A stretch of 64,000 nt of DNA from Sphingomonas montanisoli (GTDB lineage Bacteria > Pseudomonadota > Alphaproteobacteria > Sphingomonadales > Sphingomonadaceae): NCBI RefSeq assembly GCF_008274695.1, contig NZ_VTOU01000006.1, positions 1 to 64,000 of the forward strand, read 5' to 3'. Positions 1 to 64,000 of this stretch are shown one piece after another (position 1 is the first letter of the stretch; each line of letters opens with the position of its first letter). The position numbers and the translations under genes are program-made. The notes under the pieces are model-generated. The model saw only the letters and a list, made by a program, of their open reading frames with translations. It was not told the DNA's origin and ran no database searches.

Positions 1-1
1 G

Positions 2-400
2 GGCATGCTGGTGCTGGGAGGCGACGCGCCCGCCATCCTTTCCGCACACGGCCTCGCGTCGATCGCCGGCGTGGCACAGGGTCTCGGCAGCATCGCCGGG
101 CTGCTGCTCTGGGGCTTTGGCCTTTGGTGGCTGGCGCTCGCGATGCTGATCACCTGGCGCTACTGGCGCGCTGGCATCCCGTTCAACCTCGGCTGGTGGG
201 GCTATACCTTCCCGCTCGGCGTCTACACGGTCGCGACCTTCCGCCTCGGTACGACCTTCGACCTCGCCTTCTTCGGGATCTTCGGGACGGTGCTCACCCT
301 TGCCCTCACCATGATGTGGGTGGTGGTCGCCGCCAAGACTCTGGCCGGAGCATGGAAGGGGCACCTCTTCGTATCGCCCTGCATCGCAACACCCAACTGA
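2..400 (+). CDS. TDT/SLAC1-family transporter, C-terminal part (5' end outside window)
   Basis: The reading frame is open from the first bases, so the gene starts upstream of the window. The visible 130 residues are hydrophobic with about three membrane segments. A GWWGYTFPLGVYT stretch is typical of the last helices of the tellurite-resistance/dicarboxylate transporter (TDT, TehA/SLAC1) fold. Known TDT members carry anions such as dicarboxylates, chloride or sulfite. The sulfite dehydrogenase genes directly downstream on the same strand make sulfite a reasonable but unproven substrate. A 7-bp hairpin overlaps the stop codon. The inner-membrane location is inferred from the hydrophobicity. 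Confidence 0.75.
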   Translation, partial: GMLVLGGDAPAILSAHGLASIAGVAQGLGSIAGLLLWGFGLWWLALAMLITWRYWRAGIPFNLGWWGYTFPLGVYTVATFRLGTTFDLAFFGIFGTVLTLALTMMWVVVAAKTLAGAWKGHLFVSPCIATPN

Positions 401-415
401 TCGCCTGAGGCGATC
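399..415 (+). terminator. Stem-loop at the end of the TDT transporter gene
   Basis: Arms GATCGCC and GGCGATC are perfectly complementary around a TGA loop and overlap the stop codon. It is followed by AAAATCG, not a T-run, so intrinsic termination would be weak. It may be an mRNA-stabilising hairpin instead. Confidence 0.3.
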
Positions 416-487
416 AAAATCGAAAATCCGATCGCTTGGCTCGACGAGCCGGGTCGGCCACATTCGCCCGAAGAAGGGGATGCTATC

Positions 488-1726
488 ATGGACAAACTCG
501 ACACCTGGCTCGCCGCAGAGAGCAGTCGTCGCCGCTTTCTGGGTCAGGCCGCGCTCGGCGGTGCCGCGCTCGCTGCCGGCCCCGCACTCGCGCAGAGTCT
601 CGTCGACTTGCACCTGCCCGGCGGCAATGCCGGGCGGCCGATAACCAGCGCCTTTCCCGGCAAAGGCAGCATGATCCTTCAGCGCATGCACCCGCCGCTG
701 CTCGAAACTCCTATGGAGGTGTTCGACCGCGACGTGTTCACGCCCAACGACCAGTTCTTCGTGCGCTGGCACTGGGCCGACATCCCGACGTCGATCGATG
801 TCGATACTTTCCGGCTCACCGTCCGCGGCCACGTCAATAGACCGCTTTCGATCAGCCTTGCGCAGCTGCTCCGGTTGCCGCGCGTCGAGATGGCGGCGGT
901 CAATCAGTGCTCGGGCAACAGCCGCGGCCTGTTCCAGCCGCGCGTACCGGGCGCGCAATGGGGCAATGGCGCGATGGGCAATGCCAAATGGCTTGGTGTG
1001 CGGCTGCGTGACATCCTCGACTATGCCGGCGTAAAGCCCGGCGCGGTGCAGGTGCGCTTCGGCGCCCTCGACCAGCCCGTAGTTGCCGGTGCGCCGGATT
1101 TCGAGAAGGCGCTCGACATCGACCATGCCCGCGACGGCGAGGTGATGATCGCCTTCGGCATGAACGGCGAGCAGTTGCCCTTGCTCAACGGCTTTCCATG
1201 CCGGCTGATCGTGCCGGGCTGGTATTCGACCTACTGGGTCAAGGTGCTCAATGACATCGAGGTGCTGCCCGGCCCCGATGACGAATATTGGATGGCCAAG
1301 GCTTACAAAATCCCGGCGACCCCGGGTGCCAATGTGAAGCCCGGTGCCAAGGACTTCCCAACCGTCCCGATCAACCGGATGATCCCGCGCTCCTGGGTGA
1401 CGAGCCTCGGCGAAGGACAGGCCATTGCCTTTGACCGGACGATACCACTCGGTGGTATCGCCATGGGAGGCGATTGCGGGGTCGCCAAGGTAGACGTCTC
1501 CACCGATGGCGGGCGTACCTGGTATCACACCCGGCTCGGTCCCGATCACGGCAAGTACAGCTTCCGCCGCTGGGACACGCAGGTGCCGCTGCCGGGCCGG
1601 GGCAATGTGCGTCTCATGTCGCGCTGCTGGAACACGGCAGGGATTGCGCAGCCGATGGCGCCGATCTGGAACCCGGGCGGGTTCATGCGCGGCAATATCG
1701 AAACCACCAACATCACCGCGTCCTGA
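488..1726 (+). CDS. sorA: Molybdopterin-dependent sulfite dehydrogenase, catalytic subunit (SorA-like)
   Basis: This 412-residue protein of the sulfite oxidase family would oxidise sulfite to sulfate in the periplasm. The N-terminus has a twin-arginine motif (S13-R14-R15-R-F-L) followed by a hydrophobic stretch ending in an ALA cleavage site, as expected for a folded, Moco-loaded enzyme exported by Tat. The cofactor-ligating cysteine is Cys141 in the NQCSGNSRG motif. The C-terminal half matches the dimerisation domain (GGxxWxxxxL pattern near residue 340). The next gene encodes a monohaem cytochrome c only 11 bp downstream, the usual SorA-SorB pairing, so electrons would pass to cytochrome c. 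Related family members act on other substrates, so the substrate is inferred. Confidence 0.85.
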   Translation: MDKLDTWLAAESSRRRFLGQAALGGAALAAGPALAQSLVDLHLPGGNAGRPITSAFPGKGSMILQRMHPPLLETPMEVFDRDVFTPNDQFFVRWHWADIPTSIDVDTFRLTVRGHVNRPLSISLAQLLRLPRVEMAAVNQCSGNSRGLFQPRVPGAQWGNGAMGNAKWLGVRLRDILDYAGVKPGAVQVRFGALDQPVVAGAPDFEKALDIDHARDGEVMIAFGMNGEQLPLLNGFPCRLIVPGWYSTYWVKVLNDIEVLPGPDDEYWMAKAYKIPATPGANVKPGAKDFPTVPINRMIPRSWVTSLGEGQAIAFDRTIPLGGIAMGGDCGVAKVDVSTDGGRTWYHTRLGPDHGKYSFRRWDTQVPLPGRGNVRLMSRCWNTAGIAQPMAPIWNPGGFMRGNIETTNITAS

Positions 1727-1737
1727 GGAGAGCCGAG

Positions 1738-2211
1738 ATGAAAGTCCCTTCGATCGGCACGCTATCCTTCGGTGCGGTCGGCCTTGCGGCCATAGTCCTG
1801 ATCGCGATCGGCCCACCCGGCAGCCATGTAGCCCCGCCACCTCCGGCTCCCAGCGGGCCGGCGCCGTCGAGTGTCGCGTTTGGAGGCTTCACACTCACAT
1901 CGGACGCGGTCGACCTGCCGATCGACGACCAGCAATATCCCGATGGCCCACACGCCGATGTGATCAACGCCAACTGCACCTCGTGCCATTCGGCCAGCAT
2001 GGCACTGACCCAGCCCGCGCTCACGACCGACCAGTGGAAGGCGACGGTCATCAAGATGAAGGAGGTTTACAAGGCGCCGGTCGCTGAAAAGGATATCTCG
2101 GCGATCGTCGACTATCTGACGGCGCTGAGCGCGAAGCAGGGCAGCGCGGCGCCGGCCGGCAAGGAATCCGGAAGTCAGGGCGCTCCCGACGCGTCCGGCG
2201 GGACTGGCTGA
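1738..2211 (+). CDS. sorB: Monohaem cytochrome c, SorB-like electron acceptor
   Basis: A 157-residue protein with an N-terminal membrane/signal segment (about residues 8-25), a proline-rich linker and one haem-binding motif, C80-T-S-C83-H84. The ATG at 1738 is preceded by GAGGAGAG, which fixes the start. The reading frame runs further upstream, but only inside sorA. It sits 11 bp behind the sulfite dehydrogenase gene and is presumably its periplasmic electron acceptor. The tail from about residue 140 is low-complexity Gly/Ala/Ser. A methionine-rich stretch after the haem site could supply the distal ligand, but I cannot assign it. Confidence 0.82.
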   Translation: MKVPSIGTLSFGAVGLAAIVLIAIGPPGSHVAPPPPAPSGPAPSSVAFGGFTLTSDAVDLPIDDQQYPDGPHADVINANCTSCHSASMALTQPALTTDQWKATVIKMKEVYKAPVAEKDISAIVDYLTALSAKQGSAAPAGKESGSQGAPDASGGTG

Positions 2212-2258
2212 GTGACTTATCGCCGCGCGCCGCGTTGATCGGATGAAGGAGGCACCCG

Positions 2259-2918
2259 ATGCGTATCGAGAAATTTGTGCATAGCTGCTTGAGGCTGACG
2301 CTCCAGGGCAAGCGGCTGTTGTTCGACCCAGGCAAATTCTCGTTCGTCGATGGGCGTGTCGATCCTCGAGACCTCAGCGATGTGGATTTCATCTTATTTA
2401 CGCACGGCCATCCCGATCATCTCGACTGCAAGGCGCTACGCACCATCGTCGGCGATGGCGAACCGCGGATATTCGGAGGCAACAAGGTCGCAGCCACGTT
2501 GCGCAGCCAGGGCTTCACCGTCAGCGAGGTCGGAGAGGAAGGGCTCGACCTTGGACCATTCACGGTCCGTGCCCTGCCGGTGCGCCATGAGCCGATCCTC
2601 GCCGAAGAAATTCCGGCCGTCCTGGCATTCGTCGTCAATGATCGCCTTCTCAATCCCGGCGATAGCTTTGATGAACGGCTCCGCCAATTTGCTGGAATTG
2701 AGGCGCTGGCGCTGCCGGTGATGGCGCCGTTCCTGACCGAGATCGGCGCCTACGAGTTCGCCAGCTCCATGCGTCCAAGCCATGTGCTCCCGGTCCACGA
2801 TGGCTATGCCCGCGACTGGTTCCTGACGCAGCGCTACGATACCTATCAGCCCTATTTCGAGAAGGCTGGCATGACCTTCCACCGGCTCCAGCAGCCCGGT
2901 GACGGGTTCGACCTGTGA
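2259..2918 (+). CDS. Metallo-beta-lactamase-fold hydrolase (UlaG-like)
   Basis: This 219-residue protein carries the metal-binding motif T48-H-G-H-P-D-H54 and further candidate ligands in VRHEP and VHDG, the pattern of metallo-beta-lactamase-fold metal-dependent hydrolases. It starts MRIEKFVHSCLRL like the UlaG/YycJ-type group. The ATG follows AAGGAGG with good spacing. Its stop overlaps the GTG of the DUF202-like gene by 4 bp, so the two are translationally coupled. The substrate is unknown. Its place after the sulfite dehydrogenase pair suggests only a loose link with sulfur or redox stress. Confidence 0.8.
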   Translation: MRIEKFVHSCLRLTLQGKRLLFDPGKFSFVDGRVDPRDLSDVDFILFTHGHPDHLDCKALRTIVGDGEPRIFGGNKVAATLRSQGFTVSEVGEEGLDLGPFTVRALPVRHEPILAEEIPAVLAFVVNDRLLNPGDSFDERLRQFAGIEALALPVMAPFLTEIGAYEFASSMRPSHVLPVHDGYARDWFLTQRYDTYQPYFEKAGMTFHRLQQPGDGFDL

Positions 2919-3363
2919 CCGACGACAACCCGCCGGAGCCGGCAAAGCCCGCCCATGCGGCCAAGCAGTTGGTCAACAGCGCCGACAAGCTCGCGACCAG
3001 CGCCGAGCAGCAGACCGACAGCGCCGATCGCCGCACTGTTCTCGCCGCCGATCGGACGGTGCTCGCCGCCAGCGGACCTATGCCGCCTGGGTGCGAACCG
3101 GGCTCGCTGCTTTGGCAGCCGGCATCGGTGCTCGCGCCTTGCTCGACAAGCTGGTGCCCAACTGGATGATCGCGGCCACCGGCTCGGTTCTGATCCTATT
3201 CAGCGCCCTGTGCTTTATCGCTGCGATCTGGCGCGAGTTCGCACCGGGCGTGCCGCCGCCCAAGCCCGACACGGCGAAGCTACCCGGCTGGCTATTGATC
3301 CTCGTCAACGGATTCCTGGTCATGGTGTCGATCGCGGCGCTGGCTGGGCTCTGGCTCGCGTGA
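2915..3363 (+). pseudogene. DUF202 (YidH-type) membrane protein, frameshifted
   Basis: Translation from the GTG at 2915, which overlaps the stop of the preceding gene, gives a soluble alanine-rich start ending ...ADRTVLAAS and then nonsense to 3169. The overlapping frame resumes the expected DUF202 sequence, RTYAAWVRTGLAALAAGIGARALL, followed by three membrane helices to 3363. Adding one G between 3070 and 3071 would restore VLAAERTYAAWVR and a single protein of about 149 residues. This is therefore a one-base deletion, either a real inactivation or a sequencing error. DUF202 proteins are small inner-membrane proteins of unknown function. Confidence 0.75.
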
Positions 3364-3373
3364 AGGCAGCCCC

Positions 3374-4276
3374 TCACGTGTAATAGCGGACGCGTGCGCG
3401 ACGCAGGATCTTGTCCTCGAGCGAGTAGTAGAGCCAGATATTCTCTCCCATGACGACGCAGGACGCCGCGAACGCGATATCGGTCGCGTCACGCACCTTG
3501 GCCGGAGGCGGCATCAGGATGGGTTCGACGCCGCGGCCGGTGACATGGCTGAAGTCTGGTGCAAAGCTCACCCAGCCGATCCGCCAACGCGCGTCCACCG
3601 TCGCGCCATTGTAGAACATGACAGGGTCGCGGCCATCTTCCTGCACGATCGGGCCCGTCGAGAGATGCCAATTGTCCCATGCATCCTCGCGGACCGGGAA
3701 AGGGTCATCGACCACCGTCCACGGACCTTCGGCCGACTGACCGACCGCCATGCCGATCCGCGAAGCGCCGTCTTTGGCATATTCATAGAACAGCCGGAAC
3801 TGACCGTCCGAACCCTGCGCCAGTGTCGCTTCCTTGATATTGCCTTCGCCTTGCGGCGCCTTGAGCATGACGCGCTGCTCATGGAGTTCGGTCAGTTCCG
3901 GCCCCTTGGCGACGAGCAGCGACCCTTGCGACCGGGCCGCATCGACGCCGGTATAGAAGACGAGATAGTTGCCACCTTCGCCGCGCACCACGGTGGGATC
4001 CTCGCACCCGCCGGCATCGTCGGGATTGGGGCCAGGCACGATCGCTGGCACATGGCGCATGCGGAACATGACGCCGTCATCGGAGTCGCCGCCCCAGATT
4101 ACCCCGGTTGGATCGGTCGGGCCGAGCGGGTTGTTGAGCACACGCACGAGGAGACGGAACGTCTTGCCCTCGGTCCAGACGAACGGGCTCATCAGGTCGT
4201 GGCCCGCAAGCCTGCCCTCCGGTCCGGCGATATCGAGCGTCACGTCCTGAAGCTCCTCGACGACATAGGCGGCCAT
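3374..4276 (-). CDS. Glycoside hydrolase family 130-like (five-bladed propeller) protein
   Basis: A 300-residue protein with repeated propeller-blade signatures and a GCEDPTVV motif (Glu92-Asp93), which resembles the EDPR region of GH130 beta-mannoside phosphorylases and hydrolases and related GH43/GH32/GH68 propellers. There is no signal peptide, so it is probably cytoplasmic. It starts 4 bp after the SDR gene and forms a two-gene operon with it, which would suit intracellular sugar metabolism. Family placement is by pattern only. The catalytic specificity cannot be read from the sequence. Confidence 0.6.
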   Translation of the reverse strand: MAAYVVEELQDVTLDIAGPEGRLAGHDLMSPFVWTEGKTFRLLVRVLNNPLGPTDPTGVIWGGDSDDGVMFRMRHVPAIVPGPNPDDAGGCEDPTVVRGEGGNYLVFYTGVDAARSQGSLLVAKGPELTELHEQRVMLKAPQGEGNIKEATLAQGSDGQFRLFYEYAKDGASRIGMAVGQSAEGPWTVVDDPFPVREDAWDNWHLSTGPIVQEDGRDPVMFYNGATVDARWRIGWVSFAPDFSHVTGRGVEPILMPPPAKVRDATDIAFAASCVVMGENIWLYYSLEDKILRRARVRYYT

Positions 4277-4280
4277 CGTC

Positions 4281-5072
4281 TCAGGCCCCCTGCGCCACGG
4301 TGAGCGACAACGCCCCGTCGATCGTCACCGTCGTGCCGGTGATATAGTCGGCGGCCGGCGACAGCAGGAAGGCGATGAGCTCGGCCACCTCTTCGGGCGT
4401 CCCCGCGCGTCCCCAGGGAATCGCCGCCTCCTTACGTTTCAGCTCTTCGGGATGGTCGAGGGCGCTCTGGTTCATCGGCGTCAGAATCATGCCCGGCGCG
4501 ACGCCGTTGACCGCTATCTGTTTGGGCGCAAGCTCGAGCGCGAGCGTCGCCGTCAGCTGCGCCAGCCCGCCCTTGGCGGCGTCATAGTCGACGCCGCCTG
4601 ACCTAGGCGCCTTTTCATGTATCGATGAAATGTTGACGATCCGACCGCCGCGTCCGGCATCCTCGAGCGCGCGCACCATCCGCCGACACGTCAGGAACGG
4701 GCCGTAAAGATCGGCGCGCATCAGCCGGTCAAACTGCGCGAGCTCCATGTCGCGCAGCATCACGCCGGACATGTTGAGGCCCGCGGAATTGACGAGCCGG
4801 TCGACGATGCCGAACTCGGCCTCGGCATGGGCGAACAGCGCTTCCACGGCTTGTTCGTCGCCGACGTCGGTCTGCACCGCGATGCCGTGGCCTCCAGCGT
4901 GCTCGATCTCCGCGAGCACGGCATCGGCAGCGCCCCGATCAGCGAAGTAAGTGATGACGACGGGCGTGCCCCCAATCGCGATCTTCAGAGCGGCCGCCCG
5001 GCCGATACCGGACTCGCCGCCGGTAACGATCGCGACGGACTGCGGCGGTTTGGAAAAGGAAGCATCGGCCAT
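4281..5072 (-). CDS. Short-chain dehydrogenase/reductase (glucose-1-dehydrogenase-like)
   Basis: A classical SDR of 263 residues. It has the NAD(P)-binding motif TGGESGIG (17-24), NSAG at 95-98, a catalytic Ser at about 149, Tyr163 and Lys167 (YDAAK), and a typical C-terminal VNGVAPGMILTPM and TGTTVTIDGA. I chose the ATG at 5072 because it starts just before the first beta strand and follows a GAGAG stretch. An upstream extension to 5141 adds non-conserved residues. It is the first gene of the SDR/GH130-like pair and diverges from katE. It probably oxidises a sugar or polyol, with the exact substrate unknown. Confidence 0.8.
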   Translation of the reverse strand: MADASFSKPPQSVAIVTGGESGIGRAAALKIAIGGTPVVITYFADRGAADAVLAEIEHAGGHGIAVQTDVGDEQAVEALFAHAEAEFGIVDRLVNSAGLNMSGVMLRDMELAQFDRLMRADLYGPFLTCRRMVRALEDAGRGGRIVNISSIHEKAPRSGGVDYDAAKGGLAQLTATLALELAPKQIAVNGVAPGMILTPMNQSALDHPEELKRKEAAIPWGRAGTPEEVAELIAFLLSPAADYITGTTVTIDGALSLTVAQGA

Positions 5073-5324
5073 GGTGCACGTAACTCTCGACGCAGGTTCG
5101 GGTGCCTTGACGGGCTGAAGAGAATTGCAGGCGGGGTCCATGCTAAAGACTGGTCGCGTGTCCGATCATCCTGGGAGATTGAACACCAAACGATTGATCT
5201 TGATTACACCAATATCCGAACCCTCGTATTTATTCGCAAATAGGTCAGGCCGATCCGGCCTAAATCAACGCTCACGCGTTAAGCCTATAGCGCGGCACTG
5301 TCGCCAGCCTTTCAGGAGAGCATC
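5073..5324. promoter_or_regulatory. Divergent control region between the SDR operon and katE
   Basis: About 250 bp without a convincing gene, AT-richer near 5200-5260. It must carry the promoters of both divergent operons. I see no clear sigma-70, EcfG or OxyR site that I would defend. The katE ribosome binding site AGGAGAG lies at 5313-5319. Confidence 0.5.
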
Positions 5325-7393
<2,069 letters not shown>

Positions 7394-7397
<4 letters not shown>

Positions 7398-8038
7398 GCG
7401 GCTCGGCTCCCCCCAAAGGCAAAGGAACGAAAATGGCCCGCCCGGCGAGTCCGCTTACGCAAAGGGAAGCCAAGGCCAGTTCTGTTGCTGAAGCCCGTAC
7501 GGTTGCTCCAGATGTGTCGGCGCGGCTCGGCTCAACGCCCGCAACGCGATACCGTGGCAACCCCGCAATCTTCGGGCGCCTGGTGGAAGATCACGACAAG
7601 CATCGTGCACTATTATCGATGATCGAGGCGACAAGCCCTAAGGATCCGGCGCGCAAAACGTTGTTCGACGAGTTCGTTCGCGATGTTCATGGGCATGCCG
7701 CGGCCGAAGAGCAGGCATTGTGGTCGACGGTGATGCGTAATCCGGAAACAACCCCGTTCGCGCGTCACGCCGTCGGCGATCATCATAAGCTCGACAAGCT
7801 GATGGCGGATGCCGCCGCGCGCGACATCACCGCACCGGGTTGGCTGCGCCATTTTTCGGGCCTCAAGGAAGAATATCTCGATCACATCCTCGAGGAGGAG
7901 ACCGAGCAGTTCCTTGAAGCGGAAAAGACGCTGACCGAGCAGGATCAGCGCTACATGCGCAAGGTGTTCAACGCTCGCAAGAAAGGCGAAAAGGCGGCCG
8001 CGGTGATCGAGAAGAAAATCAGGTTGAAGCCGGTCTGA
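7394..8038 (+). CDS. Hemerythrin HHE-domain protein
   Basis: This 214-residue protein has a basic, disordered N-terminus of about 60 residues and then an HHE cation-binding four-helix bundle. Histidine/glutamate clusters are visible in VEDHDKHR, HGHAAAEEQ, HHKLDKLM and LDHILEEETE, which would hold a di-iron centre. An internal ATG at 7433 is an alternative start, but the ATGA overlap with katE supports 7394. It probably senses or buffers iron, oxygen or NO during oxidative stress, inferred from the coupling to catalase. Confidence 0.8.
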
Positions 8039-8246
8039 GAGGGCCAAATCGCGCAACTTCCTGACAACGCCAGTCGCGTTTTACTACCAGAACATGCGCC
8101 GCCTCACTATCTGCGGCGAGGCGACCAAAAGGATTATCGAATTGCTGGTCGGCGGAATGATGATTTTCATAGGCCCCGAAAACCCGCGCTGACGGATTTG
8201 GCACCGATCTTGCGTTTCGAACGCGTTATCGCACTCAAGGTCGTTT
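8039..8246. other. Intergenic stretch between hemerythrin gene and recombinase gene
   Basis: The two genes converge here. I find no gene, strong hairpin or attachment-site repeat. Confidence 0.4.
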
Positions 8247-9485
8247 CTACCCAATCTTTGCCATCAGCCGCCCCGCTGCCCCCTGCTCCGCAGCCAAATT
8301 GCGATTGTAAGCGAGCGGCATGCGCGGCGACTTCCAGCGCAGCGCATCCATGATCCCGGCCAGATCCTCACCGCTCGCGAACAGGTCCTGATTGAGCCCG
8401 ATCCGCGTCGAGTGTGCACTGATCCCCTTGAGCAGCCGCGCCAAATCCTCGGCTGTCAGATCGGGTAGCCCGCCACGGTCGAACGCGCGCTGGATGATCG
8501 ACCGGAAGATCGGCCCGATGGACCCGGGATGCAGCGCCACGGCGCCAATGTCGTACTCGACTCGCGCCTTTACCGCCGGCTTGGAGAGCGTTTTGCGCAG
8601 ATCCCACGTCTCCCTGCCCGAGATGCTGTCGATCGGCCGGCCGCGCAAAGCGGCGCGCGCCTTGTACCGCCGCACCTGCACCCGCCGGAACAGCGGCCCG
8701 GCCGTGATCTCGGCCGCCTCGGTCCAGGCCGCGATCGCAGCCACGCTACGCGGGCTGAGGTAGGCGGTCGCTCCCTCCCCGTCCTGGTCGCCCTTGTTGC
8801 GCAGGATCTGCAGCAGACGCGCCTCGGGATCGATCGCCTCCTCGATATGCTCGACCGCGACCGCCACCAGCTCGGAGGCGCGCAGACCAGTGTCATAGGC
8901 GGCCGACAGCAGTGCCCGATCGCGCAGGCCCGGCAGATCGTCTCCACAGCTCTCGAGCAAAGCGCGGATGTTAAGCCCGCGCGCCTTGTCGCGCTCGACG
9001 TCGCGCACCGGCCCCTTGAACCGCAATGGCCGCGCCTGCTTCTGCGCCGCGCCCTTCTCACGGCGCACCGCCTGCAGCCGCAGCTTGACCAGCGGCGCGG
9101 GTGTTGGGTCCTTGAGGTCGAGCAGCTGGTGGATCTTGGCGATCGACGCCTTGTACCGGGATAGCGAGGCGGGACGGCTCCCCTTCCCCGCCCGCGCATC
9201 GAGATAGTCAGCCACCGTCTCGGCCGTTGCCGGCAACGCGATCCGGTTGGTGCGCCGGCACCAGGCGTCGAACGCCTCGATGTCGGATTTGAGCGCGCGG
9301 ATGCTGTGGGGTGACGAGGCGGCCTTATAGGCGGCGATCAGCGCCTCGTTGACGGTGATGCGCTCGCCGGCGCGCATCTGCACGATCGTCCACGCGAGGT
9401 CAGCCGGCGCCCTGACAGCCGGCAGAACCGCCTCAGGCGGCGCCACAGCGGTTTCTGGCCCCTTCAGGGCGGTTTCGGTGGCCAT
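8247..9485 (-). CDS. Tyrosine recombinase / integrase
   Basis: A 412-residue site-specific recombinase with an N-terminal SAM-like DNA-binding region (about 50-140) and a C-terminal catalytic domain. Visible catalytic residues are an Arg near 207 (DTGLRASEL), His358-x-x-Arg361 (HSTR), and Tyr393 in LAYNRN. It may resolve plasmid multimers or have mediated capture of the stress-gene cargo to its left. It stands at the border between that cargo and the replication/partition core. No att-like direct repeat was found beside it, so resolution is at least as likely as integration. Confidence 0.85.
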   Translation of the reverse strand: MATETALKGPETAVAPPEAVLPAVRAPADLAWTIVQMRAGERITVNEALIAAYKAASSPHSIRALKSDIEAFDAWCRRTNRIALPATAETVADYLDARAGKGSRPASLSRYKASIAKIHQLLDLKDPTPAPLVKLRLQAVRREKGAAQKQARPLRFKGPVRDVERDKARGLNIRALLESCGDDLPGLRDRALLSAAYDTGLRASELVAVAVEHIEEAIDPEARLLQILRNKGDQDGEGATAYLSPRSVAAIAAWTEAAEITAGPLFRRVQVRRYKARAALRGRPIDSISGRETWDLRKTLSKPAVKARVEYDIGAVALHPGSIGPIFRSIIQRAFDRGGLPDLTAEDLARLLKGISAHSTRIGLNQDLFASGEDLAGIMDALRWKSPRMPLAYNRNLAAEQGAAGRLMAKIG

Positions 9486-9651
9486 GACGCGCCGCGCTCC
9501 TCAGGCGGGCTTGTAGCGCACCCTATAAGGAGGGGTCAATTCCGCTTATGTGATAACTGCAATTATCATATGTGCTTATTTAGTCAGGAACGTAGAGGGA
9601 AACCAACTGCTGACTTTGGTTTCCACAATGATTGGGATAGAGTCTGGATGG

Positions 9652-10572
9652 ATGGCCTCCCCTTCCCCTTCCTGTGCCTCCAGCGAGCAGGCAATGCTCC
9701 TGCTCGGCCGACTGGATGGACGACTGCAGAACAGCCCATGGGCTGACATTTGGCTGGCCCGTGCGCGGTTGCAGGGCGCAGCCCAACTCGCCGGTCTGGC
9801 CGGCGTGCCCATCGACGTCCGGCATCTGCAGGACTGGGTTTGCGGACGCACATCCCCTCCCCGCGCCTCTGAAGGGTTGAACGATCCCGTCTCTGTGGCG
9901 GCGGTGTTTCATCTTGCGATCGAGGCCAGCGTTGGCGACAACGGGCCGCTGGCGCGTGCGACGCTCAACGTCTGTCGCACTGTCCTGGATGATCGATCCG
10001 AAGCCGAAGTCTGGGCAGGCAGCGACCTGGCCTATTTCGGTCCCGCGTGGCGGCAGGCTCGTACCGAAGCACAAGCCCCCTACCCTTCTCCTTCGCTGCC
10101 CTCCATTGCCGATCGGATTACCGCTATGCTCAAGACGGTCGTCGTCGCCGAGCAGTCTGCGGTGGACGTGACGGCGATCGACGGTCGAACGCTCACTCTC
10201 GAGCCTCGGTCACGCGATCGCGCCTGGTTGGTGGCCAGCCATGTCCCCGCGATGCTCCATCATGCCGGACTCACTCTCGGCATCCTGCCGTCGCTCATTC
10301 TGTTGCCTAAATTCCCGCCACACGGTGCAGGTGAGTTGACCGATGTCATTACGCGGTCACTGCTCGTTGCCTGCCAATCCGGCCTGAAGGATCTCGACTG
10401 GATCGAGCGCCAGGGGTCAAAGGCACTGGCCGTGTCCGCAACGCGCCGTAGCCGGGCACCACTCCTTGCCCGGCTTGCGCTCGCCTATCCCGGGCTTCGT
10501 CCGTCTGCCGTAGCGCGGCTTCTCGACATAACTCCGCAGGGGGCACGCAAGCTGGTGGCTAAACTCAGGTAA
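9652..10572 (+). CDS. DUF1612-like helix-turn-helix protein (RHE_PE00001-type)
   Basis: About 306 residues. The N-terminal pattern (LLGRLDGRLQ...WLARARLQGAAQLAGL...VPIDVRHLQDWV) resembles the Fic-like N-terminal part of RHE_PE00001/DUF1612 plasmid proteins of Rhizobiales and sphingomonads. The C-terminus (YPGLRPSAVARLLDITPQGARKLVAKL) is a clear helix-turn-helix. The frame is open from 9550, and ATGs at 9628 and 9652 are both possible. I prefer 9652 because the family N-terminus starts close to it. It faces the parB gene convergently. A DNA-binding regulatory role in plasmid maintenance is inferred. Confidence 0.6.
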   Translation: MASPSPSCASSEQAMLLLGRLDGRLQNSPWADIWLARARLQGAAQLAGLAGVPIDVRHLQDWVCGRTSPPRASEGLNDPVSVAAVFHLAIEASVGDNGPLARATLNVCRTVLDDRSEAEVWAGSDLAYFGPAWRQARTEAQAPYPSPSLPSIADRITAMLKTVVVAEQSAVDVTAIDGRTLTLEPRSRDRAWLVASHVPAMLHHAGLTLGILPSLILLPKFPPHGAGELTDVITRSLLVACQSGLKDLDWIERQGSKALAVSATRRSRAPLLARLALAYPGLRPSAVARLLDITPQGARKLVAKLR

Positions 10573-10579
10573 CGCAGCG

Positions 10580-11596
10580 CTACTGCCAATGTGTATCGAG
10601 CAAGGTCTTGATAGCTGCCTCCGCTTCGTCCCGCGAACCGCCACCATGCGGGAGCAAGGTGATCCTAACCCCCTTGCGATCCTTGCCTTCAAACCGAAGC
10701 AGCGGTTTTCCGTTCTGCGAGGCCACGGTTTCGCTCGATCCTGACCTCTTGGGGGATCCTGACTTCTTGGGGGGATCAGCCGCCAGCGCAAGCGCACGAA
10801 CAATCTCCGGCACGGCGACCGGAGCGCCCTCCCCTCCCGATCGCGCCCTCAAGGCCGCCGCTTCGGCAAATACCCGCTGGCGACGATCGTCGGGTTTCAG
10901 CAATGGCTTGATCGTTGTGACGTGCTTGATCCGCAAATCTTGCGGATTGGGAAAGGCGATCATCAATTCGGCCGGCAGACGCGCGAGGTCGAGATAGCGG
11001 CTCAACCAGCTTTCGGTGACATTGATCCGCTCGGCCATGACCTTCTGCCTGCCCTCGTAATAGGCTTCCAGCGCGCGGAGATAATCACGCGCGCGCTCGA
11101 GATCGCTGAGGTCTTCGCGCGCCCTGTTCTCGATGTCCGCTATGCGGAACGCTTCCTCGTCCGACAGTTCGCGAATATCGACGAGAAAGCGGAAGTCGGG
11201 ATAGTTGTGGCTGCGCAGCCAGCTGATCGACCAATGGCGTCGCGCCCCGCAGATCACCTCGAAATCATAATCGGGTTCGCCCCGCACACGGCGGACGATC
11301 GCGGGCATCTCCTGCCGCCCTTGCGCCTTCATGCTCTCGATAAGATCGGCGCACCGCTCTTCGTTGAGCAAGGCATATTCGCGGTTATGCCCAGCCCACA
11401 TCCGGCAACGCGCGGGATCAACCAATTCGTGGGTGCGGCTGACGACCGTCCCCGCCGCCAACTCCGCCAATCGATTCTCCCGATTGGTCAGGACATTGGC
11501 GCCCAACCCAGGACGGCGCGGCGCGGGCGCACCGTCTTCGGGCGGAGCGATTCCAGCGGCCAGCTCTGCTGCGAAACTCGCGTTTTTTCTGCTCAT
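10580..11596 (-). CDS. parB: Plasmid partition protein ParB/RepB
   Basis: A 338-residue centromere-binding protein. It has an arginine-rich ParB N-terminal domain (ICGARRHWSISWLR, near 120-135), a central helix-turn-helix (VMAERINVTESWLSRYLDLARLP), and a C-terminal dimerisation region after a disordered Ser/Lys linker. It lies directly downstream of parA, 46 bp away. That gap carries an 18-bp palindrome, a candidate binding site for this protein. With ParA it would segregate plasmid copies at division. Confidence 0.88.
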   Translation of the reverse strand: MSRKNASFAAELAAGIAPPEDGAPAPRRPGLGANVLTNRENRLAELAAGTVVSRTHELVDPARCRMWAGHNREYALLNEERCADLIESMKAQGRQEMPAIVRRVRGEPDYDFEVICGARRHWSISWLRSHNYPDFRFLVDIRELSDEEAFRIADIENRAREDLSDLERARDYLRALEAYYEGRQKVMAERINVTESWLSRYLDLARLPAELMIAFPNPQDLRIKHVTTIKPLLKPDDRRQRVFAEAAALRARSGGEGAPVAVPEIVRALALAADPPKKSGSPKRSGSSETVASQNGKPLLRFEGKDRKGVRITLLPHGGGSRDEAEAAIKTLLDTHWQ

Positions 11597-11616
11597 GAAG
11601 CCGTTCCTTCACCCGG

Positions 11617-11634
11617 AATTGCACCGGTGCAATT
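11617..11634. promoter_or_regulatory. Candidate parS palindrome, copy 1 (parA-parB gap)
   Basis: An 18-bp perfect palindrome, AATTGCACCGGTGCAATT. The same core recurs at 13011-13032. The two copies flank parA, as expected of centromere or ParB-operator sites. Confidence 0.75.
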
Positions 11635-11642
11635 TTGCCGTT

Positions 11643-12845
11643 TCACGCCAGACCTTCCTTGCGCAAACGGCTCAAATGGCTGGGCCACATGGCCCGAATA
11701 TCCAACTCGAGTTCGGCATTCACCCCATCGAGATAGGTAAGGCAGCGGTTGCGGACGGCACTGCTCGTCACCGGACCGTCAAGCTCATAGACCGTCATCA
11801 AACGGGCGGTCGCGTTGTCGATTTCTGCCGAGTCCTTGAGCGGCGTGCGCACCATCGCCTGACCAAACAGCGTCCGCATCAGATTGAGCAGTTCCTTCTG
11901 CATCGACTTATTCTCATCCACCTTGGACGCAACGAAGCGCAGGAATCTGAGGGTCGGTGCGAAACCGCGTTCGGCCAGCGTCTCGATGGTCTCATCAAGC
12001 ATCGCCAGAAACGCCGCGGTCGAGGAAAAGTCCATGACGGTTGGGGGCACCGGCACGACGAGTGCGTTCGCGGCGCGTAACACCGACAATGAGATGGCGC
12101 CAAGGGCCGGGGGCGGATCGAGGACGATGACATCAAAGCGATCGGAGATGCTGGCGATACCCTCGGAAAGGCGATCGATAAGCCCGCCCTGCCCTCGCGC
12201 CATTCGGGCCGCGATCTCATATTCCGACTGGAAGAGCCGCAAGTTTGCCGGGATCAGTTCGAGGCCGTCGAAATGCGTTTTGCGCAGCGCATAATCGAGC
12301 GACGTCATCTCTTCCTCCCTGAGGAACGGGTAGAGGGTGTCCTCCTCGCTCAGGTCGAGATCAGGCACATAGCCGAACAATGTGGTCGCGGAGGCCTGAC
12401 TGTCGCAGTCGATAAGGGCAACGCGGTAGCCCTGGATCGCGAGATATTGAGCAAGGTGGACTGACAAGGTCGATTTGCCGACGCCTCCCTTGAAGTTCTG
12501 GACGGCGACGACACAGCATGGATCGTCGGCCGCTCGCCAGGGTCGGGTTCCGAACAGGCCTCGCATATCGTTGAGTTGGGCGAGGGTGTACCCAACCCGG
12601 CGATTATTCTCGGTTCGCGGTGGTGGCGGAAGACGCCCATCCTTTTCCGCGTCGCGGATTGCAGCAGGCGTTCGCCCGACCAGATCAGCGGCCTTTCCGA
12701 TCGGGAAGGTGGGCTCGCGACGTTCATCCGCCCGTGCGCTGCGCGCAGAGTCGCGAAGGCGTTCCAGCACCGAGGAGGTGCGCTGGGCAAGCGTCGCCAC
12801 CGAGAGAAGGTCATGGGTGTCGTCGATGTCTAGTGATGCTGCCAC
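11643..12845 (-). CDS. parA: Plasmid partition ATPase ParA with N-terminal MerR-like HTH
   Basis: A 400-residue ParA/RepA-type ATPase. Residues 48-95 form a winged helix-turn-helix (FPIGKAADLVGRTPAAIRDAEKDGRL) of the type that lets such ParAs repress their own promoter. The Walker A motif is deviant, KGGVGKST at 119-126. ALIDCDSQASAT and VIVLDPPPALG follow as the A' and B motifs. It sits between rep and parB on the same strand, in the order rep-parA-parB. A sigma-70-like promoter overlapped by a 12-bp palindrome lies just upstream, so autoregulation is likely. Confidence 0.9.
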   Translation of the reverse strand: MAASLDIDDTHDLLSVATLAQRTSSVLERLRDSARSARADERREPTFPIGKAADLVGRTPAAIRDAEKDGRLPPPPRTENNRRVGYTLAQLNDMRGLFGTRPWRAADDPCCVVAVQNFKGGVGKSTLSVHLAQYLAIQGYRVALIDCDSQASATTLFGYVPDLDLSEEDTLYPFLREEEMTSLDYALRKTHFDGLELIPANLRLFQSEYEIAARMARGQGGLIDRLSEGIASISDRFDVIVLDPPPALGAISLSVLRAANALVVPVPPTVMDFSSTAAFLAMLDETIETLAERGFAPTLRFLRFVASKVDENKSMQKELLNLMRTLFGQAMVRTPLKDSAEIDNATARLMTVYELDGPVTSSAVRNRCLTYLDGVNAELELDIRAMWPSHLSRLRKEGLA

Positions 12846-12872
12846 AGGGCGCCCCTTTGCGAAATTGGGGGC

Positions 12873-12902
12873 ATAGTAGCGCTACTTGCGCTTTTTCGTC
12901 AA
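12873..12902 (-). promoter_or_regulatory. parA promoter with 12-bp palindromic operator
   Basis: On the minus strand, TTGACG (12902-12897) and TACTAT (12878-12873) are separated by 18 bp. The perfect palindrome AGTAGCGCTACT at 12875-12886 overlaps the -10 box, a good position for autorepression by ParA's N-terminal HTH. Confidence 0.6.
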
Positions 12903-13010
12903 ATAGAAGCGATATTTCGAAAGTTGGCCACTGCTATAGGCAGCAAGAGCGGCGAAAGCGGTGGCCAATCGCCTATCGGGCGGGCCATCCTGACTCGGTG
13001 GGGGCACGAC

Positions 13011-13032
13011 GAAATTGCACCGGTGCAATTTC
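13011..13032. promoter_or_regulatory. Candidate parS palindrome, copy 2 (rep-parA gap)
   Basis: A 22-bp perfect palindrome with half-site GAAATTGCACC. It shares its central 18 bp with the copy at 11617 and lies 2 bp after the rep stop codon. Confidence 0.75.
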
Positions 13033-13034
13033 GC

Positions 13035-14201
13035 TTATGGACGCCCCCTCCGGGCAACGAAGCTCTCGCAAAAACCCGTCCACGAACTGGTCAGCTTCGC
13101 GCCCTTGAGCTTCGCCAGACGGTCGCCCATCTGTTGGCGATAGGCGTCAGCAATGAGATCGATATCCCAGCCACCGCCATGCGACCGGGCGATGGTCGCC
13201 AAGCCTTCCGCATTGAACCGGATCGTTCCTTGCGGAAAGACGATCTCCGAACTCTTCTCCGGCGCGACCAGTGCGCTGATGGCGGCCTTCACGACCGATC
13301 CCACTTCCACCGTTTCGGCTACCGTCTCAACAGCGCCCTCCCGGCGCGCCTTGCGCCCTGTCGAGTGCCGCTCAATCTCATCGACGGTCGCGATCTGCGC
13401 CGGCGCATCCTTCGGTTCGAAACGAAACTCGATCTCGGTTACCGTCCGGCCCTGTCGTATCTCCTTCCAATCCACACGGAAGTGGGCCAGCTGATCGATC
13501 TCGGCCTTCGCCTTCTCGAGCACCTTGCGGCGGAGCTGCGCGAAATCCTTATACACATCCGGCGATATGCCCAGCGCTGCGCGCAGCGCCGCCATATCGC
13601 CCTTCCAGGTCGACTGGCGACGATGGAGCCGCAGCGATCCGATCTCATAAAGCTTCAGGGCATAGCTCGATCGAAAGCCGAGCACCGCCTGTCGATTGAG
13701 GACGGCATAGCTCTCGGACTCCTGAATGAGCTTACGCGCGTCGGGCGTAAACTCCCATTCAATCCACCCTGCATCCGCACCGTCTGTATCTTCAGCCTCT
13801 TCGCGAGACGACGAGATTAGGGAAAAGCGCAGCGTAGCCTTCTTGCCGCGCCAGGATCGATCGTCGATCGCGAATAGGGTGCGGTGAAGTTCCTCCAGCA
13901 TGTCGGAGATACGTTCGTTACCCTTGTGACCGCGGCGAATATCCGCCTTGCGCATGCGATGCGGCCGGTCCTCCCAGGCATCCCCGCCTGCGGTCAGGAT
14001 CATCAACGCGAGCAACCGGGACGCCGTCAGGCTGAGCGATTGGCCTTTCACGAACTTGATCTCAACGATGCTGCCGGGTTTGGCGAATTCCTCGCCACCC
14101 TTCGCCTGCAAGGCCGCTGCAACGCGCATGGCACGGCCCGGCGCCGAATCGGCTTGCGCCTCTTGCGCTACTTCGGCGCTTAGATTTTCCGCATGTTCCA
14201 T
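13035..14201 (-). CDS. rep: Plasmid replication initiator (Rep_3/RepB-type winged helix)
   Basis: A 388-residue initiator with two winged-helix domains. The first spans about 40-170 (SLTASRLLALMILTAGGD...). The second spans about 170-260 (SYAVLNRQAVLGFRSSYALKLYEIGSLRLHRR, the recognisable Rep_3 signature). The C-terminal 130 residues are specific to sphingomonad-type plasmids. It would bind the iterons 250-360 bp upstream of its start (14470-14560) to open the origin. It is transcribed towards parA-parB. Which incompatibility group it belongs to cannot be told from here. Confidence 0.87.
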   Translation of the reverse strand: MEHAENLSAEVAQEAQADSAPGRAMRVAAALQAKGGEEFAKPGSIVEIKFVKGQSLSLTASRLLALMILTAGGDAWEDRPHRMRKADIRRGHKGNERISDMLEELHRTLFAIDDRSWRGKKATLRFSLISSSREEAEDTDGADAGWIEWEFTPDARKLIQESESYAVLNRQAVLGFRSSYALKLYEIGSLRLHRRQSTWKGDMAALRAALGISPDVYKDFAQLRRKVLEKAKAEIDQLAHFRVDWKEIRQGRTVTEIEFRFEPKDAPAQIATVDEIERHSTGRKARREGAVETVAETVEVGSVVKAAISALVAPEKSSEIVFPQGTIRFNAEGLATIARSHGGGWDIDLIADAYRQQMGDRLAKLKGAKLTSSWTGFCESFVARRGRP

Positions 14202-14296
14202 GTCATATAGGCCGAGCGCATATTGGGCAGATTCGCCTAATTGCTGCCTGACCTGTCCTCGCTCGTCAAGTCAGGGCAGGCTGAAACACTTTTGTC

Positions 14297-14566
14297 GCCC
14301 CCATCCGGTCAGGTTGGAATCAAGCGGCGCTTCCGCAAAAGCCGTGAAATTCCACCGAGTCGCAATGCGATTCGGGTTCTGCCCGTTTTCGGCTCGCTCA
14401 CGCGCGATAAACGCGCCAGAATGCCAACATTCCAAAGCGCGGGATCGCCAGATGCCATCGCCCCCAATCGGTCAGGATAGCCCCAATAGGTCAGCTATCT
14501 CCCCCCGACCGGTCAGGATAACGCCCCCGCCGGGTCAGGCAAAATCCCCCGCGCGGTCAGGATAAA
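14297..14566. repeat. Iteron array, candidate vegetative origin (oriV)
   Basis: Five tandem repeats with consensus CCCCnnnCGGTCAGGATA. The GGTCAG cores start at 14470, 14489, 14511, 14533 and 14555 (spacing 19, 22, 22, 22 bp, about two helical turns). A sixth core lies apart at 14307. They sit upstream of rep and read on the plus strand. This is the expected layout for a Rep_3 iteron plasmid. Confidence 0.8.
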
Positions 14567-14656
14567 GCCGACAGATCGTTGAAATTGCGGAGCTTTTCGG
14601 CACCGAATCTGAATCACTTAGAATCATGAATCCTTCCGCTGCGAGCAGCGGCGTTG

Positions 14657-14675
14657 TTTTAGAATGATTCTAAAA
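14657..14675. promoter_or_regulatory. 19-bp palindrome in the origin region
   Basis: TTTTAGAAT and ATTCTAAAA are perfect arms around a central G. A related half (TTAGAATCATGAATC) lies about 40 bp to the left. It could be an operator or an origin accessory site. Confidence 0.5.
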
Positions 14676-14723
14676 GACCAAGCAGGCGATTCGCTGAGCA
14701 TCTCCGGTCGGACAGCGTAACCG

Positions 14724-14742
14724 ATCCCCCTAGCTGGGGGGA
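14724..14742. other. C-run/G-run hairpin near the origin
   Basis: ATCCCCC and GGGGGAT arms flank a short loop (centre TAGCT). It lies between the palindrome at 14657 and the ssb gene. Its function is unknown; a single-strand initiation hairpin is conceivable. Confidence 0.35.
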
Positions 14743-14879
14743 TACCTCAACATCGGTGTTCCACGATAGCATCACGGTCTCGATCCTCGGCAGCTCCGCC
14801 CCGCGACGAGATCCTCAGCGAACCGATCGTAGCTGCATCACCGCTCGTCGCCGCTGGGCAGACGCAGTGAGGAGGTCGC

Positions 14880-15200
14880 ATGATCAATTTTGCCAAATTC
14901 GAGATCATCGGACGGATCGGTGAAATCGACGCCAAGCCCAAGGTCACGAACATCTCGGTATGCGCGAACTATCGCCGCCGCGGAGAAGGCGATCAATGGA
15001 TCGAGGATAGCTACTGGAACCGAGTCGTCATTTTCAGCGACGGCCAGCGGAAATATATCGATGAGAAGGCCCAGGTTGGCGATCTCGTGCGGATTGCCGG
15101 ACGGCTCCGTGACACCTCCTACGAGCGCGACGGCACCACCCACTACACGACCGACCGGATCGTCGAAGAGTTCGGTGTGCTCGCAGCAAAGGCAGCCTAG
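14880..15200 (+). CDS. ssb: Short single-stranded DNA-binding protein
   Basis: A 106-residue OB-fold protein. It begins MINFAKFEIIGRIGEI and has WNRVVIFSD...YIDEKAQVGDLVRIAGRL, the core SSB signature. It stops at FGVLAAKAA without the acidic C-terminal tail (DDDIPF-like) that canonical SSBs use to recruit partners. The ribosome binding site GAGGAGG precedes the ATG. A second, full-type SSB is encoded at 29008. This one lies next to the origin and the Toprim protein, so it may serve plasmid replication or incoming single strands. Confidence 0.85.
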   Translation: MINFAKFEIIGRIGEIDAKPKVTNISVCANYRRRGEGDQWIEDSYWNRVVIFSDGQRKYIDEKAQVGDLVRIAGRLRDTSYERDGTTHYTTDRIVEEFGVLAAKAA

Positions 15201-15280
15201 ATCGCAGGAGGCAGCGCCGATCGGCAAGAGGAGAGGGGGCATGCGCGGAGCGACCTTGGATTTCGATTGGAGTTTCGCCC

Positions 15281-16180
15281 ATGCCCGCCACCATCGATGC
15301 AGCAGTCCGCGCCAAACAAATCGTCGAGAGCCTGGGCGGACGCTGGTCTGGATCGCGCGGAGAGTGCCGCTGCCCCGCCCATGACGATCACTCCCCCAGC
15401 CTTTCGGTCCGCCTGGGCACCAAGGCGATCCTGTTCAAATGCTTCGCGGGATGCACGTCGACCGATATCCTCAAGGCTCTGGATCGTCAGGGTTTGCACG
15501 ATCGGGTGCCGGTTCACGTCGAACCACGCGCGCCGGCACGCGATCTGAGCGGTTTGGCCAGGTCATTGTGGCAGCACAGCATCCCCATCGCTGGCACGCC
15601 GGCTGAAGCCTATCTTCATGCTCGGGGCCTTTACGCGCCGACGTCCGACCTTCGCTTCAACCCACAGACGATCATAGGGAAGGGGACGGATCGGCGCTGT
15701 CTTCCCGCAATGATCGCCGCGGTGCGAAACGAGCTGGGCCTGGTCGCGGTCCACCGGACCTTCCTCGATCCCACGGATATTTTGCGGCGCCCCTTCCGCA
15801 AACCCAAGCTGGCACTAGGTCTGCTCGGCTCTGGCAGCGTGCGCTTTGGTGAGCCGGATGAGGTTCTGGGCATTGCCGAGGGGATCGAAGATGCCTTGTC
15901 GGCCATCGACTGGTTCCAATTGCCGGTTTGGGCCGTGCTTGGTGCCGAGCGCTACGCCCATGTCGGCATACCGTCGCATGTGAAGCGCGTCATCGTGTTC
16001 GGCCAGCGGAACAAGGCGGCGAAAATCTGCCTCGAGAGGGCAGGGGATCACCTCAGGGCCAACGGGCGAAGAGTCGAGGAATGGCTCCCATCGGAACATG
16101 ACGATTGGAACGATGCTCTGCGCGATCGGCTTGCCCGCAACGCCGTTCCTCGCCCCGTGATTCAGACCCACTCCCACTGA
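15281..16180 (+). CDS. CHC2-like zinc finger and Toprim domain protein (plasmid primase-like)
   Basis: A 299-residue protein. A zinc-finger-like region near residues 30-65 (GECRCPAHDDHSPSLSV...LFKCFAGCTSTDIL) matches the CHC2 finger of DnaG-like primases. A Toprim-like core follows at about 180-280 (VLGIAEGIEDALSAIDW...VIVFGQRNKAAKICLERAGDHL). It would be a primase or a primase-helicase relic acting on plasmid DNA. Ribosome binding site GGAG at 15269-15272. It lies between ssb and the large helicase in one orientation, consistent with a replication or establishment module. Confidence 0.75.
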   Translation: MPATIDAAVRAKQIVESLGGRWSGSRGECRCPAHDDHSPSLSVRLGTKAILFKCFAGCTSTDILKALDRQGLHDRVPVHVEPRAPARDLSGLARSLWQHSIPIAGTPAEAYLHARGLYAPTSDLRFNPQTIIGKGTDRRCLPAMIAAVRNELGLVAVHRTFLDPTDILRRPFRKPKLALGLLGSGSVRFGEPDEVLGIAEGIEDALSAIDWFQLPVWAVLGAERYAHVGIPSHVKRVIVFGQRNKAAKICLERAGDHLRANGRRVEEWLPSEHDDWNDALRDRLARNAVPRPVIQTHSH

Positions 16181-16181
16181 A

Positions 16182-16246
16182 GAGAGGAGAGGAGGCCTCC
16201 GGCTTGTTGATCCGGTGATGGGCACCGGGCGATGCAATGGAGGCCT
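16182..16246 (+). promoter_or_regulatory. Structured leader of the methyltransferase-helicase gene
   Basis: It begins with the purine-rich motif GAGAGGAGAGGAGG. AGGCCTCC (16193-16200) is perfectly complementary to the Shine-Dalgarno region GGAGGCCT (16239-16246). A second hairpin, CCGGTG-N5-CACCGG, lies between them. The pairing would hide the ribosome binding site. Confidence 0.5.
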
Positions 16247-16249
16247 ACA

Positions 16250-19200
16250 ATGCGCACCTCAGCCGCTGCTCTCGAACTCGATTTTACCGAACCATCCATC
16301 ACCGCTGCGAAGGCGATCTGTGCCGTGCTCCGCCAGGGCGACGACCTGGACCGGCCTGGCCTGCTCCGGACGATGGAAACCGCCTATGGTTCAACCGCTG
16401 CCGATGGCCATTGGTCACTCCGCGACGCCTATGATGTGCTGGAACTGGCCCAGGTCCTGCACATCGCCACGCTTGACCTCCCGCAAGAGTCGGCCGAGTG
16501 CCTTGCGGCCCTGACCGCGCTCACCGCATCCCTGCCGACGCATAGCGTGCGCAGCGAAGAACAGATCGCACTCCAGCAATTTTCGACACCGGCCGCGATT
16601 GGCTATCTTGCCGCGCTCGCCGCTCGCATCACCGCTACTGATACCATCCTGGAGCCCTCCGCCGGCACCGGGCTCCTCGCCGTATTCGCCGCCCGCGTTG
16701 GCGCCAAGCTTGTCCTCAACGAGATCGATCCCGCGCGTGCCGTTATGCTCGAGGCAGCATTTCCCACCGCACCGGTCAGTCGCCACGATGGCGAGCTCAT
16801 CCACGATCTGCTGCCGCTGTCGATCCGCCCGACCGCCGTGCTCATCAACCCGCCCTTTTCCCGCAGCATGGGCAGGCATGCCGACCCGCTTGCCGCGTTC
16901 CGTCATCTGCGCGCCGCTTTGACGCGGCTTGGTGCCGGGGGGCGCTGCGCCGCTATCCTTCCCGATCGCGTGGATACATCAAGCCGCGCCTGGGCGAAGG
17001 CGACCGAGGGTTGCGCGATCACGCTCCACGTCGAACTGCCCGCGAATGCCTACGCCAAACATGGCACCAGCCAGGTCGTGAAGCTGATCGTTCTGGAAAA
17101 AGGCTCCCAGGACGATGTCGCCTTCATCCGGTGCAGCTCGTTTGCCGAGGTGCTTGCGGCGATCAGCACACCGGCAACGAGCCTTACGGCGACACCGCGA
17201 TGCTCGCCAGTGCGCCTTGCACCAACCCGTGCGCACGGATCCCTGCTCGGCGGGCTTTCGAGCAGGCCCCGGCTTTCGGCCCCGATCGCGAAGGCCGCCC
17301 CGTCTCTCGGCGCGCTCGATATCGGCTACGATGTCTTTGCCGAACCCGTACCAACCGGCGAGGCGGTCGGTGTCTACTTGCCGTACCGGCCGAGCCGCAT
17401 CGCCATTCCCTGTGCATCCGCGCATCCGACCGCTCTGGTGGAATCGAGCGCCATGGGCTCGATTACGGCACCGCGGCCCTCTTACGTTCCCAAGCTGCCC
17501 ACCCGCGTTGTCGCAGACCGGGTGCTGTCCGACGCTCAGCTCGAAACGCTGATCTATGCCGGTGACGCCTTCGAGCGAGACATTTCTGGCCTGTTCAAGG
17601 CGGCCGAGGAAGGGTTGTTGCTTGCGCCCGACCAGGACGGCCGACCTTATCGGACCGGGTTCTTCCTTGGCGACGGCACGGGTGCCGGCAAGGGCCGTCA
17701 GGTTGCGGCCATCATCCTCGACCAGTGGCTGCGTGGGCGCCGCAAGCATATCTGGATATCCAAGACCGAGACGCTGCTCGAGGATGCACGTCGCGACTGG
17801 ACCGCGGTCGGCGGTCTCGCGCTCGACATCCAGCATCTCAATCAGTGGAAACTCGGCACGCCGATCGGCGCGGCCGAGGGCGTGCTATTTCTCACCTATG
17901 CGACGCTGCGCTCCAACCGCGGCGACAAGGGCACCCGTCTTCAGCAGATTCTCGACTGGGTCGGTGACGATTTCGACGGCATGTTGGTGTTCGACGAGGC
18001 GCACGAAATGGCGGGTGTCGCCGGCGGCGAAGGCCGTTTCGGCATCAAGGACGGCTCCGATCAAGGCATCGCCGGCGTGCGCCTGCAAAACCTGCTGCCT
18101 CGCGCCCGCGTCCTCTACGTGTCCGCAACCGGCGCGTCGGACGTCAACAATCTTGCTTATGCCACCCGGCTTGGCCTGTGGGGTCCGACCACCGCCTTCG
18201 CCGATCGCCGCGCCTTCGTCGACAGTTTGCGTCGTGGCGGGATCGCGGCCATGGAATTGATCGCCCGCGACCTGAAGATGCAGGGCCTCTATGTCGCCAG
18301 GGCGCTCAGTTTCGCCGGCGTCGAATATGACATCCTCGAACATCGCCTTACGCCCGACCAGGTCGAGGTCTATGATGCCTATGCCGATGCGTGGGCGATT
18401 ATCCACGCCAATTTGCGTACCGCGCTCGATGCCACCCGGGTGACGGACAGCTTCTCCAACGACACCTACAACAGCGGCGCGAAGGCCGCTGCCCTGTCGA
18501 TCTTCGAATCTACCAAGCAGCGTTTCTTCGGCCAGATCCTGATCGGCATGAAGCTGCCGTCGCTGATCCCGGCGATCCGTGCCGATCTGGCCCGGGGCGA
18601 GAGCGTCGTGATCCAGCTGGTCTCCACGTCCGAGGCGATGCTCAACCGAGCACTGGCCGCGCTGAATGCCGAGGACCGGGCGAATCTGGACATCGAGCTT
18701 TCACCCAAAGAGTTCGTCATGTCCTATCTCACGGCGGCCTTTCCTGTCCGACAGATGAAGACCTTCGTCGATGACACCGGCAAGACCCGCTCCGAGCCGA
18801 TGTCCGACGAGGAGGGCCGTCCCATCTTCAGCCAGGAAGCGATCGAGATGCGCGACAATCTCGTCGAGCGGTTCTGCTCCCTGCCGATCGTAGGGTCCGC
18901 CCTTGATCATATCATCGGGCATTTCGGGAGCGATGCGGTCGCCGAGGTTACGGGACGCAGCCGGCGTATCGTCGTCGATGCGCACGGTCGCCAGCGTATC
19001 GAGAGCCGTTCGCCGCGAACAAACCTCGCCGAAACCGACGCCTTCATGCGGAACGAGAAGAAGATCCTGATCTTCTCGGATGCTGGCGGCACTGGGCGCA
19101 GCTATCACGCCAGCCTCACCGCCGAGAACCAGTCGCGCCGCAACCATTATCTGCTCGAGCCCGGTTGGCGCGCTGACGCTGCCATCCAGGGTCTTGGCCG

Positions 19201-20467
19201 TACCCACCGCACGCATCAGGCAACCGCGCCGCTGTTCCGTCCGGTATCGACGGACTGCCGCGGCGAGCGGCGCTTCATCTCGACGATCGCCCGCCGCCTC
19301 GACAGCCTTGGCGCCCTGACACGGGGCCAGCGCCAGACGGGCGGCCAGGGTCTGTTCGACCCGCGGGACAATCTTGAAAGCGACTATGCCAAGGAATCCC
19401 TCGAGACATGGTTTCGCCTTTTGGCCAACGGCAAGCTGCGCTCGACCACACTCGACGAATTCCAGACCCTCACCGGACTTGAGCTGGAGGGCGAAGGCGG
19501 CGGGCTGAAGGAGGAGCTGCCGCCCATTCAGCGCTGGCTCAATCGCATTCTCGCGCTGCGCATCGCGCTGCAAAATGCAATCTTCGATGAATATCTCGGT
19601 CTGATCGAGGCCCGGATCGAGGCGGCGCGCGAAGCCGGCACGCTCGATCTTGGTGTCGAGAGCATCAATGCCGAACGCATCACGATCCTCGATCGCACGG
19701 TGATCCGGCGCGACGAGACGAGCGGCGCGGAAACCGAGATCCTGCGCCTCGAAACGGAGGAGCGCTACAAGCCGGTCCCGCTGGACCGCGCGTTGCGGAT
19801 CCTCGGCGACGACGCGCGCCCAATCGTCAATCGCAAGTCCGGCAGGGCCGCGATCCGGTGCAGCACATATTCGCTCACCGACGACGATGGCGAGATCGTT
19901 CGCCGCTACGAGCTGGTTCGGCCGACCCGTTCCGAGCGGATGCGGCAAGACTTGCTGCTCGAAACGATGTGGGAGGAGACCAGCGAGGAGGAATTCTCGG
20001 CCCTGTGGCAGGCCGAGGTAGAGGAGATGCGGGACAAGACGCGCACCAGCACGCTCTATTTGGTCGCGGGTCTGCTCCTGCCGGTCTGGGATCGTCTGCC
20101 CGACGATCACGTTCAGGTCTGGCGGCTGAACACCGATGACGGCCAGTCCTTCCTCGGCCGGATCGTCCCGGCACCGCTGGTGTCGAAGCTCGCGGACGCC
20201 TTCGGGATCAATGCCGCCATCACCGTGTCCAGCGACGATACCGCAAAGCATGTGATGACGACCGGCGAGATATCGTCCGTCGGAGCCTACCGGCTCAAGC
20301 GCAGCCTGGTCGCCGGCCAGCAGCGCCTGGAACTGCTCGATTGGCCGCACACGCGGCTTGCCGAACTCAAGGCGGCGGGCTGTTTTACCGACATCATCCA
20401 GCACAGGACGCGGATGTTCGTCCCCGTCGCGCATGCCGCTGCCGTCATCGAGCGCATCACCGCCTGA
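16250..20467 (+). CDS. Strawberry-notch-type helicase fused to an N6-adenine-type methyltransferase domain
   Basis: A giant protein of 1405 residues. The N-terminal part has a SAM-binding motif (LEPSAGTGLLAVFAAR, about 134-149) and an NPPF catalytic motif (about 200) of N6-adenine DNA methyltransferases. It continues into a superfamily 2 helicase: Walker A GDGTGAGKGRQ near 474, DEAH near 581, and motif VI QGLGRTHRT near 979. This is the layout of the bacterial strawberry-notch-like NTPases carried by plasmids and phages. The ATG at 16250 is chosen because GGAGG lies 6 bp upstream. It probably protects or remodels plasmid DNA on entry; this role is inferred. Confidence 0.88.
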   Translation: MRTSAAALELDFTEPSITAAKAICAVLRQGDDLDRPGLLRTMETAYGSTAADGHWSLRDAYDVLELAQVLHIATLDLPQESAECLAALTALTASLPTHSVRSEEQIALQQFSTPAAIGYLAALAARITATDTILEPSAGTGLLAVFAARVGAKLVLNEIDPARAVMLEAAFPTAPVSRHDGELIHDLLPLSIRPTAVLINPPFSRSMGRHADPLAAFRHLRAALTRLGAGGRCAAILPDRVDTSSRAWAKATEGCAITLHVELPANAYAKHGTSQVVKLIVLEKGSQDDVAFIRCSSFAEVLAAISTPATSLTATPRCSPVRLAPTRAHGSLLGGLSSRPRLSAPIAKAAPSLGALDIGYDVFAEPVPTGEAVGVYLPYRPSRIAIPCASAHPTALVESSAMGSITAPRPSYVPKLPTRVVADRVLSDAQLETLIYAGDAFERDISGLFKAAEEGLLLAPDQDGRPYRTGFFLGDGTGAGKGRQVAAIILDQWLRGRRKHIWISKTETLLEDARRDWTAVGGLALDIQHLNQWKLGTPIGAAEGVLFLTYATLRSNRGDKGTRLQQILDWVGDDFDGMLVFDEAHEMAGVAGGEGRFGIKDGSDQGIAGVRLQNLLPRARVLYVSATGASDVNNLAYATRLGLWGPTTAFADRRAFVDSLRRGGIAAMELIARDLKMQGLYVARALSFAGVEYDILEHRLTPDQVEVYDAYADAWAIIHANLRTALDATRVTDSFSNDTYNSGAKAAALSIFESTKQRFFGQILIGMKLPSLIPAIRADLARGESVVIQLVSTSEAMLNRALAALNAEDRANLDIELSPKEFVMSYLTAAFPVRQMKTFVDDTGKTRSEPMSDEEGRPIFSQEAIEMRDNLVERFCSLPIVGSALDHIIGHFGSDAVAEVTGRSRRIVVDAHGRQRIESRSPRTNLAETDAFMRNEKKILIFSDAGGTGRSYHASLTAENQSRRNHYLLEPGWRADAAIQGLGRTHRTHQATAPLFRPVSTDCRGERRFISTIARRLDSLGALTRGQRQTGGQGLFDPRDNLESDYAKESLETWFRLLANGKLRSTTLDEFQTLTGLELEGEGGGLKEELPPIQRWLNRILALRIALQNAIFDEYLGLIEARIEAAREAGTLDLGVESINAERITILDRTVIRRDETSGAETEILRLETEERYKPVPLDRALRILGDDARPIVNRKSGRAAIRCSTYSLTDDDGEIVRRYELVRPTRSERMRQDLLLETMWEETSEEEFSALWQAEVEEMRDKTRTSTLYLVAGLLLPVWDRLPDDHVQVWRLNTDDGQSFLGRIVPAPLVSKLADAFGINAAITVSSDDTAKHVMTTGEISSVGAYRLKRSLVAGQQRLELLDWPHTRLAELKAAGCFTDIIQHRTRMFVPVAHAAAVIERITA

Positions 20468-20480
20468 CGATCCAGGTCCT

Positions 20481-20585
20481 CTCTCCGCGCTCAGCGCAGG
20501 AGAGGGGAGGGAGCCTTCGGCTTTGTGGGCCTGATGAGCAGGCTCGCGTGACCGCCGAGGCGGCGCGCCAGTTCCAGATGGAGAC
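20481..20585 (+). promoter_or_regulatory. Multi-hairpin leader of the ParB-like gene
   Basis: A stem CTCTCC-GCGC/GCGC-A-GGAGAG runs into the shared motif GGGGAGGGAGCCTTCGGCTTT (20505-20525). Two more hairpins follow (GCCTG/CAGGC and CCGCC/GGCGG) before GGAGA and the ATG at 20591. Confidence 0.45.
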
Positions 20586-20590
20586 GACCG

Positions 20591-22654
20591 ATGATCCAGT
20601 CCGTGAAGGTCAAGAACCTCTCGCTGTCCAAGGACAATGTCCGCAAATCCAGCCGTGAGGCCGGTATCGACGCCCTCGCCGCCAGCATCGCAACGCAAGG
20701 CTTGTTGCAGAACCTCATCGTTACCCCGCTCAAGAAGGCGGGCCATTTCACCGTCAAGGCGGGCGGGCGCCGGCTGCGCGCACTCCAGAGCCTGATCGAA
20801 CAGGGCACGTTGCCCGCCGACCATGTCGTGCCTGTCCTCGTCCTTACCGACGACGACAACTCGGTCGAGGCCAGCCTCACCGAGAACTTCCAGCGCGTTC
20901 CGATGAACCCGGCGGATGAAAGCACCGCGTTCAACTTCCTCATCCAGAAGGGGATGACCGCCGAGGACGTTGCCAAGCGACAGGGTGTCACCACCCGCTT
21001 CGTCGAGCAGCGGGTGCGGCTTGCCGAGCTCGCGCCGAGCGTGTTCCAGGCGCTCGCCGCTGGCGAAATCACCCTGGGTGTCGCCCAGGCCTATGCCGTG
21101 ACGAGCGACATCGATCGACAGGCGCGCGTCTTCGCACAGATGAGAACCTCCTATTACGGCGATCAGCCCGACAACATCCGGCGTGCGATCCTCAACGGCA
21201 CGATCAAGGCGAACGATGCCAAGGCGCGGTTCATCGGTCGCGATGCCTATGTCGCGGCAGGCGGCCGCATCGAGGGTGATCTCTTTGCCGCCGAGGGGGA
21301 CGAGAACTGGATCGACGTCGATCTTCTCGAAGATCTTGCCGGCAAAAAGCTGGAGGCGGCCGCTGCCGAACTCGCGCAGGCGGAGGGCCTCGCGTTCGTG
21401 ACGCCGATCGCGGCCACCCACGTTCCCTATGATCTCGAGCGTCAACTTCATGAGTTTCACGCGCCCGCGCGGCCGCTCAGCGAGGAGGAAAGCGCGCGTG
21501 TCGAAGCGCTTTCGGCCGAAAATGACCAACTCGTCGAGCAGCTTGAGTGTGAACTGGCCGACGGGACGCCGGAAGCTGAAGCGGCGAACGATCGCCTCGA
21601 CGAGATCGAACGGGAGCTTGAGGGCATCGAGGATTCCCGTCGCGAGATCGATCCGGCGGTCCGGGCGCAGATCGGGACGTTCGTCTATATCGGTGGCGAT
21701 GGCGAAGCCCGCGTTCACACCCGCATGTTCAGCGAGAAGCCCGTTGTCGATCCCAATGCTCCGCCCAAGGCGACGGGCGGCGCCAATGGAGATGATGGTG
21801 CCGGTGACATCGATCATGGACCCAAGCTCAGCGCTACGCTGATCGACGAACTGGCGACCCAGCGCCGGCAGATCCTCGTCGCCCATATCGCCAGCGATCC
21901 AGCGATGGCGCTGGACCTCACCATCTTCCTGATGGCGCAGAATGTCGTCTTCGAGCAGAACTACGTCCGCACCCACTCGACGCTCAAGTCCGGCGGCGCG
22001 CAATTCCCGATCTTCGGCTTCCGCGACGAGGGGTCGATGGCGTCGCAGACCATCGAGGATCAGCGCCAGCGTCTCGATACGAGCTGGGCCGGTCACAAGA
22101 CCATGACCGAGCGCTTCGAAGCCTTTCGTGCGCTCGACGACGAGGCCCGCGGCAGTTGGGTGGCCTTCTCGATCGCACGTACGCTGGAACCGAGCCTGAA
22201 CATTGCCGAGGGCGGACGGTCCAACGGGTTCCATGACCATCTTGGTCGCGCGCTCGACATTCAGGTCGAGCATTGGTGGCGCCCCACGGCCGAGAACTTC
22301 TTCGGCCGCGTGAAAAAGGAGGTCATGCTCGCCGCGCTCGAGGACATTGGCGGGCCGATCCTGCGCGGGCGCTACAAGGACGCCAAGAAGGGCGACCTTG
22401 CCGCAACCTGCGCCTCGCTCTGCAACGGGCAGGGGATCGTCGAGGCCGAAATCCGCGAAAAGGCGACGGCCTGGCTGCCTGATGCCATGCGCTTCGACGG
22501 CATCGAGCAGCCCGAGACCATCGCGCTGCGCTCGACGTTCATCGACGAGGCCGATGACGTCGATCCCGGCGATGATGGTGATGATGTCGATGATGAGTCG
22601 GGCTTGGAGGACGCGCCGCGCGACGGTCAGGACGACTTGAGCGAGGCGGCCTGA
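20591..22654 (+). CDS. ParB/Spo0J-domain protein, long plasmid type
   Basis: A 687-residue protein. The first 200 residues form a ParB-like nuclease/DNA-binding domain: NVRKSSREAGIDALAASIATQGLLQNLIV, GGRRLRAL, ENFQRVPMNPADES, then a helix-turn-helix KRQGVTTRFVEQRVRLAELAP. The rest is a long charged region with coiled-coil potential (about 320-390) and an acidic C-terminus rich in Asp. It is not beside a parA gene, so classical partitioning is doubtful. Such ParB-like proteins occur with strawberry-notch helicases and ArdC on sphingomonad plasmids, suggesting a role in DNA protection or transfer establishment (inference). Confidence 0.78.
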   Translation: MIQSVKVKNLSLSKDNVRKSSREAGIDALAASIATQGLLQNLIVTPLKKAGHFTVKAGGRRLRALQSLIEQGTLPADHVVPVLVLTDDDNSVEASLTENFQRVPMNPADESTAFNFLIQKGMTAEDVAKRQGVTTRFVEQRVRLAELAPSVFQALAAGEITLGVAQAYAVTSDIDRQARVFAQMRTSYYGDQPDNIRRAILNGTIKANDAKARFIGRDAYVAAGGRIEGDLFAAEGDENWIDVDLLEDLAGKKLEAAAAELAQAEGLAFVTPIAATHVPYDLERQLHEFHAPARPLSEEESARVEALSAENDQLVEQLECELADGTPEAEAANDRLDEIERELEGIEDSRREIDPAVRAQIGTFVYIGGDGEARVHTRMFSEKPVVDPNAPPKATGGANGDDGAGDIDHGPKLSATLIDELATQRRQILVAHIASDPAMALDLTIFLMAQNVVFEQNYVRTHSTLKSGGAQFPIFGFRDEGSMASQTIEDQRQRLDTSWAGHKTMTERFEAFRALDDEARGSWVAFSIARTLEPSLNIAEGGRSNGFHDHLGRALDIQVEHWWRPTAENFFGRVKKEVMLAALEDIGGPILRGRYKDAKKGDLAATCASLCNGQGIVEAEIREKATAWLPDAMRFDGIEQPETIALRSTFIDEADDVDPGDDGDDVDDESGLEDAPRDGQDDLSEAA

Positions 22655-22682
22655 CGCCCGTCTGCACGGTTCGAGGCGACTG

Positions 22683-22718
22683 GGGGCGGCACTCTTCGCG
22701 GAGTGTCGCCCCTCCTTT
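22683..22718 (+). terminator. Intrinsic terminator after the ParB-like gene
   Basis: A 12-bp stem (GGGGCGGCACTC with GAGTGTCGCCCC, one G-T pair) around a 6-nt loop, followed by TCCTTTTG. Confidence 0.75.
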
Positions 22719-22734
22719 TGTGCCCCGGCGGCAA

Positions 22735-22767
22735 TCTCTCTGAGGGGAGGGTGCCGGTCCGGGCTCG
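22735..22767 (+). promoter_or_regulatory. Purine-rich leader motif upstream of ardC
   Basis: TGAGGGGAGGGTGCC followed by GGTCCGGGC, a member of the leader family described in the findings. It lies 26 bp upstream of the ardC start. Confidence 0.4.
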
Positions 22768-22792
22768 CCTCTACCAGATCAGGAGAATGACC

Positions 22793-23716
22793 GTGGCAAA
22801 GACCACCGATAAACCGTCGCCTGCCGACACCATCACCAACGCGATCATCGACAAACTCGAAGCGGGCGTACGCCCTTGGGTTAAACCGTGGCGACCTGGC
22901 CTTGGCGGCCGTCCCCTTCGCGCGACCGGCGACCCGTATAAGGGCATCAATTGCTTCTGGCTGTGGCTCTGCGCCGAAGGCGCCGGCTACCATTCTCGCA
23001 CCTGGATGACCTATAAGCAGGCACAGGCGATGGGTGGCCAGGTCCGCGAAGGCGAGCGGTCGCAAATCGCCATTTTCTACAAATCGTACAGCAAAACCGT
23101 GGAGTCGCCCGTCACCGGCGACTCCACGGACGAAATGCGACGCGTGCTGCGATCCTACGCCGTCTTCAATGCCGATCAGATCGAGGGGCTGCCGGAGAAA
23201 TTTTATCCATGCCCCCTCAGCGTGGTCGCCCCCGACGACGAGCTGCCGGCTCGCGCGCAGCGCTTCCTCGATGCCCTTCCGGCGAGGGTTCACCAGTGCG
23301 GCGATCGGGCCTTCTACGATCGTGTTGCCGACAGCATCACGATGCCGCCCGTCGCGTTGTTTTCCACCCGTGCCTATTTCGCTTCGACGTTAGCGCATGA
23401 GGCAGGGCATTGGACCGGCCATCCTGACCGGCTCAACCGAGAATTCGGCAGGAAATTCGGCGACAACGCCTATGCTTTCGAAGAGCTTTGCGCCGAGATG
23501 ACATCCGCCCTGCTTGGCGCGGATCTTGGCCTCCCGACCGCCCATATCGACGATCATGCAGCGTATATCGGCTCGTGGCTCGCGGTGCTGCGCAAGGATT
23601 CCCGCGCCATCATGACGGCTGCGGCAAAAGCCGAAGCGGCCGCCGCCTTTCTGCTCCGCGCAACTGGCCTCGCCACGTCGGACGTCGCCCAGGAGCAGAT
23701 CCGTGAAGCAGCATGA
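22793..23716 (+). CDS. ardC: ArdC-type antirestriction protein (ssDNA-binding and zincin domains)
   Basis: A 307-residue protein. The N-terminal domain (ITNAIIDKLEAGVRPWVKPW...NPYKGIN-like) is the ArdC N-terminal ssDNA-binding fold. The C-terminal domain is a zincin-like metallopeptidase with HEAGHWTGH near residue 202 and a downstream EELCAEMTSA glutamate helix. ArdC proteins bind incoming single-stranded plasmid DNA and shield it from host restriction. I place the start at GTG 22793, because AGGAG at 22781-22785 has the right spacing for it and is too close for the ATG at 22787. Confidence 0.87.
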   Translation: MAKTTDKPSPADTITNAIIDKLEAGVRPWVKPWRPGLGGRPLRATGDPYKGINCFWLWLCAEGAGYHSRTWMTYKQAQAMGGQVREGERSQIAIFYKSYSKTVESPVTGDSTDEMRRVLRSYAVFNADQIEGLPEKFYPCPLSVVAPDDELPARAQRFLDALPARVHQCGDRAFYDRVADSITMPPVALFSTRAYFASTLAHEAGHWTGHPDRLNREFGRKFGDNAYAFEELCAEMTSALLGADLGLPTAHIDDHAAYIGSWLAVLRKDSRAIMTAAAKAEAAAAFLLRATGLATSDVAQEQIREAA

Positions 23717-23788
23717 TCGCGGCGATCGCCCGCCCAGACCCCGGCGGCTACCGCCGGTTTGCCGTAGCGTTCAGTCGCGGCAAGGGCA

Positions 23789-23843
23789 GGGGAGGAGAGG
23801 GCGCCTTCGGCTTTTTGAGCGCGCCAGGGCGCTCAGAAGGAGG
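23789..23843 (+). promoter_or_regulatory. Leader motif and hairpin upstream of the 211-residue gene
   Basis: GGGGAGGAGAGGGCGCC-TTC-GGC is followed by a perfect 7-bp hairpin TGAGCGC-N6-GCGCTCA and then the ribosome binding site AAGGAGG. It has the same order of elements as the leader at 20499. Confidence 0.5.
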
Positions 23844-23848
23844 CTGCC

Positions 23849-24484
23849 ATGCTCTACGATACGCTCTACCGCCACAATCAGGCCCTTTCCCCCGCCGGTC
23901 TGGACCATCTGCCGGCGGCGCTCCACGCCCTCAACGCCGCCGTCGACGATTGTCAGCGTGCCGGCAAGCCTGTCGCCGGCGACGCGGCAATCCTTCTTCT
24001 CATCCGCCATCTGGCAGACGTTGCCGAACGCGATACGCCCAGCGTGAACGTCCTTCGCCTCCGTTGCGAAGCGGATCGCCTGGCGGTCGCCGCCGCGCCA
24101 GCGCTGCTCGACATCGCCGGGCAGAGCGTCGGCGGAAACTACCACGCCAAACGTACCTTCCACTCTCAGGCGCGTCGCGCGCTTGCACGTCTCGCGACGG
24201 CGATCGGCCTCGACGCGGACGACGCTCGTATCAACACCGTCATGGGTGCCGATCACGAAGACGGCACGACGGAGCTGCGCCACGCGGATTTCGCCGTTCG
24301 CGTGGTCCCGCGCGGCTTCCTCCCGGACAGCGAGGTATCGATCAGCCGCTGTCGCGACGGGCAGGAGGTTGGCAAACCCCACCACGCGCCGATCGCCGAA
24401 TTGCTCGACGTGGCCGCGTTCCAGCGCCGGCTTGCCGGCACGCCCGGCGATATCGGCGCCGTGCGCCTCGCGGCCGCCGCCTGA
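23849..24484 (+). CDS. Conserved plasmid protein of unknown function
   Basis: A 211-residue, alanine-rich, mostly helical protein with no membrane segment. I recognise no domain. Residues 110-190 (RRALARLATAIGLDADDARINTVMG...) are more mixed and may be a small alpha/beta fold. The start has an AAGGAGG ribosome binding site 5 bp upstream. It lies between ardC and a DUF6927-like gene in the same orientation, so it probably belongs to the establishment/antirestriction block. It may be a structural partner of its neighbours. Confidence 0.65.
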   Translation: MLYDTLYRHNQALSPAGLDHLPAALHALNAAVDDCQRAGKPVAGDAAILLLIRHLADVAERDTPSVNVLRLRCEADRLAVAAAPALLDIAGQSVGGNYHAKRTFHSQARRALARLATAIGLDADDARINTVMGADHEDGTTELRHADFAVRVVPRGFLPDSEVSISRCRDGQEVGKPHHAPIAELLDVAAFQRRLAGTPGDIGAVRLAAAA

Positions 24485-24509
24485 ACCCCGAAATTGCAGG
24501 AGATCCCTC

Positions 24510-25121
24510 ATGGGTTGGCTCTTCATGCGCGATATGGGTGGCTACGCCACTCCGCGCTCCTATCTCGACAACCAGTTCACCTATGCGCACGCGGATCATC
24601 GACTCACGGTTCTCGCGTCTTCGATGGTCGGTTCGACCTATTACGCGGCGTGCGAACGGATCGAGGCGTCCGGCGCTCGGGCCGTCTTCGCCGTCGTGTG
24701 CCTGACCAGGCAAAGTACCGGCGCGCGCGACGGCTGCACGTTCGGCTACAAAGATATGACGGAAACGATGGGACCGTGCGAAAGCGACTGTCCCGCTGCA
24801 ATTCTCGATGAATTGACCGAGACCGACAGCATCTACGCTTCCGAATGGCGCGCACGCTGTCGTGCCAACCTGGTTCGCCGCAAGCTCGAACGCGCGAAGC
24901 CGGCCCCGAAACCGGGACAGACCATCGTCTTCGACGAACCCATGCGTTTCAATGACGGCGAAGATCGCGACCGCTTCACGGTCATTGCCAATCCGAAGGG
25001 CAGGGCACCGCTCTTTCGCGATCCCATAACCGGCGCTGTGTGCCGGATCGCAAAGTTCAAGACGCGTGCATACCGGCTTATCAACCCGACCATCGTCCCG
25101 AAGGACTCGGCCGATGGTTGA
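24510..25121 (+). CDS. Plasmid protein beginning MGWLF (DUF6927-like)
   Basis: A 203-residue protein starting MGWLFMRDMGGYATPRSYLDNQF. This N-terminus recurs in a family of plasmid-borne proteins of unknown function. It contains four cysteines, CTFGYKDMTETMGPCESDC plus a later one, that could bind a metal. The ATG at 24510 follows AGGAG; the open frame extends upstream only through the preceding gene. Its stop overlaps the PAPS-reductase-like gene, so the two are co-translated. Family assignment is from memory of the N-terminal pattern. Confidence 0.65.
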   Translation: MGWLFMRDMGGYATPRSYLDNQFTYAHADHRLTVLASSMVGSTYYAACERIEASGARAVFAVVCLTRQSTGARDGCTFGYKDMTETMGPCESDCPAAILDELTETDSIYASEWRARCRANLVRRKLERAKPAPKPGQTIVFDEPMRFNDGEDRDRFTVIANPKGRAPLFRDPITGAVCRIAKFKTRAYRLINPTIVPKDSADG

Positions 25122-26037
25122 GCGCGCGCCAGTGATCGCGGCTTGGGGCGCGGGCGTCGATTCCACCGCCATGATCATCGAGCTCGTCGAACGAGGCGAG
25201 CCGATCGATATGGTGTTGTTCGCCGATACCGGATCCGAGAAGACCGATACCTATGCGTTCATTCCGGTCTTTCGTCGTTGGATGGACCGTCACGATGTCG
25301 TGTCCGAGATCGTCCGCTACGAACCGCGAAATTTCAAACATTGGCCGCCCTATGATAGCTTGGGCACCAACATGCTGACCAACGCCACCCTGCCGTCCAA
25401 GGCATTTGGGCGGGGGTCGTGCTCGCTCAAATGGAAGGTGGCGCCGCAGGACAAATGGACGGCGCAATGGGCGCCCGCGATACGGTGCTGGGGAGAGGGC
25501 GGACGTGTCGTCAAACTGATCGGCTATGACTGTTCCAGTGCCGATCAGCGCCGCTACGCCCATGCCGAGGGATATGCCGACCCTCGCTATGACTATCGGT
25601 ATCCTCTTCGCGAACTGGGCTGGACCCGGGCGGATTGCACTGCGCGTATTGAGCGTGCGGGCCTCCCTGTACCGCCCAAATCCTCATGTTTCTTCTGTCC
25701 CGCAATGCGGCCGCACGAGGTGGATGCGCTCTCCAAGGATGAGCTTCGCACCATCGTTCTGATGGAGGCCCGCGCAAAACCGCGCTTGCGCACGATCGAG
25801 GGCCTCTGGCGCAAGCCCGTTGTCGGGCGCGGCGGGGCGATACCGAGACCGGGCAATATCACCGCCTATATCCGTGAGCTCGGCCTTCTTGCACCGAGCG
25901 AGGTTGATCGGATCGTCGCGGATGCACCGCTCGCGCTGGTCGCGTTCCAGGCGGCCCAAGCGCGCAAACCCATCGAGCAGCGCATGTCGATGGCGCGCTG
26001 GCTCGACGCATTCCACCGGGGTCAGTCCGCAGGCTGA
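25114..26037 (+). CDS. PP-loop ATP pyrophosphatase, PAPS reductase-like
   Basis: A 307-residue adenine-nucleotide alpha-hydrolase. The PP-loop is AWGAGVDSTAM (near residues 9-19), with FADTGSEK after the second strand. Two cysteine clusters (GRGSCSLKWK and SSCFFCPAM) resemble the Fe-S or thiol sites of PAPS reductase and DndC-like proteins. It overlaps the previous gene by 8 bp. No other sulfate-assimilation gene is near, and the neighbours are DNA-protection genes. A role in nucleic-acid modification is therefore at least as likely as sulfate reduction. Confidence 0.75.
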   Translation: MVERAPVIAAWGAGVDSTAMIIELVERGEPIDMVLFADTGSEKTDTYAFIPVFRRWMDRHDVVSEIVRYEPRNFKHWPPYDSLGTNMLTNATLPSKAFGRGSCSLKWKVAPQDKWTAQWAPAIRCWGEGGRVVKLIGYDCSSADQRRYAHAEGYADPRYDYRYPLRELGWTRADCTARIERAGLPVPPKSSCFFCPAMRPHEVDALSKDELRTIVLMEARAKPRLRTIEGLWRKPVVGRGGAIPRPGNITAYIRELGLLAPSEVDRIVADAPLALVAFQAAQARKPIEQRMSMARWLDAFHRGQSAG

Positions 26038-26062
26038 CCCCTCACTAGCTACGGAGACTCTC

Positions 26063-26509
26063 ATGGCCGATCGCGCTTCTGTCGCGATCCGCATCAGCGG
26101 ATCGCTGTGCCCTGACCTCCTTCCCGGCTTCTGCGCTGCCCTTGCGAGCGACGGCGCCTTCACCGATTGGGAGGGCACCGCGTTCGATCCGGACGATCTC
26201 GATACGAGCGTTCCCCTGTACCTGGCCGACCATGAGGTTGCCTGGGGCCGGTTCGAGGCGATCGAGACTTTCTGTGTCAATCATGCCCTTGTCTTCGCGC
26301 GCTGGGCTGGCGGCGCTCCCGGGGCGTTCGGCCCGGAGCGGGTGGTCTTTGACGGCACGACCGTTCGGCGTTTCAGCGCCTCGGACGATGACGAGATCCT
26401 GATCTCGGCGGAAACGGTGCGCGGTCTCGGCAGCTACGCGGCGGTGCTGTCGCATCTCGCAGCGGCGGAATTGGAGATACCCCCGTTCCGAATCGACGGC
26501 AGAAGCTGA
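26063..26509 (+). CDS. Small conserved plasmid protein, unknown function
   Basis: A 148-residue acidic protein with no membrane segment and no domain that I recognise. The ATG at 26063 follows GGAGA with good spacing. It lies 25 bp after the PAPS-reductase-like gene, in the same orientation. An aromatic-rich middle (DHEVAWGRFEAIETFCVNHALVFARWAGG) suggests a folded globular protein, not an artefact. Confidence 0.6.
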   Translation: MADRASVAIRISGSLCPDLLPGFCAALASDGAFTDWEGTAFDPDDLDTSVPLYLADHEVAWGRFEAIETFCVNHALVFARWAGGAPGAFGPERVVFDGTTVRRFSASDDDEILISAETVRGLGSYAAVLSHLAAAELEIPPFRIDGRS

Positions 26510-26585
26510 GGGCAAAGCGAAACCGGTTTGTGTCGACACCTCCCCGCCAGAGGATGCCGCATATGGGCGCCCGCGAGGCGCTGGC

Positions 26586-26643
26586 AACCCGCGAACGGCG
26601 GGCCGAGTTGCCGTGTGCCACGGCTGCCCGCACCACCCCTTGT
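26586..26643 (+). ncRNA. Structured leader element, copy 1 (upstream of DUF2493 gene)
   Basis: The last 45 nt (26599-26643) are identical to 28848-28892. It can fold as CCCG/CGGG with a variable 7-nt loop, followed by a 6-bp hairpin GCCGTG-TGC-CACGGC. The CGGGC strand can instead pair with GCCCG (26626-26630). It ends 109 nt before the DUF2493 start. Confidence 0.6.
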
Positions 26644-26752
26644 TCGCGAGTTTCCCTCGGCTGTGCCTCGGTGCCAGCCCCTCTTTTGCGAGCGCCCGGA
26701 GGATGCGCATCCGGCGGAGAGGCCGCCGGCACAGACAGAAAGGCTCGCTATC

Positions 26753-27700
26753 ATGTCCACATCGCTTGCAGCCGCACTCGCGGCACTGGAGCTAGGGCAC
26801 CTCGAACCCCGTGCTGAAGATCTCAGTGGCATGGCGCCGCCTCCAACCGAGGCGCTGGAGCAGACCGTCACCGCAATCTGGAGCGATCTCTTCACGACGA
26901 TGGGAAACACCGCGCTGGAGCGCGACATCGAAGACCTGGGCTGGGGCCTGGTGAACCTCTTCCACCGCGCCGCCGCCAAGAAACACGGGCTGGTCGATCG
27001 GTTGACCGACGACATCCGCCTTCTCCTCGCCGAACAGGACGGCTCCGAAATCAGCACGGCCAATCTGGAGGAAAAGATCGATCTCGCCAAGAAGGTCGAG
27101 GAATCCGCTGGTGCCTTCGAAATCATGCGCGATGTCGCCGCCGCCCACTATATCCGGGAGACCGGGAGATCGTGGGTGCCATCGTCCGGCAACCGCATCT
27201 CGCTCGGCGTCACCGCCGGGATCGTCGATGGCCATGCCTTCCTGCGGGCGCGCCGCGAGCGGGCTTTGAACGCCAACACCGCGCAAGGTACGCCGGTTGT
27301 GTTCGCCGGTGGCCGCCTCAGCTTCGCCAACGACGACGATATGAAGACGTTCGCCGATAACCTGCTGGCCACCCTCAACAAGGTTCGCGCCCATGTCGGC
27401 GACATGTATCTCGTACACGGCGGCGATATGAAGGGTATCGAGCGGCTTGCAGCGTCCTGGGCCGAGCAGAATGGCATCCAGCAGGTGCGGTTCGGTCTCG
27501 ATCGCAAACTCGGAGATCGCGCGGGCTTCCGTCGCAACGAGCAGATGCTCTCGCTCAAGCCGCGGTTCGTGGTCGCCTTCCAGGGCAACGGCGTGACGGA
27601 GCGGCTTGTCATCGAAGCCAAGGCTCGGGGACTGCGTGTCGTTGATCGCCGCGGCCCATTGGGAAGCCCTCCCGCAGCTGCTCGTCGCGCTGCGGACTGA
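26753..27700 (+). CDS. DUF2493 / YpsA-related SLOG-domain protein
   Basis: A 315-residue protein. The C-terminal 120 residues (VVFAGGRLSF...MYLVHGGDMKGIERLAASWA...VVAFQGNGVTERLVIEAKARGLRVV) match the Rossmann-like DUF2493 (SLOG) domain, which binds nucleotides or nucleotide-derived ligands. The N-terminal 190 residues are helical, with coiled-coil character around 85-125. SLOG proteins on mobile elements are often thought to sense nucleotide signals in conflict systems. The actual ligand is unknown. It has a long leader with the structured element described at 26586. Confidence 0.78.
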   Translation: MSTSLAAALAALELGHLEPRAEDLSGMAPPPTEALEQTVTAIWSDLFTTMGNTALERDIEDLGWGLVNLFHRAAAKKHGLVDRLTDDIRLLLAEQDGSEISTANLEEKIDLAKKVEESAGAFEIMRDVAAAHYIRETGRSWVPSSGNRISLGVTAGIVDGHAFLRARRERALNANTAQGTPVVFAGGRLSFANDDDMKTFADNLLATLNKVRAHVGDMYLVHGGDMKGIERLAASWAEQNGIQQVRFGLDRKLGDRAGFRRNEQMLSLKPRFVVAFQGNGVTERLVIEAKARGLRVVDRRGPLGSPPAAARRAAD

Positions 27701-27774
27701 AGCCGCGGGCCGCCGGTTTCCCGGCGGCCCCTTTTCGCTGCGCTTACCGTCGTCCCCTGGAAATTCCCGCAGGC

Positions 27775-27842
27775 GAGAGGGGAGGGCGCCGAGGCCGTTT
27801 TGGCGGCCGGGACGCGGTTGAGAGTCCACCAGCTAACCGCGT
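27775..27842 (+). promoter_or_regulatory. Leader motif and hairpin upstream of the HEPN-like gene
   Basis: GAGAGGGGAGGGCGCC is followed by GAGGCC/GGCGGCC pairing and an 8-bp hairpin ACGCGGTT-N15-AACCGCGT (27812-27842). Confidence 0.45.
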
Positions 27843-27887
27843 TGCCGACGCAACGCCGGCTGTCGCCCTACCACGAACTAGAGAGAG

Positions 27888-28517
27888 ATGATGATGCGCG
27901 ATTTGCATGATGAGGAACTGCGCGCCCTGCTGGCGTTCCGGCAGCGTCACGGGCGCTGCTGGAAGGCCGCGTTGCTGCTACGCTGGTCGGCCGGCAGCGA
28001 CACCGATGAACCGGGTTCTGCGCATTTGCGCCATCTGCGCAATATCGCAGGGCCGCGCTGGCTGATCGGGCTTCCTGCCGCAACGCTCGATGACGCCGCG
28101 CGCCGTTTCGCCGGGATCGCGGATTCGGCGCTGGTCGCCGCTTTCATGGAGAATGCTGTGGGATTTGCCTGCGGTGCGGCGGGTAGCGTGGAGATCGCCC
28201 CCGCGAGTGCCGCACATTCGCTGGCGATCGCGATCGAACTCGGTCTCAAAGCTTTTCTGATGAAGGCAGGCTATGCCGACGACTGGAACCGCGTCCATAT
28301 TCGGCATGACCTTGAAAAGGCCCTGGCGCTTGCGATGGAGACGGGCCTGTCCGACCTGCCTCCGGAATTGCCGGCACTCGCCGCGATCCTTTCGCCGGCC
28401 TATCGCCACCACCAGATCGACGCCTTGTTCCGGGCCGGAGCGTCACCCTTCAATGTGGCCGACGCCTCTCACTGCGTCGACCGTCTCCTTGCCGTGATCC
28501 GGGCGCAGATCGCGTGA
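27888..28517 (+). CDS. Two-part protein: small plasmid domain joined to a HEPN-like domain
   Basis: 209 residues. The first 60 (LLAFRQRHGRCWKAALLLRW...LRHLRNIAGPRWLIGL) resemble a family of small stand-alone plasmid proteins. From about residue 80 the sequence is all-helical with SLAIAIELGLKAFLMKAGYADDWNRVHIRHDLEKAL, resembling HEPN domains in which a late helix carries a conserved His or Arg. HEPN proteins are often RNases or partners of nucleotidyltransferases in toxin systems. No nucleotidyltransferase gene adjoins it. Three consecutive ATGs make the exact start uncertain. Confidence 0.5.
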   Translation: MMMRDLHDEELRALLAFRQRHGRCWKAALLLRWSAGSDTDEPGSAHLRHLRNIAGPRWLIGLPAATLDDAARRFAGIADSALVAAFMENAVGFACGAAGSVEIAPASAAHSLAIAIELGLKAFLMKAGYADDWNRVHIRHDLEKALALAMETGLSDLPPELPALAAILSPAYRHHQIDALFRAGASPFNVADASHCVDRLLAVIRAQIA

Positions 28518-28833
28518 CGGCGCACCACCGCATCATCCTGTGCGCGGTTCGAAAGGGCGCTCGCCAATCCCATGAAGCCGGAGATGGGTGGGCCTGCGGC
28601 GTACCGTGCGTCAGACGACCATTATGTCTGTTGCCTTGAGCGTTGCCGTCGCTTTGCTGCGGATGACAGTCCAAGTTGGGGAAAGCGCTGACGGCCTGTT
28701 GTGGGGTCTCTGGCTGGCGGGGACATGCCGCGGCTATAGGGCAAGGTTTCTGCACCGGTTCCTGGGTTAATAGAACCAAAGCCACCATCCCTTCTTTTTG
28801 ACCTGATCCCTAAGTCGGTCGTTCGGTCCTTTC
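28518..28833. other. Non-coding stretch between the HEPN-like gene and the ssb leader
   Basis: I see no convincing gene here; only a 60-codon frame without support. It presumably includes the promoter for the long ssb leader. Confidence 0.4.
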
Positions 28834-28892
28834 AACCCGCTCCCCATCGGGCCGAGTTGCCGTGTGCCACGGCTGCCCGCACCACCCCTTGT
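28834..28892 (+). ncRNA. Structured leader element, copy 2 (upstream of ssb)
   Basis: It is identical over 45 nt (28848-28892) to the element at 26599. The first hairpin keeps its CCCG/CGGG stem, but the loop differs in sequence and is one base longer. It ends 115 nt before the ssb start. Further hairpins follow, including CGAAGGGA-N3-TCCCTTCG near 28967-28985. Confidence 0.6.
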
Positions 28893-29007
28893 GTCGGGGT
28901 TGCCCTGCGCGGCTGACGCGCTCCGGTGGAAGCACCGCCCATGCCCGCCTTTTTCGGGGGTCAGTCGAAGGGACGGTCCCTTCGGCACCCAAAAAAGGAA
29001 CCTCGAC

Positions 29008-29421
29008 ATGCAGAACCTCGTCATCCTCGCCGGCAATGTCGGCGCCACGCCGGAAGCCCGCACCACCCAGGGCGGCACCAAGATCACCCACTTCAGCCTC
29101 GCGACCTCGCGGCCCAAGCGCGACAGCAACGGCAAGATCGTCAAGGACGACAATGGCCGGCGGATCGAAGATACCGAATGGCACCGGATCACCTGCTTCA
29201 ACGGCGTCGGCAAGACCGTCGAACAATATGTCGACAAGGGGATGAAGGTGATGGTGCGCGGTCGCATCCACTACACCCGCTGGACCGACAACGAGAATAT
29301 CGAGCGGTACGGCGTCGAGATCATCGCCGACGAGGTGACCTTCCTCACCCGCGCCAAGCCCGCCAGTGGCGACCAGGGCGGCAATGACAGCTCGGTCGAT
29401 GACGACGAAATTCCCTTCTGA
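29008..29421 (+). CDS. ssb: Single-stranded DNA-binding protein, canonical type
   Basis: A 137-residue SSB with an OB-fold (MQNLVILAGNVGATPEARTTQGGTKITHFSLATS...DTEWHRITCFNGVGKTVEQYVDKGMKVMVRGRIHYTRW) and an acidic tail ending DDDEIPF, which recruits replication and repair proteins. The start at 29008 follows AAAAAAGGAA. It coats single-stranded plasmid DNA during replication and transfer. It has its own long structured leader and its own terminator, so it is a separate transcription unit from the ars operon downstream. Confidence 0.92.
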   Translation: MQNLVILAGNVGATPEARTTQGGTKITHFSLATSRPKRDSNGKIVKDDNGRRIEDTEWHRITCFNGVGKTVEQYVDKGMKVMVRGRIHYTRWTDNENIERYGVEIIADEVTFLTRAKPASGDQGGNDSSVDDDEIPF

Positions 29422-29431
29422 AACCCGCGAA

Positions 29432-29461
29432 GGCCCGGTGGCAGCAACCACCGGGCCTTTT
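29432..29461 (+). terminator. Intrinsic terminator after ssb
   Basis: A 10-bp perfect stem GGCCCGGTGG-N6-CCACCGGGCC followed by TTTT. Confidence 0.9.
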
Positions 29462-29487
29462 GCTGTGTCGGCATTCCTCTGCTGGGC

Positions 29488-29527
29488 TTGTCAGAAATCC
29501 ATATATCCAATATTATCGATATATGGA
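29488..29527 (+). promoter_or_regulatory. ars promoter and ArsR operator, leaderless start
   Basis: TTGTCA (29488-29493) and TATTAT (29511-29516) are 17 bp apart. The dyad TCCATATAT-N12-ATATATGGA (29498-29527) covers the spacer, the -10 box and the arsR start codon. The expected +1 falls on the A of the ATG at 29523, and no Shine-Dalgarno is present. Confidence 0.75.
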
Positions 29528-29855
29528 CAATGATTCTGCTATCAGCGCACTGGCGGCGCTTGCCCAAGGCACTCGCCTCGATGCGTTTCGCTTGCTGGTG
29601 CGTCATGAGCCCGATGGCCTGGCCGCGGGCGAAGTCGCCCGCCAGCTCAATATCCCCCAGAATACGATGTCGTCGCATCTGGCCGGGCTTGCGCGTGCGG
29701 GCCTGATCCGTGCCGAGCGCCACAGTCGCCAGATCATCTACCGCGCCGACCTCGATCAGCTCAAGGCGCTGACCCTGTTCCTAGTCAAGGATTGCTGCGG
29801 GGGCAGGGCGGAACTGTGCGAGCCGCTGATCGCCGAGCTTGTTCCCTGCTGCTGA
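29523..29855 (+). CDS. arsR: ArsR/SmtB-family repressor
   Basis: A 110-residue winged-helix repressor (LAQGTRLDAFRLLVRHEPDGLAAGEVARQLNIPQNTMSSHLAGLARAGLIRAERHSRQIIYRAD). The usual ELCVCDL arsenite site in the recognition helix is absent. Candidate As(III) ligands are instead Cys-Cys in KDCCGG (about 90-91), Cys99 and the C-terminal pair PCC, as in the C-terminal-cysteine ArsR subgroup. It opens a six-gene operon and probably represses it through the dyad that covers its own start codon. The mRNA is predicted to be leaderless. Confidence 0.88.
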   Translation: MDNDSAISALAALAQGTRLDAFRLLVRHEPDGLAAGEVARQLNIPQNTMSSHLAGLARAGLIRAERHSRQIIYRADLDQLKALTLFLVKDCCGGRAELCEPLIAELVPCC

Positions 29856-29866
29856 CGGAGCCCTGT

Positions 29867-30388
29867 ATGCCCGACCGTATTTATAATGTCCTGTTCCTGT
29901 GTACCGGAAACTCGGCGCGTTCCATCCTTGGCGAAGCGGTCATGAACAAGCTCGGCGAGGGGCGTTTCAGAGCCTATAGCGCCGGGAGCCAGCCAAAGGG
30001 GCAGGTCCACCCAATGGCATTGTCGGTGCTTCAGGGGCTCGGCTTCGATACCACCGATATGCGGTCCAAGAGCTGGGATGAGTTTGCCGGTTCCGGTGCG
30101 CCGCAGTTCGATTTCATCTTCACGGTCTGCGACAATGCAGCCGGTGAGACCTGTCCGGTATGGATTGGCCATCCCATGACAGCGCATTGGGGCATTGAAG
30201 ACCCTGCCGCGATCGAGGGCGAGGGGCAACGCGAGGCCTTCCTGCAGGCCCTGCGCTATTTGCAGAATCGCATTGCGCTGTTTCTGGCGCTCCCGATCTC
30301 GAGCCTCGATGACATGGCGATGCGGCGCAAGCTCAAGGACATCGGACAGAGCGAAGGAGCGAGCGCCAAGGCGGAGGCGAGTGAATGA
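29867..30388 (+). CDS. arsC: Arsenate reductase, thioredoxin-coupled (LMW phosphatase fold)
   Basis: A 173-residue protein with the P-loop CTGNSARS (Cys12) and two further cysteines in FTVCDNAAGETC (Cys88 and Cys96), the triad that shuttles a disulfide in thioredoxin-dependent arsenate reductases. It converts As(V) to As(III) for export. It starts 11 bp after arsR and overlaps the next gene by 4 bp. The tail beyond residue 155 is charged and variable. Confidence 0.88.
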   Translation: MPDRIYNVLFLCTGNSARSILGEAVMNKLGEGRFRAYSAGSQPKGQVHPMALSVLQGLGFDTTDMRSKSWDEFAGSGAPQFDFIFTVCDNAAGETCPVWIGHPMTAHWGIEDPAAIEGEGQREAFLQALRYLQNRIALFLALPISSLDDMAMRRKLKDIGQSEGASAKAEASE

Positions 30389-30819
30389 CCGTGGACATCA
30401 TCATCTACCACAATCCCGAATGCGGGACGTCGCGCAATGCGCTCGCGATGATCCGCAATGCCGGGATCGAACCGCATGTGGTCGAATATCTGAAGACGCC
30501 GCCTTCACGCAGTCAGTTGGAAAGCCTGATCGCACGCGCCGGGATCGGTGCGCGCGCCCTGCTGCGCGAGAAGGGCACGCCCTTTGCGGACCTCGGCCTG
30601 GGCGACGAAGGTCTTTCTGATGCGGCGCTGATCGACGCAATGATGGCCCATCCCATCCTCATCAACCGTCCGCTCGTGGTCTCGCCGCTCGGCGTCAAGC
30701 TGTGCCGCCCTTCCGAAGCGGTGCTGGAACTCATCCCCGCGGCCCAACGCGGTGCTTTCGCCAAGGAAGACGGCGAGCAGGTCGTCGACGCTGCCGGCAA
30801 CCGCGTCACGGCAGGCTGA
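30385..30819 (+). CDS. arsC: Arsenate reductase, glutaredoxin-coupled
   Basis: A 144-residue ArsC of the glutathione/glutaredoxin class. The catalytic cysteine is Cys13 in YHNPECGTSRNAL, and the substrate-binding region NRPLVVSPLGVKLCRPSE is intact. This is a second, unrelated arsenate reductase in the same operon, so reduction can draw on both thiol systems. It is translationally coupled to the preceding arsC by an ATGA overlap. Confidence 0.9.
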   Translation: MTVDIIIYHNPECGTSRNALAMIRNAGIEPHVVEYLKTPPSRSQLESLIARAGIGARALLREKGTPFADLGLGDEGLSDAALIDAMMAHPILINRPLVVSPLGVKLCRPSEAVLELIPAAQRGAFAKEDGEQVVDAAGNRVTAG

Positions 30820-30822
30820 ACG

Positions 30823-31359
30823 ATGGTAGCGGTCACGGTCCGGCCGGCGGTCCTCGCCGACGCGCCGGCGATCGCCGCCATCTACGCCCATCATGTCCGG
30901 GAGGGCACCGCCAGCTTCGATACCAGCCCGCGCTCGGTGATGGAGACCGAAGCCAAGATTGACGCATGCTTGGCGAAAGGCTGGCCCTTCCTCGCCGCCC
31001 AGCAGGGCGGCCATGTTGTCGGCTATGCCTATGCCACGCAGTTTCGCGATCGGCCTGCCTATGCATCGAGCTGTGAGAACTCGATTTATATCGATCCCGG
31101 GCATCAGCGCCGAGGTGTCGGAAAGGCGCTGCTTGCTGCTCTGCTGGCACAGGCCGAGGTGGCAGGATTTCGCCAGATGATTGCCGTCATCGGCGGGAGT
31201 GAAGCGGCATCGGTCGCCCTCCATGCCAAGCTCGGCTTCGAACATGCCGGCACGATGCGGTCGGTGGGACGCAAGTTCGGACGCTGGCTCGACACCGTCT
31301 ACATGCAAATCGCGCTGGGCATCGGTGACGCCGCCCCACCGCTCAAGGAACCGCAATGA
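30823..31359 (+). CDS. GNAT N-acetyltransferase, phosphinothricin/arsinothricin type (ArsN1-like)
   Basis: A 178-residue GNAT protein of the phosphinothricin acetyltransferase group. The acetyl-CoA binding motif is [20 protein letters not shown]. Residues [13 protein letters not shown]-like near the start and [16 protein letters not shown] near the end match the family. Related ArsN1 enzymes in ars operons acetylate the arsenical antibiotic arsinothricin, giving resistance. The operon context supports that over herbicide detoxification, but the substrate is inferred. It starts 3 bp after arsC and overlaps acr3 by 4 bp. Confidence 0.8.
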
Positions 31360-32423
31360 CCCAGACCCGTCGACCACGGCTATCCTTTCTCGATCGCTAT
31401 CTCACCTTGTGGATTTTTCTGGCGATGGCCCTGGGCGTAGGCCTTGGCACGAGCATCGAGGGTCTACCTGCCGCGATCAACGGCCTGTCCTGGGGCACCA
31501 CGAATATACCGATCGCGATCGGCCTGATCCTGATGATGTATCCACCGCTGGCCAAGGTTCGCTATGAGGAGCTGCCGCGCGTCTTCGAGGACAAGCGCGT
31601 GCTGGCGATATCGCTTGTCCAGAACTGGATCATCGGCCCGGTGCTGATGTTCCTTCTGGCCGTCATCTTCCTGCGCGCCGAGCCAGCTTATATGACGGGT
31701 CTCATCTTGATCGGGCTGGCCCGATGCATCGCGATGGTCATCGTCTGGAACCAGCTTGCCAAGGGCGACAATCAATATGTCGCGGCGCTGGTGGCGTTCA
31801 ATTCGATCTTCCAGATCCTGTTCTTCAGCCTCTATGCCTGGTTCTTCCTCGCCTTCCTGCCGCCCTTGTTCGGGCTGGAGGGCAGCGTCATCAACGTCAG
31901 TTTCTGGATCATCGCGCAAGCGGTCGCGGTCTACCTCGGTATCCCTTTCCTCGCGGGATATCTGACCCGGAAGGGTCTCGTCGCGGCCAAAGGGCGCGAC
32001 TGGTACGAGGGCGTATTCCTCCCGAAGATCGGTCCGGTCACGCTCATCGCCCTCCTGTTCACGATCGTTGCGATGTTCAGCCTGAAGGGCAGCGAGATCG
32101 TAACGCTCCCGGGGGATGCTATCCGCATCGCCATCCCGCTGACGATCTATTTCGTTGTCCAGTTCTCGATCAGCTTTTTCATGGGCAAGCTGATCGCCAG
32201 CGATTATCCACGCACGACGGCGGTGGCTTTCACGGCTGCCGGCAATAATTTCGAACTGGCCATTGCCGTCGCGATCGCCGCTTTCGGGCTGGCGTCCCCG
32301 GTCGCTTTCGCAGCCGTCATCGGCCCACTGGTGGAGGTGCCAGTGCTGATCCTGCTGGTGAATGTCGCCTTCTGGTTCGGTCGCCGCTGGTTTCCCGATA
32401 CCGTGCCCGAGCAGGGCCGATGA
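31356..32423 (+). CDS. acr3: Arsenite efflux permease, Acr3 family
   Basis: A 355-residue inner-membrane protein with about ten helices. The family's essential cysteine lies in the fourth helix, in [41 protein letters not shown] matches the conserved ninth-helix region. It exports As(III) using the proton motive force. ATGA overlaps with both neighbours (the GNAT gene before, arsH after) make this a tightly coupled operon. Confidence 0.93.
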
Positions 32424-33199
32424 GCGAGGACATCATGGCTTTTGAACGCCTGCGCCAGCTATCCGAGCCGGATTATCTGCCGGGTCTGAAGATGGCCTAT
32501 GCCCACCAGAGGCCCGCGCTTGGTCTCGGCCCGAACGATCCGCCGCCACGCATTCTTCTCCTCTATGGCAGCTTGCGGAAGCGATCCTACTCGCGGCTTG
32601 TCGTGGAGGAATCTGCGCGGCTTCTCCAGTTTTTCGGATGTGAAACGCGGATATTCGATCCTTCTGATCTGCCGCTTCCCGACCAGGTCGAAGGGGACGA
32701 CCACCCGGCCGTTGCCGAACTACGGGCGCATTCCTTGTGGTCGGAAGGGCAGATCTGGTGCAGCCCGGAACGGCACGGGCAGATCACCGGTATCATGAAG
32801 GCCCAGATCGACCATCTGCCTCTGGCGTATCAGGGCATGCGCCCGACACAGGGGCGGACCCTGGCTGTGATGCAGGTCAGCGCGGGTTCGCAATCCTTCA
32901 ACAGCGTCAACACACTGCGCATCCTTGGCCGGTGGATGCGCATGTTCACGATCCCCAACCAGTCGAGCGTGGCCAAGGCGTTCGCCGAATTTGACGATGA
33001 CGGCCGCATGAAGCCGTCGAGCTATTATGATCGCATCGTCGATGTGGTCGAGGAGCTTGTACGCTTTACCGTCCTGCTGCGGCCGCATGCGGATCAGCTC
33101 GTCGATCGCTATTCCGAACGGAGCGAAGCGGGCATCCAAGTAGATCCAACGAACGACCTCTCGTCGATCGCAATCGCGCCCCAAACCGTGCAGGGATGA
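32420..33199 (+). CDS. arsH: ArsH, NADPH-dependent FMN reductase acting on organoarsenicals
   Basis: A 259-residue flavodoxin-like protein. It shows the ArsH signatures [23 protein letters not shown] (FMN phosphate loop), [23 protein letters not shown] and [34 protein letters not shown]. ArsH oxidises methylarsenite to the less toxic pentavalent form. Together with the arsN-like gene, it points to defence against organic arsenicals as well as inorganic arsenic. It is the last gene of the ars operon. Confidence 0.92.
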
Positions 33200-33231
33200 G
33201 CCGTTGGCATGCGGCAGACCATCAGGCCCTG

Positions 33232-33660
33232 TCAGCGGCAATGGCCTGCCGCATAGCGCTGCCATCGCAGCACTGTGCCCGTCGCGATCATGGCGCAGCT
33301 CAGGTCGCCGATCCCCGGCGCAGAACACCAGGCCCCGGTGCGATCCCCTTTTGCGTTGCCGGTTGACCGGCAATGGAGCCTCGGGCCAGTGACAAGGATA
33401 TGGCCGGTGCCGCTTCGGCCCCTGGCGCCGCCAAGCAATCGGACCAGCGCGTCCCGCGCGGCAATGCCGCTCGCGCGCGGGCAGGGTTGCCCCCGCCGGC
33501 ATGAGCCGTCGATTTCGCGTGCCGCTATTCCGCCAAGCCGAATCCGTGGTCCTTCCCGGCACCAGACCGGTCCATCGCCGTCCCACACCCTGATGGGCGT
33601 GCAGGTGAACATCTGCCCGGCGGGGACGGTCGCGACAGCGAGAAGCAAGGCTATGAGCAT
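33232..33660 (-). CDS. Secreted thermonuclease (SNase)-like protein
   Basis: 142 residues from the ATG at 33660. An N-terminal signal peptide (MLIALLLAVATVPAGQ) is followed by a reduced staphylococcal-nuclease-like fold: RVWDGDGPVWC (metal-binding Asp region), RIRLGGIAAREIDG and CPRASGIAARDALVRLLG. The open frame continues upstream to 33822, but that part overlaps the preceding small gene out of frame. The cysteines in CTPIR, VWC, SCRRGQPC suggest disulfides in the periplasm. It is the second gene of a pair preceded by a LexA box. Its nuclease activity is unproven. Confidence 0.65.
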   Translation of the reverse strand: MLIALLLAVATVPAGQMFTCTPIRVWDGDGPVWCREGPRIRLGGIAAREIDGSCRRGQPCPRASGIAARDALVRLLGGARGRSGTGHILVTGPRLHCRSTGNAKGDRTGAWCSAPGIGDLSCAMIATGTVLRWQRYAAGHCR

Positions 33661-33688
33661 CAGCGATGGGATCGGGACGAGGTGTTCG

Positions 33689-33913
33689 TCATGCGTCGGG
33701 GAAGAGCGGCAATGTCCCCGCCATCGCGGCGGGCTCGTCAGCGAGAATATCATAGCAGCGCAATCGGACCGCCAGATGCCGGGCCAGCTGCGCCACCGCA
33801 CGCCGCCGTGCGGCCGCGTCACCGCAGCGAATATCCGTCACCAGTGCCGGTTCGGCGGTTGCGAGCGACACCTCGAGATGGAGGGTCAGGCTATCTTCAT
33901 CGACTCGGAGCAT
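33689..33913 (-). CDS. Small protein of unknown function in SOS-controlled pair
   Basis: A 74-residue protein (MLRVDEDSLTLHLEVSLATAEPALVTDIRCGD...LFPDA). The first half is strand-rich, and a basic helix follows (AAARRRAVAQLARHLAVRLRCYDIL). No domain is recognised. The ATG at 33913 follows a -10-like TATGTT by only 6 bp, so the mRNA may be leaderless; there is no Shine-Dalgarno. The SNase-like gene follows 28 bp downstream. The promoter spacer carries a perfect alphaproteobacterial LexA box, so it is probably DNA-damage induced. Confidence 0.6.
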   Translation of the reverse strand: MLRVDEDSLTLHLEVSLATAEPALVTDIRCGDAAARRRAVAQLARHLAVRLRCYDILADEPAAMAGTLPLFPDA

Positions 33914-33919
33914 GAGAGA

Positions 33920-33949
33920 AACATAGAACAAAAAAAGAACATACGGCAA
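33920..33949 (-). promoter_or_regulatory. SOS promoter with LexA box GAAC-N7-GAAC
   Basis: On the minus strand, TTGCCG (33949-33944) and TATGTT (33925-33920) are 18 bp apart. GAAC (33926-33929), seven A, and GAAC (33937-33940) form the direct-repeat LexA box of alphaproteobacteria, wholly inside the spacer. Confidence 0.78.
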
Positions 33950-34129
33950 GAGGCCACCCTCTATCCCGGCCTGCCGATCATCTTGGCAAGCGGCTATAGC
34001 CATGTCCTAGCCGACGAAGGAGCCAGCGGGTTCGCACGGCTCAACAAACCATATTCGATGGATGAGCTCTCCAGCATCCTGCCCAAGACCGCGCGATCTG
34101 CGCAAGAGCCGACCCTGGAGACATTCTAG
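33950..34129 (+). pseudogene. C-terminal fragment of a response-regulator receiver domain
   Basis: About 59 residues, LYPGLPIILASGYSHVLADEGASGFARLNKPYSMDELSSIL and a short tail, match the last strand-helix pairs of a REC domain. They include the conserved K-P (here NKPYS) and the T/S position (LASGYS). The phosphorylation-site half is missing. Upstream the frame runs into unrelated antisense sequence. This is a leftover of a hybrid kinase or regulator gene cut off by recombination. Confidence 0.65.
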
Positions 34130-34339
34130 AAAGGTCGGTGCGAAGCCCAAATCCTGGCGTCAGGCGGGTCCACCCCGCTCTTTGAGGCGCAATCCTTGGT
34201 CCGGCCGGAGGCCTTATGCGATCAACCCGTAAAGGGTCCGGTCGCTTGCGCTACGGCTTTTTGGCCGTTGGCAAAAAAGTGATCGCGGCCACCGGCCGAA
34301 CACATCGGGCGCCAGTCGAGCGGGGATGAACCCGCCGGC
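34130..34339. other. Intergenic stretch before the 54-residue gene
   Basis: No gene is visible. Short G/C-rich inverted repeats (for example GGTCCGGCCGGAGGCC near 34199) are present without clear meaning. Confidence 0.35.
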
Positions 34340-34357
34340 TTGGCAAGGAGCCTCGAT

Positions 34358-34522
34358 ATGTTCACCGACATCAAGATCGCCCGCCTCCACGCGCTCGGCC
34401 TCTCCAGAACCCTCATGATTGCAACGATGGTCATCGGGATCGGCACGCAGTTCGCCGTCATCACCGCCGATGAGTTCGATGGCGACGTCGCGGTCATCAA
34501 TGAATATGATCCGTTCAGCTGA
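34358..34522 (+). CDS. 54-residue conserved-looking small protein
   Basis: MFTDIKIARLHALGLSRTLMIATMVIGIGTQFAVITADEFDGDVAVINEYDPFS. One possible membrane-associated helix (about 20-40) is followed by an acidic tail. The start has a strong ribosome binding site (AAGGAG at 34345-34350), and the gene ends 8 bp before a strong intrinsic terminator. This makes it a real single-gene unit despite its size. I recognise no family. Confidence 0.6.
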   Translation: MFTDIKIARLHALGLSRTLMIATMVIGIGTQFAVITADEFDGDVAVINEYDPFS

Positions 34523-34530
34523 AACCTTCA

Positions 34531-34556
34531 GGCGGGGGCGTTCGCCCCCGCCCTTA
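34531..34556 (+). terminator. Intrinsic terminator after the 54-residue gene
   Basis: A 10-bp perfect stem, GGCGGGGGCG with CGCCCCCGCC and a minimal TT centre, followed by TTATT. Confidence 0.85.
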
Positions 34557-34571
34557 TTGTGCGAGCGCTGA

Positions 34572-35105
34572 TTGGACGATCTTACCGAGGAAGCGAGCCC
34601 GCATTTCATCCACTCGACCCTGCGTGAGCGCATCGTGGAGCATGTCTTCGTCGGGGACGCGCTGCGCCGCCTATGGCAACTGGGTGTGACCGACGTCGAG
34701 GTGCTGCGTTCCGAATTCGACGCGGGCGGCTATGATCTGGTCATGGCCCGCGGCCGCGTGACCCGCCATATCCAGTTCAAGACCAAAATCGTCGGCGGCA
34801 AGACCGATGAGGTCAAGATCAGCCTCAAGCTGATGGAGAAGCCGAACGGATGCGTCATCTGGATCGTGGTGACGCCGGACCTCCTCTTCGACCATTATCT
34901 GTGGTTCGGCGCGGGGCCAGGCGAACCTTTGCCGGACATCAGTTCGTTTGCCGTCGCCAAACATAGCAAGGGCACGGCGGAGGGCGAGAAGAACGAGCGG
35001 CCGAACCACCGCAAGGTGCGGATATCCAGGTTCGAGAAGGTCGCCAGCCTGGACGAGATATTGCGTCGTTTGTTCGGTGATCTGGGCGATGCAAAGGGGG
35101 CTTGA
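34572..35105 (+). CDS. PD-(D/E)XK-like nuclease-fold protein of unknown function
   Basis: 177 residues from a TTG start. The segment EFDAGGYDLVMARGRVTRHIQFKTKIVGGKTDEVKIS has the core of PD-(D/E)XK nucleases: an acidic residue after a strand (YD), then Q-x-K on the next strand, with an upstream glutamate (VEVLRSEF). Nearby genes are small plasmid proteins, with no methyltransferase partner beside it. It could be a DNA-damage or defence nuclease or a Holliday-junction-type protein. Assignment is by fold pattern only. Confidence 0.55.
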   Translation: MDDLTEEASPHFIHSTLRERIVEHVFVGDALRRLWQLGVTDVEVLRSEFDAGGYDLVMARGRVTRHIQFKTKIVGGKTDEVKISLKLMEKPNGCVIWIVVTPDLLFDHYLWFGAGPGEPLPDISSFAVAKHSKGTAEGEKNERPNHRKVRISRFEKVASLDEILRRLFGDLGDAKGA

Positions 35106-35215
35106 GCGGGGAGGGCGGCTCCGGCTGCGCCGGACCGGGCTCTAGGCGAAACGCCCCGAGCCCCGTGCCGGGTCTCGGCCCATGCGGGTCACGATCCCTG
35201 CCGTGGGGCAGGCCG

Positions 35216-35593
35216 TCAACGACGCCCTGGAATGAGCAGGTCTGCGGCATTCGCGACAGGGGCTGGTCGCCCATGGGCGAGATGCGCTGGCGGGCACAGG
35301 CTCAGCCCGTCGCGCAGCGCCGCGGCATCGAGCAGGATCCGCCACGGTTCGCCATGCCGCCGGGCGCCAAGGTAGAAGGTCGCGCCATCGCACGCGACCA
35401 TCCGGCATCGTTCCTGGCGATCGATCAGCGACGCACTTGCGCCATAGCGGGCGACCAGATCGTCCAGATCGGCGCGCATCAGGGCGCCGCAGCGGCGGCA
35501 CTGGGTGCGAACCTGGATCTGCAGCCGCTGCATCACGCCCACGCTCGATGTCCAGCGTGGCCAGAGGGCAATGATCCGGGCGGTGTCTGTCAT
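35216..35593 (-). CDS. Zinc-ribbon-like small protein, unknown function
   Basis: 125 residues from the ATG at 35593. A possible zinc site is formed by C-R-R-C (TQCRRCGALMRADLDDLVARYG) and a second cysteine group near ERCRMVACDG. The frame is open upstream to 36064, but that region is antisense to the DUF3768 gene and shows no domain. Similar small proteins occur among sphingomonad plasmid genes. Its function is unknown. It runs convergently to the PD-(D/E)XK-like gene. Confidence 0.5.
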   Translation of the reverse strand: MTDTARIIALWPRWTSSVGVMQRLQIQVRTQCRRCGALMRADLDDLVARYGASASLIDRQERCRMVACDGATFYLGARRHGEPWRILLDAAALRDGLSLCPPAHLAHGRPAPVANAADLLIPGRR

Positions 35594-35867
35594 GATCGAG
35601 GGGATAGCGAAGCCCTTAGTCGCGCGTCCAGCAGCACGTCCGAAAAGTCGGCCATGCCGTTCCATTTTCCCTATCACCGCTGCACCGATCGTCCCTTCCT
35701 GGCTTGGCGTCCTCGCCGCGGCACTTGCCAGCGCAAGCCCGATGCCGGGCTTCTCCACATCCGTTGCGACCCTGCGGGTGCGCGGGCGCGCTATGCCCCG
35801 GCGGTCCGGTCGCCTGTCGAAAGGCCCCGATAGGCGGGGTCTGACACAGATCAGGAAGTCGAACGTC

Positions 35868-36263
35868 ATGGCCGACCCCCAGAATGACAAAGTCCTATCC
35901 GCAGACCAGCGCGTCGCGACCATCGCGCGGCTCAATGATACCCTGCGCCAGTCCATCCATAGCCCGGGCGTCAACCAGGTGGTCATGACCGCCGGCGTCG
36001 CCGAGCTGATCGGCGATACCAGCCTGTTTCGCGGGTTCCAGCGTCGCGCCGAATTGCTGCGCACCGTGCGCGACTATGACGCCTTTGGTCCCGACGTCGA
36101 TCCCCATGGCGAGCGTGATTTCGGGCGCTTCGAATTTGCCGGCGAAACCCTGTACTGGAAGATCGATTATTATGATCGCGCGCTGACCTATGGATCGCCC
36201 GATCCGACCGATCCCGACGTCACCACCCGCGTGCTGACGCTGCTTCTCACCCACGAATATTGA
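35868..36263 (+). CDS. DUF3768 family protein
   Basis: A 131-residue protein with the family pattern VATIARLNDTLRQ...VVMTAGVAEL...LLRTVRDYDAFGPDVDPHGERDFGRFEFAGETLYWKIDYYDRALTYGSPDPTDPDVTTRVLTLLL. DUF3768 proteins are small, common on alphaproteobacterial plasmids, and of unknown function. AGGAAG lies upstream of the ATG. It is followed by an intrinsic terminator and then the DUF7673-like gene. Confidence 0.82.
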   Translation: MADPQNDKVLSADQRVATIARLNDTLRQSIHSPGVNQVVMTAGVAELIGDTSLFRGFQRRAELLRTVRDYDAFGPDVDPHGERDFGRFEFAGETLYWKIDYYDRALTYGSPDPTDPDVTTRVLTLLLTHEY

Positions 36264-36271
36264 GCTATCAT

Positions 36272-36299
36272 GGCCCCGACCCTGTCGGGGCCACCTTTT
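36272..36299 (+). terminator. Intrinsic terminator after the DUF3768 gene
   Basis: A 9-bp perfect stem GGCCCCGAC-CCT-GTCGGGGCC followed by ACCTTTTA. Confidence 0.8.
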
Positions 36300-36316
36300 A
36301 CCGAAAGGATTCGCAG

Positions 36317-36608
36317 ATGAGCGAGCCTGTCATCCAAGCCCTCGACCGGCTTTTCGATCTGGCCGCCTCGGACACGGGGCAGGCGCGCCGCGCCGCCAAC
36401 TTCCTGCTCGCCTGGTGGAATGCGCAGGACAATGGCGGGTTCGATCTTGCCGACCTGTTCGGCGTCGACCACGCCGTTGCGGCCGACATGGCCGTCGTTC
36501 GTCTATCTGGGCGATCATCACGGCGCGATCTATCCCGACCAGCTCGGCTATGAGGACAAGATCGTCGCCCTGGTCCACCAGTGGCGGTTGCGTGAGCCTG
36601 CCGACTGA
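36317..36608 (+). pseudogene. DUF7673-like small protein, frameshifted
   Basis: From the ATG at 36317 the sequence ALDRLFDLAASDTGQARRAANFLLAWWNAQDNGGFDLADLFGVDHAVAADMAVV follows the family. At about 36498 it derails into a serine/arginine tail ending at 36553. The next frame continues sensibly as FVYLGDHHGAIYPDQLGYEDKIVALVHQWRL to 36608. Removing one base at 36497-36500 would restore a protein of about 97 residues. This is a real frameshift or a sequencing error. Confidence 0.65.
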
Positions 36609-36711
36609 CCAGGGCGTCAGCCGCGAGCGCTGATCGCGTCGCGCCAACCGAGCCCGCTGGAGCTGCCTCCGGGCTGCGCAAAAAAATGTCTCACCGAGCG
36701 ATGGTGACCCC

Positions 36712-36739
36712 GGCCATCCCCCTGACCGGGGGGATGGCC
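36712..36739. terminator. Strong 11-bp hairpin upstream of palindrome copy 1
   Basis: GGCCATCCCCC and GGGGGATGGCC are perfectly complementary around a short loop, followed by GAAAA. It may terminate transcription in either direction or be part of the partition/regulatory region. Confidence 0.5.
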
Positions 36740-36743
36740 GAAA

Positions 36744-36761
36744 AGTCTGCTTGAGCAGACT
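36744..36761. repeat. 18-bp palindrome, copy 1 (upstream of second parAB)
   Basis: AGTCTGCTTGAGCAGACT, identical to 39004-39021 and followed by TAT in both places. See the findings for the parS/operator hypothesis. Confidence 0.75.
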
Positions 36762-36807
36762 ATCGTCGGTGCCGCCCAGACATTCCATCGGGCCTTGCTC
36801 CCGGCAC

Positions 36808-36853
36808 GAGAGGGGAGGCTGCGCGGCGAGAGCGGCCGCGTTTTGCTGCGCGG
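36808..36853 (+). promoter_or_regulatory. Purine-rich leader motif upstream of the small membrane gene
   Basis: GAGAGGGGAGGCTGCGC is followed by GC-rich inverted repeats (GCTGCGCGG...). A member of the shared leader family, 47 bp upstream of the GTG at 36900. Confidence 0.4.
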
Positions 36854-36899
36854 TGAGGGGACCGACCGGTTTCCCTGGAACATGCCAAGGAGACCCGCC

Positions 36900-37079
36900 G
36901 TGGCCGATTATTTTTCGCGTCATCCAGACCATGCGTTGCTGTTCGCATTCGCCTGCTTCGTCATCACCGTTTACCTGTTCCGTTACGTCGGACCCGGCAT
37001 CGGCGGGGGCGGCGACCGGTCGTCGCGCGAGCATTATGAGCGCAACCTGCGCGATGGTCCGCACGACTATGAATCCTGA
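36900..37079 (+). CDS. Small membrane protein preceding the second parA
   Basis: 59 residues from a GTG start preceded by AAGGAG (MADYFSRHPDHALLFAFACFVITVYLFRYVGPGIGGGG...). One membrane helix (about 12-29) is followed by a Gly-rich and then charged cytoplasmic tail. The stop codon lies inside the start of parA2, so the two are translationally coupled. Its role is unknown. The first gene of this cassette could be a membrane anchor or a transfer-associated peptide. Confidence 0.6.
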   Translation: MADYFSRHPDHALLFAFACFVITVYLFRYVGPGIGGGGDRSSREHYERNLRDGPHDYES

Positions 37080-37857
37080 CGGCGCGGCGCCGATGCGAAC
37101 GATCGTCGTCAGCCTCCTCAAGGGCGGGGTCGGCAAGACCTTTCTCGCAACGCACCTTGCCTGGTATCTTGCCGAGCAAGCCGGCAACCGGGTCGCGTTT
37201 CTAGACCTTGATCCGCAGGGCAGTTCCACGCGCCGGCTCGCCAGCGAGCGGACCGGGTGGTTCGCAGCGGACCTGTTCGATCCCGAGGCGCGGCTCGACC
37301 TGAGCGATGCGCCAGGCATCACGGTTTTCGCCGCTGATCCGCGCCTGCAGATGGTTAAGGCAGCCGCGGATGTCCGCGACTTCCTCGGCCGGTTTCCCGC
37401 ACTTGGTGCCCATTTCGATCATATCGTCATCGACACCGGTCCCAAATGGGATGAGCTGACCTTGAGCGCGATGGCGGTGGCCGACGCGGTGATCGCGCCG
37501 GTCCAGGTCGCCGAGGATTCGATCGAGTGCGCCAAGATGCTGCTCACCGCGCTCAAAAAAGCGGAAGGGGCGAGAGGCGGGCGCAAGGTCGATTTTCTCG
37601 GGCTGTTGCCCTCGATGGTCAATCCGTTCGACCGGCGCGAAATGGACAATGCGGTCAAGCTCGCCCGCGCCGTCGGCGAGAAACTGATGTTTCCTGCCTT
37701 CATCAAGGCGCGACCGACCTACAAGCATTCGGCCGAACAGCATCATCCGGTCTGGCGCGAAACAGGCAGCGGCGCGAAAGCAGCGGCTGACGAAATCCGA
37801 CCGATCCTGGCCGAAATAGTCCGCCGGATGGATGACCGTCGCCTGAGTGCGGCGTGA
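37069..37857 (+). CDS. parA: ParA-family ATPase, second partition cassette
   Basis: A ParA/MinD-type ATPase of 262 residues. The deviant Walker A motif is LLKGGVGKTFLATHLA near residues 15-30, and FLDLDPQGSS and VIDTGPKWDEL are the A' and B motifs. There is no N-terminal HTH, unlike ParA at 11643, so it is a different (type Ib-like) ParA. ATGs at 37069 and 37093 are both possible starts. The first overlaps the preceding stop. It shares a TGATG junction with parB2. The cassette lies between two copies of an 18-bp palindrome. Confidence 0.87.
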   Translation: MNPDGAAPMRTIVVSLLKGGVGKTFLATHLAWYLAEQAGNRVAFLDLDPQGSSTRRLASERTGWFAADLFDPEARLDLSDAPGITVFAADPRLQMVKAAADVRDFLGRFPALGAHFDHIVIDTGPKWDELTLSAMAVADAVIAPVQVAEDSIECAKMLLTALKKAEGARGGRKVDFLGLLPSMVNPFDRREMDNAVKLARAVGEKLMFPAFIKARPTYKHSAEQHHPVWRETGSGAKAAADEIRPILAEIVRRMDDRRLSAA

Positions 37858-38792
37858 TGGGCAAGTTCGATCAGCGCGCCGAAGAGTTCGGACTGCTTGT
37901 CGGTCTCCACGACAGCGCGCGGCGCGTCGAGGATCTGCCGCTCGACTGGATCATCGCCGACCCCGAAAACCCAAGGCGCGTGTTCGACGAGACCGAGCTC
38001 GAGGATCTTGCCGCTTCGATCGCGGCGCGCGGCGTCCTGCAGCCGATTATCGTCGCCCCGAAAAATGGGGACGGGCTTCATGTCATCCGCGTCGGCGAGC
38101 GGCGCTTTCGGGCATCGCGCCTTGCCGGGCGCGAGACTATTCCGGCGATCGTGATGGCGGTGGTGAACCGGGCCGACACGCTCGCCGATCAGATCGTTGA
38201 GAATGATCAGCGCGCGGGCCTGACCCCGCATGATCTCGCGACCGGGATCGAACGGATGCTGGCCGCCGGCGTCACCCAGGCGGAGATCGCCCGCGCGCTC
38301 GGCCGCTCGAAGCAGTTCGTGTCGCTCTATGCCGCCTGTGCCGACATGGCGCCCTGGTTGCGAGCAGCGATCGATCAGATGCCAATTCGGCTGCTTTACG
38401 ACCTGCACCGGGCTGCCCGAACCCATGGCGAGGCGGTGCGCGCCTATGTCGAGCGGCTTGGTGTTGAAAGCGTGACCTTGGCCGAGGGCGGCCGGTTCAT
38501 CGCGGGGCTCAAGGCATCCGAGGCTTCGCCCGATGCCGGATTGCATGTCGTGCCGGCTCTCTCAAATGGGCAGGACACTGAGCGCGCTGTGCCGAAAAGG
38601 TCGGTGCGTGCCGGTGCCGGCCTGCGGTCGATGTTCGGAACGGAGGTGTCTTTCCAGCCCCGGCCCCTTGATGCGGTTCGGGTGACCCTGGGCGGGCGGA
38701 CAGGACGTTTGGTCTTGCCCGAGCGGGTCCGGGTGGTGTTCGACGACGGCGAGGAGGTCGAAGCGCCCGTAACTGACATCGCCGTGGGGTAG
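37857..38792 (+). CDS. parB: ParB-family DNA-binding protein, second partition cassette
   Basis: A 311-residue ParB. It has IIADPENPRRVFDETELEDLAASIAARGVLQPIIV and VGERRFRASRLAG (N-terminal domain), ENDQRAGLTPHDLATGIERML, and the helix-turn-helix VTQAEIARALGRSKQFVSLYAAC. The C-terminal 80 residues (GTEVSFQPRPLDAVRVTLGGRTGRLVLPERVRVVFDDGEEVEAPV) form a strand-rich domain not found in the first ParB. The start shares an A with the parA2 stop codon. It probably binds the flanking 18-bp palindromes (inference). Confidence 0.87.
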   Translation: MGKFDQRAEEFGLLVGLHDSARRVEDLPLDWIIADPENPRRVFDETELEDLAASIAARGVLQPIIVAPKNGDGLHVIRVGERRFRASRLAGRETIPAIVMAVVNRADTLADQIVENDQRAGLTPHDLATGIERMLAAGVTQAEIARALGRSKQFVSLYAACADMAPWLRAAIDQMPIRLLYDLHRAARTHGEAVRAYVERLGVESVTLAEGGRFIAGLKASEASPDAGLHVVPALSNGQDTERAVPKRSVRAGAGLRSMFGTEVSFQPRPLDAVRVTLGGRTGRLVLPERVRVVFDDGEEVEAPVTDIAVG

Positions 38793-38875
38793 GCCATTGG
38801 CGGGGCGGGGCGGGCGCTCACTCATTCACCCCTCACTCCGCGTAGAAACGATCGAGCTTTTCAGACAGTTTTGGC

Positions 38876-38915
38876 AGCCGCGCCCCTTCTTCAGGGGCGC
38901 GGCTGTCTTCATTTT
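38876..38915 (+). terminator. Intrinsic terminator after the second parAB
   Basis: An 11-bp perfect stem AGCCGCGCCCC-N7-GGGGCGCGGCT followed by GTCTTCATTTT. Confidence 0.85.
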
Positions 38916-39003
38916 CGCGGATCGGGCGGATTGGATCGCTCGGAAATATTCTGCTTTTTTGCGATGTCAGATGGGATGAGATACTTGGCTTAAGGACGGG
39001 CGG

Positions 39004-39021
39004 AGTCTGCTTGAGCAGACT
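39004..39021. repeat. 18-bp palindrome, copy 2 (downstream of second parAB, upstream of mobC)
   Basis: AGTCTGCTTGAGCAGACT, identical to 36744-36761, with the following TAT also conserved. Confidence 0.75.
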
Positions 39022-39068
39022 ATAAGACGAGTGGTTTTAGGTGAGGGCCGGATAGGCTTGGCGCCGTC

Positions 39069-39081
39069 ATTGTTAAACAAT
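39069..39081. promoter_or_regulatory. 13-bp palindrome just upstream of mobC
   Basis: ATTGTT-A-AACAAT, 11 bp before the GTG. A likely binding site for the ribbon-helix-helix protein encoded immediately downstream, or part of oriT. Confidence 0.5.
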
Positions 39082-39092
39082 AGCAATGGGGT

Positions 39093-39629
39093 GTGGCGTT
39101 TTTTGGCCTCCGTCTGCCCGATGATCTCGCGGCGCGCTTCGATGCTAGGGCGACTGCCGCCGGCGGTCGCTCAGCGCTCCTGCGCAAGCTGATCGACGAT
39201 GCGCTTGAGAACGCCGGGGACAGGTCGAGCGAGACGGCTTCGCCTCGGACCCGCACGACTGACCGGCTGCAGCTTCGGCTCACGCGCGAGGATATTGAGA
39301 GGCTCGACGCGGCCGCCGATGCGCGCGGGCTAAAACGGACCGAATGGCTCGTGATGCTGTTGCGTCGGCGGCTTCATACACATCCGCTTCCGCCGCGCGC
39401 CGACCGGGTACAGATCGCGCAGTCCTGGCGCGAGCTCAACCGGATCGGCATCAATCTCAACCAGGCGGTCCATGCCCTTCATGCCGCGACCATGGTGGAT
39501 TCGCGGCTCGACCTGGCGCGTGAGGCCGCGCGGGTCGCCTCCTTCCGCGACGAGGTGGCCGACCAGCTGCGCGCGCTTGGCCGCGCGCTCAAAGGTGACC
39601 TGAGCTATTGGGATACGCCCGATGGCTGA
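39093..39629 (+). CDS. mobC: MobC-like mobilisation accessory protein (ribbon-helix-helix)
   Basis: 178 residues from a GTG start. There are two short RHH-like segments: FFGLRLPDDLAARFDARATAAGGRSALLRKLIDDAL and LQLRLTREDIERLDAAADARGLKRTEWLVMLLRRRL. The family's C-terminal IAQSWRELNRIGINLNQAVHALHA follows (typical of MobC/relaxosome proteins). It would bind oriT DNA and help the relaxase nick. Its stop overlaps the relaxase start by 8 bp. Confidence 0.82.
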   Translation: MAFFGLRLPDDLAARFDARATAAGGRSALLRKLIDDALENAGDRSSETASPRTRTTDRLQLRLTREDIERLDAAADARGLKRTEWLVMLLRRRLHTHPLPPRADRVQIAQSWRELNRIGINLNQAVHALHAATMVDSRLDLAREAARVASFRDEVADQLRALGRALKGDLSYWDTPDG

Positions 39630-40761
39630 GGATGATGACGGCGTCCTGCCGCTCCCCAGTTTGATGGAAGCCTGGCGACCGCCGACCGGGGGCAAGCGCA
39701 GCCTGCGTGGAGGGACGCTGCGGATTCGTTCGGGTGGTGGCAAGGGCAAGGGCAGGGGCGGGAGCGCCGGTGCGCCGATGTTATCGCCGGCCGAGGCGCG
39801 CGCCAAGCTTGAGCGGATCGTGCGCAAGGCGCCCGAGGTCATGGTCAAAATCTCGGGCAAGCAGCGTGGGGCCAAGCACCTCGCCGAACATTTTGGGTAT
39901 ATATCACGGCACGGGAAGCTCGAGGTTCGCAGCAGCGAAGGCGAGATCATCACCGACGAAAAGCGCCTGAAGGCGATCGCGGCCGATTGGGACATGATCG
40001 ATCAGGCGATGAACCCTTACGGCAAGGAGCGACCGACCTCGATGTCGATGGTGTTGTCGATGCCCGGCGGTACGACCGATGCCGCAACGATCCATGATGC
40101 CGTCCAGGCATTTGCGCGCGCCGAGTTCGAAGGGCAGTTCAGCTATATGGTGGCGCTCCACACCGACACCGCTCACCCCCATGTCCATCTGACCGTCGCG
40201 ACCCAGGGGGCGGACGGCGCGCGGTTCAATCCGCGCAAGGCCGACCTTCATCATTGGCGCGAAAGCTTCGCCCATGAATTGCGTCAGCGCGGCATCGCCG
40301 CCGAAGCGACGCCGCGCCGCGCGCGCGGCCATGTTCAAAAGCGGGTGCGCTCGCCGGTGCACCATCTGGAGGCACGGACAGCCGGGCAGGGGAGGGATTT
40401 GGATCTCAACCGTCTGATCGAAGAGCGCGCGCAGGCGTTCGCACGGTCACAGAACCCGGAGCGGCGGGTGGAGGACGTGCTGGCACTCGGCCGCCAGAAG
40501 CAGATCCGGGGGGCTTACGCAGAGGCCGCGGCCGCGCTGGCGGCAACCGGGAAGGACGAGGATCGCGCACTGGCCGAAGATATCGCGGGGTTCGTGGCCG
40601 ATATGCCGGCGGCGGTGTCGCGGCGGTTGGAGCGCGCGCGGGAGATCATGATCGCCGATCGGAGTTCGGCGGCAGCGGACAGCCCCAGCCGTAAATCGGA
40701 TGCTTTGCCCTCGGCTGAGTCGGACAAAGATAAACGCAAGGCCCCTGATCGCGAGCGCTAA
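39622..40761 (+). CDS. Relaxase / mobilisation nuclease
   Basis: A 379-residue protein with a relaxase domain at about 60-235. The three-histidine metal motif is HTDTAHPHVHLTV (motif III). A likely catalytic tyrosine lies in AEHFGYISRHGKLEV. The C-terminus is helical and charged. Its short length suggests a nicking protein without helicase, with the VirD4/VirB system supplying transport. It nicks oriT and pilots the strand into the recipient. MOB class cannot be fixed by eye; MOBP/MOBQ are the candidates. Confidence 0.85.
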   Translation: MAEDDDGVLPLPSLMEAWRPPTGGKRSLRGGTLRIRSGGGKGKGRGGSAGAPMLSPAEARAKLERIVRKAPEVMVKISGKQRGAKHLAEHFGYISRHGKLEVRSSEGEIITDEKRLKAIAADWDMIDQAMNPYGKERPTSMSMVLSMPGGTTDAATIHDAVQAFARAEFEGQFSYMVALHTDTAHPHVHLTVATQGADGARFNPRKADLHHWRESFAHELRQRGIAAEATPRRARGHVQKRVRSPVHHLEARTAGQGRDLDLNRLIEERAQAFARSQNPERRVEDVLALGRQKQIRGAYAEAAAALAATGKDEDRALAEDIAGFVADMPAAVSRRLERAREIMIADRSSAAADSPSRKSDALPSAESDKDKRKAPDRER

Positions 40762-40792
40762 AGACGTCGAAAAGTTGGGGTAGGGGCGTACT

Positions 40793-42559
40793 TCAGTTAA
40801 AGCGCAGTCCGAATAGCCCGCCGGTTTCGGTTGCGTCGGTCAGCTTGGTGTCGAGCACATAGGCACTAACATCAAAGCCGTCACGAAAGCCGTCCTTCGG
40901 CAAAGCATCCGAATTCATCGTGACGATGTATTGGAATCCGACCGCGGCAGCATGATCGGCGCCGAGCTGCAACGCTTTGGCCACCTGCCGTTCGTCGACC
41001 CCGTCAAACAGATGACTGTCGTGAACCAGGAAACCCGGCCCCATGCCCCGGCGGGCGGTCAGTTCGGCCAGCATGAGATCGAAGCAGAATATCTGCATGT
41101 TGGTGATGCCCTTGCTGCGCTGGGCATCGATACGAATATCGACTTGGGGACCGTTGGGCGTGGCGCTGACCGTCAGGCTCCCGGCTTTTTCGTAAAGCGC
41201 GTTGGACAGATCCTCGAACACGAGGATCGCTTCCTCGATGATGCTCTGACGCTCGTGATGATCGTCCTGAAGCGTCTTCAGGAGCCGGGCGCGCTCAATG
41301 TCGAGTTCGGCTTTCGTGCTTTCGATCTGTTCCGCCGTCGTAAGGCGTTGTCTCAGTCCCTCGGCGTCCGCCTCCGCGCGACCGGCTTCCTGCTGGAGCG
41401 CTGCGTAATGTTCCAACGCGCCGCCGGATTGGAGGATGCCCATCAGCTGCCGACGACGGCCATCAAGGGTTTCGCGCGCACGATCGCGCGTACGGATACG
41501 ATCTTCCGCGGCCTGGACCTCGGACGTCAGATGCGATCGCCGATTTTGCACGATCGCCTGGTGAAACTCTTCCACTTCCTCGAAGCGGCGACCGACCGAT
41601 CCCGGCAGTACGACACCGGCTTCGCGATAGAGGCGGTCCAGGCTGGTCGTCGCCGGCGGAAGCTCGCTGTCGATCGCCGCGCGCAGCTGTAGGATCAGTT
41701 CCCGATCAGCGGTATTGTCGTCGCTGAGTGTCGAAATCTCGCGCGTGATCTGCGAAGCCTCCTGCTCCATCCCCGAATATTCTGGAACGACATTGAAGGT
41801 GTCGAGTTGCTCGCGCATCCTTCTGGCACGGGCTTCGGCGATCGTCATGCGGGTCCGGAGATCAGCCGCCGTGCCGAAATAACGGCCGAGACTGCCGTCC
41901 TTCGCCGCCTTGCGCAACTCCGCCATCGCGCGCTCTCGCGTGCGGACCTCCTGAAACTGTTGCGGCACGCTCGCGTCGAGGCCCAGGAGATAACTGATCG
42001 CTACCTGCTGATCCCAAGCCTGCTGCATCGAGGATTGCTGTGTGGGCGACACGAACCCGCCGCTATTCTGCCGCCGCACGAAATAGGAGAATAGAGATCG
42101 AAAGCTCGGCCGAAAGCGGCCGTTTGCTTCGTCGTCCACATCCGGGTTCAGGCGGAAAAGCAGCGCGCCCAATGCAGCGCGCCAATTTTCGTTGCTGATG
42201 ACCAGATCGCCGGTCTTGGCTTCGAGAGACGGGGCGATCGGCCAATCGGATGTGTCGCCCTGCAATCGGATGCGGGATGGCTTGGTGCCGGATCGCGCGA
42301 CATCGACGAGCGTCGGTCCGATATCGACGCGGGCCTCGAAGCTGAAGCCTGCCAGTTCATCGGAGCGGAAAATGCTGTCCTTGTCGGCATTGGCGCCGAA
42401 CAGGAAGTGGATCAGCTCGACAAGGCTGGTTTTGCCGGCGCCATTGCGGGACTGCCGATCGGTCGCCCCATCGCTCTTGTCAGCGAGAAGGATGTTCAGC
42501 CCGGGCCGGAAGGCCAAGCTCTTGAAGCTCGGAAGGTCGCTGGAAAGGCCGTGGATCAT
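40793..42559 (-). CDS. DUF2326 ABC/SMC-like ATPase of an ABC-3C defence system
   Basis: A 588-residue protein. The N-terminal Walker A motif NGAGKTS (39-45) sits in an SMC-type start (MIHGLSSDLPSFKSLAFRPGLNILLADKS). A long coiled-coil middle runs from about 200 to 430. A C-terminal ABC lobe follows (GPGFLVHDSHLFDGVDERQVAKALQLGADHA) containing the DUF2326 region and Walker B-like LVHDSH. It overlaps the 81-residue gene by 4 bp. Together with the two upstream genes this is the three-component layout described for ABC-3C conflict systems. It probably acts as the DNA or lesion sensor. Confidence 0.85.
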   Translation of the reverse strand: MIHGLSSDLPSFKSLAFRPGLNILLADKSDGATDRQSRNGAGKTSLVELIHFLFGANADKDSIFRSDELAGFSFEARVDIGPTLVDVARSGTKPSRIRLQGDTSDWPIAPSLEAKTGDLVISNENWRAALGALLFRLNPDVDDEANGRFRPSFRSLFSYFVRRQNSGGFVSPTQQSSMQQAWDQQVAISYLLGLDASVPQQFQEVRTRERAMAELRKAAKDGSLGRYFGTAADLRTRMTIAEARARRMREQLDTFNVVPEYSGMEQEASQITREISTLSDDNTADRELILQLRAAIDSELPPATTSLDRLYREAGVVLPGSVGRRFEEVEEFHQAIVQNRRSHLTSEVQAAEDRIRTRDRARETLDGRRRQLMGILQSGGALEHYAALQQEAGRAEADAEGLRQRLTTAEQIESTKAELDIERARLLKTLQDDHHERQSIIEEAILVFEDLSNALYEKAGSLTVSATPNGPQVDIRIDAQRSKGITNMQIFCFDLMLAELTARRGMGPGFLVHDSHLFDGVDERQVAKALQLGADHAAAVGFQYIVTMNSDALPKDGFRDGFDVSAYVLDTKLTDATETGGLFGLRFN

Positions 42560-42801
42560 GAAACGGTCTTCTGGACCAGACCACGATCGAACTGCACGGC
42601 CTTCACGATAAACAGCAGGTCGAGCGCCAGCACGAACCAGTCATAATTGATCGGTGCCGACACCGCCCGATCGCTGCGAGAAATGCGTATCTCATCCCAG
42701 AGACGGGAGACGGTCATCGGCTCGCGCAGGCAGCCGAGCACGTCGGCACCAACCGCCAGGAGCGCCCGATCGGGCCGGATATGTTTGGTCGGTAGAATCA
42801 T
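42556..42801 (-). CDS. ABC-3C middle component (small winged-helix-like protein)
   Basis: 81 residues (MILPTKHIRPDRALLAVGADVLGCLREPMTVSRLWDEIRI...FVLALDLLFIVKAVQFDRGLV). The pattern PMTVSRLWDEI followed by YDWFVLALDLLFIVKAV is that of the middle-component wHTH proteins linking effector and ATPase. It overlaps both neighbours by 4 bp, so stoichiometric co-translation is likely. Confidence 0.75.
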   Translation of the reverse strand: MILPTKHIRPDRALLAVGADVLGCLREPMTVSRLWDEIRISRSDRAVSAPINYDWFVLALDLLFIVKAVQFDRGLVQKTVS

Positions 42802-43706
42802 ATCGCGTCGATTCGAATCGCGTCCTCAAAGATGTCACAACGTTCAAAAAAGTAGGAAAGCACAGCGAGCACCGCGCCCTGGCGCGCTGGTTCTCCGGTC
42901 ATACCTCCCGCGAAAGCTTGAAGCTCGCCGAAGATATCATCCGGTGATAGCCCGACCGCCTTCAGGGCCTGATAGCGCACCCGGAACGCTTGTGCGATCT
43001 CTTCGCCGAGGTCGGGATCAGGCCAGCCGGCAAAAAAGGCTTCGACCAACTGCTCCCGGCGGCGGCCCTGTCGCAGCAGCCCGGCTGCGTCCTGGGAGAG
43101 GGCATTGCGTTCGAGCTTTGCCGCCGATGGCGCCACCAGCGATGGTTCCGCGTCCGGTTCCTGCCGTTGAATTGCCAGCAGCACCGGCCGCAACGCCTCG
43201 AAATCGAGCTTCTCCAGCACACGGCCCGATGGAACGGCGCCAAAGAGATCTTCGAGCTGGTGGAGCGCGAGCGACATGGCGATCAGCCGCAATTCCGCTT
43301 CGCCGCAGACGGCCAAGGCGACGTTCGGATTCGCGGCGTTGAGCGTGGCGAGTTTCTTGACGGCCTCGGCCGGGAGGCCGCGACTGTCGTTATGGACAAA
43401 CTCCCACCGCAGCATTTTTGTCGTCCAATGGACGAGCGCGCCTGCGAAATCTTCATCGACCTTGGCAAGGAGGGGTTCGAGTTTCATTGCATCGGGCGCA
43501 TAGCATTGAAACACGGTGCCATCGCTGGCCCGGAAGCCATCGCATTTCAGGTCGCCTTTCGGACCGTAAGGACGGACGGGTTGGAAATCGCCCGGAAAGG
43601 CATGCGCCATGATACGGGCGAACAGGGTCTCGAACGCCTTGCCGCGCTCGCGCAGAAAGGCGTTCTCGAACTTGAGCCCATAGGCAAAGCGTTGCGTGTC
43701 GTCCAA
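42798..43706 (-). CDS. ABC-3C effector/C-terminal-domain protein
   Basis: 302 residues. The N-terminal 130 (FENAFLRERGKAFETLFARIMAHAFPGDFQPVRPYGPKGDLKCDGFRASDGTVFQCYAPD) look like a PD-(D/E)XK-type restriction endonuclease fold: E (GKAFETLF), D in GDLKCDG and Q-C-Y in place of Q-x-K. The C-terminal part (from about 150) is the ABC-3C C-terminal domain. It is the first gene of the operon. The missing classical lysine (FQCY) is a notable departure and could mean altered chemistry. It probably delivers the toxic output when triggered. Confidence 0.72.
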   Translation of the reverse strand: MDDTQRFAYGLKFENAFLRERGKAFETLFARIMAHAFPGDFQPVRPYGPKGDLKCDGFRASDGTVFQCYAPDAMKLEPLLAKVDEDFAGALVHWTTKMLRWEFVHNDSRGLPAEAVKKLATLNAANPNVALAVCGEAELRLIAMSLALHQLEDLFGAVPSGRVLEKLDFEALRPVLLAIQRQEPDAEPSLVAPSAAKLERNALSQDAAGLLRQGRRREQLVEAFFAGWPDPDLGEEIAQAFRVRYQALKAVGLSPDDIFGELQAFAGGMTGEPARQGAVLAVLSYFFERCDIFEDAIRIDAI

Positions 43707-43800
43707 CTCATCCCCCGAACTTGACCACCATAACCTTTGGCAGAATCAGCAAGCAAATCTATTAATTTACGCCCATCGTCGGGGCGGTGAACAGCGCACT

Positions 43801-44634
43801 CTACTCCGGCAGGTCGGCTTCGCGCAGAACGCGCATAACATCGCGAAACACGCCTTCGAATGGCGGCAGATCGCTCATCTGCTGCTGTAATCGTCCAGTC
43901 CAGAGGGTACTCAGACGCTTCTCTTTCGCGGCGATCGCGGCGGTCACGCCACTGGGCGTGCGCTCTCGAAGGGCGAGCTTCTGGGCGAACTCGGCGAGAT
44001 ATTCCGCTGGTCGGATGTCACGCTCCTCGAGCAAATTCCAAAGGTCATAGAGATCGCGCGGCTCGGTGCGGGCCTTGTCCGACAGGGCCGCCAGCTTCTC
44101 GATGAATATCTCCGCCAAGCTGTAGGCGAGGACGGTCGGGCCTTCGGGCAGGTCCGCAAATTCCTCGAACGTCCGCAGGATCGGACGCTCGGCGAGTGGA
44201 AAGCAGAACACCTCATTGATCGTGATATCGACCTTTACGTCGCTGCGCGCGGGCAGGGGGCCTTTGTAGCTCAGATAGAAGGTGTGCGTGTTCTGATGGC
44301 CATGCCGGTCCGGCCGATCATAGGCCATGTTGATCCCCGAAGCCGTCTCGACGATGGCGAAGATCTCGTTCAGGCCTGAGAGGATCGCGTCCAGTTCGAT
44401 CGGCTTGACCAGCGAAAAATCGAGATCCTCGGAGAAGCGGTAATTCTCGAACCAGCAGCGGCGCAATGCCGTCCCGCCCTTGAAGGCGAGAAATTCGCGC
44501 AAAGGATGCTGGGCAAGACCGGTCAGGAACCAGGCCAGACAATAGTCGCGTTCGATCACCGCCTCGGGAACGCGGCGGCCGCGCGGCTTGAGAAGGCCGT
44601 TGGCGATACGGGAGAGATCGCGCTGGGGAATCAT
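43801..44634 (-). CDS. abiEii: AbiEii nucleotidyltransferase toxin
   Basis: 277 residues from the ATG at 44634. Nucleotidyltransferase motifs: FKGGTALRR (51-59), then S68-E-D-L-D-F73 with the catalytic acids, and DVKVDITINE further on as the third acidic residue. AbiEii toxins block growth to stop phage spread by modifying an RNA or other target with a nucleotide. The start codon shares an A with the abiEi stop, giving tight coupling. A longer frame to 44691 overlaps abiEi and is not supported. Confidence 0.88.
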   Translation of the reverse strand: MIPQRDLSRIANGLLKPRGRRVPEAVIERDYCLAWFLTGLAQHPLREFLAFKGGTALRRCWFENYRFSEDLDFSLVKPIELDAILSGLNEIFAIVETASGINMAYDRPDRHGHQNTHTFYLSYKGPLPARSDVKVDITINEVFCFPLAERPILRTFEEFADLPEGPTVLAYSLAEIFIEKLAALSDKARTEPRDLYDLWNLLEERDIRPAEYLAEFAQKLALRERTPSGVTAAIAAKEKRLSTLWTGRLQQQMSDLPPFEGVFRDVMRVLREADLPE

Positions 44635-45464
44635 CAGCTGCTCCGGATTATATCGAGTTCGTCGGGCTCGACGTTGAGCCGGATGCGCCATCGGGCCAGC
44701 ATCCGGCCCTCATTGGGAAACAGGGGATCGAGGCGCTGATAGGTCGGGGTCAGCCGCACGCGCAAAGGCTCCAATGCGGCTGCGTCGGCCAGCCCGTAAA
44801 ATTCCAGCAGATAGCCCAGGCGGCGGATCACCGCGCCAACGCCGAGGCGAAGCGCGTATTCGATCATCAACTCTACCCGCAGCGTGTCGCGCTTCATCCA
44901 GAGTCCCTTGGCAACCTCCGTGACACCACCGACATATTGCGGATGGTCGAGACCATCGATGATGGTCCGCTCGGGGTCGCTAACCCTGACCTGCTCTTCG
45001 GATGTGATCCAGATCTCGGTCAGACCGAAGAAATCCTGCGGTTTGACGTCGACGAAGCGGAATTCATACCCATGGATGTGCTGCGGGCGCAGCCGTTTGG
45101 CGCAGGAGACGATGATGGCCAACTGCGGTTGGGTGACCATGCGGTGCAGCTCGAGGGCGCTGCCGTGGGAGATGAAGTAGTCCGCGTCGCCAACCAGCGT
45201 TCTTGCGATGAGGTAAGGATCGCTCACATGCTCGGTGTCGCGGCCCCGCTCGAATGGCACCAGATTGTAGAGACCAGGCTTTAGGCGCGTGACGATCCCG
45301 CGCGCTTCGGTATTCGCGACGAGGCTGCGTGCCGATGATGGGCTCAGACCTGTGATCTCGGTGACGTCCGCGAGCGAAAAAATCGGCTGACGGCGCTCGT
45401 TCAGTTCGACGATCAGCTGAGCGGCACGAGGTCCAAGCGTCTTGAGATTATATCCTTCGCGCAA
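44634..45464 (-). CDS. abiEi: AbiEi antitoxin / transcriptional repressor
   Basis: 276 residues from a TTG start preceded by AGAGAGGC. An N-terminal winged helix (PIFSLADVTEITGLSPSSARSLVANTEARGIVTRLKPGLYNLVP) is followed by the AbiEi antitoxin domain (SDPYLIARTLVGDADYFISHGSALELHRM...VTSEEQ-VRVSDPERTIIDGLDHPQYVGG). In the AbiE type IV system it represses its own promoter and neutralises the toxin without binding it. A dyad over the predicted -10 box at 45499-45516 fits this. Confidence 0.88.
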   Translation of the reverse strand: MREGYNLKTLGPRAAQLIVELNERRQPIFSLADVTEITGLSPSSARSLVANTEARGIVTRLKPGLYNLVPFERGRDTEHVSDPYLIARTLVGDADYFISHGSALELHRMVTQPQLAIIVSCAKRLRPQHIHGYEFRFVDVKPQDFFGLTEIWITSEEQVRVSDPERTIIDGLDHPQYVGGVTEVAKGLWMKRDTLRVELMIEYALRLGVGAVIRRLGYLLEFYGLADAAALEPLRVRLTPTYQRLDPLFPNEGRMLARWRIRLNVEPDELDIIRSS

Positions 45465-45498
45465 TTTGAGCCTCTCTGGGCGATGTATGGCGCGTTCG

Positions 45499-45516
45499 AT
45501 ATAACGGCGATTATAT
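45499..45516 (-). promoter_or_regulatory. abiE promoter -10 box with overlapping dyad
   Basis: On the minus strand TATAAT lies at 45515-45510, inside the inverted repeat ATATAA-N6-TTATAT (45499-45516). This is a good candidate AbiEi operator. I found no matching -35 box. Confidence 0.5.
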
Positions 45517-45715
45517 TATCTGGCAAGATTGTCGCGCTTTGTGGGACGCTCCGCGCAGACAGTATACATCCGACAGGCTTGGGTTGGGCCGCTCGCGGCT
45601 TATCAACCATGAAAAATGTTCGGCACGGACGAACAAAAGGGACGGTTCTTAAACCAGAGCCGATCGCCTGAGCCATCTGTCGTAGAGGGACTGCGGCACA
45701 AAGACCGATGCCCGG
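45517..45715. other. Intergenic region between abiE and the transfer operon end
   Basis: No convincing gene. The abiE promoter lies at its left edge; the rest shows nothing I can name. Confidence 0.35.
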
Positions 45716-46684
45716 TTACCGAGACCGGCTGCGTTCCTGGGGTTTGGGCTCGCGCCCAGGACGAGGGATGGGGGGAGTGGCCGGGTCACGGCCGCGGACG
45801 ATATCCTGCCTGACGTTGGGGGAGGCATCCTTGACCATTGCCGGCCGGATGTTCCGTCCCGCCGCAATATGCGCATCGAGCTGCGTGCGGGCGACTGTCA
45901 TCACCCGCGCGACCGCTTCGGGATTGTCGAACAATGTCCGTCGGATCACCGCTTCCATCACGCGCATCTGACTATCGGCCGCACGATCATTCGGCGTGTT
46001 GCCACGATCGCCGCGCCGGGCATCCGGTCGTTCCAAACCATTGCCATCGCTCTGCCGACTCGTCCCGGATGACCCGCGGACAGCATCGAGATCACGGGCT
46101 GCTGCCATGGGCGCAATCGAATTACGGTTCGTCTCTCCGCGGAGCCGGTCGAGCTCCTGGAGATCGCGATCGTTGGGTTTATAACCACGTACCTCGAGCC
46201 CCTTTTGACTGGCCTCGATCCAGACCGATCGCCGAAATTCTTCCGATCCCGTGACGTGAATCCGATCCCAATTGCGGTGTTGTGCGATCGCCACCAGATC
46301 CTTGACGACCTCCTGGCTTTCCGTCGCCGTGACCAAGCGCCGGCCCTGATCGCGAAACGCGGGATCCTTTGCTTGCGCCGTCGTGAAAAAGGCGGGTTCG
46401 CCCGACCATTTTGCCTTGTCGGCATAATAGCGCTTCCGCACGCTGTCCGGCACATCGCCCGCCTCGAGGGAAAGCACCTTGGGGGCGCTTCGCAACGCAC
46501 CAGCGGCGCGGACATGATCAGGCGATTCAGTGGGACTATCCTTCGCTCCCCCAGGCGAGGACTTTTCCGGCGGAGCCGACCCAGGCGCCTGCGCCTTGCC
46601 CCGTTCGGCGGCGTCAATGCCAACGCTGTTGGCAATAGTCCGCGCCGTACCCGATTGCTTGCGATCACTCTCTGCCATGGTCAT
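45716..46684 (-). CDS. LPD7-domain protein of the transfer region
   Basis: 322 residues. The middle (LSLEAGDVPDSVRKRYYADKAKWSGEPAFFTTAQAKDPAFRDQGRRLVTATESQEVVKDLVAIAQHRNWDRIHVTGSEEFRRSVWIEASQKGLEVRGYKPNDRDLQEL) matches the large polyvalent-protein domain LPD7 of conjugative elements. The flanks are disordered and charged. LPD domains usually occur in huge transferred proteins. Here the domain is a short stand-alone gene overlapping the virD4 3' end by 20 bp. It may be a T4SS-translocated protein or a relaxase partner (inference). Confidence 0.75.
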   Translation of the reverse strand: MTMAESDRKQSGTARTIANSVGIDAAERGKAQAPGSAPPEKSSPGGAKDSPTESPDHVRAAGALRSAPKVLSLEAGDVPDSVRKRYYADKAKWSGEPAFFTTAQAKDPAFRDQGRRLVTATESQEVVKDLVAIAQHRNWDRIHVTGSEEFRRSVWIEASQKGLEVRGYKPNDRDLQELDRLRGETNRNSIAPMAAARDLDAVRGSSGTSRQSDGNGLERPDARRGDRGNTPNDRAADSQMRVMEAVIRRTLFDNPEAVARVMTVARTQLDAHIAAGRNIRPAMVKDASPNVRQDIVRGRDPATPPIPRPGREPKPQERSRSR

Positions 46685-48677
46685 GCCTCTCGGTCACAAA
46701 TGCTGGAGATTGGGCGCCTGCGCCCACGGGCTCAAGAACGGCCCGGGCCGTCATCGCCGTGACAAAGGCGATAGCGGCCTGTTCGTCGCCGGGGGGTGGC
46801 AGATCCACCATGTCGCCGAGCACCAACATGTCATCGGTGATTTCGGCAAAGCCCGACAGTTCGTCATCGGTCAACGCGCGCGCGCTGGGTTGCGCCTGCT
46901 CCGTTGCCGCAGTCTCTGGACCGTCGTTCAACAGAGCAGCCCGCTTCGCGCTAAGGGCCTGCGCTAACGGATCACTGCTGCTCGCCCCGCCTGCCAATTT
47001 GGCGGCGGACGACACGGCGTTGATCGCGATCGGGCGGGGCGCGACCTTGGGCGGGTCACTGATGCGGCTCGTGAAGCGCTTCGAGCGGAAATACTCGATC
47101 TTGCGGCCCCTGACCGGCGGAATGCCACCGCGCATCAGCAGAAGGTCGCCTTTGGGCATCTGCATCAGTTCCTGGGGCATCATCAGCGCGCGCCGCTGGT
47201 CTGATTCCGATATGCTGCGGTTAGCGAGCAGGCCATGAATTGTCCGGCTTTTCGATTTGACGTTCATCGTGAAAAAACCGAGCCGCTCGGACAGTTCGTT
47301 GGCGACCTTCAGCTCCTTGGGTGTGAATACGATCTCCAGACCGCAGTTGGCGATGATCTCGTCGGTGACGTCCACGCCATAGATACCGCGGGGCTGGGAC
47401 CGGCTCTGGATGACTGGCAACAGGCGAAGCCCGTAGCCTGCAACATAGGAAAAAGCCGATGCGATGACCGGTGCCTTGCCGAGGCGGGCGAATTCGTCGA
47501 GCAGAATGAGCACTGGCACGCGGCCGCCATTCTCAGGCAGTTCTCGCGTATTGAGATCGATCAGCTGCTGGAGGAAGAGGTTATAGACGGGCGCGATCCG
47601 GTCGATATTGTCGGGCGAGACCCCAAGATAGATCGATATCCGCTCGCGGCGGATTTGGCGCAGATCGAAATCGGTCTCTGACGTCGCGGCATCGACATAG
47701 GGATTGAGCCAGAGATTGAGCTTCGAGGTGATCGTCTGCTTGATGCCCGAAAATGTGTTGTCCGACGCGGAGGTGAAGTCACTCAGCGCCGACACACAGG
47801 CCTGGCTCAGCCGCTGGCCGCGGCGCTGCGCCTCTTCGACGACCTTCGGCAGTTCGACCTTCGGATCGCCCGTCGTCAGTCGCCGATAGATTTCGCCAAT
47901 CGTGAAGGGGAGGGCGGGGTTGGCCGCGACAAGGGCGCCGACGCCGACAAAGGCGGCGCGCGCCGCTTCCGCCCAGAACGGATCAGCCTTTTCCGGAGCC
48001 GGAAACAACATGCCGCCGATCTTCTGGAGTTCATTGATCACATCGGTGTCGTCGAGCCGGTCGATGAAGCTCAAGGGATTGTAGCGGGCGCTTCGCCCTT
48101 CGGGATCGAGCGGATCGAACAGATAAACCGCTTGGCCATGCCGTGCGCGAAAACCTGCGGTGATGTCCCAATTCTCGCGCTTCACATCGAGCACCACCAC
48201 CGAGTCCGCCCAACTCAGAAGATTGGGGATCACCACGCCGACGCCCTTGCCGGCGCGCGTCGGCGCCTCGAGCAAAACATGCTCTGTGCCACCGAAAACC
48301 AGATAGCGGCCGCCTTTCTGCCCGACGATGATCCCGCTGTTGCTGCGCAGATGTTCGCGCCGGATCTCGCTTTCGCGCGCGAACCGTGCCTCGCCATGGA
48401 GCGTGCGCCCCCGCTTCAGGATGATGAGCAGGATGACGAAGGCGATGGCGCCGCTGACCAGCGCACCGCGCTCCAGCCACAGACGTAGCAGCGGGTCGCC
48501 GCGATAGTACCAAAGCCATCCGGGTATCGCCGAGACCTGCGTGCGCGGGCCGATCTGGTTGAGGCCGACGAGCGCGACCAGCACCGCGCACAAGGCACAT
48601 GCCAAAAAGGTTGCCGCGAGCATCCCCGCGACGATCGCGACCTTAGTGAGTGGTCGTGCGTCCGACAGTCGGGTCAA
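46665..48677 (-). CDS. virD4: Type IV coupling protein VirD4/TraG
   Basis: 670 residues from a TTG start at 48677, which has GGAGG 6 bp upstream inside the virB11 3' end. Two N-terminal membrane helices (about 13-40 and 70-95) are followed by Walker A PTRAGKG near 135 and Walker B LILLDEFARLGKAP near 395. The motif GLRLLPVIQSRSQ follows. It brings the relaxosome to the secretion channel and powers DNA entry. A longer frame to 48758 lacks a ribosome binding site and adds cysteine-rich residues that do not fit the family. Confidence 0.92.
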   Translation of the reverse strand: MTRLSDARPLTKVAIVAGMLAATFLACALCAVLVALVGLNQIGPRTQVSAIPGWLWYYRGDPLLRLWLERGALVSGAIAFVILLIILKRGRTLHGEARFARESEIRREHLRSNSGIIVGQKGGRYLVFGGTEHVLLEAPTRAGKGVGVVIPNLLSWADSVVVLDVKRENWDITAGFRARHGQAVYLFDPLDPEGRSARYNPLSFIDRLDDTDVINELQKIGGMLFPAPEKADPFWAEAARAAFVGVGALVAANPALPFTIGEIYRRLTTGDPKVELPKVVEEAQRRGQRLSQACVSALSDFTSASDNTFSGIKQTITSKLNLWLNPYVDAATSETDFDLRQIRRERISIYLGVSPDNIDRIAPVYNLFLQQLIDLNTRELPENGGRVPVLILLDEFARLGKAPVIASAFSYVAGYGLRLLPVIQSRSQPRGIYGVDVTDEIIANCGLEIVFTPKELKVANELSERLGFFTMNVKSKSRTIHGLLANRSISESDQRRALMMPQELMQMPKGDLLLMRGGIPPVRGRKIEYFRSKRFTSRISDPPKVAPRPIAINAVSSAAKLAGGASSSDPLAQALSAKRAALLNDGPETAATEQAQPSARALTDDELSGFAEITDDMLVLGDMVDLPPPGDEQAAIAFVTAMTARAVLEPVGAGAQSPAFVTERHDHGRE

Positions 48678-49647
48678 AATACACCTCCTCGACTTCGAAT
48701 TTTCCGGCGCGCTTGCGGGTCTGGACGACGACGTCGACGAGCATGTGCAACAGCCCACGGATATCGTCGCGGGCCAGATCGCGTCCGCCCTCCGACTCTT
48801 TCACCAGCAGGGTAAGCTGCTCGAAGGCGCCCATGGCCGAGCCGGCATGGACGGTCGTGATCGAGCCGGGATGGCCTGAGTTGACGTTGCGCAGATAAAA
48901 GAAGGCAGTGCCGTCGCGCAGTTCCTGCAGGAGGATGCGATCGGGCCGCATGCGCAGCGCACTTTCGAGCAGCTGCTTGGGGCCGACTTTGGCCAGGCCC
49001 TGTCGCTCGCTCGAATAAACCATGTGCACGACATTGCGATGCTCGACGACGAGCTCGCGCGTATCCTCGATCGTGAGCAACCGCTCGTCGGGCGGGATCA
49101 ACTGGATTAGCGCCTTGGCGAAGGTGGTCTTGCCCGATCCGGTCGCGCCGCTCACCAGGATGTTCTTGCGGGCCGCAACGGCGGTCCTGAAGAAAGCTGG
49201 CCAGTCGCCGGCGTCGCGCTGCGCAACCAATTGGGCATCGACCTCGCCAAGCCCAAGCGCCGCTGAACGGGTTCCCTTGAACAGGCCGGTCTGCGCGAGC
49301 TGATCGATCGCAAGGTTGACCCGGGAAGGCTTGCGCACCGTAAAGGACGGCGCACCGTTCGGCGTCACCGAGGGTATGACGATCTGGCATCGCTCCCCGC
49401 CGGGCAAAATGGTCGAGCAGATCGGGGTCTCGGCATTTACGTCCTGCCGGGTGAAGCTTGCGGCCGCGACGGCCAGCGTCGCCAGCCAGTCGCTGTCGAG
49501 TTCGGCGACGCTATGCCAATGCCAACCGCGATGATCCTCGATGCCAACCTCGCCGGGCTTGTTGATCACCAATTCGGTGACCTCGACCGGCTCCAGCAAC
49601 GGCAGGATCGGCGCGAGATAATGGCGCAGGACAGCGGTATCGCTCAT
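48643..49647 (-). CDS. virB11: T4SS ATPase VirB11
   Basis: A 334-residue hexameric AAA-type ATPase. Walker A is GATGSGKTTFAKALIQ near 167, the Asp box is TIEDTREL, and Walker B is RMRPDRILLQELRDGTAFFYLRNVNSGHPGSITTVHA. It powers pilus assembly and DNA translocation at the inner face of the membrane. It starts 2 bp after the virB10 stop and overlaps virD4. Confidence 0.94.
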   Translation of the reverse strand: MSDTAVLRHYLAPILPLLEPVEVTELVINKPGEVGIEDHRGWHWHSVAELDSDWLATLAVAAASFTRQDVNAETPICSTILPGGERCQIVIPSVTPNGAPSFTVRKPSRVNLAIDQLAQTGLFKGTRSAALGLGEVDAQLVAQRDAGDWPAFFRTAVAARKNILVSGATGSGKTTFAKALIQLIPPDERLLTIEDTRELVVEHRNVVHMVYSSERQGLAKVGPKQLLESALRMRPDRILLQELRDGTAFFYLRNVNSGHPGSITTVHAGSAMGAFEQLTLLVKESEGGRDLARDDIRGLLHMLVDVVVQTRKRAGKFEVEEVYFDPTVGRTTTH

Positions 49648-49649
49648 CC

Positions 49650-50885
49650 TCAGCGCCGCAGTTCGAGATTGTAGACGTCGGCGAAGTTGAAGTCCTTGGC
49701 GACGAAGATCCCGACCTCCTCGCCCTGGTTCTTCTTCAGCACCGGTCGGATGTTGATGCTGTTCTGGAGCGCGATGCTCGCCCCCTCGCTCGGCGTGCGG
49801 GTCGTGTTGTTGAAATTGTTGCTGCCGCCGGAGACGGACTGACCGGCGATATAAGCGGCGTCGTCGACCAGCGAGAGCAGCAACGCGCTACCGAAGCGCG
49901 CCCAGAAAAAGGTGTCCACGGACCCGGCGATGCCGGCGCGGCCAAGAGCGTCCGACCCCGGCGAAGCCAGGTCGATGCGCACGCCCTGCGGCGTGACGGC
50001 CCGCGTCCACAACACGAACAGGCGGTTCTGCCCTTGCTGGATGCCGCCATGATATTCGCCGAGGACTTTTGTGCCCTTTTCCATGAGCACGACACGGCCA
50101 TTCTCCGAATAGACGTCGCGCGGAATCAGGCACGAGGTGTAACCGGGCTGCGCCGAATTCATCGCTGTTTGGAGGATGCACGGGATCAGCGTGCCGGCGG
50201 TGACGAGATAATTGCGATTGGGCAGCATCGAGGCCCGTGCCTCGCCGACCGCCGAACTCTGTCGAAGCGCGTCGAGCGCATTGGGTGCGCCGCGGGCGGC
50301 CGTATCGTTTGCACCATCGCCACCGTCCGGACTGGCGGTGCCGCTACCTGCGCCACTTCCACCCGCCGATGGCTGTAGCGCATCGCGCCCTCCATAGGCG
50401 ATCAATGTCGATCGCCGTGCCTGGTCGGCCAGGTTCTGGCGCGTATTCTGCGGCGCGCCCGCCGGCGCTGCGCCCGGTTGCATGGCAGGAACGATCTGTC
50501 CGTCAGGGCCGACGACCTGCGTGCCAGCCGGAGGATTGATGACGGGTGCGTTGGGATCTGCGGCGAGAGTGCCAAGCGGCTTGGGTTTCGCCGCGACGGC
50601 ATCATACGCGACGGTCTCGCGCGCTGCCAGATCGGGGCGTTTGGCCATCGACTCCGGTTTGCCCATCAGGCTGCCGGCATTGTTGGCGCTTGGCCCCGAG
50701 TTGACCCACAAGATGCCGAGAACCATCGCCGTACCGGCGAAAATCAGGGCGGTATTCCGCTTTGCCGGTGTCATCCCGCCGATCGGATCGATGCCGCGCT
50801 CGCGGATGATTTCGTCGCGTTCAGGTGTTGGATCGCCTTGCGGGCGACGAGGGGCCTCGGCCGCAGACTCGTCCATCGCGCTCAC
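49650..50885 (-). CDS. virB10: T4SS core component VirB10
   Basis: 411 residues. A cytoplasmic N-terminus and one membrane helix (about 44-60) are followed by a Pro/Ala/Gly-rich periplasmic linker. The C-terminal VirB10/TraB beta-barrel domain starts at about 220 (NYLVTAGTLIPCILQTAMNSAQPGYTSCLIPRDVYSENGRVVLMEKGTKVLGEY...RLFVLWTRAVTPQGVRIDL). The antennae region near 330-345 (SVDTFFWARFGSALLLSLVDDAAYI) would form the outer-membrane pore. It overlaps virB9 by 4 bp. Confidence 0.94.
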   Translation of the reverse strand: MSAMDESAAEAPRRPQGDPTPERDEIIRERGIDPIGGMTPAKRNTALIFAGTAMVLGILWVNSGPSANNAGSLMGKPESMAKRPDLAARETVAYDAVAAKPKPLGTLAADPNAPVINPPAGTQVVGPDGQIVPAMQPGAAPAGAPQNTRQNLADQARRSTLIAYGGRDALQPSAGGSGAGSGTASPDGGDGANDTAARGAPNALDALRQSSAVGEARASMLPNRNYLVTAGTLIPCILQTAMNSAQPGYTSCLIPRDVYSENGRVVLMEKGTKVLGEYHGGIQQGQNRLFVLWTRAVTPQGVRIDLASPGSDALGRAGIAGSVDTFFWARFGSALLLSLVDDAAYIAGQSVSGGSNNFNNTTRTPSEGASIALQNSINIRPVLKKNQGEEVGIFVAKDFNFADVYNLELRR

Positions 50886-51739
50886 TCCTTCGGGTCTTGT
50901 ATGGTGCGTTCGACATGCGGCGACGCTGTGTTGGTGCCGTGATCGACGCCGAAGGGTGTCGGCGCGAGATTATAGATGCACAGCACCTCCCGGTTCCGGC
51001 GTAGCCGCAGTTGAGCCGCCACGGCGTGAACGACCACGAACTCGTCCCGGACATCGAATGGGACCAACGTCTCCGAGCCGTCCGGGCGCACGAGATAAAT
51101 CGCCGGTATCTCATGATTGCCGGGGAAACGCAGGACCGTGAACTGGCCGTTGTCGGAGATCTCCGACGGCTGAAGATCGCTCGCACCCTGGACCTTGTAG
51201 TTCAGATTGCGCGGTCCATCGATGACGCCGTGGTCAAGGGCTCCCCGAACGGCGCTCGCCTGCAATGCCGCGACGCGCTGTGCTTCTTGCGTCGCGCGCA
51301 TGCGAGCGGCTCGGTCAGCATCATCGCGCGGATAGCGAAACCGAACCTGGAAGAACGTATCGCGGCTCCCGCTGCCGATCGGTCCCCGGCGTGCTGTCAG
51401 TTCGAAGGCGTAGTTGCGCAGCCCACCCCCGCGATTGGTCGTGACGATAAGGTTCGTCGGTCCGGCCCGCTCACGCGGCTTCAGGAACAGAATGTGACCG
51501 GCAACCGCCACTTCCCAGGAGACGGTGTCGCCGAGCGCGACATGTTCGATCGTCTCGTCGGCGCTGAGCACGACCTGGGTCGCCGTCCGGAATGTGCCGA
51601 CGATCCGGTAGACCTGGGTCTCCTGATACTCGACGAACTTCACACGTGGATCCGCCGGCCCGCCGCGCGGCGTGTCCTCCGCGAGCGCTGGTGTCGCTAA
51701 AATGGCGAGAAGGCCCGCTATGGGAAGAAGGCGGTTCAC
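50882..51739 (-). CDS. virB9: T4SS core component VirB9
   Basis: 285 residues with a signal peptide (MNRLLPIAGLLAILATPALAED). The N-terminal VirB9 domain has TFRTATQVVLSADETIEHVALGDTVSWEVA and LFLKPRERAGPTNLIVTTNRG. The C-terminal domain that joins VirB7 and VirB10 in the outer-membrane complex has NLNYKVQGASDLQPSEISDNGQFTVLRFPGN. It overlaps both virB8 and virB10 by 4 bp. Confidence 0.93.
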   Translation of the reverse strand: MNRLLPIAGLLAILATPALAEDTPRGGPADPRVKFVEYQETQVYRIVGTFRTATQVVLSADETIEHVALGDTVSWEVAVAGHILFLKPRERAGPTNLIVTTNRGGGLRNYAFELTARRGPIGSGSRDTFFQVRFRYPRDDADRAARMRATQEAQRVAALQASAVRGALDHGVIDGPRNLNYKVQGASDLQPSEISDNGQFTVLRFPGNHEIPAIYLVRPDGSETLVPFDVRDEFVVVHAVAAQLRLRRNREVLCIYNLAPTPFGVDHGTNTASPHVERTIQDPKE

Positions 51740-52425
51740 CGCACCACCTCGGGGTCCGCGCGGTAATTCTCGACCTGGAACCCCAGTGGGTTACGATAGC
51801 GGTCGCCCTCCGCCATCGGCGCATTCGTGTACCGGAAGGTGACAGTCGCGATCCAGTCGCTGCTCTGCGTGTCGGTATCGGTCTGGACTGTTCGCGTGAA
51901 GCGGACGTTGGCGACACGATCGTTGATGAAGGCAATATTGCGCACGCGGGCCTGCACGACCGCACCCTTGCCCCACACGACCTGTGGACTCGCGGCGTTG
52001 TTCGAGCTGAAAAACCGGCCCCAGCGTTGCTGCTCGCCTGGTTCAGACAGGATAGTGACGGCGCGGAAATTCTCTTCGGCCGCCGCCGGCAACCAGCTTT
52101 CCCGGGTCCGGACATATTGCGCGAGGAAGAATTTCGTGACCGCCTCGTCATAGCGCATCGGCTTCTGGGTGACGGTGGTCTGCACGTCGACGGCGCCCGT
52201 CGTCTGGTTGACCCGAATGATGTACGGCATGACCGTCTTCAGCGGCGCAAGGCCCGCGAGTGCGAAACCCTCCGCGGTTGCGGCAAGCAGGCCCAGGCCG
52301 GCCACCATCCAGGCGATGCGTTCGGACCGTAACGATTTGCGCTGACGGTCCTGATCCCAGGATCGGGCGTGGCCGAAATAGAGTTCGGCGTCCTTGGCCG
52401 GGACACCTTCGGTCTGATTCCGCAT
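51736..52425 (-). CDS. virB8: T4SS inner-membrane component VirB8
   Basis: 229 residues. A short cytoplasmic N-terminus (with the AELYFGHARSWDQDR motif) and one membrane helix (about 38-58) are followed by the NTF2-like periplasmic VirB8 domain (TVTQKPMRYDEAVTKFFLAQYVRTRESWLP...VRFTRTVQTDTDTQSSDWIATVTFRYTN). It is a scaffold linking inner-membrane and core parts. It starts 2 bp after the small virB7-position gene and overlaps virB9 by 4 bp. Confidence 0.93.
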   Translation of the reverse strand: MRNQTEGVPAKDAELYFGHARSWDQDRQRKSLRSERIAWMVAGLGLLAATAEGFALAGLAPLKTVMPYIIRVNQTTGAVDVQTTVTQKPMRYDEAVTKFFLAQYVRTRESWLPAAAEENFRAVTILSEPGEQQRWGRFFSSNNAASPQVVWGKGAVVQARVRNIAFINDRVANVRFTRTVQTDTDTQSSDWIATVTFRYTNAPMAEGDRYRNPLGFQVENYRADPEVVR

Positions 52426-52427
52426 GA

Positions 52428-52739
52428 TCAGCAGCTTCCATAGGTGCTGGGAGCCGTTCGCGCCGATGTCTTCTCGGACAAAGGAACGGGCGGGGGCGGT
52501 GTGCCGCGATCAGCTGGTTGCTTGATCTGCGGCACGGGTGGTGAGGCAGGGGGCGCCACCACGGCGGGGATGGGCGAGCCCGGCAGTACGCTCCCATAGA
52601 TGTTGACGTCGCGCAGGTGCTTGCCATTGCAGACGGGCAGTTTCTTCGGCCCGGAAGCCCCTTGGGCGAGCGTTGGGAGCAGCGCGATGACGATGGCCGT
52701 TCGTCGGAGCGCACGGACTATCGTGGACGGCCTCGTCAT
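52428..52739 (-). CDS. Small secreted protein in the virB7 position
   Basis: 103 residues from the ATG at 52739, preceded by AGGAAGGAA. A signal peptide (VIALLPTLAQGASG) is followed by KLPVCNGKHLRDVNIYGSVLPG and a proline-rich tail. Unlike classical VirB7 there is no lipobox cysteine after the signal, so lipid anchoring is not predicted. Two cysteines could form a disulfide. The position between virB6 and virB8 suggests a VirB7-like stabiliser. A longer frame to 53489 is antisense-like extension into virB6 and is rejected. Confidence 0.65.
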   Translation of the reverse strand: MTRPSTIVRALRRTAIVIALLPTLAQGASGPKKLPVCNGKHLRDVNIYGSVLPGSPIPAVVAPPASPPVPQIKQPADRGTPPPPVPLSEKTSARTAPSTYGSC

Positions 52740-52753
52740 TGGGTGTTCCTTCC

Positions 52754-53698
52754 TCATGCGCGGCTGACCGAACCGCCGCGCTGAGCGGCCCGTTCGAGAT
52801 TGCGACTGTTGCGAGCGATACGGCGTTGCTGGAACGGTGCCGCCATGGACCCCCACGCAGAGCCGGCGAAAGCGCCGATGCCGGCGGACGCGCCCCCGGC
52901 AATGCCGGTCGCGATCGAGGGGGCCTGGAAAAAGAAGATTGTGCCGAGGAAGATGTAGACTGCGAACAAGACCGCGCCGATCGTAACGTCCGGCGTCCCT
53001 TGGGCCGCTGTAAGCGCGGTGGCGCCGAGATCGGTGATGAGCGCTGTGATGGCGATGATCACCGCCATCAGGACGATGTAGTTGAACACCTGTCCGAGCC
53101 AACCGTAGAAGAAGCGCTGCGTGGTTTCGAACAGTGACAGTGCGATGAAAATCGGCCCGAGCGCGATCACGACAGCAAGCGCCACTTTCGCGAACACGGT
53201 TATCGCAAATCCGATTGCCGCGGAGAGACCTGCCAATCCGTAAATCGCGACTGCCAGCGTAAGCAGGACGAGCTTCCATGGGTTGATGTCCAGATAGGTC
53301 GCGGCCTCGGTCCTGATGATGAGAACGATGGAATCGACCTGGCCGAAATAATCGTCGAAAACCGCACCGACGCTGGTGATGGTCTTGCCCGCAAGCGCTT
53401 GGGAGATGGCATCCGGCATCCCGTGGAAAAGCGGGTCCGTGATCCACTCGGAATAAGCGACCGTAGTAGCCGCGACATAGAGCAGGCACAGCTTCACCAT
53501 CCGGTAGACGAGCTCGCCCCAGGGCTCGCTGACGATTCCGCGCATCACCATGTAGCCGAACAGGGCGATGTAGATGACTAGGCCAAGCGCCAGCGGTCCC
53601 CGCACGACATCAATGACGTTGGTGAGACGCTCGTTCAGGAAGAGATCGAGCTTACCGTCAATGTTGGTGTAGATATCCGCGAAGAGTGTGGACGCCAT
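52754..53698 (-). CDS. virB6: T4SS polytopic membrane protein VirB6
   Basis: 314 residues from the ATG at 53698 (GGGGAA upstream). At least six membrane helices and the TrbL/VirB6 region (YGLAGLSAAIGFAITVFAKVALAVVIALGPIFIALSLFETTQRFFYGWLGQVFNYIVLMAVIIAI). It forms part of the inner-membrane DNA path. A TTG 6 bp upstream is an alternative start. The C-terminus is basic and lies 15 bp before the virB7-position gene. Confidence 0.9.
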   Translation of the reverse strand: MASTLFADIYTNIDGKLDLFLNERLTNVIDVVRGPLALGLVIYIALFGYMVMRGIVSEPWGELVYRMVKLCLLYVAATTVAYSEWITDPLFHGMPDAISQALAGKTITSVGAVFDDYFGQVDSIVLIIRTEAATYLDINPWKLVLLTLAVAIYGLAGLSAAIGFAITVFAKVALAVVIALGPIFIALSLFETTQRFFYGWLGQVFNYIVLMAVIIAITALITDLGATALTAAQGTPDVTIGAVLFAVYIFLGTIFFFQAPSIATGIAGGASAGIGAFAGSAWGSMAAPFQQRRIARNSRNLERAAQRGGSVSRA

Positions 53699-53712
53699 GG
53701 CCAATTCCCCGC

Positions 53713-53931
53713 TTATTTATGGCCCAGCGAACGCTCGAGCTTGTCAGCGTTCTCGACGTCTTTTGCGTTGCTACACTCCTGAGCATTGGTGTGGGTGCCG
53801 TCGGCGCACGCGGCGAGGATTTCAGCGCGCAGCTTGGGATCGGACTTCAGGTCCGCCTTGCCGACCGGCTGTCCGCAACCACTGAGGAGCATGGCCGTCA
53901 GAACGGGCAGAATCGCCACGCTCCCCTTCAC
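53713..53931 (-). CDS. EexN-type entry-exclusion lipoprotein
   Basis: 72 residues. A lipoprotein signal (AILPVLTAMLLSGCG, lipidated Cys19) is followed by KADLKSDPKLRAEILAACADGTHTNAQECSNAKDVENADKLERSLGHK, the pattern of EexN-family proteins. These sit between virB5 and virB6 in many conjugative plasmids and stop a cell from receiving a second copy of the same plasmid. It overlaps virB5 by 4 bp. Confidence 0.85.
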   Translation of the reverse strand: MKGSVAILPVLTAMLLSGCGQPVGKADLKSDPKLRAEILAACADGTHTNAQECSNAKDVENADKLERSLGHK

Positions 53932-54644
53932 GGCCGACTACTCAGGCTCTGCTGAAGCTTGGCGAGGCCGGTTTCGTCATCTCGCTGCGAACGCAGCCTC
54001 GCCTCGGCGGCCTGCCGCATCTGAAGTGCCTGAAGCTGGACAGCGTCGTTCTGGATATGCGCATTCTCGACGCCAATCCGGGCCTGAATATCCATCACGT
54101 CCTTTGCATCAGATGCGGTGTCGAGCGATGATCGCAACTCCTCAAGACCTGTCGTCCGCTTCGTCGTGACGCCATAAGCTGCTTCGGCAATGGCGGCATC
54201 CCGCGCCGCCATTTCTCCATTGCGAGAAATCGAATCGCGGTTCGAGCGCTCGAAAGACGTCGCATCGGGGCGCAGCTCGGGAAGCTCGACGCGGTTGCTG
54301 CTACGGATCCGATCTGCGGCGGTCCCAAGGCTACCGAGGCCAGTGGTGTCGGATGACATGAGGCGCTGAATATCCCGTGCTTCGCTCGGCAAGAGGTGGC
54401 GAACGGCATCGGTGTTCAGGGACGAGGCAATCTGATTGACGTTCGTCAGTTTGTTGACGCTGTTGTAGAGCTCGGTTGCCTGCGAAATCTGCTGCTTTCC
54501 CTGTTCGATCATCGACAGGGTGTTCTTCACCGTCGAGAGCGTCTGCAGGAAGGTGCTGGAATCATAGACCGGGATGCCCTGCGCAAATGCCGGCATGGAC
54601 ATTGCCAGTCCGCCGACAATCGCCAGCGCTTGAATTACCTTCAT
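53928..54644 (-). CDS. virB5: T4SS minor pilus component VirB5
   Basis: 238 residues from the ATG at 54644, with an AGGAAAGGATAAGG ribosome binding site. A signal peptide (MKVIQALAIVGGLAMSMPAFAQG) is followed by a long helical domain (TFLQTLSTVKNTLSMIEQGKQQISQATELYNSVNKLTN...) and more coiled helices to the C-terminus, as in VirB5/TrbJ-type pilus-tip adhesins. A longer frame to 54752 overlaps virB4 and is not supported. Confidence 0.87.
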   Translation of the reverse strand: MKVIQALAIVGGLAMSMPAFAQGIPVYDSSTFLQTLSTVKNTLSMIEQGKQQISQATELYNSVNKLTNVNQIASSLNTDAVRHLLPSEARDIQRLMSSDTTGLGSLGTAADRIRSSNRVELPELRPDATSFERSNRDSISRNGEMAARDAAIAEAAYGVTTKRTTGLEELRSSLDTASDAKDVMDIQARIGVENAHIQNDAVQLQALQMRQAAEARLRSQRDDETGLAKLQQSLSSRP

Positions 54645-54648
54645 GACC

Positions 54649-57066
54649 TTATCCTTTCCTTCTGCTGGTGACCCGACGGCGCTCGTGAAAGACGGGCAGC
54701 CAGTCGCTGGGATCGTCGCCATGTTCGCGGCGAACCTGATCGAGGATTCCAACGGTTTCGGTGGTGCCCGAGAGGACGGCCAGTTCGTCGGACAGCCCGC
54801 CGAGATCGAGTTCCACGACGATGGAATCGTGACCCTGCTTGACCAGGAAGCGCCGGCTTTCGGGGATCAGATCGTTTCTGATGAGTTTGAACTCGGCGCG
54901 GGTGAGGCCAAGACCATCGATATAATCGACCTCCCGGCCATGCGGGTTGGGCAAGAGGATCTTGGTTGCGACCTGCTCCATGATGCTATGCGAGATGTCC
55001 GAGCGCAGTGCGTCGGCCGGGCTTTGCGTGCCGAAGACCAGAAAGGCATTCTGCTTCCGGTAGGTTTTCAGGCCGTCCTGCGCGAACGCGCGGAAGGCAT
55101 CATCGCCCAGCGCCTTCCAGAACTCGTCGATGTCGATCACGAGGCGACGGCCATCGAGCAAGGCATCGATCCGGTGGAACATGTACATCATGAGCGGCGT
55201 GCGGATCTCGGGATTGTCGAGGAAATCCGTCATGTCGAAACCGATGAACCGGGCCTCGAGGGTCAATTCGTCCCGGTCATTGTCGAACACCCAGCCAAGC
55301 GCTCCGCCGCGTGACCATTTCTCAAGCCGCGCGCCTATCCCTTCCGGATCGCGCTGTCCGAGCAATTGACGTAGCGCTAGAATAGACCGTTCTTCCGGGG
55401 GAAGACGTCCGATCGAAAGGATGCCCTCGTCGATCATCCGCTCCTGCGTGACGCCGAGCTGGGTGCCCGAGGGGGTCACCAGATGCCGGATCAGCCTGCC
55501 GAGGAAGACGATGTTGCCGGGGGTCTGCTCGAGCGCCCGGAGCGGCGCGAAGCCGGTCGGCACGCCGTTGCGCAGCGCCAGATACGTGCCTCCGGATGAC
55601 CGTACATAGATTTCGGCGCCTCGGTCCTTGTCGATGAAGATCTGCTGCGCGCCGGTTTTCTCGAGTTGCGCCATCAGAAAATTCTGGACGACAGTCTTGC
55701 CGCCACCCGACGGGCCGATGATCAGCGTATGGCCGAGATCGTTCACATGAAAATTGAAGTAGAAGGGGGACTGGGCCGCGGTCTTCATCAACGCGATGGC
55801 AGCGCCCCAATGGTTGCCCTCTGCCTTGCCGGCAGGAAAGGTGTGGAAGGGGGAGAGGGCGGCGAAATTGCGTGACGTGATCGCCGCCGGCCGCGCACGC
55901 CACGCAAAGTTACCCGGAAGCTGCGACCAGAAAGCGGCTTCCAGCGCCGGGCCTTCCCGCGCCGAGACCAGACCGGCATCGGCAAGCGCTGCCCGCGCCG
56001 TTGAGAGATTCTCGGCCAGGCGTTTCTGATTTTCACCGAAGACCGCGAGCGAGAAATGATGCTCCCCCAGGACAAAGCGATTGCTCTGCAGATCGTCGGC
56101 CGCGTCCGCCAGCTCAAGCGCCTGGCTTGCAGCGGCATCCTCGGTCGATGCCATCTGGTTCTGGCGCCGCCGCAGGCGCTCGGAGGCCCGCGCCTTGCCC
56201 ATGAACGCAAAGGACTGCGTGACGACGAACGCGAAATCCTGGCTGAGCAGCGCGTTCATCTGGCCGGGTCGCGTCATGGCCGGATATTCGCGGATACCGA
56301 ACAGACCGACGAAGCGGCTCGTATCATGCGCGCGCACCTCGACCGTCTCGCGGCCGAAGATCACGCGTTCCCCATAGATGGCGGAACCGAGATGGCCGCG
56401 GACCAGCGGCACCCTGCCGGCGCGGCCCATCATTACCAGCTCGAGCACCTCAAGCGGCTGGGAGAACATCAGGCCGTTATGCTCGTAGAGGTGCAGACGC
56501 CGAGGCCGGCAGCGTGCGAGGAGCTTCTCGATATCGCGCGCCTTGTCCTCGAAGCGTGCGAGCTCATCCTCGTCCACCTCGGTCCCTTCCTTGCGCGCCG
56601 ACGCCAGACGGCGAAGCAGCACGCCGGTGCGGTCGGCCGATCCCACGGACGGGCGCATGATCAGGGTGAGGTACAGTTCGTTGACGAACATCCGCTTGGC
56701 AGTGACCCGCGCACGATATTTTGCATCGAGATCAGCCGCAAAGGCCGAGCGGAACTCGCCTTCGGGATAGTCCGTGATCGGCCGGCGAACGATGTGGGTC
56801 CAGATCGCGAGGCGGTCGTCGGCAATGTTGCGCAGCGTACCGTTGAGCTTCTCGTGCCAGTCGTTGAGATGGACAGGGTCGGCGGTTTCAAACGCCATGC
56901 CTTCGAGCTTGAACATCATCATGAGGTCGCGCCCATCGAGCGCGATGACGTTCTCGTCGATATGGCGCGCATAGGGCAGGTAACGCGCCGGGTCGGCCTC
57001 CTGTTTGAGGATCCGCCATGGCGTGCGGGCTGTCGCTCCGCTCAATGCGCTGGCCCGGCTAGCCAC
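54649..57066 (-). CDS. virB4: T4SS ATPase VirB4
   Basis: 805 residues from a GTG start at 57066 that overlaps the virB3 stop. The VirB4 N-terminal domain (about 30-240) is followed by Walker A GPSGGGKTVVQNF near 450 and Walker B RRLVIDIDEFWKAL. The late motif FLVFGTQSPADALRSDISHSIMEQVATKILLPNP is typical of the family. It energises substrate transfer and pilus biogenesis. The frame continues upstream to 57207, but this only adds Arg/Pro residues antisense-like to virB3. Confidence 0.93.
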   Translation of the reverse strand: MASRASALSGATARTPWRILKQEADPARYLPYARHIDENVIALDGRDLMMMFKLEGMAFETADPVHLNDWHEKLNGTLRNIADDRLAIWTHIVRRPITDYPEGEFRSAFAADLDAKYRARVTAKRMFVNELYLTLIMRPSVGSADRTGVLLRRLASARKEGTEVDEDELARFEDKARDIEKLLARCRPRRLHLYEHNGLMFSQPLEVLELVMMGRAGRVPLVRGHLGSAIYGERVIFGRETVEVRAHDTSRFVGLFGIREYPAMTRPGQMNALLSQDFAFVVTQSFAFMGKARASERLRRRQNQMASTEDAAASQALELADAADDLQSNRFVLGEHHFSLAVFGENQKRLAENLSTARAALADAGLVSAREGPALEAAFWSQLPGNFAWRARPAAITSRNFAALSPFHTFPAGKAEGNHWGAAIALMKTAAQSPFYFNFHVNDLGHTLIIGPSGGGKTVVQNFLMAQLEKTGAQQIFIDKDRGAEIYVRSSGGTYLALRNGVPTGFAPLRALEQTPGNIVFLGRLIRHLVTPSGTQLGVTQERMIDEGILSIGRLPPEERSILALRQLLGQRDPEGIGARLEKWSRGGALGWVFDNDRDELTLEARFIGFDMTDFLDNPEIRTPLMMYMFHRIDALLDGRRLVIDIDEFWKALGDDAFRAFAQDGLKTYRKQNAFLVFGTQSPADALRSDISHSIMEQVATKILLPNPHGREVDYIDGLGLTRAEFKLIRNDLIPESRRFLVKQGHDSIVVELDLGGLSDELAVLSGTTETVGILDQVRREHGDDPSDWLPVFHERRRVTSRRKG

Positions 57067-57394
57067 GTGCGAAGCCCGGGCGCTTCGCCCCGTCGATCGG
57101 CAGGGGAGAGTAGGAGCTGCCGCCCCACCAGCCGCGGTTGCGGCAGCGCGCCTTGGTCGTCGTCCACAGCCACAGCAGTCGAAACGCGTTGGCGTCGTGC
57201 CGGACAATCAGTCGGGCAATCGCCAGAAACGCACCGGCCAATGCGAAAGCGTAGAGCGGGTTGCCGGTGATGATGAGGGTCAGGCACGCTGCCAGCGCGA
57301 TCGGCAGCGACGCCTCGATCGGTACGCCCAACCACATCGTTGGTCGGGTCACGGCCAGGAAGAGCGTCTCTTCCCTAAGCTTTTCGTCGTCCAT
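57059..57394 (-). CDS. virB3: T4SS inner-membrane protein VirB3
   Basis: 111 residues from the ATG at 57394. VirB3/TrbD pattern: LFLAVTRPTMWLGVPIEASLPIALAACLTLIITGNPLYAFALAGAFLAIARLIVRHDANAFRLLWLW, two membrane helices followed by a basic cytoplasmic tail. It works with VirB4 at the base of the pilus. It overlaps virB4 by 8 bp and sits 10 bp after virB2. Confidence 0.9.
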   Translation of the reverse strand: MDDEKLREETLFLAVTRPTMWLGVPIEASLPIALAACLTLIITGNPLYAFALAGAFLAIARLIVRHDANAFRLLWLWTTTKARCRNRGWWGGSSYSPLPIDGAKRPGFARG

Positions 57395-57404
57395 CGCGGC
57401 GCAC

Positions 57405-57746
57405 TCACGCGCCGCCGGTGATGGTATCGACGATCCACTGCGCGCTGAACACGATGAAGATACCGACAATGACCGTCACGAGGAGACCGAGGCTGGCACG
57501 GCCCGTGAAGAACATGAAGCCGACGATGACGACCGCGATCACCGCGATCGTCTTGGCAAATGTGCCGGTCAGCCAGGTCTTGATATTCTCGGCCATCGAC
57601 GTGACGCCATCGGCGGCCTGGGCATGCGCGGGGTCGCTCAGCAGCATCGAAACCAGTATGGCGGTGGCGACGAGCGCCAGCGTCTGGACGAAAGCGCGGC
57701 GACGTGGCGGGAGCCAGGTCGATATGGTCGAGGCGGAGATTGTCAT
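57405..57746 (-). CDS. virB2: Conjugative pilin VirB2
   Basis: 113 residues. A long signal sequence (FVQTLALVATAILVSMLLSDPAHAQA) is cleaved after AHA, then two hydrophobic segments (TIAVIAVVIVGFMFFTGRA and VTVIVGIFIVFSAQWIVDTI) joined by a short loop, the classical pilin layout. It overlaps virB1 by 4 bp. Confidence 0.9.
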   Translation of the reverse strand: MTISASTISTWLPPRRRAFVQTLALVATAILVSMLLSDPAHAQAADGVTSMAENIKTWLTGTFAKTIAVIAVVIVGFMFFTGRASLGLLVTVIVGIFIVFSAQWIVDTITGGA

Positions 57747-58426
57747 TCGGTCGGTCCTTCTCTCGATGGTGGTGTCCCGTCGCCAAACACCATCATCGAG
57801 GCGGTTTGGGCGCGTGCGGAAATGTCCCAGGACCGCGGTGCTTTCACCGCCGTCTGCACAATGCGAGGCTCCTGGATTGGCGTTTCGGATGCGGGTCTTG
57901 GAGGTGCGGGCCTGACCGAGGCTGCGCCGGTTGGCGCTAATCCCCTGATCGCGGGAATGATGACCGCAGAGCTCGCATAGACTCTCGCCACATAGCCGTT
58001 GCCAAAGCCACGGGCCTGGTTTCCGGTATTGTACATCGAAAGAGCAACGGAGATCGCGCGATCGGACGAACCCTGGGTGCGCGCCGCGTCAAGGAAGTTG
58101 CTCGACAGGACCCGCGCTGCGGCGGCGAGATTGCGACAGGGATCGAATGTGTCCTCGACCGAGAGGCCCAGCCATCGAAGATTGGCGCTGTTGATCTGCC
58201 CGAGGCCGAGGTCGATATTATAGCCCTTGGCGATCAACGACCGGGCGATCCGGGCGGCGGCGGCAGGCGTCGCGGGTATTTCGGGTCGGACGCCGCGGGC
58301 GTTAACGCCGATGGCCAACGTGTCGAACTTGCTTTCGGCATGCACGACGGAGACCAGTGTTTCCGGCGCGACCGAAGGCGCGCATTGTTGCGCGAGGGCG
58401 ACGACACTGGCCAGTTGCAGGATCAT
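57743..58426 (-). CDS. virB1: Lytic transglycosylase VirB1
   Basis: 227 residues. The SLT-type fold shows the catalytic Glu in VVHAESKFDTLAIGVN, GYNIDLGLGQINSANLRWLGL, and ALSMYNTGNQARGFGNGYVARVY, all hallmarks of VirB1. It opens the peptidoglycan for T4SS assembly. A disordered Pro/Ala tail follows from about residue 165. It overlaps the TrbM-like gene by 4 bp. Confidence 0.92.
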   Translation of the reverse strand: MILQLASVVALAQQCAPSVAPETLVSVVHAESKFDTLAIGVNARGVRPEIPATPAAAARIARSLIAKGYNIDLGLGQINSANLRWLGLSVEDTFDPCRNLAAAARVLSSNFLDAARTQGSSDRAISVALSMYNTGNQARGFGNGYVARVYASSAVIIPAIRGLAPTGAASVRPAPPRPASETPIQEPRIVQTAVKAPRSWDISARAQTASMMVFGDGTPPSREGPTE

Positions 58427-58785
58427 TGTGATCCCATTTCGGCTGAGTCCGGACCCGGCGTGAGGCGCTCGATATTGGCCAGCGAATAGGTTTGTTGCCG
58501 ACCATCGGCAAACGTCATCACGACACGGCGGCGGGTGGCGGAGTCGCGGTCGTAAACTCTCGTCTTCGCGACACCGCCGCCGCTACAGCCGGGAAAGGAG
58601 CCGCCGGTCGCCAGCTTTTGCCAAAGCTTGGTCATCGGGGGAATGCACGCGCCATATTGCGTCGCACCGCCCGGATTTGAGAGGCAAAGCAGAACCTGGC
58701 AGCCGAGGTCGTTGGCTCGCGCCGGAACCGCCTGGGCGGACATCACCAAGACCGGCACGGCAAGGGCAAAGCGCAGGCGCTGCAT
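58423..58785 (-). CDS. TrbM/KikA-like conjugal transfer protein
   Basis: 120 residues with a signal peptide (MQRLRFALAVPVLVMSAQAVPARA) followed by DLGCQVLLCLSNPGGATQYGACIPPMTKLWQKLATGGSFPGCSG, the cysteine pattern of TrbM family periplasmic proteins. TrbM-type proteins help pilus or mating-pair formation. It is the first gene of the transfer operon, 128 bp downstream of phyH on the same strand. Confidence 0.78.
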   Translation of the reverse strand: MQRLRFALAVPVLVMSAQAVPARANDLGCQVLLCLSNPGGATQYGACIPPMTKLWQKLATGGSFPGCSGGGVAKTRVYDRDSATRRRVVMTFADGRQQTYSLANIERLTPGPDSAEMGSQ

Positions 58786-58886
58786 CTGATTTCTCCGCTT
58801 TTCAGCGCCGCTGCATTAAAAATGCGCCGACCACTCTCCGTTGAAAATCACCTCTCTTTTGAACCCGGCGCGGCATTTTCGGGCAA

Positions 58887-58904
58887 TCCCCCCACAAGGG
58901 GGGA
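58887..58904 (-). terminator. Weak hairpin after phyH
   Basis: TCCCCCC-ACAA-GGGGGGA forms a 7-bp stem 10 bp after the phyH stop. There is no T-run, so any termination would be partial and lux-module transcription could run on into the transfer operon. Confidence 0.35.
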
Positions 58905-58913
58905 GCGCGCCGA

Positions 58914-59825
58914 TCAGATTTCGTTCGATGCGGCGCGCAACCGGCGCTGACCTTCCAGGAATTCCTCAAGCGCTTCCGCTTGATCTGGACGTAACGCATC
59001 GATCGCGCCGAGATGGTCGAAACGCTCGTCCCCGAGCAGAATAGACGGGCATCGCCCTTCGTAATTCCCCAGATTGGGTCTGTGCTGCTGATAGCCGATC
59101 AGTGCGGCCAGGCTGGGTGCGAACGTGCGCGCCACTTCAGGCGGATACACCAGCCATTGATTTTCGTATGGTTTCAGCCACCCCAGGCAGTAGCTCACGA
59201 TCATGCCCCGACGCACATCGGACGACTTGTTGCCGCCAGCGCCGTGAAGCGTCGAGCCGAGAAAGACAATCGCAGATCCCGGGCTGCATTCCACGGCAAC
59301 CGGCTCCTCGGGAGGCTCCGGATTCAGCGCTTTTGCGGCGTGACTGCCCGGCCAGATCAGGGTCGTCCCATTGTCAGCCCGATAGTCGGTGAACGGCCAC
59401 ATCACGTTGATCAGATATTCGATTTCTCCGGTCTGGCCGCCCCACATATCCTGATCCCGGTGTGGAAACTGCGGCAGGGCACCCGGGTGCAGTTCAAGTG
59501 CCTGGGCGAGATTGAGCTGGATCGTGTCACACCACGGGCCGAGTACCGCCTGCGCCATCTCAATGATCTGCGGGTGCTGGATAAACGCCGGCGCATGTCG
59601 GGATCGCTTGAGCAGACTCCCGAACCGTTTGGTGCGAGCACCATAAAATCCGCCTTCACAAAACGGCGTTGCCTCAAAATGAGGAGCAAGATCTGCGGCC
59701 AACAGACCGACGTCGCGCACCGGCATCAGGTTCGGCACAACGCAAAAACCCTCCGCCAACAATGTCTCGCAGAGCGAATGATGCGGCTCAGACCCGAGCG
59801 TCGCGGATGCTAATTTCGTCGCCAT
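58914..59825 (-). CDS. Phytanoyl-CoA dioxygenase-family Fe(II)/2-oxoglutarate oxygenase
   Basis: 303 residues. The PhyH iron triad is H122-x-D124 (FPHRDQD) and His194 (STLHGAGGN), with an arginine near 205 for 2-oxoglutarate. It lies 18 bp downstream of luxI in the same operon. Such PhyH genes accompany luxI in several sphingomonads. It may modify an acyl chain that is part of, or competes with, the signal, but its substrate is unknown. Confidence 0.85.
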   Translation of the reverse strand: MATKLASATLGSEPHHSLCETLLAEGFCVVPNLMPVRDVGLLAADLAPHFEATPFCEGGFYGARTKRFGSLLKRSRHAPAFIQHPQIIEMAQAVLGPWCDTIQLNLAQALELHPGALPQFPHRDQDMWGGQTGEIEYLINVMWPFTDYRADNGTTLIWPGSHAAKALNPEPPEEPVAVECSPGSAIVFLGSTLHGAGGNKSSDVRRGMIVSYCLGWLKPYENQWLVYPPEVARTFAPSLAALIGYQQHRPNLGNYEGRCPSILLGDERFDHLGAIDALRPDQAEALEEFLEGQRRLRAASNEI

Positions 59826-59843
59826 ATCATGATCTCCCAGTTC

Positions 59844-60458
59844 TCAGGCAGCCGCGCGATCGAGATCCATCAGCTGGATCGACGTGAAGATGCCGGATTG
59901 GCGCAGCAGGCCCGGTGTCGCCGGTGAAATATCTATCCGCATCGCAGACAGGCCGCGGTCGGCGCTGCTTGGCATCCCGAGCGGAAGGCATTGCCAACCA
60001 AATGCGAGGATCTGCTGAAACCACGCCCACTCAGCAACGCCGGTATATGTCGTGATGCCGTTGCAAAGGGCATGTTCGACCAGAGCGGACACGAGACGAT
60101 TGCGCGTCGCAAGTCGCTCGCGAGCCTTCAGCCGGCGCGCCAAGCAAAAGCGTGTAATCTCGCGGACCGTCGGGCCTGCTGGCGGGATATCGTCACATAG
60201 GTAGGGGAAAATTGTGTCCAGGATGTGCGGTCGGTCCGTCCGAAGCAGACGGGCAGATCCACAATGCTCGCCTGTCTCATCGGTCACGACAATATAGGTC
60301 GCTTCGTCGTCATCGAACTGGTCGATCTCATATCGACCGGCGAGAACGGGAATGTCCCAGCCAAGCAGATCAACAAAGACTAGCTTGCGTTCCTCAAACA
60401 TCGAGCGAAACAGGCGGTCACTCAATGCCTGTTCAATACCATTACTAATAACAACCAT
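59844..60458 (-). CDS. luxI: Acyl-homoserine lactone synthase, LuxI family
   Basis: 204 residues. All key LuxI residues are in place: Arg24, Phe28 and Trp34 (RKLVFVDLLGW), Asp46 and Asp49 (EIDQFDD), Arg70 (GSARLL), Glu100 and Arg103 (REITRFC). It makes an acyl-homoserine lactone from SAM and an acyl carrier protein. The acyl chain length cannot be told. It is preceded by GAGGAGG and a 16-bp dyad 55-71 bp upstream that could be its LuxR site. Confidence 0.92.
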   Translation of the reverse strand: MVVISNGIEQALSDRLFRSMFEERKLVFVDLLGWDIPVLAGRYEIDQFDDDEATYIVVTDETGEHCGSARLLRTDRPHILDTIFPYLCDDIPPAGPTVREITRFCLARRLKARERLATRNRLVSALVEHALCNGITTYTGVAEWAWFQQILAFGWQCLPLGMPSSADRGLSAMRIDISPATPGLLRQSGIFTSIQLMDLDRAAA

Positions 60459-60513
60459 AACGCACCTCCTCGTGAGAGGCCGTCAATCGAGCAGGTTGTA
60501 ATGAGCGGCGTTA

Positions 60514-60529
60514 TCCCCAGAACTGGGGA
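60514..60529. promoter_or_regulatory. Candidate lux-box-like dyad upstream of luxI
   Basis: TCCCCAG-AA-CTGGGGA, perfect 7-bp arms, centred 63 bp before the luxI start codon and just after the luxR1 stop. Confidence 0.55.
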
Positions 60530-60531
60530 GA

Positions 60532-61281
60532 TCAGCGCCGGAGAATGTCAGTGAAGCTGATGGCTCCGTCGAACAGCGCCCGAATGGCGAGCATCGTTCG
60601 CTTCGTCACACCATAGCGGTCGCGGGCATCTTTCAAATGCTGGGTTACCGTTTCAACCCCGACGCCAAGGATCCTGGCGATCTCCCAATCGGTCTTTCCC
60701 CGCGCGACAAGCGCTACGCATTCTGTTTGCCGATCGGTGAGTTGCGGGGCGGGCGGGATGGGCGCGATGCCCGATCGGGCTATCTTGCGAGCGGCCTCAA
60801 ATGCAAAACTGCCTACGAGCTGGACCAGCGGCAATTGCACATCCTCCAGTTCCTCCCCGTTGCGCATAGCAAACGAGCATGATCCGTTCGCCTCGCCGGG
60901 GATATGGGCGGGGATTGTAAATCCGTCGCCGAGGCCGGCCGTGCGAGCCGCAGCGAGTACGGCGTGATCGCGCGGGTTCAACGTGATCAGCGTTGCTACC
61001 TTCGACCAGGTGAAGCCGACGGTCGTGGTGTGGCTGGCGCGATGTATCGGGTCGGCTGCATACAGCCGACCCTCTTCGAACGCATCGACCCAATCTCGAG
61101 GATAGCTGACGAGGCGAACGATTGTGCTGCCAGGACTCAGTAAATCGATGTGATGCACGAGCGCAAAATATCGAAACCCCATCGCTGCCGTGATTTCTTC
61201 GACAGCCTGCATGAGAGCATGAGGGGTGGTAGCGGCACGGGCAACGGTGCAGAATGCCTGCACTTCGGCAAGGGTGATCAT
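60532..61281 (-). CDS. LuxR-family autoinducer-binding regulator 1
   Basis: 249 residues. The N-terminal autoinducer-binding domain keeps the expected aromatic and acidic ligands Trp64, Phe68, Asp77, Pro78 and Trp92. The C-terminal GerE-type HTH is PQLTDRQTECVALVARGKTDWEIARILGVGVETVTQHLKDARDRYGV. It lies directly upstream of luxI and 20 bp downstream of a second luxR. This duplication hints at division of labour between activation of luxI and of other targets. Confidence 0.9.
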   Translation of the reverse strand: MITLAEVQAFCTVARAATTPHALMQAVEEITAAMGFRYFALVHHIDLLSPGSTIVRLVSYPRDWVDAFEEGRLYAADPIHRASHTTTVGFTWSKVATLITLNPRDHAVLAAARTAGLGDGFTIPAHIPGEANGSCSFAMRNGEELEDVQLPLVQLVGSFAFEAARKIARSGIAPIPPAPQLTDRQTECVALVARGKTDWEIARILGVGVETVTQHLKDARDRYGVTKRTMLAIRALFDGAISFTDILRR

Positions 61282-61301
61282 GAACCGCCGATCTGCTTGC
61301 G

Positions 61302-62078
61302 CTACACGAGAGCCTCAATATTGAGATGGCCGTCGCGAACAGCGCGAAGCACCAGCTGCGTTCGGCGCCGGACGCCATAACGGCGGCGCGCGCCTTCGAC
61401 ATATTCGTGGACCGTATCGCGGCTCAGGCCCAGAATCTGGCCAATTTCCCAGTCGCTTTTCCCTTGTGCCACGAGGTCAAGGCAGTCGATCTGGCGAGGG
61501 CTGAGAGCTATCGGTATGTTTGCCAGTTCATCGGGACCCAGAAGGCTACGCGCCCGGTCGAACGCAACCGTGCCAACCAAACGGGCCGAAAGAAGGTCCG
61601 GGCTCGAAATCATCTCGTCGCCTTGGCGCGCCACCGTGAATATCGCGTCGGGCTCGTCGCGCATCCTGATCGGCATGGTGAACCCAGCTGCCAGTCCATG
61701 CGCGCGGCCCCGCTCCAGGATGGATAGCTGGCGCGCATTGGGCGCGATGTAGTCCCCGATCTGATCCCAGGTGAGCCCGGAGACGGTCTTGGCACAGGCG
61801 GCGTGGACCGGATCCTCCATGTAGAGGCGTGCATCCATCACCTCCTCGATCCAGCGCACCGGGTAGGTGGTTATGAGGAGAGCTTTGCGGGTGGTCCGTT
61901 TCAGATCGACATTATGCACCAATGCGAACCAGCGGAACCCGAACTGACGCACGATCGCATCGAGCATGGATTTGAGTTGGTCGAGGGTCGTCGCCTGCCG
62001 GCATTCTGCTTCGAACGCAGTGATGTCACCCAGGCGACCGGCATCTTTCAAACTTCCCATAATGCGAACGGTTCGCAT
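61302..62078 (-). CDS. LuxR-family autoinducer-binding regulator 2
   Basis: 258 residues. The binding domain has Trp76, Asp89, Pro90 and Trp104, but the position that is Tyr in most acyl-HSL receptors is Val80, a change expected to reshape the pocket. The HTH is IALSPRQIDCLDLVAQGKSDWEIGQILGLSRDTVHEYVEGARRRYGV. It is the first gene of the luxR2-luxR1-luxI-phyH cluster. The divergent intergenic region carries a striking 30-bp dyad. Confidence 0.88.
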   Translation of the reverse strand: MRTVRIMGSLKDAGRLGDITAFEAECRQATTLDQLKSMLDAIVRQFGFRWFALVHNVDLKRTTRKALLITTYPVRWIEEVMDARLYMEDPVHAACAKTVSGLTWDQIGDYIAPNARQLSILERGRAHGLAAGFTMPIRMRDEPDAIFTVARQGDEMISSPDLLSARLVGTVAFDRARSLLGPDELANIPIALSPRQIDCLDLVAQGKSDWEIGQILGLSRDTVHEYVEGARRRYGVRRRTQLVLRAVRDGHLNIEALV

Positions 62079-62218
62079 TTCAATTGCGGCTTAGTCCAGC
62101 CACCATTCGGCGAAGCCCTTGAAAAACAAGACCGGCTGCCTCCAACTTCCGACTCCCCGTACGAAATGGACGGGTCGTCTTTAGTGAGCGTCGCCTGGCA
62201 TCATGTTGAAGGGCGCCC

Positions 62219-62248
62219 GTGACACTTTACCTCGGGGCAAAGTGTCAC
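62219..62248. promoter_or_regulatory. 30-bp dyad between the lux cluster and a divergent gene
   Basis: GTGACACTTT-N10-AAAGTGTCAC, with 10-bp perfect arms. It lies 140 bp upstream of luxR2 and 76 bp upstream of the gene at 62324, in a good position for a shared operator. Confidence 0.6.
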
Positions 62249-62323
62249 AGCCGACAAAATGATGAAATCTGCGGCAAAGGGGGATTCACTTCACCCCCTA
62301 TATGTGCTTGATTCAATCCCGTT

Positions 62324-62890
62324 ATGTTGCACGCTCCGATCATTGGCGACGGCCGCCCGCAACTGGATATGCCCAGCTTGCTGGAGATGCTTGCGCGGTC
62401 CTCGTCTCGACCGCGCTACGCTTTCATGGTGCTCAACCTGATTGCACAGGTTTCCAGATCCGACGGCAGCGCGGGGCCTTTGGTGGCCAAGGGCGGCGGC
62501 CTCATTCCCTTGCGTGACTGGCTTTGTGACGCGCTCACCCCGATGGGGCAGCGTGACCCCCGGCGCGTTGCCCTGGAAGAGCGGATACGCAGCGATCTGG
62601 AAATGTCGGGCGCATTGCCCGCCAACGTCGATCAGGCCACGGCAATCATCGACGACGCCATCCGCGAGCAAGTGCGGGCGTCGGGAAAAACGAATGTGAG
62701 CCGAGCGGTATCGGAACTCGTGCGTGCTGGCTTGCTCAAGCGGCACTATCAGGGCTATTGTGTCGATCATCATAATCGCGGTGCGCAGCGCCAAGCCGTC
62801 TATGTTCTGGCAGGGTGCGCGCGCGGTCTCATCGGCGGCCAACCGGAGCAGCCGAGAGCGGTTCCAAGGCAGGCAGAACTGGCGTTCTGA
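62324..62890 (+). CDS. Putative winged-helix regulator of the transfer/lux region
   Basis: 188 residues. The C-terminal half (IIDDAIREQVRASGKTNVSRAVSELVRAGLLKRHYQGYCVDHHNRGAQRQAVYVLAG) has a winged-helix layout: helix, helix with a recognition segment (VSRAVSELVRAGLL), then a strand wing. The N-terminal 90 residues contain a second helical domain. There is no ribosome binding site at the ATG and no family I can name. It runs divergently from luxR2, with a 30-bp dyad between them, suggesting linked control. Confidence 0.55.
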   Translation: MLHAPIIGDGRPQLDMPSLLEMLARSSSRPRYAFMVLNLIAQVSRSDGSAGPLVAKGGGLIPLRDWLCDALTPMGQRDPRRVALEERIRSDLEMSGALPANVDQATAIIDDAIREQVRASGKTNVSRAVSELVRAGLLKRHYQGYCVDHHNRGAQRQAVYVLAGCARGLIGGQPEQPRAVPRQAELAF

Positions 62891-63006
62891 TCGCCTCAGA
62901 ACTGACCAAATTTAACATAACCATTATTATCGTACTTGAAAATTTCCGGCCTTGGCCGCGCTCGCGCACCGCTTTTCAGGCCCACGATCCGACGAACTTC
63001 AGTCCA
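62891..63006. other. Intergenic stretch between convergent genes
   Basis: AT-rich sequence around 62905-62945; no gene or clear terminator is visible. Confidence 0.35.
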
Positions 63007-63930
63007 TTATGGATGAAGATGGTCAGCCTCCTCGCACGGTTCCGCCTCCGTCTGGATCGTGCAATGCTCAATGGCAAATCGATCGCCCAGCATCGCCTGG
63101 ACAGCAGCACGGACGTTATCGCTTTCGACCGGATCGCCGATTTCGACGTGGACCGTACAATTCACTTCGTCGGTCGACATCGACCAGACGTGGAGATCAT
63201 GCACGCCAGATACGCCGGGGACCGCCTCGATGGCCTTCCTGATCTCGAACAAGCGCAACCCCCCCGGCACACCTTCGAGCAGCACATTGATTGTATCGCG
63301 CAGCAGCACCCAAGTGCGCGGTAGCACCCAAAGCCCGATCCCAATGGCGACGATCGGGTCGACGAGGGTCCAGCCGGTGAAACGGATGACGAGCGCGCCA
63401 GCGATGACGCCGATCGAACCGATCATGTCGGCCCAGACCTCGAGATAGGCACCTTTGACGTTGAGGCTGGCGTCCTTGCCCGACATCAGGATGCGCATCG
63501 AGGCCAGGTTCACGAGCAGGCCGATGATGGCTATAACCATCATGCCCGTGGATTGAACGGGTTCGGGCGACCGGAACCGCCCGATCGCTTCGATGAGCAC
63601 GTAGATCGCGACCGCGAACAGCATCAGCGCGTTAAAGGCCGCCGCCAAAATCTCGAAGCGCCGATAGCCAAAGGTCCGCTTGTCGTCCGGCGCGCGGGTG
63701 CCGATCCTGATAGCCATCAGAGCGATCACAAGGCCTGCGACGTCGGTGAGCATATGCCCGGCGTCCGAAAGCAAGGCGAGACTGTTGAACAGGAACGCGC
63801 CAACAACCTCAGCGACGAGGTAGGTAGCGGTCAGTGCCAAGGCCCAACCCAACATTTTGGCGTTGGCCCCGGCCGTATGATCGTGAGCGTGCCCGCCCTC
63901 GGCGTGCCCTGGTTCGTCGTGATCGTGCAT
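63007..63930 (-). CDS. Cation diffusion facilitator (CzcD/ZitB-like metal exporter)
   Basis: 307 residues. A histidine-rich N-terminus (MHDHDEPGHAEGGHAHDH) is followed by six membrane helices. The two transport sites are visible as SLALLSDAGHMLTD (helix II) and EVWADMIGSIGV (helix V). A C-terminal ferredoxin-like domain follows (GVPGGLRLFEIRKAIEAVPGVSGVHDLHVWSMS). It exports Zn(II), Co(II) or Cd(II) from the cytoplasm. The ATG at 63930 has AAGGA upstream; a GTG at 63948 would overlap the previous gene's stop. It is the left end of a likely metal-resistance operon that continues out of the window. Confidence 0.92.
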   Translation of the reverse strand: MHDHDEPGHAEGGHAHDHTAGANAKMLGWALALTATYLVAEVVGAFLFNSLALLSDAGHMLTDVAGLVIALMAIRIGTRAPDDKRTFGYRRFEILAAAFNALMLFAVAIYVLIEAIGRFRSPEPVQSTGMMVIAIIGLLVNLASMRILMSGKDASLNVKGAYLEVWADMIGSIGVIAGALVIRFTGWTLVDPIVAIGIGLWVLPRTWVLLRDTINVLLEGVPGGLRLFEIRKAIEAVPGVSGVHDLHVWSMSTDEVNCTVHVEIGDPVESDNVRAAVQAMLGDRFAIEHCTIQTEAEPCEEADHLHP

Positions 63931-63944
63931 CGCGTGTTCCTTCG

Positions 63945-63998
63945 TCACAGGGCGGGCGCCGCATCACGCGGCAACAGGGTCTCGGCATGGTCGGTGCG
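63945..63998 (-). CDS. C-terminal tail of an unidentified gene (5' end outside window)
   Basis: The last 17 codons of an open frame (RTDHAETLLPRDAAPAL) end 14 bp before the CDF exporter start. Too short to identify; a metal-efflux component is likely from context only. Confidence 0.4.
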   Translation of the reverse strand, partial: RTDHAETLLPRDAAPAL

Positions 63999-64000
63999 GG

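Follow-up and report, generated by a model that had tools for sequence, protein, structure and literature searches.

Ti plasmids carry the LuxR/LuxI-type pair TraR/TraI on a conjugative plasmid. The Sphingomonas montanisoli locus analyzed here resembles them in having LuxR and LuxI on a conjugative plasmid, with proposed boxes at transfer and maintenance genes. Unlike Ti plasmids, it has two receptors, a different box, a VirB-type T4SS downstream, a phyH gene, and low TraR/TraI scores. LuxR1 and LuxR2 score 46 and 46 with the NCBIfam TraR model (cut-off 250), and LuxI scores 55 and 62 with the TraI models (cut-offs 250 and 292). The initial annotation had drawn the Ti comparison; with all three proteins so far below the cut-offs, it extends at most to the regulatory logic.

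Two LuxR proteins likewise stand by the transfer genes of Rhizobium leguminosarum pRL1JI, where, as far as the available text of PMC10134790 goes, transfer answers an AHL from another synthase, and traR is driven by BisR in response to the CinI signal. Compared with that relay as described there, LuxR2 here seems to face the transfer operon directly. By its title, a study of Dinoroseobacter shibae, from a different family, concerns AHL-mediated T4SS expression on alphaproteobacterial plasmids (PMC4886583).

Closest in gene order is "topology T", named by Gan et al. 2015 (PMC4288048), which has the same order in the same family; judged by its genes, our locus is a member of it. Novosphingobium luxR-luxI-phyH units, described in the accessible parts of Gan et al. 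2013 (PMC3704786) and Gan et al. 2016 (PMC5012321), also have phyH directly behind luxI and the same AHL-synthase family, some members of which were shown to make C8, 3-OH-C8, and 3-OH-C10 AHLs (PMC5012321). The arrangement, first annotated as previously undescribed, is thus already in print. What comparative sequence inference adds is the box, the dyads, the listeners, and the PhyH count: the available part of PMC4288048 presents topology T without operators, LuxR2-only plasmids by the same T4SS, a genome-level luxI-phyH count, or function. The same part reports three luxR solos and no luxI in S. wittichii RW1; in our reading, the LuxR2 that we detected on pSWIT02 is among these solos. A literature search by titles and abstract openings brought up no test of transfer control by a T locus; some may exist. 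In strain MPO218, another plasmid, pIBU218, has been shown to be conjugative.

The S. montanisoli locus and a proposed circuit

In the window (the whole 64,000-nucleotide stretch analyzed), the list of open reading frames and Pfam profiles place luxR2, luxR1, luxI, and phyH in a run on the minus strand directly before X, virB1 to virB11, and virD4:

61302..62078, minus: luxR2, AHL-receptor LuxR, proposed as a regulator devoted to transfer (Autoind_bind 89.6 bits, GerE 45 bits)
60532..61281, minus: luxR1, AHL-receptor LuxR paired with luxI (Autoind_bind 104 bits, GerE 36 bits)
59844..60458, minus: luxI, AHL synthase (Pfam Autoind_synth, PF00765, 70.7 bits, cut-off 24)
58914..59825, minus: phyH, Fe(II)/2-oxoglutarate oxygenase, luxI-linked clade (Pfam PhyH, PF05721, 71.3 bits)
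58786..58904, minus: leader of the X-virB operon (sequence comparison)
58423..58785, minus: gene X, opening the transfer operon and encoding a small protein (ORF)
57743..58426, minus: virB1 lytic transglycosylase (Pfam SLT)
57405..57746, minus: virB2 pilin (Pfam TrbC)
57059..57469, minus: virB3 (Pfam VirB3)
54649..57207, minus: virB4 ATPase (Pfam CagE_TrbE_VirB)
53928..54752, minus: virB5 (Pfam T4SS)
53713..53931, minus: EexN-like small lipoprotein (ORF; name borrowed from the position of annotated EexN in relatives)
52754..53704, minus: virB6 (Pfam TrbL)
52428..52739, minus: VirB7-like small ORF, start approximate (within ORF 52428-53489; named by its position)
51736..52425, minus: virB8 (Pfam VirB8)
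50882..51739, minus: virB9 (Pfam CagX)
49650..50885, minus: virB10 (Pfam TrbI)
48643..49647, minus: virB11 (Pfam T2SSE)
46665..48758, minus: virD4 coupling protein (Pfam T4SS-DNA_transf)
45716..46684, minus: LPD7-domain protein, end of the run (Pfam LPD7)
62221..62246, no strand: inverted repeat GACACTTT...AAAGTGTC between luxR2 and the divergent gene, unique in the window
62324..62890, plus: divergent gene, no assigned family, matched in 21/24 T loci

All four genes of the module scored above their Pfam cut-offs in the order, on the strand, and at the coordinates first annotated, and the ORF coordinates bear out the 128-bp gap between phyH and the start of X. The true start of luxR2 may lie a few codons further in. 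X, which has no Pfam, NCBIfam, or PHROG family and is retained ahead of virB1 in related T4SS, overlaps virB1 by 4 bp. Past it, on the same strand, come virB1 to virB6, virB8 to virB11, virD4, and the LPD7 protein, plus the small EexN-like and VirB7-like ORFs; the "14-gene transfer operon" annotated here has 14 genes counted from virB1 and 15 counted from X. Together with the relaxase, the virB1-6, virB8-11, and virD4 genes (Pfam) constitute an MPF_T VirB-type conjugation system. The contig (131,690 bp) encodes a Rep3 initiator, ParA, and a relaxase (Pfam) and is therefore most likely a plasmid. Since the same order was met again in 10 other genomes of the family and on plasmids, it is not due to chance. 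An Rfam search gave 0 matches.

Searching the whole genome, we found one LuxI, two AHL-receptor LuxRs (LuxR1 and LuxR2), and no others. Both receptors have Autoind_bind and GerE domains and the AHL-pocket residues, which we take to be Y/W/D/W; in LuxR1, Y, W, D, and W are kept. At the site of LasR Y64, LuxR1 has F and LuxR2 has V; at that of TraR E178, both have Q. LuxI has R24, F28, and W34, each more than 90% conserved in the alignment (residue list as in the available part of PMC3704786).

We propose that the conjugative plasmid controls its own transfer through a two-receptor AHL circuit in which PhyH acts on the AHL; to this model as a whole we give even chances. LuxI would make the AHL, LuxR1 with AHL would bind the box before luxI and drive luxI-phyH in positive feedback, and luxI-phyH transcription would read through into X-virB. 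The other AHL receptor, LuxR2, would serve transfer alone, binding a longer, related dyad 115-122 bp before X-virB. It would also bind the copies that precede parAB-mobC-relaxase and, within the window, the one ahead of ssb-primase, giving a joint response of the genes for pore, DNA processing, and establishment. The luxR1-luxI-phyH genes would form a removable signal cassette, cassette-less plasmids with LuxR2 and its site might listen to signals from others, and the PhyH oxygenase would modify or remove the AHL.

Producer and putative listener plasmids

The 149 luxI places among the matches listed, from which weaker ones are missing, held 151 luxI genes; 138 of these had at least 2.5 kb of sequence to either side and were kept as neighborhoods, the 13 with a shorter flank being excluded. 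A T4SS lay downstream on the same strand in 10/10 neighborhoods with two luxR genes, which represent few lineages (L016-L019, L021, and L022 are near-identical), and in 0/128 with one or none, Novosphingobium units having a single luxR. The initial annotation's wiring of the module to conjugation gains support from this. Two receptors are not the sole form near transfer genes, as the single-luxR loci L027 and L128 have a T4SS nearby in the other orientation and a single-luxR unit on pLpl adjoins a coupling-protein gene.

We then considered plasmids sharing this T4SS; the plasmid-family queries gave no match in 99/120 stretches searched. LuxR2 was matched on all 26 plasmids whose VirB4 is at least 83.8% identical (one match being 48% in two pieces), and phyH was absent from 6 of these 26, two of the 20 counted with phyH having it broken. 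In all five phyH-less plasmids read (a set outside which the pTB1 sister CP139980 was left), luxR2 directly faces X-virB with no luxR1-luxI-phyH between, so both producer and "listener" plasmids exist. Four of the five phyH-less plasmids tested also lack luxI, and the fifth has a weak fragment. pTB1 has two more luxR sequences, further upstream than the luxR2 that precedes X: a second gene and a truncated remnant. Trees of the cassette state need at least three changes, and recombination has probably taken place. These comparisons suggest that one receptor is the plasmid's own transfer switch and that the signal-making genes are a removable cassette.

The neighborhood could instead be a hitch-hiking quorum-sensing cassette with no control over conjugation, and four of five cassette-less plasmids are indeed still typed as conjugative. 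However, LuxR2 and the dyad described below persist in cassette-less plasmids and in a luxI-deleted T locus, and the two-luxR form always comes with a T4SS in the sampled luxI neighborhoods; we think this explanation improbable.

Candidate operators before luxI and the transfer genes

The candidate sites and the genes behind them are as follows:

60514..60529, minus: candidate lux box TCCCCAGTTCTGGGGA before luxI, kept in 15/15 aligned T loci
58887..58904, minus: site V dyad TCCCCCCTTGTGGGGGGA, proposed LuxR2 operator for X-virB, 30/30 loci
36717..36734, plus: site P dyad TCCCCCTGACCGGGGGGA, exact motif, before parA-parB/korB-mobC-relaxase
37093..38792, plus: parA (37093-37857) and parB with KorB domain (37854-38792) (Pfam)
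39093..40761, plus: MobC/NikA-like protein (39093-39629) and relaxase (39622-40761) (Pfam)
14725..14742, plus: site S dyad TCCCCCTAGCTGGGGGGA, exact motif, before ssb-primase
14880..16180, plus: SSB (14880-15200) and Toprim primase (15281-16180) (Pfam)

The box TCCCCAGNNCTGGGGA precedes luxI and is exact in 13 of the 15 aligned T loci, the other two having one arm change. Its exact form is a single site in the 4.1-Mb genome. Scanning with W at position 11 and up to 1 mismatch, we found it once on each of 9/9 cassette plasmids and on 0/5 listeners. Of 115 non-redundant luxI upstream regions outside T loci, 28 have a box in the same place within 3 mismatches, against a mean of 0.3 and a maximum of 3 in single-base shuffles; by this comparison the T-locus box belongs to a wider luxI motif. 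A second luxI-type box was sought as another target and rejected: the sole one-mismatch site in the genome, C1:438983, falls inside long ORFs.

Before X, a dyad TCCCCC-N6/8-GGGGGA occurs at -115 to -122 in 30/30 loci regardless of the gene in front (the 30 include near-duplicates; L105 and L172 are the same plasmid), and the V pattern with ATTG occurs exactly once in each of 15 records. Clade B, considered at one point to lack the dyad, has it inside the 3' coding end of phyH. The gap, annotated as holding only a weak hairpin, is therefore no ordinary spacer with a chance stem; the stem is the conserved dyad. No terminator-like site was found in the gap (3 occur in the scanned stretch, all inside genes; shuffles average 4.2). 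The stem might alternatively work in the RNA, as a hairpin for processing or attenuation by which virB output is tuned behind luxI-phyH, and be no protein operator. The transcript can indeed pair as a GC-rich stem near a gene boundary, but no T run follows it, its clade B counterpart lies in coding sequence, listeners have no luxI-phyH in front, and further copies stand elsewhere on the plasmids, all of which makes an RNA role hard to credit.

The leader is 95.7-98.3% identical to those of L152 and four listener plasmids, a set in which luxR2 is 84-86% and X-virB4 79-80% identical (L174 excepted for the latter); leader identity is only 71% in L172, 58-63% in clade B, and 51% in L176. Its high conservation is thus confined to the window's own subclade, and recombination could explain it.

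The exact dyad motif occurs three times in the window (60 dinucleotide shuffles: mean 0.017, maximum 1). One copy like site P is present in 14/15 records, with a parB match 0.35-1.16 kb away on all 13 plasmids carrying it, and a third plasmid dyad is present in 6/15, the ssb-primase context being read from the window alone. The exact dyad was found in 20/20 LuxR2-bearing records, one with only a diverged two-piece LuxR2; LuxR2-bearing counts include TKS (CP005085), with a 48% match in two pieces, and pCFD-1-2, with a 54.6% two-piece match, was taken as LuxR2-bearing here. It was found in 0/11 records in which LuxR2 is cut short or absent among the 60 matches listed. Across 20 LuxR2 proteins, the DNA-binding end averages 92% identity vs. 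67% for the ligand half, which speaks for the proposed pairing of LuxR2 with the dyad. Several observations count against the model: the dyad has 18 bp and the luxI box 16, one more exact dyad lies on chromosomal contig C9 (position 125794), and no sigma-70-like promoter was found in the scanned stretch. Site P, moreover, can be extended to an interrupted palindrome of 28 bp, a length above that of typical LuxR sites, which counts against LuxR2 binding.

The inverted repeat upstream of luxR2 was rejected as a LuxR2 site, since it is gone from L105, L159, and L172, which lack the divergent gene and still have luxR2. It probably goes with the divergent gene, whose product matched nothing in Pfam, NCBIfam, PHROGs, or the PDB.

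The chief rival to LuxR2 at the dyads is ParB/KorB. Sites V, P, and S may be operators of ParB/KorB or another backbone regulator, with LuxR1 and LuxR2 acting at the luxI box only and quorum control arising through read-through from luxI. KorB acts so on IncP plasmids, and sites before par, tra, and ssb-primase genes resemble those of a global plasmid regulator; the long interrupted palindrome at site P is a further point for this reading. Behind site P lies the gene for a ParB with a KorB domain, which was matched on 14/14 T plasmids; because these share one common backbone, any constant backbone protein, ParB/KorB first of all, tracks the dyad as closely as LuxR2. Nevertheless, no exact dyad was found within 16 kb of the 63%-identical ParB/KorB paralogues on pTB1 (W14) and pSWIT02 (W10), and the dyad and the luxI box have TCCCC/GGGGAT in common. 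In L311, a LuxR2-like gene (51%) occurs with a V-type dyad 78 bp before a sigma-factor-luxR operon and no ParB/KorB match in its 8 kb. We regard the backbone-regulator reading of the dyads as less likely than not. An extension of the LuxR2 reading, by which LuxR2 is a separate transfer-regulator class with its own regulon (the V, P, and S dyads), one plasmid family swaps producer and listener states, and PhyH-modified AHL sets which plasmids understand one another, is rather unlikely.

PhyH and what the circuit would mean

PhyH has the HxD...H motif and 2OG arginine of Fe/2OG oxygenases (H122, D124, H194, and R205, invariant in 71 sequences), and its AlphaFold2 model (pLDDT 92) matches AndA, TlxJ, and PrhA in fold. 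Among solved structures, fungal terpenoid and alkaloid oxygenases come nearest to it; of 41 profile matches at E<=1e-10, the sole phytanoyl-named one is fungal AsqJ. Counted at E<=1e-55, which leaves out remoter PhyH proteins, the clade is present in 96/122 genomes with luxI and 1/275 without, among the matches listed. The initial annotation had tied phyH to the signal, and this genome-level co-occurrence agrees.

PhyH might have no action on the AHL and make or alter another quorum-controlled molecule, such as a lipid, its luxI co-occurrence being that of a target gene; we rate this as quite possible, if short of even. It would suit the natural-product chemistry of the fungal relatives, and phyH adjoins luxR with no adjoining luxI in L182, L184, L185, and L189, whose genomes have luxI elsewhere, as does that of L181, where the luxR match is weak (22 bits). 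Moreover, the available part of PMC5012321 reports that a relative's luxI genes expressed without phyH gave the native strain's AHLs, in comparison with standard AHLs. On the other side, the single luxI-free genome with the clade is a luxI-deleted T locus, and luxI and phyH are lost together from most listener plasmids tested. For the predicted action on AHL, the 26/122 luxI genomes without the clade count as a point against. A literature search for AHL-hydroxylating 2OG enzymes listed one review and led no further.

The role of PhyH in bacteria was raised as an open question in the accessible part of PMC5012321, and the luxI-dependent presence of PhyH turns it into a defined assay. The dyads likewise offer exact DNA targets that make the idea testable by binding and reporter assays. 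According to source records, many of the listed plasmids of the T kind have host strains from contaminated soil, activated sludge, or waste water. If a dedicated AHL receptor sets transfer, density and the signals of mixed communities would decide when such plasmids spread. A listener, having kept the receptor and operators and not the synthase, would conjugate on signals from other plasmids or cells, and such plasmids would plainly exemplify signal cheating or eavesdropping among mobile elements.

The four-gene module and its relatives

The initial annotation described luxR2, luxR1, luxI and phyH at 58423-62078 as leading on one strand into a transfer operon. Open reading frame and Pfam analysis bore this out: all four are real and lie on the minus strand, and X, the small first gene of the same-strand operon, starts 128 bp beyond phyH, followed by a VirB-type set that runs to virD4 and an LPD7 protein. 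The contig (131,690 bp) encodes a Rep3 initiator, partition genes and a relaxase. Because no AHL synthase or receptor other than LuxI and the two LuxRs was found in the genome, its AHL system resides wholly on this replicon. The annotation's further claim that the arrangement was previously undescribed is wrong, since the available text of Gan et al. 2015 (PMC4288048) already covers the topology and that of PMC3704786 and PMC5012321 the phyH-luxI linkage.

We found luxI in 122 of 397 family genomes, counting that of the window. The matches listed comprised 149 luxI places holding 151 luxI, of which 138 had flanks of 2.5 kb or more on either side; among these, phyH followed luxI in 114. Two luxR genes preceded luxI in 10 of the 138, all 10 with a type IV secretion system (T4SS) downstream on the same strand. 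None of the 128 listed neighborhoods with one or no luxR had this arrangement; two of them (L027 and L128) have a T4SS nearby, but in another orientation. In pLpl, a coupling-protein gene adjoins a single-luxR unit. Twenty-six plasmid records carry a VirB4 at least 83.8% identical; a LuxR2 match was present in every one (in one, 48% in two pieces) and a PhyH of the luxI-linked clade (E ≤ 1e-55) in 20.

The box TCCCCAGNNCTGGGGA lies between luxR1 and luxI in 15/15 aligned loci of the window's topology (T loci), of which two show a single arm change. Its exact form has no second site in the genome (4.1 Mb). When W is permitted at one position together with a single mismatch, it occurs once on each of nine plasmids carrying the luxR1-luxI-phyH cassette and on none of five plasmids in which luxR2 faces X-virB without it (listeners). 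Within three mismatches, it stands at the same place before luxI in 28 of 115 non-redundant non-T loci (single-base shuffles, 0.3). By sequence, the box is a member of a wider motif before luxI.

A perfect inverted repeat, GACACTTT...AAAGTGTC, occupies 62221-62246, between luxR2 and a divergent gene (62324-62890) that is highly conserved and of no known family. Repeat and gene are jointly absent from L105, L159 and L172, and the latter may be an autoregulated plasmid gene.

PhyH and its possible substrate

The PhyH clade was present in 97 of the 397 genomes, 96 of them luxI-positive. Conservation of PhyH exceeded that of LuxI in 86% of locus pairs (means 0.57 vs. 0.50; 91 loci), and the iron and 2-oxoglutarate residues of PhyH were invariant across 71 sequences. 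Because the confident structural model (pLDDT 92) matches fungal AndA, TlxJ, PrhA and SptF, a small-molecule substrate appears likelier than an acyl-CoA. We slightly favor AHL as that substrate from the genomic context. However, the clade is missing from 26 of the 122 luxI genomes, luxR-phyH pairs without an adjoining luxI exist, and luxI alone in Agrobacterium gave AHLs also detected in the native strain, as the available text of PMC5012321 reports for a screen with standard AHLs.

At L182, L184, L185 and L189, and at L181 where the luxR match is weak, phyH accompanies luxR, with luxI elsewhere in the genome; these genomes hold some of the luxI genes that lack an adjoining phyH. The single-luxR luxI-phyH unit also occurs on the conjugative plasmid pEN1 (L162). 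It seems to have left the sphingomonads, because Variovorax and Hydrogenophaga plasmids (Betaproteobacteria) carry PhyH of the same identity as that of pEN1 (58.8%). A Methylocystis iwaonis plasmid (L154) encodes a PhyH 63% identical to the window's near an IS21 element, with no annotated luxI within the stretch read around it. At L160, L161, L166 and L170, the genes behind the single-luxR unit encode a GntR regulator, a sigma factor, a FecR-like protein (DUF4880 at L161, which also has an annotated lasso-peptide isopeptidase) and a TonB receptor, suggesting another recurring target set.

Dyads across the plasmid and their candidate binder

The exact dyad motif occurs three times in the window (mean of 60 dinucleotide shuffles, 0.017):

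Site V: before X-virB
Second site: before parA-parB/korB-mobC-relaxase
Third site: before ssb-primase

At site V, TCCCCC-N6/8-GGGGGA lies at -115 to -122 of X in 30/30 loci (24 with the cassette, 5 listeners and 1 with luxI deleted). It is intergenic in the window's clade, inside the phyH 3′ end in the other clade (B) and after luxR2 in listeners. Between the window and L152 plus four listeners, the 115-bp leader is 95.7-98.3% identical, luxR2 DNA 84-86% and X-virB4 DNA 79-80% (except L174, 96.6%). Conservation of the full leader is confined to the window's subclade: identity drops to 71% in L172, to 58-63% for clade B and to 51% in L176. Each of the 15 records searched held a single copy of the dyad plus ATTG. 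The dyad was absent before X from both T4SS relatives whose X has no adjoining LuxR; one of these, pCFD-1-2, has a motif copy and a diverged LuxR2 elsewhere on the plasmid.

The second site was found in 14/15 records; on the 13 plasmids among them, parB lies at a distance of 0.35-1.16 kb. A third plasmid site occurred in 6/15, the ssb-primase context being that of the window's copy. One further exact motif lies on the organism's own chromosome (C9:125794). The motif was present in 20/20 LuxR2-bearing and 0/11 other records, the absence of LuxR2 from the latter being judged among the 60 matches listed. A scan with a 23-base form (one genome per species, 84,980 species) returned at least 120 stretches. 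Among the 120 listed, 20 belonged to this plasmid family, before X-virB (9) or parA (11); one, L311, preceded a sigma-factor-LuxR2-like operon; and the other 99 lacked a match to any plasmid-family query.

ParB/KorB, encoded on 14/14 T plasmids tested, would account for the multi-operon sites as well as LuxR2 does, yet we consider it the less likely binder. Sequence comparison leans modestly toward LuxR2: its DNA-binding end averages 92% identity and its ligand half 67%, and the dyad and luxI box have half-sites in common. The 51% identical LuxR2-like protein of L311, whose operon has a dyad 78 bp ahead, keeps the HEY-E-ARRRY recognition stretch, which LuxR1 lacks.

At L311:1726-3085, the V-type dyad is followed by a sigma-70-family gene and then the LuxR2-like gene; the opposite strand carries a TrbC-type T4SS gene at a distance of ∼3 kb. 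A REP-like palindrome, TCCCCC-TGGC-GGGGGA-GGATTG or near variants, gave 18 matches over contigs C1, C8, C9, C10 and C11 of the window's genome.

Producers, listeners and broken cassettes

In the five listeners pSWIT02, pBAR4, pANTQ-1, pUPO218 and pTB1, luxR2 (66-91% identical) precedes X-virB with no luxR1-luxI-phyH between. No luxI was found in four of these records, and the only match on pSWIT02 was a weak fragment (24 bits) at another place; pTB1 has two more luxR sequences further upstream, one of them a cut remnant. CP139980 is a sixth plasmid without phyH. On pBAR4, transfer genes 96.6% identical to the window's stand behind a listener-type luxR2 (84%), a combination that suggests a module swap.

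Cassettes are also broken in place. G362, the sole genome with the PhyH clade among 275 luxI-free genomes, has a T locus in which an internal deletion took out luxI together with the end of luxR1 and the start of phyH and left luxR2, the dyad and X-virB in place. An IS3 element interrupts one phyH copy, luxI and phyH are frameshifted in pTSSC1 (possibly by sequencing error), and they lie ∼3 kb apart on an S. baderi plasmid.

The sequences themselves document the gene order, the luxI box, the dyads, how well both elements are conserved and the loss of cassettes. In the mechanism we propose, LuxR1 would act at the luxI box, PhyH on AHL and LuxR2 at the dyads, with transcription reading through into X-virB. 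Cell density would control transfer, and in listeners, we infer, foreign AHL may elicit the response.
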